Assembly: GCA_022453515.1 (NCBI GenBank)
Contig: JAJNNY010000005.1
Coordinates: forward strand, 1-64,000
Length of the DNA: 64,000 nt
Source: Astrocystis sublimbata
Lineage: Eukaryota; Ascomycota; Sordariomycetes; Xylariales; Xylariaceae
Direction of reading: 5' to 3'
Shown: positions 1 through 64,000 of the stretch, piece by piece
How positions within the stretch are numbered: the first letter of the stretch is position 1
Layout: every line of letters starts with the position of its first letter
Notes under the pieces: model-generated
What the model saw: only the letters and a program-made list of their open reading frames with translations
Told to the model about the DNA's origin: nothing
Database searches by the model: none
Position numbers and translations under genes: made by a program

Positions 1-313
1 CGGTTGATCGTTGTTCCCGTTCGAAGCCCAGTCATCAGTCCTAAGGTTTTGTCTATTGGTAAGGGGCTGGGAGTAAGTAGATCCCCTCTGCAGTCGGTGC
101 CATGATGCGGTTTGGATACATGACATATCATGATTATGCTGCTGCGTGTAAGTAGGCATATAAGTATGAACGGTGCCGACTGAATCTCCAACATTATGAT
201 CAGATTCATACAGAAGTCTCCGTCTAGAAGTCAGCATTCTCCCAAAATCTCATTTCTCATTAGTTTGAATGAATTGCTGTGACATAGGTATCCAACATCA
301 CAACAACAACACC
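1..313. other. Upstream region of left NmrA-like gene
   Basis: AT-leaning intergenic sequence between the window edge and the NmrA start. It includes a CAACAACAACACC leader just before the ATG. No further gene, tRNA or repeat is visible. It mirrors 10,936-11,248. Confidence 0.6.
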
Positions 314-1291
314 ATGCCAAAACTCGTCACAGTAGTCGGCGCTACCGGCAACCAAGGCAGCGCAGTTATCGAAGCCCTCATCTCGGACCCCGCATATACC
401 CTCCGCGGGCTCACCCGCAACACCTCATCCCCAGCTGCGCAAGCCCTATCCCACCGCGGCGTAGAGATCGTCTCCGCCTCCCTCGACGACCTCCCATCTC
501 TCAAGGCCGCCTTCGCAGGCTCCTACGCCGTCTACGGGGTCACAGGTCTCTACGAGCTACTCGCCAAACACTCTCCTTCCAAGGCTGCTGAGATCGAGGA
601 GCAATGGGGCAAGAACATTGCGCAAGCAGCTGCTGAGACGCAGGGGCTGGAGCATTTCATCTGGAGCACCCTCCCGCCGGCGGCAGAGATCAGTGCAGGG
701 AAATACGTTCTCACGAACCATGTCTCGAAGAACGGAGTCGACGAATACATCCGCTCGGGAGCGAGTAGCGAGCTGGCTGAGAAGACGACGTATCTTTTCA
801 TTGGGCAGTATCATAGCAATTACTCGTACGGGCCGGTGTCGATTCACAAGATACCCTCGGCGAGTAACGGTGGTAGCAGTGATACGTATGTTCATCTTGC
901 GTCTCATGCGTCCGAGACGCCGATTTACTGGATCGGCGACGTGACGAGGAACTTGAGGCCGTTTGTCAAGGCTATTTTTGATGATCCGGAAAAGACGAAG
1001 GGCAATGTCGTGTTTGCGTACTCGGAGGTCACATCGTCGGAGGAGAGTCTGCAGATCTGGGCAAGGGCTAAGGGCGTTAGGGCCTTCCATGTCCCTGTGT
1101 CGACGGAGCTGCTGCATGACATGTGGGGAGAGATGGCGGATTTCCTGGGGGGCATGTGGAGGTACTGGGGCGAGTATGGGGAGAAGGCTTGGTCGAAGCC
1201 GGGGTACAAGGTTCTTACGGGCAAGGACTTAGATGTGCATGGGGATGAGTTCGTTAGTCTGGAGGAGTCTTTCAAGGATTATGAGATTTGA
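314..1291 (+). CDS. NmrA-like NAD(P)-binding protein (left copy)
   Basis: Intronless, 325 residues. The N terminus has the Rossmann dinucleotide motif GATGNQG at residues 9-15, followed by an NmrA/isoflavone-reductase-like body. The start is placed at the ATG at 314 (ACCATGC context, directly before the beta1 strand) rather than at the in-frame ATG at 269, which would add 15 residues with no family counterpart. NmrA-like proteins sense or use NAD(P)(H); some are regulators, others reductases, and substrate cannot be told here. The 3' end faces the ferric reductase 3' end across 211 bp. The second copy at 9,958-10,935 is identical, so both should give the same protein if the duplication is real. 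Confidence 0.9.
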   Translation: MPKLVTVVGATGNQGSAVIEALISDPAYTLRGLTRNTSSPAAQALSHRGVEIVSASLDDLPSLKAAFAGSYAVYGVTGLYELLAKHSPSKAAEIEEQWGKNIAQAAAETQGLEHFIWSTLPPAAEISAGKYVLTNHVSKNGVDEYIRSGASSELAEKTTYLFIGQYHSNYSYGPVSIHKIPSASNGGSSDTYVHLASHASETPIYWIGDVTRNLRPFVKAIFDDPEKTKGNVVFAYSEVTSSEESLQIWARAKGVRAFHVPVSTELLHDMWGEMADFLGGMWRYWGEYGEKAWSKPGYKVLTGKDLDVHGDEFVSLEESFKDYEI

Positions 1292-1502
1292 CAGGGTGCG
1301 GAGGCAGGGTTTAAGTAGTATGTTCGAGATGCTGCAATACTATAGTAGTCAAACTTATCATTCAGGGGTTTCATTGCATTCCAAAGATCATAGTCGCCCT
1401 GTGAATGTCAAGGAAATGAAGCTGATATGGGTATTTCTGTAAAGTAGTAATCTCCGGTACATGAGGAAAGCAGCTATTATATCTAATTACCTTTACACTT
1501 GT

Positions 1503-4147
1503 TTACCAAGCAAAAGCCTCCTCAATAAGATCTACGTTAAACCCATCCCTTACACAACCAACAACCTGCTTCCTCGCCTCATCCGCCATCTGGCCCGGTC
1601 CGCAGACCAGCACCGTAGTCTGCCGCTCTACCTCAATACACGACCTGATCACGGACCCAATGTTCATCCTTCCGGATGTAACTGCTGCGTCCACCCCTTT
1701 CGAGATGTGGCCGACCTCACCCTTATTCAGCGACTCTGACCCTTTCTCCATAACATCCTCAGACGACCCAGTGCACCAGAGCAAAACTTCCACTCCCTGC
1801 GCCTTGAAAAGGAAGTTCTTCTTCACGTGTTCGATGAAGGCCATCTCGTTTGCAGACCAGGCTAGCACGAACCTCTTCGCTCGTCTCATCACGCCGCGAC
1901 CCTTCGTCGCTGTCTCACCCTCGTGAGCCACACTGTTAGCATTAGCGTAGTCCTGGACAAAACCCAGGGCATGAGTAATGCCGAGTCCACCGACGATGCA
2001 CAGCACCGTGTCAGCGGTGTATAAAGGCTGCAGCGTAGCATTGTGACCAGCGTAGTACCCCTCGGTGTACACGGAGATCTCAACTTTGGAGTCTGCATTA
2101 GATGGGGCGGAGAGGTATCGCTGCAGCGCCCCCGTCATGCCGGAATGCGCTCTGATAAGGAGCTGGAAGGAGGCGTCATTTTGGGGTTTCTGCACATCGC
2201 GGGTGACGATTGCTTCTTGGTGGTGTGGCGTTGCGGTCAGCTTTACGTGATGAAGAGAATCTCTCTTCGATGCGCCTGACGTGTTGCCTCCTTCTGATGC
2301 TGAGACAGAGGATGAAGAGGTTAGCTGTACAGATGATGAAGAAGTGTGATGCGTTTGTGTCTGCCACGCTGCGATGCTGAAGGGGTGGCTCTCCCAGAAC
2401 TTGCCAAGTCCAGGGAAGTAGAGGAATGTGTGCTGGCCTGGACCGATTCCACGCGTCACCCGTGGAAACACCGTGACGTGGAGGATATTGCAGCCGGGGA
2501 TGGCTTCGACGATTGCTTTGGTGTTCCCGAGACGATTGTAGTATAAGACGCGGACTGCGCGAGCAAGTCGGTCGGCGGACCAGAATGCGAAACAGATGTA
2601 GAGCCAGACTTGGTAGCCGTACTGCGGAAAGTTGGGCATGTCAGCTAAGTTATGAAGGGGTGTGCTTCTCGCCGCTCTCTACCATCGTAGATTAAGGGAA
2701 GCTTGATACATACCTTAAAGCCGAAATGGGGAACGAGATGGTACCAGCATGCAACCAGGGAGAGAATGATCAGGACGATGTGTGTTATCAGGAAGAACTC
2801 GTAGTAGGATATACGGAGGGGCAATACAGCGAAAGCTGTCGCCAGACTCAAGGCAATGGTGCCAATGATTCCCCACCACTACGACAAAAGTCAGTAAGAG
2901 GAAAAACTTCCATGTTGCCGAAACATTTGATTGTTGGAATAAAACATAAATTCCATGACAGCAGGAGACTTACATAAAAGGGTTCTGCCACCTCCTTAGC
3001 ATAGGACGTTGCCCCCTCATATCCCGGGTCCGTGTATTGCAGCGTGTACGCCGCAGAGTGTACAATAGCCTGCAGCGTAGCTACTCTCGCCGCCCATCGA
3101 TGTAGCGTCATGAATGTTGTTTGGCTCCATCCCGTGATGGCGATCAGGATGTTGTTTCGTCCCGCAAACAAGATGGCGATGCTCATATTCACAAGGCTGA
3201 GCATACCCGTTCGGTTGCCGACATATTCACAAAGTTCGACCCGCATTGTCGGCCAGTAGATATTTGGCTGAAAACTCCCGAAGGAGATTGACGAGAACAC
3301 GATGTTGAGGATGATGTAGATGCCGATGGAGGCCCCGAGGGCTCGGCTAGGCATGTACCCCAGGTTGCCTGGAAGTGGCTCTAGGTGTCGCGACCCGAGG
3401 AATGCTGGGAGGTATAGATATTGTCGAAGTTTTGATGTCAGGCTTGACGGCCGGCTAGCTCCCGGGAATAACGTTGCGAGCTGAGTCTTCAACCCCCAAA
3501 GAAGGCAAGTTCCAATGACGATAAAATAGAGGATGACGCTGTGTTAATATGTCATTAGCCCCACTGATCATACGTTTTCTGAACATTCTGGAGAATTGAA
3601 CAGAGGCAACTTACGAGTATCTTGTGTGAATATACTCTGATCTTGAAAACTCGTCCAATGTTCCATGTGTAGTATGATACAGATGTGAATTTACTAGACT
3701 CGTAGCGTTGAGCCATGTCGCGTCCTCTGGGAGTTCGACGGTCGGCGCTGTGGCCGGCAGACTTTGATGGTAAGATGGACCCGATGCGCCCGAAAGTGCG
3801 TGAGTGTTGAAGCATGCTGCTTGTCTTCTCTCCGTATACCCATCTGGAGTACAGGCCTGTTTTATACAATAGGCCATGGACTGCAGCCACGGTTTGTTGG
3901 AAGTTCGACATTCATCACTCGTCATGGGCATCGCTTCCATGTCCATCCCATCGTCCATTCCTGACATATCATCATGTTCAGGGAATGTGGTGCAGTTCAG
4001 GTATAAGGAAGCGAGCGAATCGTGACATGCTAGACAACATGAGTCTTGGTATAAGGAAAGACCAAAACCAATGATGCCATTTCCAGCTGCAACGTCCTGG
4101 GCCAGCAGGAGGAGCGAAAGACCGAAAACGACTGATGAAGAGACCAT
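1503..4147 (-). CDS. FRE-type ferric/cupric reductase (left copy)
   Basis: Mirror image of 7,102-9,746. Exons on the minus strand are 4,147-3,615, 3,538-2,974, 2,878-2,714 and 2,621-1,503, giving 793 residues. All domain statements made for the right copy apply unchanged: signal peptide, cysteine-containing N terminus, membrane core with two histidine pairs, HPFSI flavin motif and C-terminal NAD(P)H motifs. It is transcribed away from the palindrome centre and converges on the NmrA-like gene. Confidence 0.92.
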
Positions 4148-5480
4148 CTTTGTGAGTCGTTTGCTGAACAGGTCGGGAAGAAGAAGAAGCGTTTCTCGAC
4201 GTGGGTTTAGTTCTTCGTGACCATAAATTTGCCTCGATTTGACAGATAGGAACTGAAGGTTATCAGAGAGTTGTGTGTAGGGGAACACGGATGAGGATAG
4301 GAACAATAGAGTACATCTTATAATCATCAAATAGATCCTATAGTCAATCAATTGTGATAAAGGGTTGAGCTAAACAAGCCTGGACTCTTCTGAAGGATGC
4401 GCCACGAGCTATACATCTAGTCACATGTTAACTCTTCTGAGTATAATAGCACAGATAAATAGCCCGATGATGAACTATTAAGTCTATGGTACATAGATCA
4501 GCTGAGACGAGCATGTTTGCATTGCTTGTTTTACCTAGTACCATGGAGTCGGGAAGATCGGGATACCGACCCGTAACAATCGAAAAGTTGACTTCGGTAC
4601 CCCAGCCAATCACCCAGAGCCGATTACCGATTCAAGTAACATGCAATAAAGTAAGTTTCTGCTCAAGGAAACATTGCTCTGATAGTTATCTACTCATCGC
4701 AACGTAATTCGTTGTTACAGGGCACAATGTGTTGCCCTCTGGTGGGGCTAAGGATCACGATGAGAGAGATTGAGCTAGTTTTGGAGGCTGGATGTTTCGA
4801 CGGCTAAATGGACAAAATGTCGAGCACATTTCCACGCCACCCTTTAGCCAATCAAGAGTTAGTTGTCTGGAGATGACCTGGCGCCGTCAGACCCGGACGC
4901 CACTAAACGTCCTGTCGGGTTCACTAAAGCACTTAATCAATTCCAGCAGCTATACGCGGAGCATACCTCCGTATACTGTCTAAGTAGCGGAACGTTCTGG
5001 ACGGATACACGCTCGGAGGGTATCCGATGGCCGTAATAACTTTTCGAGTCAGTAGATAGATAGCATTGCATCTTGATGTGTCTCTGGCTATCACTGTCAA
5101 CAGCTGTAGTGTTCTTCTTTGTTTCACTCTTAAGGATGTATGCGTCGTGCAAAACGCCGTTCAATAGTCAAGCAGTTGAGAACATGCTCATCCGAACAAA
5201 CTAGACCCATGCTAGGGTGAAAGCGTTGGAACACCCAGTGTGGTGGATCAAAGAAGGACAGCCAATCTTTGATATTCCATCTGCTTTGAACCGTTTGGCG
5301 CATTCGTTAGTAAATTTGGTCAGAGGCATTACAGAGATTAAAATATCTTGTACGAAAGTGTATGATGGCGAACGATTCTCGTCTCTCTGTAACCATGAAG
5401 TTGATCAAGTTGAGTAAGCGGATTGGAAATGAAATTGGAAATTTTGGTATTGTTTCTTCAGACTGACTGTGATTCACGTA
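4148..5480 (-). promoter_or_regulatory. Ferric reductase promoter region (left copy)
   Basis: A 1.33-kb gene-free stretch between the left reductase ATG and the central element. HGATAR sites lie at 4,260-4,265 and paired on both strands around 4,678-4,691. Fungal iron-responsive GATA repressors (SreA/SRE/Urbs1 family) bind HGATAR, so iron repression is plausible but inferred. Short ORFs such as 5,217-5,417 have no recognisable similarity. Confidence 0.4.
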
Positions 5481-5768
5481 AGTCCACTCTGGCCCGCGGT
5501 GGAAGGACTAAATGTCCGGGTCCCCGCCCATACCTCACAAGCTACCTTTGTTAATGCTTGATAATTCAACACATCATAAGTCAATTATTATTAAAATAGA
5601 ATAGAATATAGATTAATAACATAGAATGCTATGTTTTAACTTTTAACGTTTAAATCGTAGAATTGACATAGTTATATATATTGTTAAGTTGTTTATTAGG
5701 TAGCAAAGTAGGTGTGTATACCTGGGGACCCGGACACTTAATGCTTCCACCGCGGGCCAGAGTGGACT
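5481..5768. mobile_element. MITE-like TIR element at palindrome centre
   Basis: A 288-bp segment is flanked by TA on both sides (5,479-5,480 and 5,769-5,770). Its ends are inverted repeats of about 45 bp, 5,481-5,525 and 5,724-5,768. The outer 25 bp match perfectly; the inner part has about three mismatches before a shared run reading TGTCCGGGTCCCC. The interior is AT-rich, has no ORF, and is not self-complementary. Size, TIRs and TA flanks fit a non-autonomous Tc1/mariner-type MITE. Because the flanks are themselves palindromic, the TA pair is not independent proof of a target duplication. Confidence 0.7.
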
Positions 5769-5770
5769 TA

Positions 5771-7101
5771 CGTGAATCACAGTCAGTCTGAAGAAACAAT
5801 ACCAAAATTTCCAATTTCATTTCCAATCCGCTTACTCAACTTGATCAACTTCATGGTTACAGAGAGACGAGAATCGTTCGCCATCATACACTTTCGTACA
5901 AGATATTTTAATCTCTGTAATGCCTCTGACCAAATTTACTAACGAATGCGCCAAACGGTTCAAAGCAGATGGAATATCAAAGATTGGCTGTCCTTCTTTG
6001 ATCCACCACACTGGGTGTTCCAACGCTTTCACCCTAGCATGGGTCTAGTTTGTTCGGATGAGCATGTTCTCAACTGCTTGACTATTGAACGGCGTTTTGC
6101 ACGACGCATACATCCTTAAGAGTGAAACAAAGAAGAACACTACAGCTGTTGACAGTGATAGCCAGAGACACATCAAGATGCAATGCTATCTATCTACTGA
6201 CTCGAAAAGTTATTACGGCCATCGGATACCCTCCGAGCGTGTATCCGTCCAGAACGTTCCGCTACTTAGACAGTATACGGAGGTATGCTCCGCGTATAGC
6301 TGCTGGAATTGATTAAGTGCTTTAGTGAACCCGACAGGACGTTTAGTGGCGTCCGGGTCTGACGGCGCCAGGTCATCTCCAGACAACTAACTCTTGATTG
6401 GCTAAAGGGTGGCGTGGAAATGTGCTCGACATTTTGTCCATTTAGCCGTCGAAACATCCAGCCTCCAAAACTAGCTCAATCTCTCTCATCGTGATCCTTA
6501 GCCCCACCAGAGGGCAACACATTGTGCCCTGTAACAACGAATTACGTTGCGATGAGTAGATAACTATCAGAGCAATGTTTCCTTGAGCAGAAACTTACTT
6601 TATTGCATGTTACTTGAATCGGTAATCGGCTCTGGGTGATTGGCTGGGGTACCGAAGTCAACTTTTCGATTGTTACGGGTCGGTATCCCGATCTTCCCGA
6701 CTCCATGGTACTAGGTAAAACAAGCAATGCAAACATGCTCGTCTCAGCTGATCTATGTACCATAGACTTAATAGTTCATCATCGGGCTATTTATCTGTGC
6801 TATTATACTCAGAAGAGTTAACATGTGACTAGATGTATAGCTCGTGGCGCATCCTTCAGAAGAGTCCAGGCTTGTTTAGCTCAACCCTTTATCACAATTG
6901 ATTGACTATAGGATCTATTTGATGATTATAAGATGTACTCTATTGTTCCTATCCTCATCCGTGTTCCCCTACACACAACTCTCTGATAACCTTCAGTTCC
7001 TATCTGTCAAATCGAGGCAAATTTATGGTCACGAAGAACTAAACCCACGTCGAGAAACGCTTCTTCTTCTTCCCGACCTGTTCAGCAAACGACTCACAAA
7101 G
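5771..7101 (+). promoter_or_regulatory. Ferric reductase promoter region (right copy)
   Basis: Mirror of the left promoter. HGATAR sites are AGATAA at 6,558-6,563, TGATAG on the minus strand at about 6,565-6,570, and TGATAA at 6,984-6,989, about 115 bp before the ATG. The cluster suits iron-dependent GATA-factor control, which is an inference from family knowledge. Confidence 0.4.
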
Positions 7102-9746
7102 ATGGTCTCTTCATCAGTCGTTTTCGGTCTTTCGCTCCTCCTGCTGGCCCAGGACGTTGCAGCTGGAAATGGCATCATTGGTTTTGGTCTTTCCTTATAC
7201 CAAGACTCATGTTGTCTAGCATGTCACGATTCGCTCGCTTCCTTATACCTGAACTGCACCACATTCCCTGAACATGATGATATGTCAGGAATGGACGATG
7301 GGATGGACATGGAAGCGATGCCCATGACGAGTGATGAATGTCGAACTTCCAACAAACCGTGGCTGCAGTCCATGGCCTATTGTATAAAACAGGCCTGTAC
7401 TCCAGATGGGTATACGGAGAGAAGACAAGCAGCATGCTTCAACACTCACGCACTTTCGGGCGCATCGGGTCCATCTTACCATCAAAGTCTGCCGGCCACA
7501 GCGCCGACCGTCGAACTCCCAGAGGACGCGACATGGCTCAACGCTACGAGTCTAGTAAATTCACATCTGTATCATACTACACATGGAACATTGGACGAGT
7601 TTTCAAGATCAGAGTATATTCACACAAGATACTCGTAAGTTGCCTCTGTTCAATTCTCCAGAATGTTCAGAAAACGTATGATCAGTGGGGCTAATGACAT
7701 ATTAACACAGCGTCATCCTCTATTTTATCGTCATTGGAACTTGCCTTCTTTGGGGGTTGAAGACTCAGCTCGCAACGTTATTCCCGGGAGCTAGCCGGCC
7801 GTCAAGCCTGACATCAAAACTTCGACAATATCTATACCTCCCAGCATTCCTCGGGTCGCGACACCTAGAGCCACTTCCAGGCAACCTGGGGTACATGCCT
7901 AGCCGAGCCCTCGGGGCCTCCATCGGCATCTACATCATCCTCAACATCGTGTTCTCGTCAATCTCCTTCGGGAGTTTTCAGCCAAATATCTACTGGCCGA
8001 CAATGCGGGTCGAACTTTGTGAATATGTCGGCAACCGAACGGGTATGCTCAGCCTTGTGAATATGAGCATCGCCATCTTGTTTGCGGGACGAAACAACAT
8101 CCTGATCGCCATCACGGGATGGAGCCAAACAACATTCATGACGCTACATCGATGGGCGGCGAGAGTAGCTACGCTGCAGGCTATTGTACACTCTGCGGCG
8201 TACACGCTGCAATACACGGACCCGGGATATGAGGGGGCAACGTCCTATGCTAAGGAGGTGGCAGAACCCTTTTATGTAAGTCTCCTGCTGTCATGGAATT
8301 TATGTTTTATTCCAACAATCAAATGTTTCGGCAACATGGAAGTTTTTCCTCTTACTGACTTTTGTCGTAGTGGTGGGGAATCATTGGCACCATTGCCTTG
8401 AGTCTGGCGACAGCTTTCGCTGTATTGCCCCTCCGTATATCCTACTACGAGTTCTTCCTGATAACACACATCGTCCTGATCATTCTCTCCCTGGTTGCAT
8501 GCTGGTACCATCTCGTTCCCCATTTCGGCTTTAAGGTATGTATCAAGCTTCCCTTAATCTACGATGGTAGAGAGCGGCGAGAAGCACACCCCTTCATAAC
8601 TTAGCTGACATGCCCAACTTTCCGCAGTACGGCTACCAAGTCTGGCTCTACATCTGTTTCGCATTCTGGTCCGCCGACCGACTTGCTCGCGCAGTCCGCG
8701 TCTTATACTACAATCGTCTCGGGAACACCAAAGCAATCGTCGAAGCCATCCCCGGCTGCAATATCCTCCACGTCACGGTGTTTCCACGGGTGACGCGTGG
8801 AATCGGTCCAGGCCAGCACACATTCCTCTACTTCCCTGGACTTGGCAAGTTCTGGGAGAGCCACCCCTTCAGCATCGCAGCGTGGCAGACACAAACGCAT
8901 CACACTTCTTCATCATCTGTACAGCTAACCTCTTCATCCTCTGTCTCAGCATCAGAAGGAGGCAACACGTCAGGCGCATCGAAGAGAGATTCTCTTCATC
9001 ACGTAAAGCTGACCGCAACGCCACACCACCAAGAAGCAATCGTCACCCGCGATGTGCAGAAACCCCAAAATGACGCCTCCTTCCAGCTCCTTATCAGAGC
9101 GCATTCCGGCATGACGGGGGCGCTGCAGCGATACCTCTCCGCCCCATCTAATGCAGACTCCAAAGTTGAGATCTCCGTGTACACCGAGGGGTACTACGCT
9201 GGTCACAATGCTACGCTGCAGCCTTTATACACCGCTGACACGGTGCTGTGCATCGTCGGTGGACTCGGCATTACTCATGCCCTGGGTTTTGTCCAGGACT
9301 ACGCTAATGCTAACAGTGTGGCTCACGAGGGTGAGACAGCGACGAAGGGTCGCGGCGTGATGAGACGAGCGAAGAGGTTCGTGCTAGCCTGGTCTGCAAA
9401 CGAGATGGCCTTCATCGAACACGTGAAGAAGAACTTCCTTTTCAAGGCGCAGGGAGTGGAAGTTTTGCTCTGGTGCACTGGGTCGTCTGAGGATGTTATG
9501 GAGAAAGGGTCAGAGTCGCTGAATAAGGGTGAGGTCGGCCACATCTCGAAAGGGGTGGACGCAGCAGTTACATCCGGAAGGATGAACATTGGGTCCGTGA
9601 TCAGGTCGTGTATTGAGGTAGAGCGGCAGACTACGGTGCTGGTCTGCGGACCGGGCCAGATGGCGGATGAGGCGAGGAAGCAGGTTGTTGGTTGTGTAAG
9701 GGATGGGTTTAACGTAGATCTTATTGAGGAGGCTTTTGCTTGGTAA
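7102..9746 (+). CDS. FRE-type ferric/cupric reductase (right copy)
   Basis: Predicted plasma-membrane reductase that moves electrons from cytosolic NADPH through FAD and two hemes to extracellular Fe(III)/Cu(II). Exons are 7,102-7,634, 7,711-8,275, 8,371-8,535 and 8,628-9,746; junctions GTAAGT/ACACAG, GTAAGT/CGTAG and GTATGT/CCGCAG keep the frame, giving 793 residues. Residues 1-18 are a signal peptide, then an extracellular segment with several Cys and Met residues. The membrane core carries two histidine pairs, His324/His338 and His399/His413, with the 14-residue spacing of FRE/NOX heme ligands. HPFSI (500-503) is the FAD motif; GGLGIT (from 632) and CGPG (from 761) bind NAD(P)H. Start chosen at AAGATGG, directly before the signal peptide; an in-frame ATG upstream at 6,898 would bury it. 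Confidence 0.92.
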
Positions 9747-9957
9747 ACAAGTGTAAAGGTAATTAGATATAATAGCTGCTTTCCTCATGTACCGGAGATT
9801 ACTACTTTACAGAAATACCCATATCAGCTTCATTTCCTTGACATTCACAGGGCGACTATGATCTTTGGAATGCAATGAAACCCCTGAATGATAAGTTTGA
9901 CTACTATAGTATTGCAGCATCTCGAACATACTACTTAAACCCTGCCTCCGCACCCTG

Positions 9958-10935
9958 TCAAATCTCATAATCCTTGAAAGACTCCTCCAGACTAACGAAC
10001 TCATCCCCATGCACATCTAAGTCCTTGCCCGTAAGAACCTTGTACCCCGGCTTCGACCAAGCCTTCTCCCCATACTCGCCCCAGTACCTCCACATGCCCC
10101 CCAGGAAATCCGCCATCTCTCCCCACATGTCATGCAGCAGCTCCGTCGACACAGGGACATGGAAGGCCCTAACGCCCTTAGCCCTTGCCCAGATCTGCAG
10201 ACTCTCCTCCGACGATGTGACCTCCGAGTACGCAAACACGACATTGCCCTTCGTCTTTTCCGGATCATCAAAAATAGCCTTGACAAACGGCCTCAAGTTC
10301 CTCGTCACGTCGCCGATCCAGTAAATCGGCGTCTCGGACGCATGAGACGCAAGATGAACATACGTATCACTGCTACCACCGTTACTCGCCGAGGGTATCT
10401 TGTGAATCGACACCGGCCCGTACGAGTAATTGCTATGATACTGCCCAATGAAAAGATACGTCGTCTTCTCAGCCAGCTCGCTACTCGCTCCCGAGCGGAT
10501 GTATTCGTCGACTCCGTTCTTCGAGACATGGTTCGTGAGAACGTATTTCCCTGCACTGATCTCTGCCGCCGGCGGGAGGGTGCTCCAGATGAAATGCTCC
10601 AGCCCCTGCGTCTCAGCAGCTGCTTGCGCAATGTTCTTGCCCCATTGCTCCTCGATCTCAGCAGCCTTGGAAGGAGAGTGTTTGGCGAGTAGCTCGTAGA
10701 GACCTGTGACCCCGTAGACGGCGTAGGAGCCTGCGAAGGCGGCCTTGAGAGATGGGAGGTCGTCGAGGGAGGCGGAGACGATCTCTACGCCGCGGTGGGA
10801 TAGGGCTTGCGCAGCTGGGGATGAGGTGTTGCGGGTGAGCCCGCGGAGGGTATATGCGGGGTCCGAGATGAGGGCTTCGATAACTGCGCTGCCTTGGTTG
10901 CCGGTAGCGCCGACTACTGTGACGAGTTTTGGCAT
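9958..10935 (-). CDS. NmrA-like NAD(P)-binding protein (right copy)
   Basis: Identical 325-residue protein to the left copy, on the opposite strand, with the same GATGNQG motif at residues 9-15 and the same ATG choice (10,935). It converges on the right ferric reductase with 211 bp between stop codons. Confidence 0.9.
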   Translation of the reverse strand: MPKLVTVVGATGNQGSAVIEALISDPAYTLRGLTRNTSSPAAQALSHRGVEIVSASLDDLPSLKAAFAGSYAVYGVTGLYELLAKHSPSKAAEIEEQWGKNIAQAAAETQGLEHFIWSTLPPAAEISAGKYVLTNHVSKNGVDEYIRSGASSELAEKTTYLFIGQYHSNYSYGPVSIHKIPSASNGGSSDTYVHLASHASETPIYWIGDVTRNLRPFVKAIFDDPEKTKGNVVFAYSEVTSSEESLQIWARAKGVRAFHVPVSTELLHDMWGEMADFLGGMWRYWGEYGEKAWSKPGYKVLTGKDLDVHGDEFVSLEESFKDYEI

Positions 10936-12236
10936 GGTGTTGTTGTTGTGATGTTGGATACCTATGTCACAGCAATTCATTCAAACTAATGAGAAATGAG
11001 ATTTTGGGAGAATGCTGACTTCTAGACGGAGACTTCTGTATGAATCTGATCATAATGTTGGAGATTCAGTCGGCACCGTTCATACTTATATGCCTACTTA
11101 CACGCAGCAGCATAATCATGATATGTCATGTATCCAAACCGCATCATGGCACCGACTGCAGAGGGGATCTACTTACTCCCAGCCCCTTACCAATAGACAA
11201 AACCTTAGGACTGATGACTGGGCTTCGAACGGGAACAACGATCAACCGCAGTTGGGACAATATTATACCACTTACATGCACTGCGCTGACTGAAGGGCGT
11301 TGAACGACACCAATGGATGGGTGGTGAGTGGCTAAGAAAGTCCCCTATTGAGCATTAATGTGACGTCGCATGGCTTAGTAAACTAGCAGCCCTTGAAGTT
11401 GGTAAGCAAATTGCCAACTGCAGAAATTCGGGGTGCGACTACTGACTACCTGCAGGTTATCTAGACAGGACCCTGATTCGACAAACCATATCCCGCCTCG
11501 GCCTCTGTTTCCATGATTCATCGACGACGTATGATCAATCAATCAACATCACCAACGAACATGCAGCATGTGGCTTGAGTTGGTGTGCTTGCTGACCGAC
11601 CATCCATCATCTTAATTTGATACTAATACCACATTGGCTCTATTTCAATAGCCCCGTGAACATACCTCAATTACCTCACACCCCTATCATACTACTTCCC
11701 AACAACCGAGAAGCACAACGGTTGTCAAGTTGAAGCATGCGATAACTGAGTCGAACAATAGGGGGCCCGATAATGCAATCACAAACGGTGACTATATCAG
11801 AAAGGGCAATTCATATCTTCATTCACGTCAAAGCAGATGCATGTATGTACTCTATTCGTTAGTCCGGTGTCCCGAAGCTGAAGAATCCGGGTCTGAAAGA
11901 ATGAGCAGGACAGCTCGGTTCGCAGGGTTCTGTTACCAGACCCCCGAAAACCCGCTGTGTATAATTGTTCTCGCGTCTTTTTGTGGTCTCAATGCCATTG
12001 AATGTAATCTCGAGAGATCACAGCAATAAGACGTATCGTATCTGAACGCTGAATGTAGATGTAGACGGGGGGTTATAAAGAAAGAAGAAGAAGATAAAGA
12101 AGAAAAGGGGAGGGATCAATATACAATCATGTACAATTGTCTTCTCTATATACGGAGATGGGTATATGTTGGTCTTGTTGTATGTTGTACAAATCTTTGG
12201 TACACGTTCTACCTCGTTTCAAGTTATCACGCCGTC
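10936..12236. other. Intergenic, palindrome edge to CYM1
   Basis: The first 313 bp belong to the palindrome arm. The rest, from 11,249, is single-copy within this window. Only short ORFs occur (11,012-11,303; 11,730-12,029; 12,129-12,452), none with recognisable content; the last overlaps the 3' end of the presequence protease antisense. A purine-rich tract at 12,075-12,115 is probably downstream of the CYM1 stop. Confidence 0.5.
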
Positions 12237-15200
12237 CTACTCAGTGACAGCGACGTTGATCTCCTTCACCATCCAGGAGTCGTCGACCCAGTCTTGCTTC
12301 TTGCCCAAGAAAGCAGTCTGTTCGTTCTGCTTGGCGAGCGCGTCGACGATGTACTTTTGCGCTACTTCTTGGACTTGATCCTTTGTCACATCAAGAAGCT
12401 GCTCTCGTCTCTTTTGCTGCATTTCGTCCGTGACTCCGGACACGAACCGTAGCATGCCCTCAGTGTTTACCGATTTGGGGGCATCAACGCTTTGGAAGAC
12501 GGAAATTTTGGCTTCTTCTATGTCTTGGTTGGACCATGCTTTATCAACAGCGAAGCGCCCTGCGTTCCTCATGATGGACAGCGTGTTCTGGGGATTGGGA
12601 TCCCGGTATGAGTAAAAACCGAACAGTCCCTCCAGTCCCTTCATATACGCGCCACCTCCATATGCACCACCCTTCTCACGGATCTCATGATGCAGGTGCT
12701 TGTGCGTTAGGAGTTGTGCTAGGATTTGGAGTGGGGCGCCATCGGAAGAGGTGTATGAAACTGTCGGTACGGCCAAACTTCCGTAGTAGACCTGGTAAGG
12801 CAGTGGGAAGAATGCTTTTACATCGCGAGTCGGAGTTTGTCCCGAGCTTGCGGGGAATTTCACAGCCTGGCTTGCTCGGGCGGACATGAACTGTGTCAGA
12901 GCTGAAGAATTGGCCGACGCGCTGTCAGGCCCGCAGGTTAAAGCAGTACGGATGTTATTGCCAGCCAGAGCGATAGCTTGGATCTGCTTGAGTTTGCTAA
13001 TGATGTCTTCCAGCTTGTCTGATTCAGGCCGCGCAGCCAGCGAAGTTATCAGCTTTACCTGCGACAAACCGCTGACTTGTTCGGTAAGCCATGCATCCCG
13101 AGTGAGCCCAGATTCAGCGTATCTTCGAGCGTAAGCATGGCCAGATGATGCGATATCATTAACAATGCCGTCAGCCGAAGCTTGGAGGAGCTGCCGTATC
13201 CTGAGGGCTGCCTCTGGGCTATCGAAGTTTGTCTCTAGAATGAGCTTCCGCAGAAGATCAAACATTTCAGGCACATTGCGGTCGAGGGCCATTCCTCTCA
13301 GGACGAGCCCTTCAGATGTATGGTGAAAGTCGTTGGGTGAAGGCGTCGTCATATAGCTGACGGAGATACCACCCGTCTTCAGTTTGATCGAGTCTTCGAG
13401 TTGTTCCATCGTCATATCCTTAGTACCCAGGCGCATGATGGAATCGGTGAAGAGAGGGATGAGCGAGCGAAGGTCATCCGGCAAATTCTCAAATGTGTTG
13501 ATTGCTCGAAAATACGTAAGCCCATTGGTTGGGGCTTCTCGCCATTGGATCTTGGTTCCGTCCAGGACCTCGTCACGGACTATGACGGGTTCCTTTCCTC
13601 TGGGAATATCCCGCACATGTACGGAGGGAAGGCAGCTCAAGTCCTGGGTGCTGGATTTGTTCTGTTCTACTAAAAGCTCAAGCTCTCGCTCTTCGAAGAA
13701 CTTGCGAGCAGCCTCTTCGCCACCCGCCTCCTCTGTAGCCTGGGCGATCTTCGATGCTAACCGCTCCTCTTCTTCCTTGGCTAATTCGGCGCTGTAGCCA
13801 TCCGAGGGTGCCATTGTGAAAGTCAGGGTGTTGTCGTTGATCAAATATTTGTCCATGAGACTCTCGAGATAACCGCCTTGCGCAAGCTTCGCCTCAAAGG
13901 CAGCGACGGTATCATTCCACGCTAACGAGTCAAAAGGATCAGTGCCTGAGAACCACTTTCCCTTTAGGCGCTGTAATACGTTCATTCCAAAGTTGGCTGT
14001 CTTGTGCTTCAAGCTCAGTTCGAGTTGGTGCATATATCCGTCGATTTTGCCTCGCTCGAAACCCTTGTCGCGCACCTCTCGGAGTATCCTTTGCACCTCA
14101 CTCTTCACTTTCTCAACATTGGACTCACTGACTCCCGTCAAGCCAACAGAGAAGGTTCCGGTAGCCGCTGACCCGTCGTACCCGGCGTTGGGGCTAAAGT
14201 CGGTGCCAAGGCCGCTCTCAACGAGACCTTTGTATAACGGCGAACCATAACCGTCCATCAAAAGCGACGACAGCAGTGCCACGGAGAAGGATTCAACAAC
14301 GTCACTTGTATCTCCAGCAATCCATGAGACTGAGGTCTTGTACTGCTTATCGGGATCCGCCAGGGGATCCACAGGCCCAAAGACTTTTACCGTCCGGGGC
14401 CCGTCGCTCAGGTCGATGGGCTGTTTGTGTTCGATGTCTGCCTGTATCCTCTCGAATGCGCTCATTTGCGCATCAATCTCTCTGAGGTGGTCGGCTAGAG
14501 GCATATCTCCGTACGTCATTAACTTAGCATTACTGGGATGGTAATGCTCGGCTTGGAACCTCTTGAGTTGTTCGTAGGTCAAGTCGGTGATTTTCTGAGG
14601 GTCACCGCCAGAGTTGTGGATGGATGGGAAAATGTGGTCTTGGAAGCGAATGTAGAACAGATATCCGGCGTCGGACATCTGTCCCTTCATCTCATTGTAG
14701 ACGACGCCCTTGAAGACGAGCTTGCTATCGTCGGGATTGGCCTCGCCCTCGGCTTCGGCGGTTCTCGGGTTCTCGGGGCCTATGCGCCAGCCCTCCTGAG
14801 TGAAGTCGGTCTGTTTGAGGAGCGGGTGAAGGGTCGCATCGAGGTAGACGGACATGAGATTCTGGAAGTCGCGCGCATTGGTGGTGGCGAAAGGGTAGAA
14901 AGTATGGTCGGAGGCCGTGAAGGCGTTCATGAAGTTGGACAGGGTGCGCGGAAGCATCTTGAAGAAGGGATCACGAATAGGGTATTTTTCGCTGCCGCAG
15001 AGAGTCGTGTGCTCGAGGATGTGAGGAACGCCGGTATCATCCGGGGGATTTGTCTTGAAGCCGATGGAGAAGACATTATTGCTGTCGTCTCTAGCGATGT
15101 GGAGATAGTCGGCGCCGGTCTTGTCGTGCTTCAGATGAAGCGCAGTCAGCTCGAGCTCGGGGACGTGCTTCGTCCGTAGCAAGGTGAAGCCATGGATCTT

Positions 15201-15275
15201 CTCGCCAGGGCTGGGATACTGGGAGAGTTCTGTGACTGCTCGCTTCGCCGCGCCCTTCACAGCATTGCGCAACAT
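12237..15275 (-). CDS. CYM1: Mitochondrial presequence protease (CYM1/PreP, M16C)
   Basis: Intronless, 1,012 residues. The inverted zinc motif HILEH is at residues 85-89 and the third zinc ligand is Glu195 in [10 protein letters not shown], as in M16C metallopeptidases of the PreP/Cym1 family. These degrade cleaved mitochondrial targeting peptides in the matrix. The ATG at 15,275 (CACC-ATG context) gives a basic, Ala-rich N terminus ([14 protein letters not shown]) suitable as a mitochondrial presequence. The open frame continues upstream to 15,374 but without another ATG. Length agrees with the family (about 990-1,030). No unusual residue was noticed in the active-site region. Confidence 0.95.
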
Positions 15276-17201
15276 GGTGTCGTGGGCGTGGCGTGATATC
15301 GAGCGGGCGTTTGTGCAGGCTCCGAACGAACGATCTAGATGCCTAGGACGGAATTGAATATATTCCGGGAGCAATTAGACAAGTACCAAGGATTCGTATC
15401 CGACGCAGCGATGCAGCAGCCCGGACGACAGACTACCTGTGCAAAAGATGGTGCTGGAGGAACGTTCGAGGAAGGTTGTTCCTAGGTCGGCATGTGTCTA
15501 GAAACTCGCCGAACATTACAATAGTTTGCATTGAGAAAATCCAATGACGCCTCCAGGCTTGCCGGGTGCACCCATTCCCGATCTAGGTAGGTACCTCCCT
15601 GAGACACCTAACCTTGAATGCCCACTAAGTCCTTGGAGAGGGTTTATGTGCATAGCGGGCTTAGCTTATTCAACTAACAAGATGATGCATACATTCAGGA
15701 CAAGGAATACACGCCAGGCTCGAAACAATACCTATCTCTATCTACCACAACAGTATTCCAAAAGTTGCTTCGATCTATACCCGGTCCATTGGTCGACCAG
15801 GTCTAGTCAAATATCAACGTTGAAGAAACATCAATTACTCAGAGAATATATGTACAGGTGCTGTCCAGGACGAGGCCAGGCGACCTAGGTAATTCGATAC
15901 CATAGTAGTGTCGTTTAACTCAAGGGTGCATGCATGGTAGGTATCCTGCGTGATTTCGGGTAGCAACATACATCATATGGCTACAACCTTGAAGGTTAAA
16001 TTGAGTTTCTATCACTATTTCTTTTCATTATATTTTTGTTTCCAAATTGCTCAGGTAATTAATTACACTTGAGGAGCTGATAGAGTAGTACATACATGAG
16101 AGCAAGGGGGCAGCAGGTGTTTGCGCAATGACGTGGATTTGACATGTCCAACACCTCGAACTTGAGGTAACTATCCACATGCCGTGTATATAAATGAAAC
16201 TCAAACAGTTTATTGGCCGAGTTCACAAACAGATTGCTCGAGACTCAGACCCGTCAGGTACGGCTTGTGCCGTGCTGTGCCTTGCAAATCTCAATATTGC
16301 AACCGGCTCCATCAAATCCATCAAACTCCCCCACTGTGGACCGCCTCCTCGGGTAGGTAGGTACTGCGAGGTACAAGCCATCCAGGTGCCATCCAGAGTG
16401 ACAGGAACACAATTTGGAAGGACACAGCGACGGGCAAGAGGTACCGATGATTCCGAATCCCAATCATGGCACCGAGATCTCTGGCCAAGCCCAGCCAGCC
16501 CGGTGCGCCTGCCTGGGCCCCCTTGCGTGCTCGCGTGCCTGCCACTGGCCAGGGGGCGAGGGGGGGGAGGTGTCTTGGAGGAAGTAGGTACCTACCTAGG
16601 TAGTTCTGGTAAAAACCTTGAGGTGAGGTAGCACGCCGCACCACTGGCAGGCATGTGCCCAGGTGCCCTAGACGGAGGTACAGTTGCCCTGCACCCACTG
16701 TACCACCTTCCTAGCCCTGGTCCCTGGTCCCTGGAGGTACCTGCCGATGTACCTGCAATATCAAACGCCCCGGTTGAGTCATCGACCCCAATATCCAGCA
16801 GTGGCCATCCCTACCCACCTCACGTAACCGGCACTATCTACTAAACCGACTCGACCAGCCGCCGCCGCCGCCGCCTCGTGTCTATCTCGACAAACTTCTC
16901 TTAACAACCATCGTGACCACCGTTGACGCCGTTATACGCGCCCAAATACCCAGCAACACGCCCCAAACCCACCAATCGTTGCATTCCCCTCCGTCACGCC
17001 CCCGTATACGCAAAATATTTACTGCATTGCCTCTCAGATGCGCTGTTCTATCTCGCCCACGTAAGCAGCACCTGTTGGCCCCAGTTCGAACTCACGAACG
17101 ATCGCCTTCGCCGCTATTGTTGCCCGTGCCGACGCCGATTATATCGCCGACGCCGCCGCTTACCTCTGACCTACAGGCTTCGTTTTCTTTCTTAGTCTAC
17201 C
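15276..17201. other. Intergenic between CYM1 and taxilin
   Basis: A 1.9-kb divergent intergenic region. It contains copies of the palindromic motif around TACCTAGGTA (15,583-15,596; 16,584-16,603), a short GCC repeat at about 16,860-16,876, and a pyrimidine-rich leader before the taxilin ATG. ORFs at 15,544, 16,194 and 16,913 are low-complexity and not credible genes. Confidence 0.5.
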
Positions 17202-19219
17202 ATGGCATCTATAAGCCATCGTGCGCCCTCAGCACCGCCGACACCCATCGCATCCGTCCCGAACAACACCTCTTCACAGTTTCACGAAGACCCCTCCATC
17301 TCGAACGGCCACCATGTCCCCGTCCATGAGCCTCGCCCTGCGCCGACACCGACGCCTGCCATGGCCTCCGGCCCCAAGAAGGCCAAGGGCAAGAAGGCGC
17401 TCGACTCTTCGGAAGCCTCCAAGCTAGTCGCGGCTAGGATATCCCAACTCGAGGTCGATACTGCCGCCGAGAGAGAACAAGAAGCCGAGATTGGTACGTT
17501 GAAGTCTTATATTTTGCGGCGAGGCGACCCACGTTCTATTTGAGACCTATTATATCGCATTCGGCGCATGGAACGACGCTGTTTTCTCACTTTGAGATAC
17601 CATGTTGGAACGGAGCGCATGTTTTTATGGGCAACACGACCAGGATTATCTAGGTACATGTTGAGAAACACTTTCGAACTCGTGGGTCACTTCTAGGTGG
17701 GATGATATCCTACGGTCGACTTGAAACCCGATGCGCTTCTGATGGGGCGAATTCCCCGTGGAGTGGACGACGATAGCCGGACGCGGCGTCCGATGGCTCT
17801 CCATGCCATTTTTTCTTTGCACTGGCTCCCCCAATTCAGTCGAAACTCTTTCGCGCTCTATCTACAATGCGGGTTTGCTGACTTTTATCCACCGGTTTCA
17901 GACCGAGAAGTTCGCAAAGCCAACCGTGAATTAAACCACCAGATGAACAAGATGAACGATATGGACAAAATCGACCTTCTCACCAAACGATCTTCTGAAC
18001 TGTTTGCGAATCTAAAGCGACTTGAACGCGAAAACATTAAAAACAAGAAGCGCGCCGATCAGTTGCAAAAGGATAAAGACTCCAGTAGGACCGACCTCAG
18101 CAAGCAGATCGGCCTCAAGGAGAAGCTGGAGAAACTCTGTCGTGAATTGCAAAAGGAAAATAACAAACTTAAGGTAGTTTCCAAGCTCTAGCCTCGCAAG
18201 ATGGTGAAGCTGATGCAGGGCTGTGTAGAATGAACACCGCGCTCTGAACGACTCACATGACCGACTGAAGAATTCCTCTGATGAGCGCTTTAAGAAACTG
18301 CTCGAAACGTTAGAGGGGCATCAAGAAGAAAAGGATAATCCGCGAAAACAGGTCGTGTACATGAAAGCAGAGGAACTGTACAGCCTCCTTTTTCAGACAA
18401 GGTTTCGTATTCACTGGCTGACATTGGTGGAATAGGTTTAAGAATCGGTTTAAGTCCCTGATCGAGCAGTATGAGTTACGCGAACTCCACTTTCATTCGG
18501 CCATGCGGACGAAGGAAATAGAGGTTCAGTGGAACATGGCACGATATGAGCAGCAGAAGAAGGCAGTGGAAGCCGAAGGCAATCGTGCCCGCCAACTCAA
18601 CTCCCAGGTCCTCACATTCACCAAGACGGAAACCGAACTGCGAAACCAGCTCAATGTCTACGTCGAAAAGTTCAAGCAGGTATGCACCCTGTTTCTTTCT
18701 CTTGCACGCCCACGTCAGGCGTTAACAAGCGACGAGGTCGAGGATACCCTAAATAACAGTAACGATCTGTTTTTAACGTTTCGCAAGGAGATGGAAGACA
18801 TGTCCAAGAAGACGAAGAAGCTGGAAAAGGAGAACGAGGCATTCAGGCGCAGAGACGGAGCTCTGAACCAAAACATCCTCAAGATGGCCGAGGAACGCAA
18901 CAAGCATCTGAAGGACATCGACGATGGGAAGAAGAAAAACGACAAGCTCACCAGCATTATCAACCAAATGCAACGACAAGGTCGCGGCATGCCGGCGGGC
19001 ATGCAGGGGACGATAGACAGCTGTTACCCCGAGAACGGCGACGTGGACGACGGCGAGCTCGAGGGTGACGAGGACAGCGAGTGCGAGTACGACGAGGAGG
19101 GCGAGGAGCAGCTGAGCGAGGGAGAGTTCGATGACGACACGGAAGAAGAACAGCCGCAGCCGGGTGTACCGGGGGCGTTCGGGCCGGAGCGGCCGCCTGC
19201 CATGAACGGTCATCGCTAG
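17202..19219 (+). CDS. Taxilin-family coiled-coil protein
   Basis: Five exons: 17,202-17,493, 17,902-18,173, 18,229-18,377, 18,436-18,679 and 18,737-19,219, together 479 residues in one frame. Residues about 70-400 form one long coiled coil with the taxilin signatures ELFKNRFKSLIEQYELRE and DTLNNSNDLFLTFRKEMEDM. The N terminus is Pro/Ser-rich with a Lys/Ala patch; the C terminus is strongly acidic. Taxilins bind syntaxins and function in vesicle traffic; the role in fungi is little defined. The donor at 18,378 (GTACAG) was preferred over GTTTCG at 18,402 because it gives a 58-nt rather than a 34-nt intron and restores the family sequence. The first intron is long (408 nt). Converges on LTV1. 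Confidence 0.9.
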
Positions 19220-19821
19220 GAGGACGAGACACCGGAATGGCAGCTGGAAAGCACGCTACCGCGGCCGATCGCCGACCTTGTACACTGGCTTGGCGGCTGG
19301 AAGGACTCAGCCTGGGATGCTCTTGCACCCGATGTGTAGAGAACACTTGCCGCATCTGACATCTGCAGTGTGTCATGGGGAGGAGTTCAAGGAATAGGAG
19401 TGACCTGGTCGAACTACATAACAGGACCTGGACAAACATCTCCTCTCCCCGCCCGCGATAGTAACATGAATTAGAAGCGATCACGCTTTCTAGGCTAAGC
19501 TGGTAGACCAGTAGTTGATAGGCTGTTGGCTACATCGGGCACCCTTGCATCCTGTACATGTAGCATGCGAGATGACAGTGATGCGTTGTAGGAGTACGAT
19601 TAATTGAGCGCGTTGTTGATGATTACCTTCTAGATGGCTTGTAACCCACTTCGCCCGCACTTTCTCGCATCCACACACATTGTGCACATTGACCCACCGA
19701 AGCAAGATAGGATATGACATGCCGGACTCGAAACTGATTCATGTCTATAGGGTATCTAAGATTTTTTTGATATTCTTTTTCTTTTGAAAGAGTACGTGGC
19801 AGCTATGGAGCCAAGCATGCA
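19220..19821. other. Convergent intergenic, taxilin/LTV1
   Basis: About 600 bp between two stop codons. Both 3' untranslated regions must lie here. A T-rich stretch at 19,760-19,790 is likely part of LTV1's 3' processing region. No gene is visible. Confidence 0.5.
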
Positions 19822-21340
19822 TCATCTTGCCCTCGACGACGATGCACCTCCAGCCTTCGCTGCGGCCGCCGGCCTTTGCTGCTGCTTGACACCATACTTG
19901 GCCGGCACCTTGGCGGGGCCGAGTTCCCTCCTGAAGTCGTCGAACTGCTCGACACCGTTCCCCCACTTCCCCTTTTTCACCGTCTTCTTGCCGACCTGCG
20001 AGTAGCCATCCAGGAACTCGTCCATGATGCTGTCGAAGTTGGACGGCATGGGCCCTGTGACGCTCGACGCCGTCGACATCATCGACATGGCATTCGACCT
20101 CGTGTCGTCGTCGTCCGCGTCGTCGGGCATTTCGCCATCCCAGTCGTCGTAAGCGTCGTGGTTGGGGTTGTATTGCTTCTGCTCAAGGACCTCGAAGCGC
20201 GCGTCTAGCAGGCTGAGCTGCTCCGTGCGCACTAGAGAGGAGGAGGTCATCGAGTAGCCTGACTGCGAGGTGAGGGCGCCCTTGCGCTTCTTGCGCCGCC
20301 CGCCGTTGGTGGTTGTGGTCATCAGGCTAGATTGCAGATCCGACGCCGAGGGCGCGCCGCGCGGGACACGGCCGCCGGTCTTCTGGTTCTTTTTGAATTT
20401 CTGGAAGTCCTCGAGCCAGTTCTCGTTCTGGACCACATCGCCTTCTTCGCCTGTTAAGTCATCTCTGTCACCTGCCTTTGCGCCGGCAACAGGGACTAAA
20501 TCAGGCACTGACTCGTCTTGATTCGTCTTGTATTCCTTCTTTGGTTTCTCCGTATCGTCCGTCTCCCAGCCGGCGTCATCCTCAAAATCCTCATCACCAA
20601 ACTCATCGAACTCATTCTCGAACTCGATGTCATCCAGTTCCCTCCCATCCTTCGCTAATTGCTGGAAGAAACCGTCGTCTTCGCCATCCACGTACGCCTC
20701 GTCCTCGAGCGCTTCAAGCACCTCGCGTAGCCGCGGGTCCATGTCTGGCTGAAAGCCCGCAATGGTGTCGGGAATCTCCTGCTGCGCCTGATAGGTGACG
20801 TGCTGGAGGTTCTTGCTCGGCAGGAAGCTCTCGTCAAAGAGTTCCTTTTCCTTCTTCTTACGCGCCTCCTCATCGTATTCGAGGTCGAGCTGTCTGATGG
20901 CATCTTCTAAACTTTGCTTGTGTTTCCCCTTTCCTTTATTCTGTTCATTTTTCGCTTCTACGAAGACAACATCGCCACCTCCGCCTCCCGAACCGAGGTC
21001 ACGCAGATGCTGCATGTAGTCGTATTCTGTGTCGTCGTAGTACACTCCGTAAGCGGCAGCCTCGCCCTCGTTGGCGCGCATGCGGGCGACATCGTCAGCG
21101 CCGAGTTCCGAAGCGAGGTCGTTGAGTTTCTTGCTTCGTGCGTCGTTGTTGAGATTGTTTGTGGGGTTGAGCACCATCGACGGCGCGGCGTCGTCGTGGA
21201 TTAGAGGGTCATTTTGAGGTCGGTGCACCAGCGTGAAGTGCTGGGCAGTCTTTTTATCGCTGGGGAGGGTATGTTAGTAAGTCGCATGTTCCTGCCAGGC
21301 AAGCGATTGAATCCGCTTACATCCACTTGCCCTTCGGCAT
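19822..21340 (-). CDS. LTV1: LTV1, 40S ribosome biogenesis/export factor
   Basis: Two exons, 21,340-21,321 (20 nt: ATG plus six codons) and 21,259-19,822, giving 485 residues. The split N terminus reads [20 protein letters not shown], the highly conserved Ltv1 start. Further signs are the conserved [11 protein letters not shown] segment, acidic blocks (around [20 protein letters not shown]) and a basic C-terminal region. Ltv1 rides on pre-40S particles and is released by phosphorylation late in maturation. A model starting at the first long frame (21,228) would miss the tiny first exon. It shares its upstream region with divergent LSG1 and converges on taxilin. Confidence 0.93.
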
Positions 21341-21977
21341 TTTGAAGGTTGAGACGGGTTTGCGCCGACAGTTATGTGATGTGGGAGTGCGGGGATAGAG
21401 TGATGGCGGGTTAAATGAAGGGAGGAGGGGTGTAGCCGTGATGGTTTGTAGATTTTAATGTAGATGTTGAACAAGATGGTACCTGGATGGGCCAAATCTT
21501 TCAACTTTTTAGCCAGTGCATGCAACCCTACCTGCAACAGGCAATGAACATTTGCCGGCTCATACGAGTAGTGGCAGCGCGCCCAACCTCAGGGCAAAGG
21601 GCCCCCAGCCAAGCCCAAAAATTAATGGAGGATATGGAGGGGTCGAAGGGCTTATCGGGCGTTATCGGGCGCAGTGTGACGCAAAAATTCCTATTTGCCC
21701 CTCGTCCTGGCACCCTGTCGAGTCGCCCCTCCATCTATCAATTAATTAATCAGCCCAGCACTTTGCGCCACTACCGTTGCGACCGTGATACCACTGGATT
21801 TAGTACTCTAACACACGAGCAACCATCTCACAACCATCACCACAAGATCATCTCTCCGACGACTCAACTACCTTTTGGTTCCCCAGAAATCGAATCGTAT
21901 CCTAGAAATTTACATTTCTATTTTACACATTATTACTACTCGTCTCAGGCCGCGCAAGGCACTGGCCATCGTACAAG
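21341..21977. promoter_or_regulatory. Bidirectional promoter, LTV1/LSG1
   Basis: A 637-bp region between two divergent ATGs. Visible elements are a perfect tandem repeat of TTATCGGGCG (21,652-21,661 and 21,662-21,671) and two CAAAAATT tracts (21,616-21,623; 21,682-21,689). The A/T tracts resemble the RRPE element of yeast ribosome-biogenesis genes, but that is only suggestive. Confidence 0.55.
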
Positions 21978-24066
21978 ATGGTGTTAGCCAAGTCCAAGGG
22001 CTCGGTGGGGCTGGGCAACTCGTTGATGAACGATCGCTTTGGCAAAGGCAAAGGCTCCGACCGCAAGAAAGGCGGAGGAGTTACGCGAATCAACCATGCT
22101 ACCGGCGAAGAGGTATATCTACTCTGCAGCCTTCTTTGCTTTTGGCCAATGCGCCCGTCTCGCACATGTCACTAACTATCCTGGCGTCGGTAGTACATTA
22201 CAAACGACAGAAAAGAGGCGGCATGGGTCAAGATGCGCTCCGTCACCGAGCAAGGTGCTCTGGATGAGTTCTTGGCTACGGCCGAGCTCGCCGGCACCGA
22301 CTTTACTGCCGAGAAGATGAACAACGTCAAGATCATCCACACCGACCAGAGGAACCCATACCTCCTGACAGCCACTGAGGAGCGCAACGTTGTAGGCAAG
22401 ATGAACCAGCACAGAGGCAAGCTGACGGTACCGAGGCGCCCGAAGTGGGATGCCTCCACAACACCCGAAGAGCTAGACCAGCGAGAGAGAGAATCCTTTC
22501 TGCTGTGGAGGAGAGGCTTGGCAGAGCTCCAAGAGTACAACGATCTTCTTATGACTCCCTTCGAGCGCAATCTCGAAGTCTGGAGGCAGCTGTGGCGTGT
22601 CATCGAGCGGTCCGATCTTGTTGTTCAGATTGTCGATGCGAGGAACCCTCTCATGTTCCGCTCAGAGGACCTTGAGAACTATGTCAAGGATGTCGACCCT
22701 TCCAAGAAGAACCTGCTGTTGGTCAACAAGGCAGACATGATGACAACAGCACAAAGGAAGGCCTGGTCCAAGTATTTCAAGGAGAAGCGCATCGCCTACC
22801 GCTTCTTCTCCGCCAGCTTGGCCAAGGAGCTCATCGAGGCACGCGACCTTGAGCCCGAGGAGCCCTTGCACGGCGAAAGCTCCAACCCCAAGACCAAACA
22901 GAGACTTCAGTCAGACGAGTCGGAAGAAGGAGAGGCGAGCGAAGATGAGACCAACGAGCCAGAGACTTCTGGCGCTCCTATAAGCGAAGACGACACGAGA
23001 ATATTGACCGTTGAGGAATTGGACGATATCTTCATTCGGCAAGCTCAGAATCCAGATGGTAAGCTTAATTCAGGTCCTTTCTGCTCATGCTCGATGCTTA
23101 CCCACGCACATAGATCCGGACAAGAAGGTAGAGATTGGTCTGGTCGGATATCCCAACGTCGGAAAGTCGTCAACTATCAATGCCCTCATCGGTGCCAAGA
23201 AAGTCTCCGTCTCCGCAACGCCCGGGAAAACCAAGCATTTCCAGACAATCCGCTTGAGTGACAAAGTCACCCTATGTGATTGCCCTGGTCTAGTGTTTCC
23301 AAACTTCGCCACAACAAAGGCTGATCTAGTTTGTAATGGTGTCTTACCCATCGATCAGTTGAGGGAGTTCACAGGTCCGGCCGCTCTGATTACCCACAGA
23401 ATCCCTCAACCATTCCTTGAGGCTATATACGGCATACATATCAAGGTCCGCCCCCTCGAGGAAGGCGGGACCGGAATCCCTACGGCTAGCGAGCTCTTGG
23501 CGGCCTACGCCAAAGCAAGGGGTTACAAAACACAAGGCGTTGGTCAGCCAGATGAGTCCAGAGCGGCAAGAGTGGTTCTCAAGGACTACGTGGCTGGCAA
23601 GTTGCTCTACGTCGAGCCTCCCCCAGGCGATATTGATGGTGGGGAATTCAACAGGGAGCTATACGATGCTGCCCATCTGCCCGAGAAGCGGAGGAACGCA
23701 TTAAGGGCAGCTATGGAGGCATTGGAGGTAGGCGATGGCGAGTCCACTATGGACAGCGACATACTTGCTATGCCAAGTGGTGCAGGCGCTAAGTCGCAGT
23801 CTCTCGACAAGGCATTCTTTGCGCGAAATGCGGGTAATGCAGGACATATATCGATGCCGTTCAATCACAAGTATACGGAGCATGGGAAAGAGCAGGCGGC
23901 GGCCAAGGAGCTGAGCGGGCGCAAGGCCAAGGCCATGATTGCTCTGGAGACAGGTGCAGACCCCAGCGAGGTTCGGCTTGGGTCGAGCAAGAAACATTTT
24001 AAGGGAGGAGCTAAGGGGAAGGGGAAGGGTAAAAAGTTCGACAACAAGATGTTGGACGAGGATTAG
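21978..24066 (+). CDS. LSG1: LSG1, cytoplasmic 60S maturation GTPase
   Basis: Exons 21,978-22,112, 22,194-23,058 and 23,114-24,066, giving 650 residues. The GTPase motifs are circularly permuted as in the YlqF/Lsg1 class: NKAD (G4) at 223-226 comes before the P-loop GYPNVGKSS (345-353), the ATPGKTKH switch (from 368) and DCPG (389-392). The segment ERNLEVWRQLWRVIERSDLV is typical of Lsg1. The C terminus is Lys/Gly-rich. Lsg1 acts in the cytoplasm to release Nmd3 from pre-60S subunits. An acidic insert (SDESEEGEASEDETNE) sits between G4 and G1. Length matches yeast Lsg1 (640). Divergent from LTV1. Confidence 0.95.
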
Positions 24067-25053
24067 GTTGGCACGTTGGAAGGCCATGCAGATTGATACC
24101 ATCAATGATCAACAAGTTCAAAAGTAAATATCAGAGCGACGCGTCATCAGAACAGTGACGCGTGTAGCCTGGAATTTGTGTCTGCCTCTCGAGCGTCATC
24201 GTCCATCTTTCTCTCGCCTCTAAACACCACGGACCTTCCTGGCCTGGGCTGAATTTTGAAATAGCCACTGACGCATTGACCCCTTTTCCGGCACTATCTC
24301 ATGTATCAGAAAGCTAAACGGGACACGGAAGCTTCTCTCTATCGTGAGTTTAACCTTAAAACGCAGCTCATTTGAACCAGTAAACATAGCAGGTGAGCCT
24401 CGCGTGAAAGAGCCTCGGAAGCTTATCTAGATCACCGAACCTTAAGCAACTTAAGCTTAAAGTCTATATATAGGGGAAAGCACAGAAACCAAACAAAGCA
24501 CTGGCCAATACAACGTCATCAGTAAACACGACAGACGAGCTCTAGTTGAGTCATCCCGAAAGAGACTTGGAGTCTAAAGCATAATGGCATCACCGGATCT
24601 AGGGCATCTGAGGCTTGAAGTCTATGTACAGTGAGCATTGACCAGCCTCACGTCATAGATCCCTAAGCAGACCTACGACGCGTACATAGCATTCTGAGAA
24701 CAATGAGTCTTCACTGCCTCAACCTTATGTAAACGCCATCGCGGAACCTTAATAGAAGCCAGGGTCCAAAACAATGACGTTGACAAACCTTGATGGAAGT
24801 CCTGATGACGAAAAAGAGTGACGCTTGTTCAGAACCTTGAGGGACCAATGATGGGCTTGAGTGTTGAGAAACGCCTATATAAGGAGAGCATTTCTCCCCA
24901 TCTCCTCCATCTGTTCCAGTTCTTCCACCCTTCATCATTGATATCAACACCAATATATTCGATTCCATCATCCACTACTCTATTATTTAATACTTCATCA
25001 ATCAATACTCCATCATCCAATATTATCAAACTGAAGCACCACCTTTTCCGACA
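24067..25053. other. Intergenic downstream of LSG1
   Basis: No gene is visible. It contains an 8-bp inverted repeat ACGCGTCA/TGACGCGT at 24,139-24,163 and, near its end, a TATA-like TATATAAG at 24,876-24,883 followed by a CT/AT-rich leader that leads into the decayed region. Confidence 0.5.
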
Positions 25054-26900
25054 TGACATATCAGACAGACCATGGTCATGATCAAATCAGTGGAGCTATA
25101 GCCGTTTGTCCTCACTTCGTCAACTTCCTCTCCTAATCATGCTGTGTGCTTGTCCATCCTCCACGATCCATCATTTCAGGCTCGCCTCCAGAATGACCAG
25201 CTCTGGGGAAACCTTCCATGATGCTACAAATGCATCACGACCTCGGCAGACTTCCATGGTACTGTCAGTGGCATCACCGTTCAGAAGACAACGAAACGTA
25301 CGAGATATATTTTCGAAGGCAAATCAATGATTTGGCTAGCAGTCTGCGTCAGTCGCTGTGGTGAGTTCGGCATCCATACCAGTTGAAAACGGAATATTGA
25401 CCAAGCTCTTCTAGCAGTGACTGCTCGACTTTCCCGGTCACTTTATGCTCTTTTGTCCAAGATGTCGGCGACTCATATCATCACACGTGCTGCTGTATGT
25501 ATTGCCTACTCCTCTCTTGCGTATGTTTCGTATTAACCGTTTCACGGCAGGAAATGGACGTCAAATTCTCGGGTCTTGATTCCAACAAGCGCGTCGTATT
25601 CTCGCAGTAAAACCATTCAACCGCAACGATAATCTCGAGGAGATTCAAATGCAAGAGAGCGCCCAGATGGCAGCTTGGATCATCCAGCACCCGCCCATGG
25701 ACCTGTGAGAAATGAAGTCCAACCTGACGAAAACCCAGTAAGCCCTTGATTCCCCTGTGTTATTAGGAAGATCTCAATATACTAACACTCTTGGGTTTCT
25801 AGTCGTGCGATGATATCGCAGGATAGACATCAGATATTTATTCCTATCGCAGAGTTTGATGCCAACTATTGCCTATACACACAAGACCAGGCAAGCGAGC
25901 TATCACAGCTTCTCCCGAGTGGCCAGCCTCTCCCGAGGTGTCATTTCTCGAGGTGTCTTTTCTCGATGAGCCATTGAAGATGTATCAATACGGCCCATTT
26001 TCAACAGATAGAATGTTTTGAGCGTTCCGTTACGTTGCTACGATTCAAAGCTCGAACTCCTCGCTATATATAACCTCGCTTATCCAAAGGATTCTCGGTA
26101 TCCGGAGGAGGTCAAAAACGCTTCAAAGTGTATTCGAAAAAAGAAATCTCCTAGAAACTTCGAGGGAGTCCAGGTTGGAAGAGAAATCTTCCTCGAAGCG
26201 AATCAGCGCATGCACAACTTCGTCTATCCAGTGTCGGCGTCGGCCTCACTATTACTCTATCGAATTCCGCTGGCTCGGCCGTGACTAGCATTGGCAATTT
26301 GGCTCCATAGCCGTGCCTACTCGACCTGCCAGCAGATTCGACCTGACAGTTCATGTTCTTCCTATGATAGCACACGTTATCAACAAGCCCACATTCCCGA
26401 CCGCAGAAATCCTATCGAACATCGCGCGCCGGGCAGAGATAGCATATGCGGGAAGCAATTGCACGTATTACCAGCAAGCAAGGACTGCTTGCCAGGGTGA
26501 AAGAATGCAGAAGTTCTATCATCACAAGACGGGACTGCTGCGACAGCGGGTAGTATCTCCAAAAAGACCTTTGTATCATATAACTGGGTACACATGCGTC
26601 GCCGCGTTTCTAGCATGTCCCGTCAAGTGGCATTGGATCTTTTTCACGTCATGTACCACCACACAAGGAGACGAGAAAAGCAGTTTGATTGCCACGCTGT
26701 ACAACGCCGAACCGCTTCCCGTGCAAATGGTTACAACTTCGGCAACTCTTGCGACGTTTACTTTTACTCTTGCAAGATCCGATGTCATCCGCCACTATGG
26801 GCGATTCACTGACTCCCCTTCGACCCGCGTATCGACACGGTCAATCTCCGCATAAACTTCAAGGCAGCTATGGCGCGCCCGACAGAAATGTTGGGTAGAA
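25054..26900 (+). pseudogene. Apparent decayed coding region, unrecognised
   Basis: A promoter-like start (TATATAAG at 24,876, pyrimidine/CATC-rich leader) precedes an ATG at 25,054, but the frame stops after 27 codons. Protein-like stretches then occur in changing plus-strand frames, e.g. 25,221-25,365, 25,549-25,710 and 26,313-26,855. They are separated by in-frame stops and apparent frameshifts, and some gaps have intron-like borders (GTATGT at 25,495; CTAACAC...TAG near 25,785-25,802). No single model survives. I do not recognise the family and no function is assigned. A multi-exon gene with sequencing errors, or chance ORFs, remain possible. Confidence 0.35.
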
Positions 26901-28187
26901 TCCTGCCGCTTGGTTTCAAAAACATACACACAACTAGACAACTAAATCGAGCATCGTGGTGCATCGTTGGACTTCGATAGATGGGGTGAAAGCCTACAAA
27001 GTCTTCCGGCCTGTTATGCCCGCAGTTTAATCCAAACTTGAGACCCAGTTGACAACGGCAAGATCGGCCTCCGGGGACGGGATACAGCTGGATGGGTCAG
27101 TTGCAAGCTTCAAGCGCCTTACCTTTCGCAGACCGGTAATGTTGCTGGGTTTCCATTCAGTCACAGGTGACGTCGCGATGCTACAAAGCAGGAAGCAGAA
27201 AGACGGAGAAGAGTAACAATTCGCTTCCATCCTGGTGTCATTATGGATAATCTCCATTGAGTGCTGGACCTGGTGACGTACAAGCTTGTCTATTGGAATG
27301 AATATGCCCTTCCATCCTGTATATTGCTTTATCAAGACCTGTCTCCGTAGTAGCCTTAACAAAAAACTTTAATACTATAATCTTTTCTATATCGAATATG
27401 ATGCCACTTCTGGTTTGAACTCCTCTCAAGATACTGATCAACTTGATCAATCCCTACACCGTTGCCCGCAACTGTGTCATATCGGAAAGCGCCGCAATCA
27501 ATAGCTCACAAAAGCATCCAGCGACGAGTCTGCGATCGCCCAGAAATCTGGAGCTAGATCAATAGTACGATGTATACAACGCTGCGGGCGTGGTTGTACT
27601 CGGTTGTATTTGTTTCATACGTTTGTTTGGTATATATCATATTTACATAACAAGATAAGATCCATGCCCGTGGGATGGTATTAATAATGTCCACATTTGA
27701 GTATTGTGATAGTTCGCTGCTGCGGTTGTATTCAGTCGCATGTCGGGATCGTGATGTTCCGGTTAGCATTTCCTTTTGAGGTAATACTTCCTTGCTTCGG
27801 CGAACTGCGCCGACATGCCGCTACCTTGACCTTGTCAAGGTACCTCGAATCGAGCCAATGACAATGGCTTACAGACACAATGGTCTGAGAGCAAAATAGA
27901 TATCATAACCGATCGTCTGCAGGACCACGTTCAATTCCATTAGCCGATAATATTGCATGCATATAGAAGTTCGTAAGTGGGTATTGTTGTGATAGTTCTC
28001 AACTACCTAGATCGTAGGTATGTACACCATCTACCAAAAAGCCTATTGGATGTATGGGCCTCTATTATGTATGTCATGATGAAACACTGGGACTAACAAA
28101 AACTGTGTGTCCCAACTTTTCGTCCCGTTTCTCCAACGCCCAATTTGAACAAGTTACATTTCATGCAGTCGTCAATCCGTCATATCA
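26901..28187. other. Intergenic, gene-free
   Basis: AT-rich in parts (27,355-27,410). It contains the end of the AKR transcript side and short ORFs (27,027-27,450; 27,554-27,769) without recognisable content. Confidence 0.4.
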
Positions 28188-29171
28188 TTACGCAGAAGCA
28201 CCGTTCATATTGCTCTCCTCCGGCCACACGTTGTAGCCGAACACATCCTTCATGTTGACGAAACGGGCGTGTCGGCCCTTGGCAACAGCCTGCACAGCCT
28301 CGTAATCTTCGTCAGACAGCTGGGGCACCTGCGCATTGCTCTCGATACGCGAGGGCGTCGAGCTCTTGGGCAGCACGACATAGCCGCGACGCAGGCCCCA
28401 GGCGAGGAGAACCTGTGCGAGGGTATTGCCACTGCGGTCGGCAACCTCGTTGAGGGTCTTGTTGGTGCGGACCTTCTCGCCGGTATTGGGAATCTGGTCC
28501 TGGGAGCCGAGCGGCGAGTAGGCCTCGATCATGATGTCGTTGGCCTGGCAGAAGTCGATCAGGTCGCCGTTGGGGAGGAACGGGTGCACCTCGACCTGGT
28601 TGACCTGGGGCTTGACCTTGGCGAAGGCCATCAGCTTCTTGAGGCCTTCTATCGTCCAGTTCGACACTCCAAGAGAGCGAACCTTGCCGCTGGCGAGCAG
28701 CTCCTCCATGGCCCGCCATGTGGGTTCCGGGTTCTCTGTGAGGTCCTTCTTGATGACATACTTGCCGTCGGCGCCGAGCTTGACGGAGTAGTCGTCGTTG
28801 CGCTCGGCGGCGATGGGCCAGTGTACGATGAAGAGGTCGACGTAGTCGAGCCCGAAGTTCTTGAGTGAGTTCTCGAGAGACCACTTTACGTCTTCAGGCT
28901 CGTGTAGGTGGTTCCACACCTTTGTGCATACGAAGATGTCCTCGCGCTTCACCGATGTGTTCTCCTTCAAGAAATCCCGGAGACCCTCACCGACCTCGCC
29001 CTCATTGTGGTAAAACCAAGCGCAGTCTAAGTGACGGTAGCCGACCTCGAGGGCACATTTGACCGCCTTGTATGTTTCTCCCTTAGCTCCCTCGTTGGCG
29101 AAGGTGCCAAAGCCAAGGGCGGGAATCTTGACCCCGTTGTTGAGTGTGAATGTGGTTGAGTTTACAGGCAT
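28188..29171 (-). CDS. Aldo-keto reductase
   Basis: Intronless, 327 residues, a single TIM-barrel AKR. The catalytic tetrad is visible: Asp49 (in YRHLDCAWFYHNE), Tyr54, Lys84 (CTKVWN) and His117 (FIVHWP). The segments GVSNW and LPKSSTPSRI, the latter contacting the NADP(H) phosphate, are also present. It resembles fungal glycerol dehydrogenase/GCY1- and xylose-reductase-like members; substrate is not inferable. The ATG at 29,171 fits the family start (NNGVKIPALGFGTF); the frame is open further upstream to 29,315 with no family similarity. Codon usage is strongly GC3-biased, which suggests good expression. Confidence 0.92.
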   Translation of the reverse strand: MPVNSTTFTLNNGVKIPALGFGTFANEGAKGETYKAVKCALEVGYRHLDCAWFYHNEGEVGEGLRDFLKENTSVKREDIFVCTKVWNHLHEPEDVKWSLENSLKNFGLDYVDLFIVHWPIAAERNDDYSVKLGADGKYVIKKDLTENPEPTWRAMEELLASGKVRSLGVSNWTIEGLKKLMAFAKVKPQVNQVEVHPFLPNGDLIDFCQANDIMIEAYSPLGSQDQIPNTGEKVRTNKTLNEVADRSGNTLAQVLLAWGLRRGYVVLPKSSTPSRIESNAQVPQLSDEDYEAVQAVAKGRHARFVNMKDVFGYNVWPEESNMNGASA

Positions 29172-31232
29172 TGTGAAGTGATTTTTTATGGTGTATTGAG
29201 AGTTGTTTGATGCTAGACGCTGAATGAAGCTGTATAGCAACGAGAGATCGCAGAACCAAGGTTCTGTATTCTTTTTCAAACAACACCTCGCCAGGTCCAG
29301 GTATGACGTCGTCAACGCGGCAGTCTCTTCGTAGAGTGGGAGTATAAGTGGGAGAAGTAGTGCCGCTAGTGAGGCAGACTACACAGCTAAGGGCGATCTA
29401 GTTTTTTTCCTGAAAACCTGCTACCAGACGTGGTGCCAGGTTCGTTCTACCTCTTTGGCTACCTCAGTTAGGTACTTCCGTCTCACCTCCGCTGACGTGT
29501 GTACCGAGCCTGTATACTACCCGATGGGAAGTACAGCAATAATGGTGTTGCCTGCCTACAAGGTTTATTTGTGACATGTCCCCTTTCCTGACCAACTAGC
29601 GCCGGTCCCGGGGAGTCAGACGTGCGAGGCCCGCACCGAATAGCCCCCGGAGTGGCTTGCTCTGGCTTGTTATCGAAGGAGGGTATGGCTTGCTTGCTTG
29701 GTCTTGGCTTACTACTGATAACGAGGATTCGATGCTTCGACTCACGTAACACTACAGGCCATGGTGGTTTGTGTCTCGCAGACGTGCAGCCGGCCGGCAC
29801 CATCCGGTATGCAAAAAAGCCAGGAAATCCGGAATATTGCCCATGGCAAGCCCATGGCTTGCGCTGAGGTGGAACTCTCCTGTACTGTCTATGCACTCAG
29901 GGCGTGATTTCACCTTCATCCTGCAGAGAATGATGCAGGATGATGGCAGTTAGGCAGTCTGGACGCATACTGTATGTAAGTTGGGAAGCCTAAGGCGGCA
30001 ACACACTGCAACGGAGCCAAAGAGGCACAGTACGGCACTGTTATCCTCGGTTATGCTGGGTCCTGACATGCACTACTACGCTATTCAGGACAAGCTTCAG
30101 GAGAGACCTACTCCAGGTACTCGTGTAGGCGACCCTGAAGATGTTGTCGGTAAGTGTCGAAGTCGACCAGTCTCGTTGCGTTGATCGCTCAGGAGGCTGG
30201 TTCTGCGTGGATTTATTTTGGGTTTACCGCTGCAGGCCGGCTTGCCAGGACCGGGATGTTGGCCAGGTACGAACGAACCATGCCAACTCGGTAACTGTCG
30301 GTAGCTTCTTGGCCTCCCTCGCCTTCTCGTTGGCCTCGTTTGGGCTAGCAGAACAAAGGCTAGAAAACTCTTTCCGAAGAGCCTCCCCATTTTCCCGAGT
30401 CAGTTCTGGTCTTGGCGGAGCCGCATGATGTCAGCGACCCCTCCGACTTTTCCGACCCCTCCATCACCTTCTGCATCTGAACTGCATCTGCTTCTGATCA
30501 CTGTCGATAAGCGGGCACAATGCGAGCATAGATGGTTCGGAATGGACAACGATGCCTGGCGATGGACGGGCCAGCGGAGCACGGTCCACACGGCTACAAC
30601 GTATCATACGGCCCTTTCTCATTCAGACATTGCAGGACCATGTCTGACCATACTCTGAGCGTTTCATCTCTGGGTCGGTTGTGGTCGGTTGTGGTGTCGG
30701 GCGGCAGACAACTCGATAACACGCCAACCTAGCACGGCCGGACTGAAGGTTTGGATGGGCCCGAGTAAACTCGTAATCCACCAGCTTTGCCTCGAAATGG
30801 ACGTGGGATGGATACAAATATGGATACACCCTGTGGGCACCCAGCAAGACCCCTCGACCCCTAGACCGACGCCTAGGTTCACGCAGCGAGAGTGTCAACA
30901 ACAACGTCATCGAGATCCGACTTCCTAACGTACCAGCCCGATAAGAGTTTTCAGCAGGAGCGCCGGCGTCTGTAGTATCCTCGGCGGTGTCTAGATATAA
31001 GACGGAATCGAGGGATTAGGCTCCAGCACAACATGACTAGCGGTTGCCCCGAAAACGAGTGACCCTGAAAAACGCCCTGAGAAAGATATATATGAGCGTG
31101 TTGGGCACTTTCATCCACAAAATCTTAACATTCCACCGTTACTCACTCACTCACCATCATCATCGCTTGCCATCTACCCCCATACTCTCTAGACTTCACA
31201 GCACAGAAACGTAGCTTTTCCAATTCGTCACC
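29172..31232. other. Divergent intergenic, AKR/HAD
   Basis: A 2.06-kb region. It holds both promoters and only short unsupported ORFs (e.g. 29,483-29,896; 30,141-30,428). A TATA-like stretch at about 31,084-31,093 lies about 145 bp before the HAD ATG and is followed by a CA/CT-rich leader. Confidence 0.5.
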
Positions 31233-32714
31233 ATGCCGATGTTTGAGGAGTCCGATCTGGCGACAGCCGGCCAGACACAGGCTCCTGTCCCTACTAAGGA
31301 CAATGGAGCTGTAGGAGCTCAAGAGCACCAGCCCAGTCTGGCCATCCCCGGTGACGATGGAGAGGGTCCTATCGAGATTCCCGCTTCCCGGTCATCCATC
31401 TCAGAAGCCGCCAAGTACATGCACACCCTGAGCGTATCACCCTCCCAAAAAGAACGAAGGTCGTCCCGAAACTCATTCGGCGCCTCGCTACCCATTCCGC
31501 GATCCAAGCGGCAATCTAGGCTGTCATCAGTCCACTACCCCGATGGCCGCCCAACACGGCCGGGTATGCCCCCAATCCAGCCGACTCGGGAGATTCTGGC
31601 CAGCCAGATTCAGACCATTGAGTCGGAGAAGGTCACCAAGGCCAAGAACATGGCCTTCGCCTTCGATATCGATGGTGTGCTCGTCCACGGTGATCTGCTC
31701 ATCCCCGAAGGCAAGCGCACACTGGAGATCCTGAACGGCGACAACGAGCTCGGCATCAAGATCCCCCACATCTTCCTGACCAACGGTAGCGGAAAGCCAG
31801 AGCAAGCCCGTTGCGACCAGCTGACCAGCATCCTCGGCAACCCCGTGAGCACGGAACAATTCATCCAGTCCCACACGCCCATGAGTGCGCTGGCGGCGTA
31901 CTACGACACGGTCCTCGTGGTGGGTGGCGTTGGCTACCGGTGCCGTGAGGTAGCCGAGAAGTACGGGTTCAAGGATGTTGTTGTCCCCAACGACATCGTG
32001 GCCTGGGACCCCACCATCGCCCCCTACCGTGAGTTCACCGAGTACGAGAAGGCCATGTCGCGACCTCGGGACTTCAGCAAGTGCAACATCAACGCGATCC
32101 TCGTGTTCTCTGACTCGCGAGACTACGCCACCGACATCCAGATCATCATGGATCTGCTGCTGTCCGTCAACGGCCGGCTGAAGACCAAGGCTATAGACCC
32201 CGTGGCCCAGCGTATCCCCATCTACTTCTCGCAGGGTGATGTTCTGTGCCCCACCGAGCACTGGACGCCCCGTATGTCGCAGGGTGCCTTCCGCATTGGT
32301 CTCGAGGCCATGTACCGATCGATGACAGGCGTGGACCTTGAGCGTGTGGTGTACGGTAAGCCAGAACTGGCGACGTACAAGTACGCGGACGAGGTCATGA
32401 CTTCGTGGATGGAGCAGCTCCACGGCGAGGAGAAGCTACCGGAGAACATCTACATGGTTGGTGACAACCCAGCGTCGGACATTATCGGTGGCAACAGCTA
32501 CGGTTGGAACACGTGCTTAGTGCGCACCGGTGTCTTCCAGGGCGGCGACAACGACGAGAACAACCCGGCCAACTTCGGTGTGTTCCCCAACGTGCTCGAG
32601 GCGGTGCAGACGGCGCTGCGAAAGGAGCTTGGCAACGACTTCAAGATGGAGTTCGACGAGACAGTCAACCCTGTCCTGCACGGCAGCGCTACTGATGCGG
32701 CCGCCATCATCTAA
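31233..32714 (+). CDS. HAD-superfamily hydrolase, CECR5/YKR070W type
   Basis: Intronless, 493 residues. HAD motif I DIDGVLVHG begins at Asp145, with Asp147 as the second catalytic aspartate. Motif II is LTNGSG (Thr183), the motif III segment is GKPE (375-378), and motif IV is VGDNPASD (409-416). The class IIA cap lies between motifs II and III, matching the CECR5/HDHD5 family (yeast YKR070W), whose members are often mitochondrial and whose substrate is poorly defined. The first 135 residues are Ser/Pro/Glu-rich and poorly conserved; they are not a clear mitochondrial presequence. GC-rich third positions suggest strong expression. Confidence 0.9.
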   Translation: MPMFEESDLATAGQTQAPVPTKDNGAVGAQEHQPSLAIPGDDGEGPIEIPASRSSISEAAKYMHTLSVSPSQKERRSSRNSFGASLPIPRSKRQSRLSSVHYPDGRPTRPGMPPIQPTREILASQIQTIESEKVTKAKNMAFAFDIDGVLVHGDLLIPEGKRTLEILNGDNELGIKIPHIFLTNGSGKPEQARCDQLTSILGNPVSTEQFIQSHTPMSALAAYYDTVLVVGGVGYRCREVAEKYGFKDVVVPNDIVAWDPTIAPYREFTEYEKAMSRPRDFSKCNINAILVFSDSRDYATDIQIIMDLLLSVNGRLKTKAIDPVAQRIPIYFSQGDVLCPTEHWTPRMSQGAFRIGLEAMYRSMTGVDLERVVYGKPELATYKYADEVMTSWMEQLHGEEKLPENIYMVGDNPASDIIGGNSYGWNTCLVRTGVFQGGDNDENNPANFGVFPNVLEAVQTALRKELGNDFKMEFDETVNPVLHGSATDAAAII

Positions 32715-33508
32715 AGCAGGACATTCTCTTTCTTTCTTTTGTTCGGACGAGTTATGATATCCACGATCAAAACATTATCGAATGGCGTTTTATCTCCCCA
32801 TAGATGATAAGCTGGGGACGGGACTTTTTCTTAGACTTACTATTTATTACTAGCACATCCAACTCGAATCTGTTATACAGCGTTCCAAACCAATTTTCAG
32901 TTGCGCCTTTGACTGCTTGTTTCTCGTGACTTGTCTTTGATTTGAATTTTGGAGTTGGTCCCGATCAATGGGTGGTGGGATGGATGAACTGAAGGGCAGG
33001 CAAAGGTGGTTGACCCCTCCCCCGCCATCGAGCTTGATGCTTCAAGGACCAAGGTTGGTTAGTAGCTGCCCTAGGACATGCTCACTTGCCCTACCGGCAT
33101 TTCCAAGCCAAGGCCCAGGGTCTTTTGTACTAAGCCCAAAGGAGACAACTCATTTAACTGTCACGCGGTCGAAGCAGAGCCGGCCACGATACCCCAGATT
33201 GCCTACCCGGCGCGCCTTTCCTCTCACCGTTTCGGTCTGCGCGAATTCGAATTGACAAGCCCGGTGAAGTCGAGCATGCACCAAACCACAACGCGCCACC
33301 TCAAGGTCGAGTCGCCGACATACTTCGAAATAGCCCGCATGCCGAGCCACATCTGACGCCTGGGCGCAGTATGCTATTATTCAGTCACTCATTTATTCAT
33401 TCATTTCAGCACCCGCCACTCTTTTGAGAATTGAGTGTTGACAATTGGCGAAAAGTCCGCCTCATTCCAGCCACTCATTTACTGAACTAGCGACCGACTC
33501 TACCAACC
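32715..33508. other. Intergenic, HAD to GPI protein
   Basis: About 800 bp. It holds the HAD 3' region and the promoter of the next gene. Two overlapping ORFs (32,968-33,255; 33,078-33,356) lack recognisable features. Confidence 0.5.
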
Positions 33509-34300
33509 ATGCGCTTTGCCTCTCCTTACATCCTGTCGCTTCTGACAGCCGCGACAGCCGCACCCGCCGACGTCGCCTCGCGCGCCGCCAGCAGCGGGAC
33601 GGTGTGGGCAACACCCCACGACAGCTACTCCTCCTCGGTCGGCGTGCTGGGCTGCAAAGTGAACACGGACCGCATCGCATACTGGCCCGGCTCCGTCGAC
33701 TGCAACAACATCTGCGTCTCGCTCAAATACGCAGACCGCTCCGTGAAGCTGCTGCGCATCGACTCCTCCCAGGGCGCCCACGACGTCAGCTACGATGCGT
33801 GGAACTACCTGATCACCGGGTCCTCGGCCACGAAAAACCCCACCGCCGGCGGCCAGACTCCGATGGATTTCGAATACCTAGACCCCGGCGAGTGCTCGAG
33901 CCTGATCCACACGGACAAGCACAAGCTGCCGCTGAGCGCCTCCAACAGCATCAATTACCTCGCCAGCTGTCTCGAGCAGCCGGATAGCTGGGTCGCTAAG
34001 AACTACGTGCTGTATAATATCCAGGACGCCATTTGCACGTGGGGCCACGATGAGAAATGCGAGCTGGACTGGCCGAATGCGAACCAGCCTACGTGTGAGC
34101 ATACATTGGGCGACCCGGTTGCGCTGACGACGCAGCCGGTGTACAATATTCGGTATCCGTCGGGCGACAAAGTATCTGCTTCCTCTGGGGAGGTTGTCAG
34201 TGATGGTGGAGAGTCCGGGGGCTCAGGTGCTGGGAAGCCTGTGCCTGTCGTGGCAGCCATAGTGAGCCTGGCGGCTTACCATCTTTTTGTTATGTTTTGA
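33509..34300 (+). CDS. Secreted cysteine-rich, likely GPI-anchored protein
   Basis: Intronless, 263 residues. Residues 1-18 are a signal peptide ending in ATAA. The mature part has eight cysteines starting with GCKVN (Cys49) and DCNNIC (Cys65, Cys69), and the conserved segment KLLRIDSSQGAHDVSYDAWNYL. A Gly/Ser-rich linker and a hydrophobic C-terminal tail from about 244 are typical of a GPI signal. This architecture recurs in uncharacterised cell-surface proteins of filamentous fungi and resembles double-psi beta-barrel (barwin-like) folds in its Cys spacing and the DAWNYL region, but that fold assignment is inference. Location is likely cell wall or plasma membrane; function unknown. Confidence 0.82.
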   Translation: MRFASPYILSLLTAATAAPADVASRAASSGTVWATPHDSYSSSVGVLGCKVNTDRIAYWPGSVDCNNICVSLKYADRSVKLLRIDSSQGAHDVSYDAWNYLITGSSATKNPTAGGQTPMDFEYLDPGECSSLIHTDKHKLPLSASNSINYLASCLEQPDSWVAKNYVLYNIQDAICTWGHDEKCELDWPNANQPTCEHTLGDPVALTTQPVYNIRYPSGDKVSASSGEVVSDGGESGGSGAGKPVPVVAAIVSLAAYHLFVMF

Positions 34301-36026
34301 TCGTGTTAGCGAGTCTCGAGTATTTTTCAGTTCACAATGTCTTATTTATACTGTCAGGAAGGGGGGAGGTTTGTCAGTTTGGACGAACGTGCGGGATTGG
34401 ATCAGTAGGAATGATACCCTGGAGGAGGATGCGTTGCGAGCGACTATGATTTGCCACGAATACCCTGTTATGTTAATGTTTTATACTCGAATTTTGGATC
34501 AAGAAAACTTTGTCTAGCTATCTATGAAGCTGCTTTTATTCTATGCCAGGCTGTCTGTGAGAAATGCCTGCCTCGTGTACACCCGTGTCTACGAATTGTA
34601 AAGCCGTAATGTAATATCATTAAACAAACTGCTTGTATACGAGTCAACAGAACATCCCATCGTTTTGCATACAAGGACACTGAGATGGAACAAGATATCA
34701 TCTAGAACATCGGCGCATTGTCAATATCCTCATGGACAGTCAAGATAAGGTCGCAGAAAGCATGGTCCGGAAGGGAATATTGAGATACCAAACTAGGGGC
34801 CCGATAGCCATTGCACGATCAGCACCACCTATTTGAGACAACGTGGAACAGTCGTGAGACTTGCAAGTAAAGCTCGTAACCGAGTCATATTACTGTGTAC
34901 ATTTCGTAACAAGCACAACCACCTCCTCTGCGGTATCGTGTGCTATAACTACCTCATCCTCAAGACACAAGTAGATGCCGTCTGTGAAAGTATGGTGCCG
35001 CTAGCGACCTATCGATCTGTGGGAACTATACTTTTTTGAAACGGGCTCGAAGTCCGTCGTTCGCACGCCTGTTCCCTAGCCGCTACGGGTAAGTCTCCTT
35101 CATACCATCTAGTATCTAGTCTCCAAAAAAAAGCCAAGGGTATCAACTATTGTAACCACGCAACGAAGTCACCAGGGGAGTTAGGCTAGACTATCTATCT
35201 TTCAAGCTGAACTCATTCCCGTCTTGCGTCAGGATGGCTGAGCAGTCGCGCTCGGTCATTCTAGACAGCTCTTTACTCGTCGGGCATACGGGGTGTACAC
35301 ACAGTTCTCATGGATCTCAGTTGATAGATACCCTGTTCTCGAGCGATCGCATTGTATACTTGTACCATTGTTCCCGCCCAACCGGTGTATCCTTAGACTC
35401 TGCACAACCTTAGTGGTCAGTCACCCTGTCCTTTGTCCGGTAGTGAGTGGGTATTACGTATTGTCTATCTATCGTCAATGCCAACTTGACGACAACAGCG
35501 TCAGTTCCTCCGTTAGGTGTACACCTTAGCTACAGATCATAAATCAACTTCTCATGACATGTTCGTATTTAGCTCGCCAGAAGCCTGAAATCTTGGGTGA
35601 AAATGCCACATGATTACATTAAATCTGTATTTTTATGTTCATCCAGAGATGATGGTCTTTTCGCATCTCGAGGCATGCATTCAAGAGTGCAAGCAGCATT
35701 AGAAAATCCCGATATACCTAATTAAGTAGTCAAACATGATGAATAAGTGACATGAATTCGGTATAGCAACTCATCTATCATGATGCCGTCTAGTGTTATG
35801 GCAGCTCCCCCCCTCCCCTTAGATGAACGATTGTATGTAGACTTGTTTCTTACCTATTACAAACAACTACTTATCCAACCATCCTACAGCTAAATAGGAG
35901 CACTTGAAACTGTTTCCTATATAAAGCAAACAAAACATAAACCTAGGGGAGAACAAACCTCCGTCCGTCTATTATATATACCAATATGTCGGGTCCGTTA
36001 ATTAACACTACACAACCAATCAACAA
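34301..36026. other. Intergenic upstream of transposon
   Basis: A 1.7-kb gene-free stretch that becomes AT-rich towards the transposon. A 20-base segment at 35,228-35,247 resembles the 5' acceptor/D-arm portion of a tRNA-Leu but has no matching 3' half nearby. Small ORFs are not credible. Confidence 0.45.
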
Positions 36027-36028
36027 TA

Positions 36029-37872
36029 ACGTCATCCACAAGTAGTCTTCGCACCCAAGTAGTCTTCGCACTTTTCAACATTTCTAAACCTTCTACCTTT
36101 ACTTACAAATATTTTACTAATCACAATATGATATATAAATCTAGTGAAGCTAATCTGCAGCTAGCGATTTAGGCTAAAAAACGTAACCCTGAATTTTCCC
36201 TACGTAAGATTGCTAAGATCTATAATATTTGCGACCGTACATTATCCCAACGTTTCAATAGTTCCTAACCACGCCACTTTGCTAACCAAAAATTACGAAA
36301 ACTTACGATGTTTGAAGAAGATACGATTGCTAGACGCGTAATCGAGCTAGGTTCGCGAGCGTTTCCGCCCCGGCTTCGATATATTGAAGAAATAGCCAAT
36401 ATCCTCCAACGCGTACGCGACGCGAAACCCGTGGGCAAGAACTGGGCCTCGAACTTCGTACAACAACGACCTAACCTCCGAACGCGTTTAAATCGTCGAA
36501 TCGATTACTAGCGAGCCTTTAACGAAAATTCTACAAGTTATCGCGCGTAGTTCAAGCTTATAGCTGATATAATTACGAAATACAGTATTGCGGTTAAGGA
36601 TATATATAACTTTAACGAGTTAGGGTTTTTAATAGGTATAATTATAACTAGAATAGTTGTAACAAGCTTAGAAAGACGTAAAAGACCTAGGCAGGCCCAG
36701 CAAGGAGGTAGAGAATAGGTTATAGTGGTTCAAGCCATCAATTCTTAAGGCTGGGTAGTGCCGCCGTATATCATCTTCGCGGGCGTATATCACCTCGCGT
36801 TTTAGTATCGCGACACCACTCTACCACTCAACTGGGTCATCGATCTCTCAAGTAATAGTTGGACCACGAACGAAATAGGCGTAAAATAGCTACAGTACTT
36901 CGATTTACATACTCGGAGCTATATAAAGGGTATAAAACGCCTCTTGATCCTTAATAGTTATAAAAGCCACTATTTGATAGAATTCGAGGAATTTTATAAA
37001 AACAATAATATTATTACCCTTTATATGCCTATTTATTCGTTATATAAACTTTAGCCTTTTGATCTAGTACTTTTTAATATAATAAAATACTTCTACTTAT
37101 TATATATCAAGGACCTAATACAGCAGTATTAAACCTATATTATAAAGGAAGATTTTTTAGCCGGGTTTTTTAAAACGTTTATAAATATTTTTATATAAAA
37201 AAACATTCGATTAGGATTTAAAACTACTAAACTTATCCCTTTAGATATAAAAAAAGTAATTTTTTAATTAGATATAAAAAAAAACAAAAAAACTCCCTCT
37301 ATTGAACCCGAACTACCCCCCCTAGCTTGGACTTCTAAGACACCTACTACCTTTTTTAAAGCCTTAGAACAGTTAACCCTTATTAAAAACAGTGTCCAAA
37401 GGTATCAAGGGAGCTCACCAACACCGATTTTCCAATCAATTAACTCAATTACGAAGGCTATACACGCTATAATACATAAGGTCGCCCTTTTACGCCGAAA
37501 GAACAAGGAACTTCGCGAGACTAATCATATACTTAACAAACGTCACAGGACAAAAAACAAGCAACTAATATATAAAGGACCTCTTATTATAAAGGATTCT
37601 TAAGTTCTATAAGAATTGAAAGGCGATAATAATATTAAATCGGTAGTAGAAAATGAAAGTAGTCATCCAGCGAAGAGGGCGCGGACGGGTCAAAGGCGGT
37701 ATGGCATCTGCGGCGGCAAGGGCATAATGCGCGAACATGTCAAATAGAAGTAAAAACCTCTAAAGAAAACGATTCCGATTGATTTGAACTGTTTTAATTG
37801 CATTATTGTTGTGTTTTCAATAATGGCGCAAAGTACTTGCTAAAAAGTGCGAAGACTACTTGTGGATGACGT
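36029..37872 (+). mobile_element. Fot1/pogo-family transposon, RIP-type mutated
   Basis: A complete 1,844-bp element. Terminal inverted repeats of 26 bp, 36,029-36,054 and 37,847-37,872, are perfect. TA dinucleotides at 36,027-36,028 and 37,873-37,874 form the target duplication typical of Tc1/mariner/pogo elements. The interior carries one transposase frame of Fot1 type. A 14-bp direct repeat of TIR sequence (36,041-36,054 and 36,058-36,071) follows the left end only. AT content is high between 36,950 and 37,300. Confidence 0.93.
36128..37603 (+). pseudogene. Fot1-like transposase, dead by in-frame stops
   Basis: One continuous frame of about 492 codons runs from the ATG at 36,128 to the TAA at 37,601 with no indels, but it holds 12 internal stops, all TAG or TAA and none TGA. 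The N terminus has a psq-type helix-turn-helix (FSLRKIAKIYN) followed by a CENP-B-type domain (36,308-36,508). The DDE region is recognisable, but two expected catalytic Asp positions read Asn: IYNFNELG instead of the family's FDETG, and LLILNSYKSH instead of LILDGHxSH. Such changes (CAA/CAG to TAA/TAG, GAC/GAT to AAC/AAT) are what repeat-induced point mutation produces. It cannot encode an active enzyme. Confidence 0.9.
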
Positions 37873-37926
37873 TATACGAAAAAGTAAACAGAAACAAATA
37901 GATGAACCAGGATGCAAAACAACTTG

Positions 37927-38025
37927 CGCCCCAGGCGGGGGTCGAACCCGCAGCCTTCGGATATCCAGTTACGAAAGAAAGTTCCCGTAAAAGTCCGACG
38001 CTCTAACCAATTGAGCTACCAGGGC
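37927..38025 (-). tRNA. tRNA-Lys(UUU) with 25-nt intron
   Basis: The minus strand folds as a cloverleaf: acceptor GCCCTGG with CTGGGGC (two wobble pairs), D stem GCTC/GAGC, anticodon stem TCGGA/TCCGA with loop CTTTTAA, and T arm GCGGG-TTCGACC-CCCGC. The anticodon is TTT (Lys). A 25-nt intron at 37,963-37,987 sits one base 3' of the anticodon, the canonical place. The mature RNA is 74 nt. It stands 54 bp beyond the transposon end. Confidence 0.95.
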
Positions 38026-39224
38026 CTCTCGATTCACAATATGCTGGCAATGCTATAATTTCACTAAAGTGTAGTATATACTCTTATTTGAAATCGAATG
38101 CTTGTATTTCCTAACTATACGGTCTATCTATTAATACACCGTTGTTATTATTGAGCTGTTAGGAAACTATTGCTCTAAGCAATAGACATGCTATAAATCA
38201 TTAGCCTGGTGATCTATTTGCGAATCATTCCTGGAGAGATGATGAGTCCGCCTACTCCGTATCGGCTAATGCGCCGATTCGGTTCCGGGCGCCGAGATCC
38301 GGTGTTAATCATTATCACCGCAAAGTAGATTACTCTACGTTGAATTGTTTTTGCTTTGCTTTGCTTTTACTCGAAGCCCATGTTAATTTCACTTCCGAGG
38401 GAGGCCTAGAAGAGCACATGGCCGTAGGGCTTATCGAACCACAGTAGCGTTCCTAGGTAGGTCGGTATGACATCTGATGAACTTACTCGATTGAGGGTCA
38501 ATCTTGGCATCGACCGCTGTTTAGACAAATATTATTAACTGGACACTTCGGTCTAGCCTCTCATCATCGCTTGAAGAATAGGCTAGATTGAACCGCCCAG
38601 CAAACATACCATACCAATATGAGAAGATGTAATAACAAGCCCATATACAAGATGCAGCCGAAACCAGCAAGTCGAGTCAAGGAGGGTCCAATACACGGGA
38701 CCTACTAAGTAGGTAGACGAAGGGTAGGATCTATGCGGTGCGTGCAGTATCAGCTAACAGTTTCTTTATGTTGTATCTTGAACTACCTACTACATAGTAA
38801 GCATTGTGCTCGAGCGAGCCGATCAACGGCCCAGTCCGGGTCGGGCAGCTGCCGCCCACCCAATCATCTCGGGTGCACGTAGGCGACAATTCCAGAAATT
38901 AGCGAGCCAAGGTGCTAAGGTCCTTGCATCACATCTCAAGCGTTCAAGGTTGCATCCAAAGCGGAAGAAGAGGCGATAGCAACTCCCGTCAACCTTCGTA
39001 TAGGCGCTGTGGGGCCTCCTCCATCGGCCTTATACTATTACTATCTCCGCCCATTCTCAAATAGAGAAACAAAAAGTGAAGGTGAAGACAGGTCACCAGC
39101 GTTTGTATCTTTTACGTCGCTGAATTATTCTAAACACTCAACTCAACATTCACTCTTCTACATCTACTTCTACTTCTACATCTATACATCTATCCACACC
39201 CCAGAATCGAAAATATCGACGACC
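38026..39224. other. Intergenic, tRNA to PEBP gene
   Basis: No gene is recognised. It contains a motif copy (CCTAGGTAGG at 38,452) and a long CT/AC-rich leader at 39,110-39,200 directly before the PEBP start. Confidence 0.5.
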
Positions 39225-39785
39225 ATGGGCAAAGACTCTCCATCCATGCTCAAGGCGCTCGAGGCCGCCAAGGGCGCTACCACACTGCGTGTGCACTTCC
39301 CCGAGGCCACTGTAACCACGGCGGCCGCCAACCTCAGCATCCCGCAATCGACGCCCGCGCCCACGCTGTCGCTCGCCTCGAGCGCCATCAAGGCCGGCGC
39401 CGACACCAAATACCTCGCCATCTCGGTCGACCTAGACGCCCCCTTCCCGTCCTGGCCCTTCCTGGGGCCCATCCTCCACGGCCTGCACATCGACCTCGTC
39501 CCCGGCCCCGCCGACGGCGACGGCTTTGCGCCGCTCCAGGGCCCCAGCGACTGGCTGGCCTCGTACCTGCCCCCGGGCCCGCCCAAGCCCAGCGCCGCCC
39601 ACCGCTACGTCTTTTTGGTCTTTGAGCAGCCCAAGGAGCTGGATGCTGCCAAGGTCAGGAGCCTGCTGGGCCTCGCTGAGGAGGTCGGCTTGACCGGTCG
39701 GCTTTGGTGGAAGCAGGAGGAGTGCGAGCAGAAGCTGGGACTTGGCCCCCTTGTGGCTGCGAACTACTGGCTTACGAGCGCTTAA
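39225..39785 (+). CDS. PEBP-family protein (carboxypeptidase Y inhibitor-like)
   Basis: Intronless, 186 residues, one phosphatidylethanolamine-binding protein domain. Visible signatures are SVDLDAP (67-73), the pocket histidine region GPILHGLH, and the AHRYVFLVFEQP motif (from 125). Fungal members such as yeast Tfs1 inhibit carboxypeptidase Y or modulate Ras signalling; which applies is not known. The ATG at 39,225 (GACCATGG) fits the family length. The frame is open 216 nt upstream to 39,009, but that part is a leader-like CT-rich sequence. GC-rich third positions contrast with the AT-rich surroundings. Confidence 0.88.
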   Translation: MGKDSPSMLKALEAAKGATTLRVHFPEATVTTAAANLSIPQSTPAPTLSLASSAIKAGADTKYLAISVDLDAPFPSWPFLGPILHGLHIDLVPGPADGDGFAPLQGPSDWLASYLPPGPPKPSAAHRYVFLVFEQPKELDAAKVRSLLGLAEEVGLTGRLWWKQEECEQKLGLGPLVAANYWLTSA

Positions 39786-40350
39786 GGGGATGATCGAATG
39801 AGAGAGAAAGGAAGGGAGCGAGAGGGAGCGAGAGTTATTTGTGATACCATTTGAAGGGAAAGAAGCAAGCTGCGTGGATTCGGTTCACCTTGTTAGTGGA
39901 CGCCGCGCTTCCAGTCTTTAGACCGGCCTGATTACGCTCAATACCATGCATGACATTACGATTTTATAAATTGCTGATGTCAATATACGAAAGACACGTG
40001 ACTCAATGGAATTCTTGTGAGACTTTTGCTCTTGCTAATGTCGAGCCTACCCACTTTGCCGGAGGATGGGGAATACATGCTTTGCAAATTGTTAGGGAGC
40101 ACGGGCCAAACAACGGTCATGACTTGTTATTCAATCTGACTAGGATAGGTACGTAAATAGTCGTAACTTCATAAGAGTTAACCAACTCCTGGTGGGCCCT
40201 TCGCGTAATGCACCGCCCTGATATTGAGTGCCCAAAGTTCCGTAATTCAATAGAAGGGACGACATAACACACTGATGATACAACCATCCCTATACCCATT
40301 ATGGATCCTAATGCACGTCGTCATGTAGCACTATTCTTAAGCCGTCATCA
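39786..40350. other. Convergent intergenic, PEBP/SDR
   Basis: About 565 bp between two stop codons. It holds both 3' regions, with a GAGA-rich tract after the PEBP stop. No gene is supported (ORF 39,950-40,156 has no recognisable content). Confidence 0.5.
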
Positions 40351-41517
40351 TCAGAGATACCTCTGCAGGAACCTTGCCATATCCACGACGCTCTCTTCAT
40401 ACGGGATCCAGTCTTCTTTCATAGCCGAGGCAGCCTTGCTAGCGTCAAATGCACTAATACCAGCCCGAGGCTTGTAGTCAGGCAAATAACCTTGTCCAGG
40501 CTGGCCTCGCTGTATCTTCTGAGACGGCATGCGTCTATTCAGTATATCGGCAATAGCCTGGCCTCCGCCAACGAATGAGGAGCATATGTAGCGTTGGCCA
40601 TCGGATTGTGAGGTGTTCAGGGCCGACCAAAGCAGCATTCGCGCCACGTCTCGGATGTCGACCGTATCCCCGTATATCATCATCGGGCCGGGTATGTCTT
40701 CGCCGGAAACAACTTTCCAGAAGTCGGTGTTGGAATACGGAATGTTAGCCGCAGTTTCCCACGGAATCAGGGGTGGTCCAATAAAGTATCTATTGATATC
40801 ACAATTTAGTAATATGACCATAGACCTAGGAATCGTTCCATGAAATTCTCACGTTGGCTGAAGAGTTGTCGTCCCAAAGGATGGTCGGTAGGTATCCCTG
40901 AACTGCCAGAAAACCTTCTCTGCAGCAGTCTTGCTGGCAAGATATGCGTGAAAGCCGCCTGCCTCATCTCCATTTTGCTTGACAAGCTGCTCGGATGTGG
41001 TGTTCCAGTCATTTTCGGTATACAGTCGCTCCTCCATCGGCATGTCGAACAAGGCTGCAGCCGATGACATCAGGACAACACTCTTCATAGTTTCGTTGGC
41101 TCTCGTGGCTGCGCCCAAAGCCCTTGCCGTGCTCTCTGTGGCTATTCGGACAACTTCTGAAGGGGGGAGCGTCCATATTTCCGCAAGTGGTGAGGCAAGG
41201 TGAAAAATGGCGATACAGCCTGGTATACGCCTGTCAGCATCTTCCTACTTGAGAATCGTTATATTCATACCAGCAGCAGCTTCGTCCAGAGAGCCAGGAC
41301 GACATAGGTCAGTTATCTCCAGCACGTCGATATCATGGGCACAATAGCCGAGGTGTAATAGGGCTGCCTTGGTCTTCTCCCCAGACTTCTGGTTACGGAC
41401 GGTGCCCCGGACTCGGTAGCCTTCGTGCAACAGCAGCTCGGCCGTTCGACCTGCAAGATAACCGTTTAAGCCAGTTATAAGGACGGTGTCCTTTCGGATG
41501 TCTTTGTTGATTAACAT
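40351..41517 (-). CDS. Extended SDR, DFR/aldehyde-reductase-like
   Basis: Three exons, 41,517-41,271, 41,219-40,853 and 40,789-40,351, joined in frame to 350 residues. The NAD(P) motif TGLNGYLAG is at residues 15-23. The catalytic Tyr175 and Lys179 lie in AYLASK, with the serine in LMSSAA (134-135). The order and the segments FHLASP and YGDTVDIRDVARM match dihydroflavonol-reductase-like / GRE2-like extended SDRs, which reduce aldehydes or ketones with NADPH. An in-frame ATG at 41,610 would add 31 residues before the Rossmann start; 41,517 is preferred. No biosynthetic cluster partners are present. Confidence 0.85.
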
Positions 41518-44353
41518 TGTTGATGGGCAACTACTTTCTGACTTTTCCGAAGTAGAGCAAGTCCAGTCGAGAGTCTGACGACGAATTAGGGACACGTAGG
41601 CGGAATCCATGATGCTTCTTTGTACACAATTTCCAGTTATATATTAATTTCTCCGGATGTGTACAAGTACTACCAACAATTAGACATTGGCACAAACACC
41701 AACACAAAACGTGAGTTGCTTACCTGATTATGAGTGCTTTGCAAGGGATAACGATCCACTAGCAGCGGCCGCACTCTCTGATTTCAGAAATACACCCTCG
41801 TGACCAAATATTTGTATTTTCAGTCAAACATATCGTCAATGCTTCAAAAGTTATAAGTTGTGAATTGCCCTGGGAGCGTCAAGGTCCATTCTCGTGCCTG
41901 ACCCCATCGACCCCATGCCTCAACTAGACCCTGGCAAGCTCCAATGTATCATCTGCAGCAATGTCCTTTTGTATTTTCACAAAAGGACAGGAGCGGTATT
42001 ATAAAGCGACAGATCAGTTGCGACGCTCCGCCGGATCGAACACTACTACAGGCTAATACCGTGGAGCTGAGTCGCATTAAGTGTAGCGCGGTGCTGACTT
42101 CTGGCATGAGCCGCTCACTGAGTGGACGATCGTGATGAAACCGCTTCCTCCCGTTACGCTAAGTGCCGGTGCTCAAGCCACGATCTATCACATTCAAGCC
42201 GGCCCTGCTAACATTACTTGCATAAGGCTGCTCAAGATGCGATTTACTATTTCCCATCTTCGGGTCCCCTGTATTTGGAAATTGATTACACGAGTCGACA
42301 TCTGCTATTCTCTCTCCCACCGTCGCATCATCAATCTACTATGACTTGTTTCGAACTGAAGAGGCATCGAACGGATTCCCTGGTTTGGACCAGCTCATTG
42401 TGATAGTGGCGCGTAAGATAACAGTCCTGTCATTCTACCTAGAGTTTCGCACGGAGTCCCAAGCCTATGCTATCTGACGACCCCTGCAAGCCGTGCAGAT
42501 TCATGACTCGTCATAAGAACTCTGTTTATAGATCCAGCTGTTCAGGGCAGAATCCACTGGCCATACGTCGCCCGCTAGACTATTTAAGTAGGTATTAGGC
42601 ATGTATGTAGTGTGAGAATTGGGTGGCCCCAATGAACCTGGAAAGCCGTGGTAGGGAAGGGCCATCTGCTATTTCACCCCCTTCGTGGTAGGCTATCATG
42701 CCGCTTTTGACAGGGCAAACGGTAAAAGTCCCGTACACCAGACGAACCACCGCATTTAAACGACTGGTCGAGATAGGTAATGCGGGCATTTGGGTCGGGT
42801 CAGACCGCTCGGCTTGGCATCTTGCGTCGCCGGAAGTCCTAGATTATGTTGTAAGCCCCCGGCAAACGGTGGACGACAGCCACCAGCTGGTCTCACTGGA
42901 CGGTCAGATCTGTGGCTGCTCTGTTTATCGTCCAGTCGCTCTTCTGGTCCCCGTATTACTCATCAGAGTAGCGGAGCTTACATCCGGTTTGTAGGGAACG
43001 GTCCCGGTTGGATATGCTCACCATTTGATCATATAATTATCGAATCATACATACAGAAGGAGTCTAAATTGCGGCTGACCTCGCCTAAGCTAGTTAGACG
43101 GATCTCAGAATGTCTCACTATTCGTAGTACGTGCCTAGATATAGTAGCTTTCTAATGTCTTACAAGGCAGAGAAAAAGCAAAATATGAGGCGCACACATA
43201 ACGCTTCGGCAGGCATTAGCACGAACGCATATGCCGATGTCATATGGTTGCAATAGCCTGACATGCCTGGGTGACATTCTGAATCTGGGGAATTTTTGCG
43301 AATTGGGGTCAATGTGATACTAAAACACAGCTTCTCGATATTTCTCGGACGCCTCACATTGCCTTTAACTGAAGATAGGCAATAGTGAACACGTATGCGT
43401 GAGTACCAGCCAGTGACTATTCTACCTCATTTCCACCGTTTCTTTTTACAAATTGGAAGGAATTGGCCAATAGGAGTCGGTCAGCTATCCAGGATTACAG
43501 CCCTCTGCTATTATTACCTGGAAATCATTATCCATTGATGAATGGATTGAGAAATACAAGTTTGGGGAAAAGAAGAAGGATTTGGCATATAGTGCGTCAA
43601 CATGATCCTATGCTGCGGCAGACAAAAAAGTCCCAGACATGACGTACCATGTACCACCCAACTCTGTGAGGGTGTTGTATTAGCTTCAAGGTGCGCAAGC
43701 TTATACTGCGCCGTTGCTTTCACATTTTCCAATACTTTGGGCGCTATCTTTCCACCTTTACATTCTTTACTGCTTCCACCCTAGCATTTATAACGAGGTT
43801 ACTAGATAGCCTGTTACAAGATATTTTGTCTCTTTTCAGGGCTCTGACTTTCTGTAGAGATTCCCATCTCGGCACCATCAAACAACTTCTATAGAGTCGA
43901 TGAAGATGACGTTTGTGGATCGATCTTCTATAATCAGTGCCCGAGTGCATTGAAAGGGAGCTTAATGATACTCTTAAAGCTACCGTACTTGTGATTACTG
44001 AGCCCATGGTTTGTTGTGACTGCGCTAGCCTCCTCGTCCCAGTCATCGTAAAACCCCGGTGAGATTTGTGGTTCGATTTTTAGGCTTGCCAGTAGACTCG
44101 AGCTATAACAAGGCACACGTGGCCGAGAGCGCAAGCTACACCTTAGCTCAAAATTGGACAGGGCCTTCAAAAGCTTTTATCATGTTTGATTCAAGTCACG
44201 ACATTTACAAAAGCTTGCTTCACGAAGGAAGTCGTTTGTATTAAGTCCCCCCAAACGTCTCTTGTCCCTCCGCCTTTCCCTTTCACTTAGAAAGCAGTCC
44301 GTATCGCATAGTGGTTTCCTCATTACCAATCCAATCCCCTCTAAATCACCGGG
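41518..44353. other. Accessory gene desert, part 1
   Basis: 2.8 kb with no intact gene. ORFs at 42,698-42,994, 42,790-43,155, 43,744-44,046 and 43,934-44,170 show no recognisable domain. No TIR or LTR structure was seen. Confidence 0.45.
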
Positions 44354-45298
44354 TTAGAGAAGCATAGTTTCCCTAACCCATTCCTCAAGACATCCAGACC
44401 AAGGAAAGTTTGCTCTTATTGTTCCAATCTTGGAGCATGTGAGGTCGGGCTGAATGTTTCCAATTTTCAAACCAGTCAAATGAGGCAAATACTTTAGCAC
44501 AAACTCTGCGAGCCAATCAGTCTCCCTCGCCTCTTCGTGCCACTCCCCACCCAGACGGTCACTACCCCTTGGTTCAAGGTGTCGATTGCCATATTGCCAC
44601 ACATCATATAGGTGGCCCCTATCTCGAGATGCGTCAGACCCTGAACTTTTTGTAATAGTTCAACTATTTTTTAGTCACGGTCAGCAGTGGCTACCTGTGC
44701 AGTGTTGAACAAGGCAGGATAAAACTGCATCGCAGATTTATTTCAGCCACGCCGCATATAATATTCGACTTCAAACCACAATTCGCCTTGAAGACTTACG
44801 CGTTCGATGACAAGTAGGTCCTTTGCAACGAGGCCTGGAGACACATTAATTGCCCCTTCCGTATAGCATCAGATCTCGGATGTTAGCGGGAGTCAGTAGG
44901 TCTTACCTATAACTTGAGAGTGGAACTCGTTCCGGGAAACAATGACACCCGACCAATGCAATGTGTCAAGGCTGGTCGTGTTTCCCAGCACATCAACAAA
45001 TACTAGTAAATCAAGGACTTCCGTTGGCGGCTTCTGAGTCCAGTGGCGGAATACACCAGGACAGCGCCATATGGATGTCTTGAATATTTCGACTTGCGAA
45101 AAGCGCCGCCGGACATCACTCCATTTGCCTTAGCCGCAACAATACATTGGTGTAAGTTAGTCGATCTTTAATATCCCATGGCTTTGCCTGGTTGTCGATT
45201 CCCCAATACTCAAATAGATCAGGCGGCACGTCTAGTCCATTCTTGCTATCTGACGTCCGACATAGGGGGGGTGAAGTAAGGGACAAGGGACGGCCCAC
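44354..45298 (-). pseudogene. Broken coding fragments, possibly F-box/LRR-like
   Basis: Minus-strand fragments with protein-like composition: 45,298-45,116, a frame-shifted continuation at about 45,130-44,890 (KWSDVRRRFSQVEIF...), and 44,602-44,354 containing EFVLKYLPHLTGLKIGN, which looks like a leucine-rich repeat of fungal F-box proteins. Frame changes and stops separate them. They could be exons of one unspliced model or a decayed gene; I could not build a continuous frame. Confidence 0.3.
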
Positions 45299-47456
45299 TC
45301 ACGTGCCAGTGCGGCACAGTCTGGAAGTGACGACTGGGACTATACTAATACATCAAATGCGGCTCAAGCAGTTGCGGTGCACAAATCCAATGTCCGAAAA
45401 ATACACTCAATTTACTACAAACAAACACAAATGCCAAAGCGCCCGGATTCCACGATTGAATTTTACCGGCCCGTTTAAATTAGTGACAGTTCACAAGATT
45501 TCAAGAATCAAACCCGTTCTGGCTCCCAACTCCCAACCCTCAGTACCTACATCTACCGCAGTTTGTCCACACCTATCTGTGCTCTGAATAGAGATTCTTT
45601 TGCCCCAGTTGCCTTCATAGATGACGCTGTTGCCCAGCCCATAATGAACTGGAAACAGCTCAGGGATATCCCAACTTCGGACCCCGTGTAAAAACTCCTG
45701 CGATTGGTCCAGAGCAACGGAATGCATAGCTGCCGTAGCAAAACGAGTAACACGTAGGTAGCCAAGTAAGCATCTGTTGATATACTACTTATAGTGCGCA
45801 CTCGACATATAAAGCGATTGTGGCAAAAAATGATATATTGTCCCGTGGTCTCTGGATGTTGAATCACCTTCATCGTCTGATGTCAGGGGCAGCGGCAGCG
45901 ACAGGGAGACACGAGGACAATCAGTTCTCTCACCCTTGAGTATATATCTACCTAGGGAGGTAGGCATGTCAACTCAAACTAAGGAAAGCATCAAAGTGGT
46001 AAGAAAACACAGAGGGTTCATTTCATCAAAGAGGATGATGGATGCCTTTACCACTGTTGAATCTCAAACTTTGAGCACACGGAAAATGTAAAATTATTTA
46101 GGTACATACTAGTCATGCTGTGTGCGCGATTGCTGATTACACGCAGCTGATTACTGTTACATTGCATTGCAGCCAGAGAGATTCTTTTGAGACGTGGTCA
46201 CAAAATCACTGGATGGACGTACTGTAAGACGGTCAGACGTCCACGGTGAATCTGAATGTACGCACAAGCACATTGCTGCAGATGCCGTACCTGTGAAGCC
46301 AGCGCATCGAGTCGTGTACACCACCCAATCTACCAATGAAAAATGTACATATCGCTTCCTGCACAGTCCTTAAGCAGGAGTGGCCGCCAGATCATCTCCA
46401 TCCAAAAGGGGATATATCACCATCTCACAAGGCCATTAGATACGTTTTGGTGTAAGCACCCCTGCTCATCAAGTATTGCAACTTGCATATATGTACCTAC
46501 AGTAGGTAGCCTATATACCGGTAGTACACCAAATACAATCTTGTATTTACGCCTGACCACCGCACAACGGTATACAAATACCACCCGTCTCAAACATCAT
46601 CGACACTTCTATTTAGGTGCCTGCCTAGGTAGTTTCATACTCAAACAAATCTTAGCTACCCAGGTCGCATTCTGTTCCAGGTCGGCCTACCGAGCTGCCC
46701 ACGAATCGCTGACCACGCTGCATACGAAGATGTCTCGGAAGCCAGTCCTATCTAGCATGATACATCGCGAGATCCAAGCCTGATATTGTAACAAAGAAAT
46801 CAGGAACTTTCGCACCTTGTCCATCACGTGCTCCTTAGATCCAACCTCACTAGGCAGTGTTTAAAACGCCATAGTACAGACAATAATCTAGTCCACTTTC
46901 GCATCAAAGTTGCTCATCTAGATGTTGCAAAGAAAACATTTCAATCGTTGCAACAATATCACAATGGTATTCAAAAACTACAAGGTTTTTTCTTTCGTTT
47001 TCTTGGCATTATCCGGAGAGTGCTAGGTAATTAGATCAAGTGAGTTCAACAATGTAACATATACGAGGAGTTACTTGAACGCATAGGATAAATCCATTTA
47101 TTACCGCCTACCTGGTAGTATGCCTCGAGAAGTATGCAGGCTGCGATAAGAACAACATTAGCTAACAGAATATGAAAAATGCACCCTTAAACCAAACACA
47201 ATAGCAGCCATTAGCCTTCATCGGCCTAGTGGTCCATAGCCCGCCCCCAAACGCCTGATTATCCTCACACTTGACCCGGCCAACATTGGTGCGTGACCAT
47301 GGCGATGGTAAAGCGTCTCTCATATAATGCTATAGAGACAGAAGATCGTAAATTTCGTTATTATGAGGTTCGTTATGAGTTCATAGCTCACCAGCCTTTG
47401 AGTGGCTGTACGTGAGCTCGTCACCCTTGCTTTCTTTCCCGGTATTGTTGGCCAGC
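45299..47456. other. Accessory gene desert, part 2
   Basis: No intact gene. Motif copies around CCTAGGTAG occur at about 45,949, 46,494 and 46,620. Minus-strand ORFs at 45,491-45,967 are unrecognised. The 3' end of the DnaJ transcript lies at the right border. Confidence 0.4.
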
Positions 47457-48731
47457 TCACAGAATTTCCCTGAGCTGTTGTTTTTGTTCAGGTGTCAACG
47501 TGGTCGGGAATTTAACGTTGTACTTGATGATGAAGCGCCCACGTTCGCCTACTTTTTTCGAAATGGGCATTCCTAGGTTTGGGTATGATTCCGACATGCT
47601 ACCTGGTGGCGGTCCACCCTTGTCGATAGAGATTGACTTTCCATCGATAGTGGTGACCGTCCGCTTCCACCCTGTCAGGGCCTCTTTGAGATCCAGGTCG
47701 ATCGTGTGAATGACGTCGTCGCCATCGCGAACAAATAACGGGTGCGGTTTCTGCAAGCTTGATTAGCGTCTTGTGTCTACCAAAATTGACGCTGGGCACA
47801 ACGTTGAGCATTCGATACTTACCTCCTCAACAATAAAGTGTAGATCTTGTTTGCCACCCTCTTCTTGGTCACCTACACCCTTGAACTTGATTTTACTTCC
47901 TTTCTTCAAGCCAGCCTTGATGGGCACTTCCAGGACTTGATCGCTAGTCGTTCGCTTGCCACTATCATCAAAAGTCTTGCGCTTGATCTTCATCTTCTTG
48001 GTGACGCCGTGGAACAACTCCTCCAGGGTTAGCGGTAGAGCGCGCTCCACCGTTGTGACCTCGGGTGCTACGTCTCTACCGCCACCTCGAAATGGGTCCC
48101 CACCCGAAAAGTTACGCGCCCGGTTTGTTCTACCGCCATTGTTTCGCGGCATACCACTGTTGAAGAAGGAGGAAAATCCGTCTTCTTCATCCCCCCCTGG
48201 GGCCCCACCAGCACCGCCGCGTAGGAACTCAGCAAAAATACTCTCGGGATTGCTGAAGTTGAAGGCGTTGGCGCCACCGCCAGAGGTTGTAAAGTGGAAA
48301 GACCTTCCGCCGCCTGGCATGGCGCCCCCAAAATCGAAATTCTGGAATCCACCTGGCATGCCGCCACCTGCGAAAGGGTTCTCACCTGGCGGTGGCTGGC
48401 CACCGCCGCGAAGCAGGTATTCGAGTCCATACTGGTCGTATATCTTGCGCTTCTCGGGGTCGGAAAGTATTTCGTAGGCTTGGGAGCATTCTTTGAACTT
48501 TTCGGCAGCAGCCGGATTGTCCTTGTTCTTGTCCGGGTGGTATTTTAAAGCGGATTTCCTATGAAAATGTCAGCTTCCAGGCGCAGGTATTTGCCACGAG
48601 AACGGTGGCGGGGAAACTGTGTTAGATTCAGCAGTCATGGTTCACACTTACCGATATGCCTTTTTTATTTCCTCCTGCGTGGCATCGGGCTTGACGCCGA
48701 GTTGGTCGTAGAGTTTGGTTTCTTTCACCAT
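47457..48731 (-). CDS. Type II DnaJ/Hsp40 chaperone, Sis1/Psi1-like
   Basis: Three exons, 48,731-48,652, 48,558-47,823 and 47,750-47,457, joined in frame to 369 residues. Residues 1-70 are the J domain with HPD at 34-36. Next comes a Gly/Phe(Met)-rich region with several GGGMPGG-type runs to about 170, then the two beta-sandwich substrate-binding domains (starting near [14 protein letters not shown]) and a C-terminal helix. There is no zinc-finger domain, which makes it type II. Sis1 homologues stimulate cytosolic Hsp70 in protein folding and translation initiation. Introns split the J domain and the C-terminal domain. Confidence 0.94.
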
Positions 48732-50563
48732 GTTGGGCGAGACAGGAGGTCCACGAGTAGCGATGGCAAGAGGTGGAGGCGAAGAGAGAGTATGGAGGTG
48801 ATGTAGTCTCGCGATAGGTTTCTGGACTGGTCAACGACGAAGGATTTGGTTGGATAGTCGAAGAGATTGCAAAGGTAAAAATGGGGTTGCTCTTAGTGAA
48901 CTGTTCAGGGCAGGAGCAGAGGCCTAGTTAATGCGAGGTGCGTTGGCTCGTTATGTAGTATAATAGCAGGCCCAAGCTGTTCGGGGCAGAAGATTCGTGA
49001 AAGAATCAGAACAGAGGGAAGATAAGAGGTGGTGACAATGGCGCTATGTAGTGGCAGATGACAATGGGCCAAAGGTCAGATGATCAGGGATGGTTGTGCT
49101 CGGGATGGCTGAACCGAGTTGAAGCAATTCACCTGGCTGCCGAACCAAGGGGAAATAAGCTTGCAGCAAGGGGGAATGACTTGGTTGCTATCTGCGTCGG
49201 CTTTGTTCTGCTGATTGCGATTGTGATTGTGACTGTGCGAACCGGAATAAAGCTGGCGGGCAAGACAGGCTCGACGGGGCTGCAGGAACAACCATGACAG
49301 AACCAGATAAAGCAGAAGAAGCAGAAGCAAATAATGCAACGGGACGGATGGAGCAAGCCTGGGCAAGCTCGGGTGGGACGACAGATGGCGGATGGCGCTG
49401 GATGGAGGCTTGGAAAGTGGGAGAATGGAACTCTAAAACCAAGGCCGAGCCAGCACAGAAGCCAGCATAAAAGCAGTCGACAAGGGGACGTACCTAGGTA
49501 GAGTGGGAATCGAGGAATGACGCCCAATTGCTGGTGGGGGTCGCGTGAAGGAGGGACCTCTCGCCTCCAGGTGTCGTCGCGGGGTAGCATTGAGAGAGCA
49601 AGTGAGCACCCGCTAGAAGCCACCAGCAGCAGCTCCCATGGCTGGCCCATGGATTCCACACCATTCCTCTTGCTGCCTGGCGCCAGAACCCTAACTGCCA
49701 CTTACCTACAGGTAGGTACCCACCCACCTCGGCCCCAAATCGAAGGTTCGAGAACCTTCCATCTCCATTACTCCCGCCGCCTCTCATCACCATAGCCCAA
49801 TGCCTACTCGCACTTACAACAACCTGCACGTGAGTTCAAGTTCCGTATGAACTGTACTGTAGGTATGTACCCATGAGATAAAGCAGTGCAACACTGCGTG
49901 ATGACGACAGCATGGGCTGGGAGCAAGCATCCAGTCGGAGGGGTTGAATCTAAGCAAGGTCCCGTCTCGTGGATGCTAGTAGGTTAATTACTCGTTGAGA
50001 TGCATGCCGCATCAAAAGCGCTGTGAGATAGTGCCTATTGTCTATAGCTACTACCTAGGATGCTAGGTAGGTAATTGGAGGCATTGCCCCGTACACAAGC
50101 TGCTGTTACACTATCTGACATTCGACTCGCTGCCCATCCCTAGTCCATCTCGCTGATCTGTCGTGGCATCATGTGCTCACGACACACTGCAGTACTAGGT
50201 ACCTATGTATCTACTATCTACCACATTGAACGCTGTCATAGGTATTCTTATGCTAGGTAGGTGATAATGCCTACAAATGGCTGTGGGTATCATATCGCAT
50301 ACATAACAATTCGAGGTGGAACCGAATCGCTCCTAAAAATGCGCCCAATCCCGCCGTCCACCCAAATCTTGAGAAACTCAACCGGCCATGAGTCGTATAA
50401 GCAATCGCACACATCGCTTGACGGCTCATCCGCCAGCATACCATTGGAGAAACCGCGGCCTGCCAGGAAGTCTCACATACCCGCTTCGGTATGCTTTCCT
50501 TGGAATCATCACGGCGGGGAACATGACATAGAGTAACCACACGGGCGCATTCGATAGTAGCCA
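48732..50563. other. Intergenic upstream of DnaJ gene
   Basis: 1.8 kb without a credible gene. It contains several palindromic motif copies (49,491, 49,703, 50,051-50,073, 50,251) and a purine-rich leader upstream of the DnaJ ATG. Confidence 0.5.
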
Positions 50564-53500
50564 CTAGCCCCACCCGGATTTGTCTTCTGAGTCTATATCC
50601 ATGTTGTCAGGGCCCTTTTGTATCGCGGGTCCTGGCCGAACGAGAAACGGATTCATACCTCCTCTGCGTTCTTCCATTTCTGGCTGTTTTTGGGAGCATG
50701 TAGCTTGCGTGGCCGAGTCCTTGTGGTCACTTTGGTTGCCATTTGGAAGGCTAATCTGTGGTTCCTGCACGCCGCCCTTTTTCTGCTCTCTGTTGTTTTC
50801 TGCGCCTTCCGAAACAGAGGCTACTTCCGAATCCAAGGACTCATCATCTTTCCTAGAGTCTGTAGCGTCATCATCACCTGCAACAGTATTGAAGATTTCC
50901 CCCTCATCTTGGCTTTGTTCTGCAGGGCGCTTGGACAAATCCTCAATTTCAGGGGCCGGTGTTTCGTTTTCGGGGAACTCGATTACCGGCATGTCGCTGG
51001 GCAACGTGGCTGATGTAGTATTGCTAAGACTCGATATTCCCCCGGGGACTCGTTCTCGGGGAACTCGATTCACCGGCATGTCGCTGGGCAGCGTGGCTGA
51101 TACAGTATCGTCAACCCTCAATATTTCAGAATCCGGGGTTTCGTCATCGGAGAACTCGACCACCGGCATATCGCTGGGCAACTTGGCTGATGCATTATCC
51201 TCAAACTCCAATCCTCCCACGTCAGCCAGTTCACTCCTGACACTACCATTCGTGGCGACTGATGACTCTACACTATATTTCCGCTTGCCGCTAGGTTCCA
51301 TAGAGATTTGTGACAAAGCTTCGGCGGTTACTCCCATGGTTGGCTTGTCCTGCACTTGCTCGTGAACTTCACCATTGACAGCATCTGCTTCAAGATCTTC
51401 TTGAAACGAGGCGTTGTCATTTGTGACGAAAACCTAGACCTTGGGTTTAGCCCTCCTCGCTGTGTGATTTTTGGAAGGACTGCAGGATTGCAAGGGACTA
51501 TACATACGTTGAGAGCACGCGAAAGTGGGATAGGGTCCTGCGACATCGCAGAGTCTTGCGCATATACTAGGATCGGATGCTTGCTCTCCTTCCCCGCAGC
51601 CTTCAAGACTTCCTCAAGAGATATTTCCTTGCCAATGATCAGTATGGAAGGGAGTCAACAATGACACGTCAACGTACATGTTGCTTGACGGGGTCGTCGA
51701 CGTCGTCCTTAACAAATCCAACCTGCCACCACCGATCAACGACCACTGGAGCTTCTCCGGGCACATGAGACTTCTCTCTTTCTTGGACGCAGACGTAGGC
51801 TATATCGGATGTAGTAGCTACCCCACGCAATGAGTACTTTACTACCGGGTCCCAATAATCGGGTCTGTAGACGCCTGGATCAGATCGGAAGATGTAACGT
51901 TCGTTGTCGACCTCATCTTCTTGGCAAGTGAGTCGTTTACGGACCACGTTAAGATAGGAGGTCAGCTCCTCCCTTTGAGTTTTGTATGCTGCGTTTGATT
52001 AGCCCAGAGTCCCTCACATATGTGGCATAGCTTGGCTGACCGGCTGATGTGATATTGGCTGCTTGAACCAATTCTTTGCACTTTTTCAGAATGTGCTCCA
52101 ACTTTTCCCGTTCCGCCATTTCGGTGTCCGTGAAGTGCGCGGGTCCCGACCATGAGTGAAGGAGACGAATATCATCCATGGTGTAGTTTTCACCACGTTT
52201 CCACTGAGATTGATAATAACGCCATTGGACGGACCGCTTCTGACGCTCGAGAAGACGTTCGGTGTACTCGGCCATCTTCCCGCAGCAATCACGTATATCG
52301 TGGCTCTGACCAAAACCCTGTACACTGAAGGAACATATTTGACCTGAGCATGTCGCTTGTGCCTTTTCTGCGAGATCCAATCTCTTCAAAGCCTTCTTAA
52401 GCTCACGCATCTGGGTCTGAAAGCGTATGCCTTGGTCTTTGCGACTGTCCAGATAACGATCAGCATAGAACACCGCGGGTATCTCGCACTCTTTGGACAA
52501 GCCTGTGCCCCCGATACGCATAGTGAGGACTTCCCCGGGCATCGTCAATACAGCGGTATTGGCAGCCTCGGGGAAAGGGTCATTTGGAAAAGCGAAATCC
52601 ATTGATAGAGCGCTGGACCACAATAAATGGTCCAGCGCATCGTACAAAGTGTCCACGCAAGAACTGTTACCATGGTCCAGTGAGATATCCAGGAAGATAA
52701 AGGAGCTACTATTGTCGTCCTCGTTATCGTCAGAATGGGATCCATTTGGTGAAGGCGGTGCTACCAGTGTTATCCTGCCCGCTGTGGTCATCTGCGCTAG
52801 GCCACTGTCGATGTTGTCAATGCTTGAGTTGCTTAATGCTTGAAATAGCATCTCCTCACAATCCGGGGACCATGACCCACGGCTTTCGTCAATCTCGATA
52901 ATTTTTGCAATATTGTCTGCGCTTGCAAAAGCCCGATCTGCGCTGTCTAGGAACGCCATGAGGCGATGTAGCTCCTGGGCGAAATCTGTGCGGTCCTCCT
53001 TGCTAGGCTCCTCTCCGTTTCGAAGTCTCTCTTCCCGCTCTGGTGGCACAATGGGCTTACCGCTCCACCAATCGGACGCGTAGTTGTAATCTGCCGCTGC
53101 TTCGCCGCATCGAAGAAGAAAATTTCTGGCTAGAGGTATTTGGTGGTAAATCGAGAGGATACAACCGATACGATGGAATCCTGTCTGCCATATGAACCCG
53201 GGCGCCCCCGGGGTTCTTCGCATCTGAGACGGGCCGACAGGATGATCCGAACTGGCATGATCCGCATCCCCGTTCGCGTTCACCCGCACCATGGCCCGTT
53301 CGGTGGGATCATGCGTTTGTTGGTTGGCGGGGCCATAAGTCCCCGGTGGTACTCCATCGGCAACAAGGCCAGCCTCTTGTGGCACCACCCCGGACTCGTA
53401 TTGGGACGCGGCAATTGCTCGTGCAAGATCAGCGTCTTCTTTAGTCTGGCGGTCTGGTGGTTGCTGTTTAGATGGCGAAGAGGGGCGTGTCGGAGCCAGC

Positions 53501-53937
53501 TCATCGGAGCCCTCGATACTAAAAGCTACAGTGGAATGGTGTAAGCAACGTGTCTTGATGGGGCAACGATTGGATCACTAACTGGATCCCGGTTCCTTTG
53601 CGTTGCCCTCACGATCTGCGCTGAAATGCGACTCGTCATAACTCTGCATGATATGTTAGTCATCATCTGGCCAAAGTGACGAACAGCCTTCACGGCATAC
53701 CTGCTGAGACTGGCTCGCCCCGTCGAAATACTGGTTCAAGGATCGATCGAGAGCGTTACTGTTCGCCTATATGTGCACGAGTGACATGTTAGCAATGGTG
53801 ATGCTCGGGTTGGGTGATGAATGGGAAATAGAGGTGCCCAGTACCTTCAGAAGTCTGATGGCGTCGTTGCGAGTAAGTTGTGTGATGGACATGAGCGACT
53901 GGATGTCTTCGTCGTTCGGGAGATCCGAGGACGCCAT
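50564..53937 (-). CDS. UBA/UIM-domain ubiquitin-binding protein
   Basis: Seven exons: 53,937-53,845, 53,766-53,701, 53,643-53,583, 53,525-52,018, 51,968-51,678, 51,627-51,508 and 51,433-50,564. All junctions keep one frame, 1,002 residues. The N terminus (DIQSLMSITQLTRNDAIRLLK) is a UBA-like helix bundle; a ubiquitin-interacting motif ADLARAIAASQY lies at about 103-118. The large middle part resembles the region found in uncharacterised fungal UBA/UIM proteins and distantly the USP25/28 group; I saw no Cys/His protease boxes, so deubiquitinase activity is not claimed. The C-terminal third is acidic and carries a 30-residue repeat with LPSDMPV. Function is inferred only as ubiquitin binding. 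Confidence 0.82.
50963..51205 (-). repeat. Coding minisatellite, three ~90-bp units
   Basis: Three units each encoding (A/S)xLPSDMPV at residues 798, 828 and 857, followed in units 1 and 3 by EF..(D/N)ETP..E. Unit spacing is 30 and 29 codons. The nucleotide similarity between units is high (shared ACCGGCATGTCGCTGGGCA on the plus strand), which suggests recent duplication inside the gene. Confidence 0.85.
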
Positions 53938-55221
53938 GGCGAAGGCAGTCGGAGTCGGGTGCTCGCTCAGTGAGGGTTTGCTCGGTGAGGGTTTGCTCGA
54001 TGCAATCCGGGGTTGATTATAAATGGACGACGTGGACGAGTCCGAGTCAACGAAGACGCACTCAAGCTCGTTGCCACGGGGTCGACTCGTTGGCTAGGTA
54101 GGTTGCATGTTCTCCGTCTTGGTAGCAGATACTCGTAGCAGACATTCAAACCGCCGACGTTTGCAATCAAGACCTATCTGGACTGACGTGATGTTGACAA
54201 CAGGGCGTAGTAACAGGGCGTAGTATCCAAACACTCTGGGTGCCCAGAGGCAGAGAGATGGTGGTGGAAGAAAACAATCAACACAACAGGGTCCCGGCCC
54301 AGCTTTCCGCGGACCTTTTCGACACGAGCGAGACGAGCTCTGGCAGGTGTTGCTCGTGTGACGACGCTGTGCGTGCATGCGAGAGCTGCCACTGCCGACT
54401 GCTACTGCTGCCCGCACTTGTAAGTTGTAGTTGTAACCTCGCAAAGGTACCACCGCTGCGTTGTACCTGTTCGGGCTAGTCGCACTTGAGTACAGGGCTC
54501 AACCTACCTTAGGTAATAGCGATAGCGAGCCTTGGGGCTTAGGTGTATCCCTGATTACCTAATCGTGGAAATCATCCATACGTCGCCGCCAATGTAACTC
54601 AGCAAGAGCACGTATATGATTGAGATCCATCATGACGTATCACACCTACCATAAATAATCATCCTTGTGTCCCGGAGTTGTCACTGGTGGCATTTCGTTG
54701 AACTAGGCACATTGCACAAGACAGAGGGTTCACACAAATCGCCTGTAGCAGGAATCAATTTCTTGACTTTGGCTAAGCAGACTCTCGAGCTGTGTCGGCC
54801 ATTGATATCCACCAGCCCACGTATATGTCGTGCAAAGCCAAGAGCCGTGTCTATATAAAGCAATATACGGCTACCAACGGATGGGTACCCTAAGCTAAGA
54901 AGCGTGTAAATAAATCTGGGAAAGCATGCTGGAGCATATCTAGTTAAAAAGATCCGAAGTACGCCGTTGTCCGACGCTATGCAAAAAGTGTTTGTACTGT
55001 TGAGGAAATGCCTATTTGGAAGCGTTTTGATGTGCGTGGCATGTCATTTCGCATATCCCCCAATATCATTGGACGGGACAATGTCGGAATGCCAGTTCTC
55101 GAAGCGGTGGCGAGAGCTACACTGCCCCTGCAGTCTGTTCAGGGATAGGGGTGCGCTTGTTTTTGACGAGCCATGCCGAGCCAAGATTTGGCAAAGTGTG
55201 TGTTGGGATATAATGCCCGCC
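53938..55221. other. Intergenic, UBA/UIM protein to E2
   Basis: 1.28 kb. It holds the promoter of the UBA/UIM gene and the 3' region of the E2 gene. No ORF with recognisable content; one motif copy (CTAGGTAGG) at about 54,093. Confidence 0.5.
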
Positions 55222-56086
55222 TCATGACCTCCTGTGAATGGGGGGCTCAAGATCGTCATCTTCGCTCTGCCCCTCGTCTTCACCATCTTCATCGAAATCC
55301 AACTCGTCATCCCCTGTGTCGCTACCACCGAAATCCAGCTCCTCGTCGCTCTCGGCCCAAATATCAGCATCGTCGTCGATGGATTTAGGTGGCGGCGGAG
55401 TGTCGAGCGATGCAGGCATCACGAATCCCGGAGGGATATCATTTTTCGACTTTTCGACGATTTCCCGGGCCTTCTTGTTATATTCTTCGCGCGAATCTCG
55501 GTACATCACACTCGCGTCAACATTAGCTGGCGAGTTGATCTCGGGATCGTCTAAGAGGAGGAGGACGGAGCGGAGGACAGATTCGACACCCTGGAGAGGG
55601 GACCAGCGCTCGCTCGCTTGTTCGCCGGATGTCAGGTCTTCGCCGGGTTGGTGGAGGATGGAGATGCATAGTTTTCCGTCGGGATATATATTGGGATGGT
55701 ATATCGGAATGAGAAACCGGAAGGTAGGTGGGTGGTAGGGATAATCTTCTGTGAAGGTCATCTCGGCCTACAATCACGCATTGGTCAGGTCATCACACTG
55801 GTGTCGAGTTGCGCGGACGCACGGTCGGCACTGAAGGACGAGGCCTACATACCTTGAAATACCCCCCATTGAAAGCGCTGTCTGAGTTGATGACGATGAG
55901 ACCAAGGCGCCAGCGTAGAATGTTATCATTGACGAGCTGCAAGTATCGGTGCATGAGTTACCGTGGCCCGATGCCGGAGGAGCGACAAGTGACACTCACG
56001 TCAATGTTCACCCATTTCTCTTTGGACAAGCCCTGCAACTCCGACATGAGCCGGTGCTTAGCACCCGTGTGCGCTGACGACGCCAT
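55222..56086 (-). CDS. CDC34: Cdc34-type E2 ubiquitin-conjugating enzyme
   Basis: Exons 56,086-56,000, 55,936-55,853 and 55,767-55,222 give 238 residues. The E2 core has HPN at 81-83 and the active-site Cys91 in GKLCISILHQPGED. An insert after it (about DLTSGEQASERW) is the acidic loop of Cdc34/Ubc7-class E2s. The segment INSPANVDASVMYR and the strongly acidic C-terminal tail (ESDEELDFGGSDTGDDELDFDEDGEDE) point to Cdc34 (UBE2R), the partner of SCF ubiquitin ligases in cell-cycle control. All junctions are phase 0. A later in-frame ATG in exon 3 would lose the N-terminal helix. Confidence 0.92.
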
Positions 56087-57943
56087 GGCCCGGGCACCGC
56101 TTCGCTGTCGCTGTCGCTGTCGTCGAGGATGGTGAGAGGAGTAGTGGGGTGGCAACCACGCTGCGGGCCTGAGTAGTCGGATAGAAGGTTTCTGGGGGGG
56201 TGGACTCTCGGCTTCGGCCTGTGTGTTGGGTGGATATAGATGGCGTTCGAAAGAAGGCGGATTACCACGGATGAAGGGTGGTAGGCGAAGGAGGTGGGCG
56301 CGTGGGCGAGTGAGCAAGTGAGGTGTGCGAACGATGAAGCGTTTCGGGTTGGAAAGAGCGTTGATGTACTTGTCTTATGTACGTACAGTACCTGTCTATG
56401 AACTTACCTAAGCCTACCTGGGTAGGTTCCAAGGTTAGTACTTACCTATACTACCTAGGTAGGTACCTAATGTAGGTAGTACTGAAGTAAGTACCTGACC
56501 GCACTAATGAGCAAGGGCTAGGGTCGTGGGACTTGGACGGGCGATACGGGTTGCTAGCGGTACCATCTTTGCGCCTTAACCCTCCAGGTTCCATTCTTAA
56601 CCCTTTCTTGACCCTTGGGTGCCTGATATGTAACCCCAATGCATTGCTTCAATGCCCGCCGCCCTCGCCAATCACTGCCAACAGCATCGAGTCTAAAAGG
56701 CACGGATGTTACGCGCCCAACGCCACGTTGCGCTGATAGCCTTAGGTACCTAGGGAGTACGAGTACGGTGAGGCATCTCGTTCTCCCCTTCAACAGGCAA
56801 CCTGCGCTCGCCGGGTACGCCCCTAAGTGACTCGTGAGTAGCAGAGTACCTAGGGGCACTCGGCGCTATCTCTGAAGCAGTGCATGTGACATGTACGAAG
56901 TACCTACTCCAGCGCACTTCTGTAATCATGCAAGCGTAGGTGAACAGCGGAGTAATGGAAGGGGTGGGCCTGATGCATGTCGAGACTCGAGGACCCATAC
57001 TGACGGAATGTTCTGTAATAAACCGGCGCGGGAATGGCGCTTTCTTCTGCGAGCTTGACCCACACCAACCTTAGCCAGCCGACATGAGGAGGTGTTGTTG
57101 GCGCCGAATTGGCAGTCACAAACCAACATCTTCTCATCAAGGTAACAACTGTAATTGTATGCGAGCAAGTTGCAAACGAGGATATTAGTAGCTGCTCGGC
57201 TGGCTATAACAGAGTGTCGGATCCTTGGTTGGCCGTTAGAACACCCAATTGTCAATCACCACAAGCGTCGGCTACCTAGCCGACCCGCCCCTCTGCTGCA
57301 CACAGTACCCAAGGTAAAAAGGTAGGACATCATCTGCTCACCTAACACCTGGGCGGCTTCAGGAATGTCAGAATGACGGTGCTCTGTGTACGCATACAGG
57401 TACGCTATGATCTCCGAATGTCTATAGTTTCCAACGATAATACATAACTAATGTAACTTCAACGTTGTTCCTACTATTATATCGAACAAATACCGTGGAC
57501 ATGACAAGGTCACCACTAGCCATGTGCAAGTGGCGATTTACAAGTAAATATCCCTTTTGCCTCTACTCACAAGCTATCGTGATAGCTACCCCTGACTCAA
57601 AATCGACATACACAAGGGTGAGACAACATGGCTAGATGGTACACTTTGGTACCTTCAAAGCGATAACCCACCAATGATTGGTTTTGAACTATTCAGGTTG
57701 CCAGGTCGTGTAGGACTTCAGGACTGTGCTTAATCGCAACATGAAAAAAATCCTATGCTAGCTGAAATTTCACTTTCGTCAGTCTTCAACAAGCAACGGG
57801 GCTCGCTCATGATTTCGTTCTGACTCTGTTCTTTTTTGAACAGTCAACATGGCGTCACTCCTGCGTCGGCCACTCGTACTGGCCAGGCATGAAAGCCTCG
57901 TATAATCACCATCCTGACCTTTACGAGGAGGGGGGTAAATCGA
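56087..57943. other. Intergenic upstream of E2 gene
   Basis: No intact gene. The densest cluster of the TACCTAGGTA-type motif lies at 56,403-56,498. The remaining sequence shows only short unsupported ORFs. Confidence 0.5.
56403..56498. repeat. Cluster of TACCTAGGTA palindromic motifs
   Basis: Within 96 bp there are several ACCTA/TAGGT units, including the perfect palindrome CTACCTAGGTAG at 56,451-56,462 and adjacent TAGGTACCTA. Similar copies lie in other intergenic regions of the window but not inside the listed exons or the palindrome arms. Confidence 0.75.
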
Positions 57944-58752
57944 GTGAAGCCTTTCCAGGTTGTGATTCCGCATGTTGAGAACTTGAGACAGGGCGGCACT
58001 GAGTTGCTGCGGAATATATGTCAAGGCCAACAATACACAATCAGCATGGACGATGAATCGGGGGTCATCTACACGTCGCGTGAGCTACATATGCCGAAGA
58101 CTTTGGACGCGCCAATTCTCGGTGATCTCGGCGCGGGGGTTACAGGAGACGACAAACATTTGGAGGTCATCCAACCCAATGTATACGGAGCACCGGATGT
58201 CATTTTCGGAGGGCCATGGTCGTATGAAATTGATACATGGAGCACAGGTTGCATGGTGAAAACCCCAAACGGACATAGCCACTGGTAGGTAGGTCTAGGA
58301 ACTGAGCTAGCTGTGTCTTCAACTATCACCAGATATGGGACCTATTTGGAGATGGTCACCTGTTTAAGGGGCGCGACCCTGAGGATGAAACCTACGACAA
58401 CCAAGTGCACCTCGCAGATATCATCGCCCTACTTGGACAACCGCCTGGAACCCTTCTTCGTTCAAGCAAGGCGAGCCATGAATCCTTCACCGAAAAAGAG
58501 AGGCTTGATCATTCTATTTCCGATATCAGATCATGTCCATCTCTAGCTGGCAGGACCCTGATTATTCTGCAGGGCATTTACTTTCAAATACCCCACTTCC
58601 GAAAAGCATCTCACTTGAAGATAAAGAGACCAGCCTGGAGGGGAAGGATCGCAAGAAATTACTGGCCATGAATGTGGAAGATGCTCCAGTGGGACCCCTC
58701 GAAGCGTGCCTTGGCGAAGACACTCGCCGAGGACGGATGGCTTTGGGACTGA
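57944..58752 (+). pseudogene. SRPK-like protein kinase relic
   Basis: The C-terminal half of a fungal SRPK-type Ser/Thr kinase. Readable parts are the activation and P+1 regions: SRELHMPK, GDLGAG where DFG is expected, PNVYGAPDVIFG for the usual YRAPEVI, and GPWSYEIDTWSTGCM. A splice-competent intron follows (58,256-58,332), then IWDLFGDGHLFKGRDPEDETY. Beyond about 58,500 the frame breaks at least twice; the last kinase segment (around 58,673-58,752, QWDPSKRALAKTLAEDGW) is in another frame. No ATP-binding loop or HRD catalytic loop exists upstream, so the relic is truncated at its 5' end. It cannot be an active kinase. Confidence 0.8.
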
Positions 58753-60397
58753 ATTTTCATGTAAGCTAGACACATGTTGTTAAAGATTCGGCACAGGATG
58801 GGAATGCCGGATCATGACTTTCAGCGGTTGGGCTGTCTGCCTGGTCGGCGTTTGAAGCGGTGGTTGCTCTGGCGGGCCTATCGAGTATAAATCTGCGCTG
58901 CTCCAGACCTAGACTCTACTTGTACACATTCTGGCATCTAGACTGGCTCAACTGGGTAATCCCTTGACGCTAGATTCGAGTGGGAAGGCAGGCAGCTCGG
59001 CAGCCTAGGTACAGTAACGTGAGCAGGCGAGGTACAAACCAAAGGAGGCCAATAGGAAGTTAATGAGCGAGGGTGGATTTGGTTCACTTGATCTTTGCAG
59101 CGCTTGATATGTCCCGCCCAGCAGCAACTTATGACTTCCAATAGGTACAATAAGATGACTTGAAGTAGCAAACCCTGGACCTGCCCGGGACAAGGCTTTG
59201 GCTTTCAGCCACGGTAGGCCGCACTGAATCACAGCAGAGCTGACGAGATGTTGAAGACCTGCAGGCGAGGCAGGCATGTACCTGATGTGGTACCTAAGAC
59301 ACGAGGTGTAACGTACCCTGGGCTCGCCTGGCTTACCTTGGCGAGGTGGCTCGTGTGGGGCGGAGGGGCCAGGGTATCCCTATCCCTAGCGGTGGCCCTG
59401 GGCGCCAGTGGTCAGTACAGCGATCGGTGCAGTGATCGGTGCAGCCAGCACCTGGTGGCAGTCAGTTGCAGCGAGCGATCGGTACCTCGCGCTCGGTGCC
59501 CGCCCTGCCTGCTGGCGGGTGACAAAACGAGGCCAGGCCACCTGCCCCGAACCCATGCCATTGTCCCTTTACCTTTGTTCCCTTGTCTCATAGGTCGGCT
59601 CTCCTTTGGAAGTCGTTGTTCTGCTTGCTGCAGGTACCTGCTTTGCTGTGCTTCCTTGGTGCACCTCAAAGTACCCAAGTACCAAGTAGACAGTCACCTT
59701 AGGCAGGCAAGAGCTACGGCCCTTGGTCCCGTCTGTGTGCCAGTGCCGATGCCAATGACCAAGCCGACCCATCAGCAGTAGAACCCAGACAGCCAGACAG
59801 CCAGAACCCCCATCAGCGCCCATTACCACCCGAATTCTCAACCTCCCCATCCGCCATTCCATCCCATCCACCTGCATCCTTACAACCCACAACCGACTGC
59901 CCTTATCGACCCCCGACTGCACCACACCCACCGCAGTCGACGACCACCCACGACTCAGCGCCGCGTCTCGATACCTCTCGCCGACCGACGCCAGACCGAC
60001 GAAGTGTTTGACTCTCTATTTTCCGGCGCAGGCGATTGATTGGGGGCGTGTGTATGACGGGCGGACTCGGGAGCACGTCGACCCAGCCACTACGGTCGGC
60101 CGTCTTGCGCGCCATTTGCCTCCCTCACCACCTGCGCTGACCCTCGACGACACCATCGCCTTCATCGTCGGCGTCCTTGTGGCCGATACTCTTCCGAGCG
60201 CGCGGTTTCCGTTCTTTCGCCGTCACCGCCGCCGTCCCGTGACCGTGAAGCCGCTCTTTCGCTCGCTGACGCTTGTCTCCGCCCGATCGGCATTTGCACA
60301 CTGGGATCCTCGCCGCCTTGATTTTCGGCCATCAAATCCCGCCCTTCTCTGCCGCTGATCGGTCGCGTTCAGACTCCCCTACGCTGTCTTGGATTCG
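58753..60397. other. Intergenic upstream of Mediator gene
   Basis: 1.6 kb. It is GC-rich from 59,300 onwards and ends in a CT-rich leader. ORFs at 59,248-59,781 and 60,008-60,358 have low-complexity composition and are not accepted as genes. Confidence 0.5.
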
Positions 60398-61669
60398 ATG
60401 GCAGCCATGTCCTTTAACCCTCAGACGCCTCAGAGCCCTTCCCAGTTCTCTCCGAGCGTGGTGGATCAGGGATCGAGTATAAACACCTCGATGGCCTCCA
60501 CCGCGACCTCATTGCCTACTGTGAGCCATGCTTTCCCTCCCTCACCTCCTCTCTCAAATGATTGCATGGCCAAGACAACGCGATATGCATCCGTCTCCAC
60601 CTGCCAAACAAAATCTCTCATGTCACTCAATGACGCATTGAGACGATACTGACCATGCTGTATGTAGCCTGCGCATAGTGTGAATGGGTCTGGGTCTAGC
60701 TTGGTGCTTGATAACTCTCAAGATACTGCTATGACAGACATCTCCTCCCACAAGCGGAAATTCTCATTCGATGGAATTGGAGCTCACACGAACAAGAAAG
60801 TCCACCTTGACGACCCACGCAAAATCGGCATTCAGGACCTACATTTGGACGTCGGCGAAAAATACCTTTTCTGCAGAACGGGTAAGGCTCCTCTAATGTC
60901 TCAAGAGTCTCTACCATTTTGGTTGTGGGGAGTCTCTTCTTGATAGAGATGTCCTTGCAATCCCCAAGTGGTCTTAAGTAGCTGGCTGGCATATGAGAGT
61001 ATCCTTGTTGACACAACTTTTCATCTAGCCCATTCTATATCTTCGCCGTGCATGTCGGAAGACTTGTTCGAGAAGTTTGGCTTGACGGGTATTGCCGCCG
61101 AGGTTGCCCGTACCAAACCCAATGGAGAGAAGAATGCGCTACGCAAGACATACAAAGGTCAGATCAAGACTTTGGGCCTCAGTGGCCACTTCGATGCTGT
61201 CAAGGAGAAGTCAGGCTTCATAGCGATGCTATCGGTCGCCGAAGAGGATTGGCAGAACCGTTTTGTATCAGGCAAGGACATAGAGAGGGGCTTCAGCTCT
61301 GTACAGCAAGCCAGCCTGACGAGAGCGACGACATTGGCCAAAAGCCAGATACCGAAGGCCCTGTGGGATAGCTCCGTCTTGGGCGACCTAGCACCCGGCA
61401 TCGCTTCGAAAAAGGCGAACGACCCAGCGCTACGAGCGACAGCTCCGAGCACCCCCGCCTTCTCACCGGCAGGATCTGCTCCGAGAACGAACAAGCCATT
61501 ACCCACCCAACTAGACCGCGCGCGTCGTCTGGGCAAGAAGAGGAGCTACCAAGATACTAGCTTCGAAGGCTACGGCGATGGATATGATGATGACACCGGC
61601 GGCTATTCAACAGGCGACGGTGATGATCGATCCAAGCAGCTCAAGAGGCGAAAGCATGTGCACTCGTGA
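60398..61669 (+). CDS. MED19: Mediator subunit 19 (Rox3)
   Basis: Exons 60,398-60,520, 60,668-60,881 and 61,029-61,669 give 325 residues. The core [42 protein letters not shown] is the fungal Med19/Rox3 signature. The N terminus is Ser/Pro/Gln-rich and the C terminus basic with a possible nuclear localisation ([16 protein letters not shown]). Med19 belongs to the head/middle interface of Mediator and helps join the complex to RNA polymerase II. Both introns are 147 nt, with branch sequences CTGAC and TTGAC. A second ATG at 60,407 is an alternative start, three codons later. Confidence 0.9.
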
Positions 61670-62322
61670 GACCATCTACCTTCGAGGATCTCTGAGCTGA
61701 TTGATCACGACATAATGTCGACACAATCCCGCCGGGTCACACCATGGTCGGATCCAACAAACAAACAAACCAAAAAAAAACATTTTTTGATACCCGGGGC
61801 ACTACTGCAGGAGGGTGGTGCAGACAGGGTTTCTGCATTGTTGTAAAAATATTTCGGCGAGGTTCCAGTCAAGCCACGAGGGTTAATTTTTTTCGGGGAT
61901 CCAGAGCCTCCCACGGTTTCCCCATGATTACTGCATAGTTGATGATTATAGCATGGCGTTCGGCGTTTGGACTTGATTTTTTCATATACACATCTTCACA
62001 CCTTCACACATTCACACACTCCAGGCGGTCAACGCTTCGAGTTAACGACGCTCACCCCAAAAAAGAACGACTAATAGGAACGGGTCACGCAGTACCACTC
62101 AGTGGCAGAATGCCACATAGCTAGCTAGCAGTTCTAGCTACACAATATAAAAGATCAAAAATCTGAAATTTTGTATATCAATTTGATTAGGGTATTTGGG
62201 TATTGTGTTTGACTGACTATGTCTAGTTCTAACTCTAACTCATGCTTATATGTAATTAACGATGCAGCAAGAAAAGGCCAGGGGTTGAGAGGTAGGTAAG
62301 TGGTCGTAAATAGTAAGTGATG
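61670..62322. other. Convergent intergenic, MED19/F-box
   Basis: About 650 bp between two stops. It has A-rich and T-rich tracts (61,765-61,785; 61,840-61,895) and a CACACTTCACAC-like run at 61,985-62,022. No gene is supported. Confidence 0.5.
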
Positions 62323-63920
62323 TTACGGTGCCATGTCACATAACGATCTCAAGCGATGCCACCAATCGCTCTCGCACTGGAACTGTATGCCGCCGCCCTC
62401 AAACATGGCGCGCAGAAGCCCCCATTCCGACTCGTCGAAGCGGTCGGATGTAGTAGTAGTAGTAGGAGTAGCACCGTCTTCACCCGGGGTAGGACTAGGC
62501 GGACAGCCGGATATCGAAACGGCCTCTAGATGCGGAAACCCCCCTTCTAGGGCGCATTGCGCAAATAGTCTGATGTCGTCGAATAAGTCGCGCGAGACGT
62601 TCACCAGCGTCAGGGTGACTAGTGACTCGGGTAGTTTCTCGACGAAGATGCCGCGGTTGGGCGGCGCGTCGGGTGCGTTATTGGCGTTGCTGTTATTGCT
62701 CATATTGATGCCCGACAATGCGCCGGGGTTGAGCGTCACGTTCTCGAGCACGGGGAAGCCGCGCAGCGACTCGATGCCCTGGTGCTGTTCGCGCGGGCTG
62801 TCCTTGGAGAGGTGGAAGATGTCGAGCTGGCGCAGGGTCTGGCGCGCGGGCTCGAGGGCGACGACGATCTCGGCGGGCAGCCGGTCCATGGCCCAGTGGG
62901 GGCCGAAGGAGATGTACGTGAAGGACTCGAGGCGGCGGCAGTACTTGCAGAGGAAGAGGCCCTCGCGGTGGAAGCGGCTCTCGATGATGCGCAGGCGCTT
63001 GAGGTTGCGCAGGTCGAGGTCGTAGTCGGCGGTGATGCTGTAGCACCGCTTGAGAGACAGGGACTCGAGGTTCGGGCTGTACCGGATGATGTCCTGGACG
63101 TCGGCAAAGTTGAAGCGCCGCGAGATGCTCTCCTCCTCGATGCGCAGGTCGGCAAGCGCCCACAGCCGGTTGGACGGGTTCTTGGCCCAGATGGACAGGC
63201 ACTCGTTGAAGCCTTCGGACGAGCTGGGGACGCGGAACTCGAGCGTCTTGAGGTTCGGCAGCGAGCACACGAGCAGCTGGTGTGCGAAGCTGCTCCGGCC
63301 CGACACGCCCCAGAGCGCGGCGCTGCTCATGCGGATGTTGGAGACGGGCACCCGCAGGCGCCGGGCGACGTCGCCGACCAGGGCGGAGTCGTACTGGGAG
63401 TATTGCCGGAACAGGTCTTCGCGGTCATAGTGTTTGGTGTAGGCGGAGGTGGTGCAGCTCCTGAGATGATGATCAGTCACGGCGACCTTTGTATGAAGTA
63501 GGTAGTTGTAAGTCAATAGCTGGACGAATCCCGAGTTATGTGACATGTGAGCACGCGACCAAGAGACCAATTGGTTTGAAGCACAGGCTCATGGGATCAT
63601 GGGATCATGGCCCGGATGGGCCGGTCTCGGAAGGTAATTGGCAGAGCAGACAGAGCAATTAAGATAGCACGCTTGACATACATCTCGGTGACGGCTTTGG
63701 CGAGGTATTGGTTGTTGGAGACGGTGCGGATGAAGGCCGAGAGGCTCTGGTAGTGGGAGGAACTCCTGCCATTGCTGAAGTCGAATGTCTCGAACCGCTT
63801 ATACAGCAGCGGGATGCCGAGCTCCCAGAGGAAGCGGCAGGTTCGCGACAGGCGGGATAAGGTCTTGTTGTCCTGGATGTCCTCGTATATCATCTGCCAT
63901 ATCTCGGTTGGGAGGTTCAT
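62323..63920 (-). CDS. F-box protein with leucine-rich C terminus
   Basis: Two exons, 63,920-63,682 and 63,460-62,323, give 458 residues in frame. The F-box is at the N terminus (LPTEIWQMIYEDI...LSRLSRTCRFLWELGIPLLYKR, residues 3-45). The rest has irregular leucine-rich repeats, e.g. LPNLKTLEFRVPS and SPNLESLSLKRC. Such proteins are substrate adaptors of SCF ubiquitin ligases; the target is unknown. The 221-nt intron uses a strong GTATGT donor and a CTCAG acceptor preceded by CTGAT. A GTCAAG donor at 63,675 joined to the acceptor before GTCGCC would also keep a frame, so the junction is not certain. The ORF frame is GC-rich at third positions. Confidence 0.82.
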
Positions 63921-64000
63921 GGTCACCGCCACGTTACACGGACATGCCTCAATGTCCGTGGGGTGGGATGCAATGGGGTTGGTTGAGGTTCAGAAACAGA

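Follow-up and report, generated by a model that had tools for sequence, protein, structure and literature searches.

The palindrome that occupies the first 11,248 nucleotides of the analyzed contig of Astrocystis sublimbata (Xylariaceae) is, judged from sequence comparisons, almost certainly a fold-back artefact of the contig end and not a feature of the genome. It was studied in a window of 64,000 nucleotides, a term that is used here for the whole stretch of DNA that was analyzed. The window corresponds to positions 1 to 64,000 of contig C135, which has a length of 1,285,255 bp and belongs to an assembly of 42.6 Mb in 189 contigs.

Geometry of the palindrome at the contig end

A base-by-base comparison of the window revealed that positions i and 11249-i are complementary throughout i = 1 to 5505, with 0 mismatches. 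The same arms were also recovered when the window was scanned for exact inverted repeats with 25-mers. A preliminary description of the region had reported exact arms of at least 5,505 bp around a loop of 238 bp (5506–5743), and this geometry was fully confirmed. The palindrome greatly exceeds what chance would produce: with 25-mer seeds, the exact inverted repeats in the other 52.7 kb of the window reached at most 29 bp, and no exact inverted repeat of at least 25 bp was detected in eight out of eight other loci (L012–L019, 7–10 kb each).

The right arm (5744–11248, plus strand) represents the native sequence, and its first 3,435 bp (5744–9178) are found at the start of another contig, C154, with 100% identity. 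The left arm (1–5505, minus strand) is most probably a spurious reverse-complement copy of 5744–11248. It starts at base 1 of the contig, and the assembly does not contain any unique sequence to the left of it. The window opens with base 1 of C135, and the palindrome therefore owes its outer edge to the contig end. The length of the arms has no biological boundary, and point 11248 is the mirror image of the contig end. Paralogy of the two arms was ruled out, as a genome search with window 5740–11248 matched only both arms of C135 and the terminus of C154. A search with an interior part of the window (30000–39999) was swamped by a repeat family, and 38 of its 81 candidates were scored.

Pfam was run on the right arm, and the left-arm genes are the mirror of the right-arm genes. 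A ferric reductase-like gene is located at 7706–9746 on the plus strand; it comprises two exon-size open frames and contains the domains Ferric_reduct, FAD_binding_8, and NAD_binding_6. An NmrA-like gene is located at 9958–10980 on the minus strand. At the start of the right flank, it is adjoined by an open frame for a mitochondrial presequence protease of the M16C type (12237–15374, minus strand), which lies in the unique DNA to the right of the palindrome. Thus, the two genes named in the preliminary description were indeed found, but their duplication did not hold up, the left arm being in all probability an artefact.

The central TIR element and its unfolded counterpart

The centre of the palindrome is formed by a MITE-like TIR element of 264 bp (5493–5756), which has dispersed copies in the genome and the TIRs of which agree at 27 of 30 positions. 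Like MITEs, which are non-autonomous TIR elements, it has TIRs and dispersed copies, and a direct target-site duplication of 5 bp is present in all six other copies that were aligned. The difference is that the 264-bp element serves as a fold site in this case, and not as a chromosomal palindrome.

The comparison of element ends comprised the six copies at L012–L017, including the copy on C154, and left out two more distant copies, L018 and L019. Each of the six has the left end CAT and the right end GGG, and the target-site duplications are CCAGA, GTAGG, CCCCC, CTAGA, CCAGG, and GCGAG. The window copy alone has the left end CCC and is flanked by inverted 5-mers. The sequence at 5488–5492 is TCTGG, the inverse of the CCAGA at 5757–5761 (plus strand); the latter is the right half of a 5-bp target-site duplication, and the partner CCAGA is found on C154. 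The CCC left end and the inverted flanks indicate that the left side of the window element is a copy of its right side.

The unfolded version of the same place is present on C154, a contig of 193,898 bp. Positions 1–3683 of C154 are the reverse complement of window 5496–9178 with 100% identity, and past the left TIR of the element the contig continues into sequence that differs from the window. This flank of 6,317 bp, in which ornithine decarboxylase (ODC) is encoded, had no match in the genome besides itself at E <= 1e-10. C154 and the window part company just left of 5496, and the mirror symmetry reaches 5505; therefore, 10 bp (5496–5505, GCGGTGGAAG) are common to both paths. This fold-back junction is shared by the tip of the native left TIR and the mirrored tip of the right TIR. 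As the target-site duplication on C154 is complete and direct, the insertion on C154 is native and the left junction in the window is derived. In spite of their overlap of 3.7 kb with 100% identity, C135 and C154 were left separate in the assembly.

The gene order in relatives was analyzed for ODC, NmrA, and the presequence protease. Linkage was read from locus tags, each set of which is located on contigs of equal size, among the best 120 matches per search. All three genes were found in Xylaria bambusicola (ODC, RRF57_006650; NmrA, RRF57_006652; presequence protease, RRF57_006653). Pairs of them were found in X. arbuscula (NmrA, NPX13_g2303; protease, NPX13_g2304), X. hypoxylon (NmrA, E0Z10_g4847; ODC, E0Z10_g4850), X. 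polymorpha (NmrA, CIB48_g7657; ODC, CIB48_g7654), and Monosporascus sp. 5C6A (protease, DL771_010645; ODC, DL771_010642). NmrA and the presequence protease thus carry consecutive locus tags in two Xylaria annotations. The NmrA and ODC entries of X. digitata stand on contigs of different lengths (71,076 and 118,607 bp), so that no linkage is shown for this species, which was counted against the artefact reading. Taken by locus-tag order, the arrangement of C154, arm, and C135 fits a conserved neighbourhood.

Folded contig ends elsewhere in the assembly

For 12 out of 44 contig ends, a genome search with the outermost 90 bp detected a mirror copy with 99–100% identity within the contig concerned. 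To this end, 59 contig ends of 400 bp each were fetched, one of which consisted of N, while 58 were readable; 13 of the latter had a GC content below 0.38 and one was identical to another, so that 44 were tested. Folds were found at 4 of 32 starts (C188, C2, C134, C20) and at 8 of 12 ends (C1, C103, C106, C111, C112, C136, C189, C100), an asymmetry with a Fisher p value of 0.0009 for contigs that were hand-picked and non-random, and whose starts and ends were not drawn from the same contigs throughout. These counts are lower bounds, as 40 of 47 candidates were scored in part of the searches. Outside the 44, the starts of C163 and C48 and the end of C121 are folded too. C182 contains a long palindrome that is present from 83,486 at the latest and extends to about 113,080 of the 113,380 bases of this contig; after it, the last ~0.3 kb turns back again, resulting in a double fold.

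The loop sizes, which were readable at 12 of the 17 centres compared, were 0, 0, 23, 27, 28, 45, 71, 94, 94, 99, 234, and 238 bp; the loops at C134, C2, C103, and C112 were left unread because indels shift the register, and the start of C106 contains only a short local hairpin. Near the centres of C134 and C103, the differences between the arms are almost exclusively gaps, with 2 mismatches each and 14 and 20 gap openings, respectively. Many substitutions were found near the centres of C112 (23 mismatches and 22 gap openings), C1 (30 and 8), C163 (25 and 2), and C2 (13 and 2). These substitutions stem in part from the loops, and they were counted against the fold-back reading.

The pair C163 and C112 repeats the plan of C135 and C154. 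C163 folds at its start, and C112 contains the C163 arm together with the 71-bp loop, over 904 bp with 100% identity, before it proceeds with a continuation of its own; 2 bases are common at this junction. Besides C38, the base-by-base comparison with a native partner comprised two junctions, those of C135 and C163.

Contig C38 (29,240 bp) is redundant with part of the window, and three stretches, together 12.6 of its 29.2 kb, were compared. Over the last 5 kb of C38, the comparison with the window showed ten 1-base indels, all within the last 1.2 kb, and 0 substitutions. The last base of C38 aligns exactly at window position 11249, the edge of the palindrome, which identifies 11248/11249 as a breakpoint of the assembly. 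Positions 1–3427 of C38 correspond to window 33,720–37,147 in forward orientation (99.5%), and positions 3352–4600 correspond to window 37,145–35,897 in reverse orientation (99.0%). Hence C38 turns back near 37,110 (fold site, 37074–37147), whereas C135 runs straight through. One and the same place is thus represented in the assembly both with and without the fold.

Origin of the fold and competing explanations

The native order is almost certainly the unique DNA of C154 on the ODC side, the 264-bp TIR element, the right arm with the ferric reductase and NmrA genes, and the unique DNA of C135 from the presequence protease on. Most likely, a strand that terminated in the left TIR folded back and paired with its own right TIR, the two being identical over 10 bp at the tip and at 27 of 30 positions overall. 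The folded strand would have been extended by copying the arm, either during amplification or during library making, and would then have been read as one long inverted chimeric molecule, which the assembler presumably retained as the end of C135. We infer the in vitro origin, the responsible step, the use of long reads, and the manner of retention by the assembler. A literature search retrieved no paper recognizable as describing the sequencing of this genome. The arms are flawless over 5.5 kb, which was counted against an artefact; a raw single read needs polishing or consensus to reach this quality.

Inverted chimeras of amplified DNA have been described. Of the chimeras formed during MDA with phi29, more than 85% were inverted with an intervening deletion, more than 70% of the junctions showed a complementarity of 2–21 nt, and intramolecular events were favoured (Lasken and Stockwell 2007, PMC1855051). 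The 10 bp and the 238-bp loop at C135, as well as the 2 bp and the 71-bp loop at C163, fit this description. With its 454 reads of about 100 nt, however, that study allows no comparison of arm lengths. In the Pacasus report (PMC6218980), two Arabidopsis sets obtained after amplification contained 43.6–47.8% palindromic reads, as against about 0.5% in the control without amplification, and palindromic long reads are described as reaching assemblies as inverted duplications. The present case resembles the latter. Reads with multiple inversions have been reported for amplified DNA (PMC13265396), and the double fold of C182 resembles them.

Fold-back reads, in which a strand is followed by its own complement, have also been obtained from unamplified libraries at lower rates, and library preparation is the most likely source according to the authors (Breakinator, PMC12870357; PMC13141652). 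The rates given are virtually none for PacBio HiFi and about 0.55–0.6% for ONT genomic DNA (PMC12870357). With rates as low as these, the large share of folded contig ends in this assembly would call for amplification or for selection on the part of the assembler. The base calls of nanopore reads are reported to be poor in inverted duplicates (PMC7229812), which was not used as evidence here.

A very recent inverted duplication in the chromosome, as the preliminary description had proposed, could have been generated in vivo if, following a break, the TIRs had served as sites of fold-back priming. A junction with short inverted complementarity, a loop, and perfect arms would be the expected trace of such an event. 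Nevertheless, we regard it as highly improbable, because the same assembly contains the unfolded arrangement on C154 with an intact target-site duplication, in agreement with the relatives. Furthermore, chromosome-scale events can hardly explain why 12 of the 44 contig ends tested are folded, C135 itself speaks against the same kind of fold near 37,110, and unique sequence on both sides of the arms is absent, there being none to the left of the left arm. A variant of this explanation would be that genuine inverted duplications, formed through fold-back priming at inverted repeats such as the TIR element, were present in a minor fraction of the nuclei of the culture and that many of these duplications were caught at once by the sequencing; this seems very unlikely to us. 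The position at a contig end would be in accordance with a natural hairpin or palindromic chromosome end, which the preliminary description had also considered in the form of a chromosome-end or hairpin intermediate. However, telomeric runs in the terminal 400 bp of the 58 readable contig ends did not exceed 7 bases, and the native sequence goes on past the element on C154. In addition, if the 12 of 44 were typical of the 378 contig ends, about a hundred of these would be folded, which is more than an ascomycete has chromosome ends. We regard this possibility as extremely improbable.

A pure graph error of the assembler at the TIR would not require any chimeric molecule. It would be in line with the location of the junction inside the TIR and with the observation that several contigs end at common points (C38 at window 11249, the ends of C1 and C56, the ends of C163 and C121, and the starts of C2 and C48). 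However, 10 identical bp across the junction and a pairing of 27 out of 30 bp are short for a false overlap, and ten other folds have loops of 0–99 bp, if loop sizes alone are considered. An assembler error of this type is thus unlikely. The preferred reading remains a fold-back artefact of the contig end, and the suggestion of a library or assembly chimera, which the preliminary description had listed last, is borne out by the partner contig C154, the gene order in the relatives, and the 12 folded ends among the 44.

Together, these findings characterize an ordinary artefact that is clearly demonstrated. They do away with a giant perfect palindrome that would have been reported in error, and with a likewise false duplication of two genes. 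Similar cases can be examined by a simple desk test that combines the contig coordinate, a partner contig without the fold, and the target-site duplication around the central transposon. The public assembly of this fungus contains many fold-backs at contig ends and at least one redundant folded contig. As a warning to its users, gene duplicates, copy numbers, and inverted repeats that are derived from the contig ends of this assembly are not to be trusted.

Fold-backs at contig ends

Fold-backs were more frequent at the numbered ends of contigs (8 of 12 tested) than at their starts (4 of 32 tested), as quantified for hand-chosen contigs by searching the genome with the outermost 90 bp for a mirror copy on the same contig. 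The end of contig C182 folds twice, as revealed by a comparison of C182:112881-113380 (L108) with C182:81700-83600 (L115). The long palindrome comes first in the order of the folds, and it is followed by an extra turn within the last approximately 0.3 kb.

A short, AT-rich, hairpin-like element is located at the very start of another contig (C106:1-74), and it is also present across the fold centres, i.e. the mirror points, of C2 (3509-3553) and C48 (3510-3585).

Repeats in the window

The window contains a tandem repeat with a period of 87 and 2.9 copies (50956-51208) as well as an AT-rich repeat of 1.85 kb (36026-37875), which is bounded by perfect terminal inverted repeats of 29 bp and has at least 57 matching pieces genome-wide, mostly with identities of 77-91%.

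A redundant contig and the "second" protease

Contig C38 (29,240 bp; L110-L114) is a folded, redundant contig that duplicates window positions 11249-37147. The contig given for the 98% "second" presequence protease, protein P0002 (999 aa), has this same length of 29,240 bp. The C-terminal part of P0002 deviates from the presequence protease at the site of the C38 indels.
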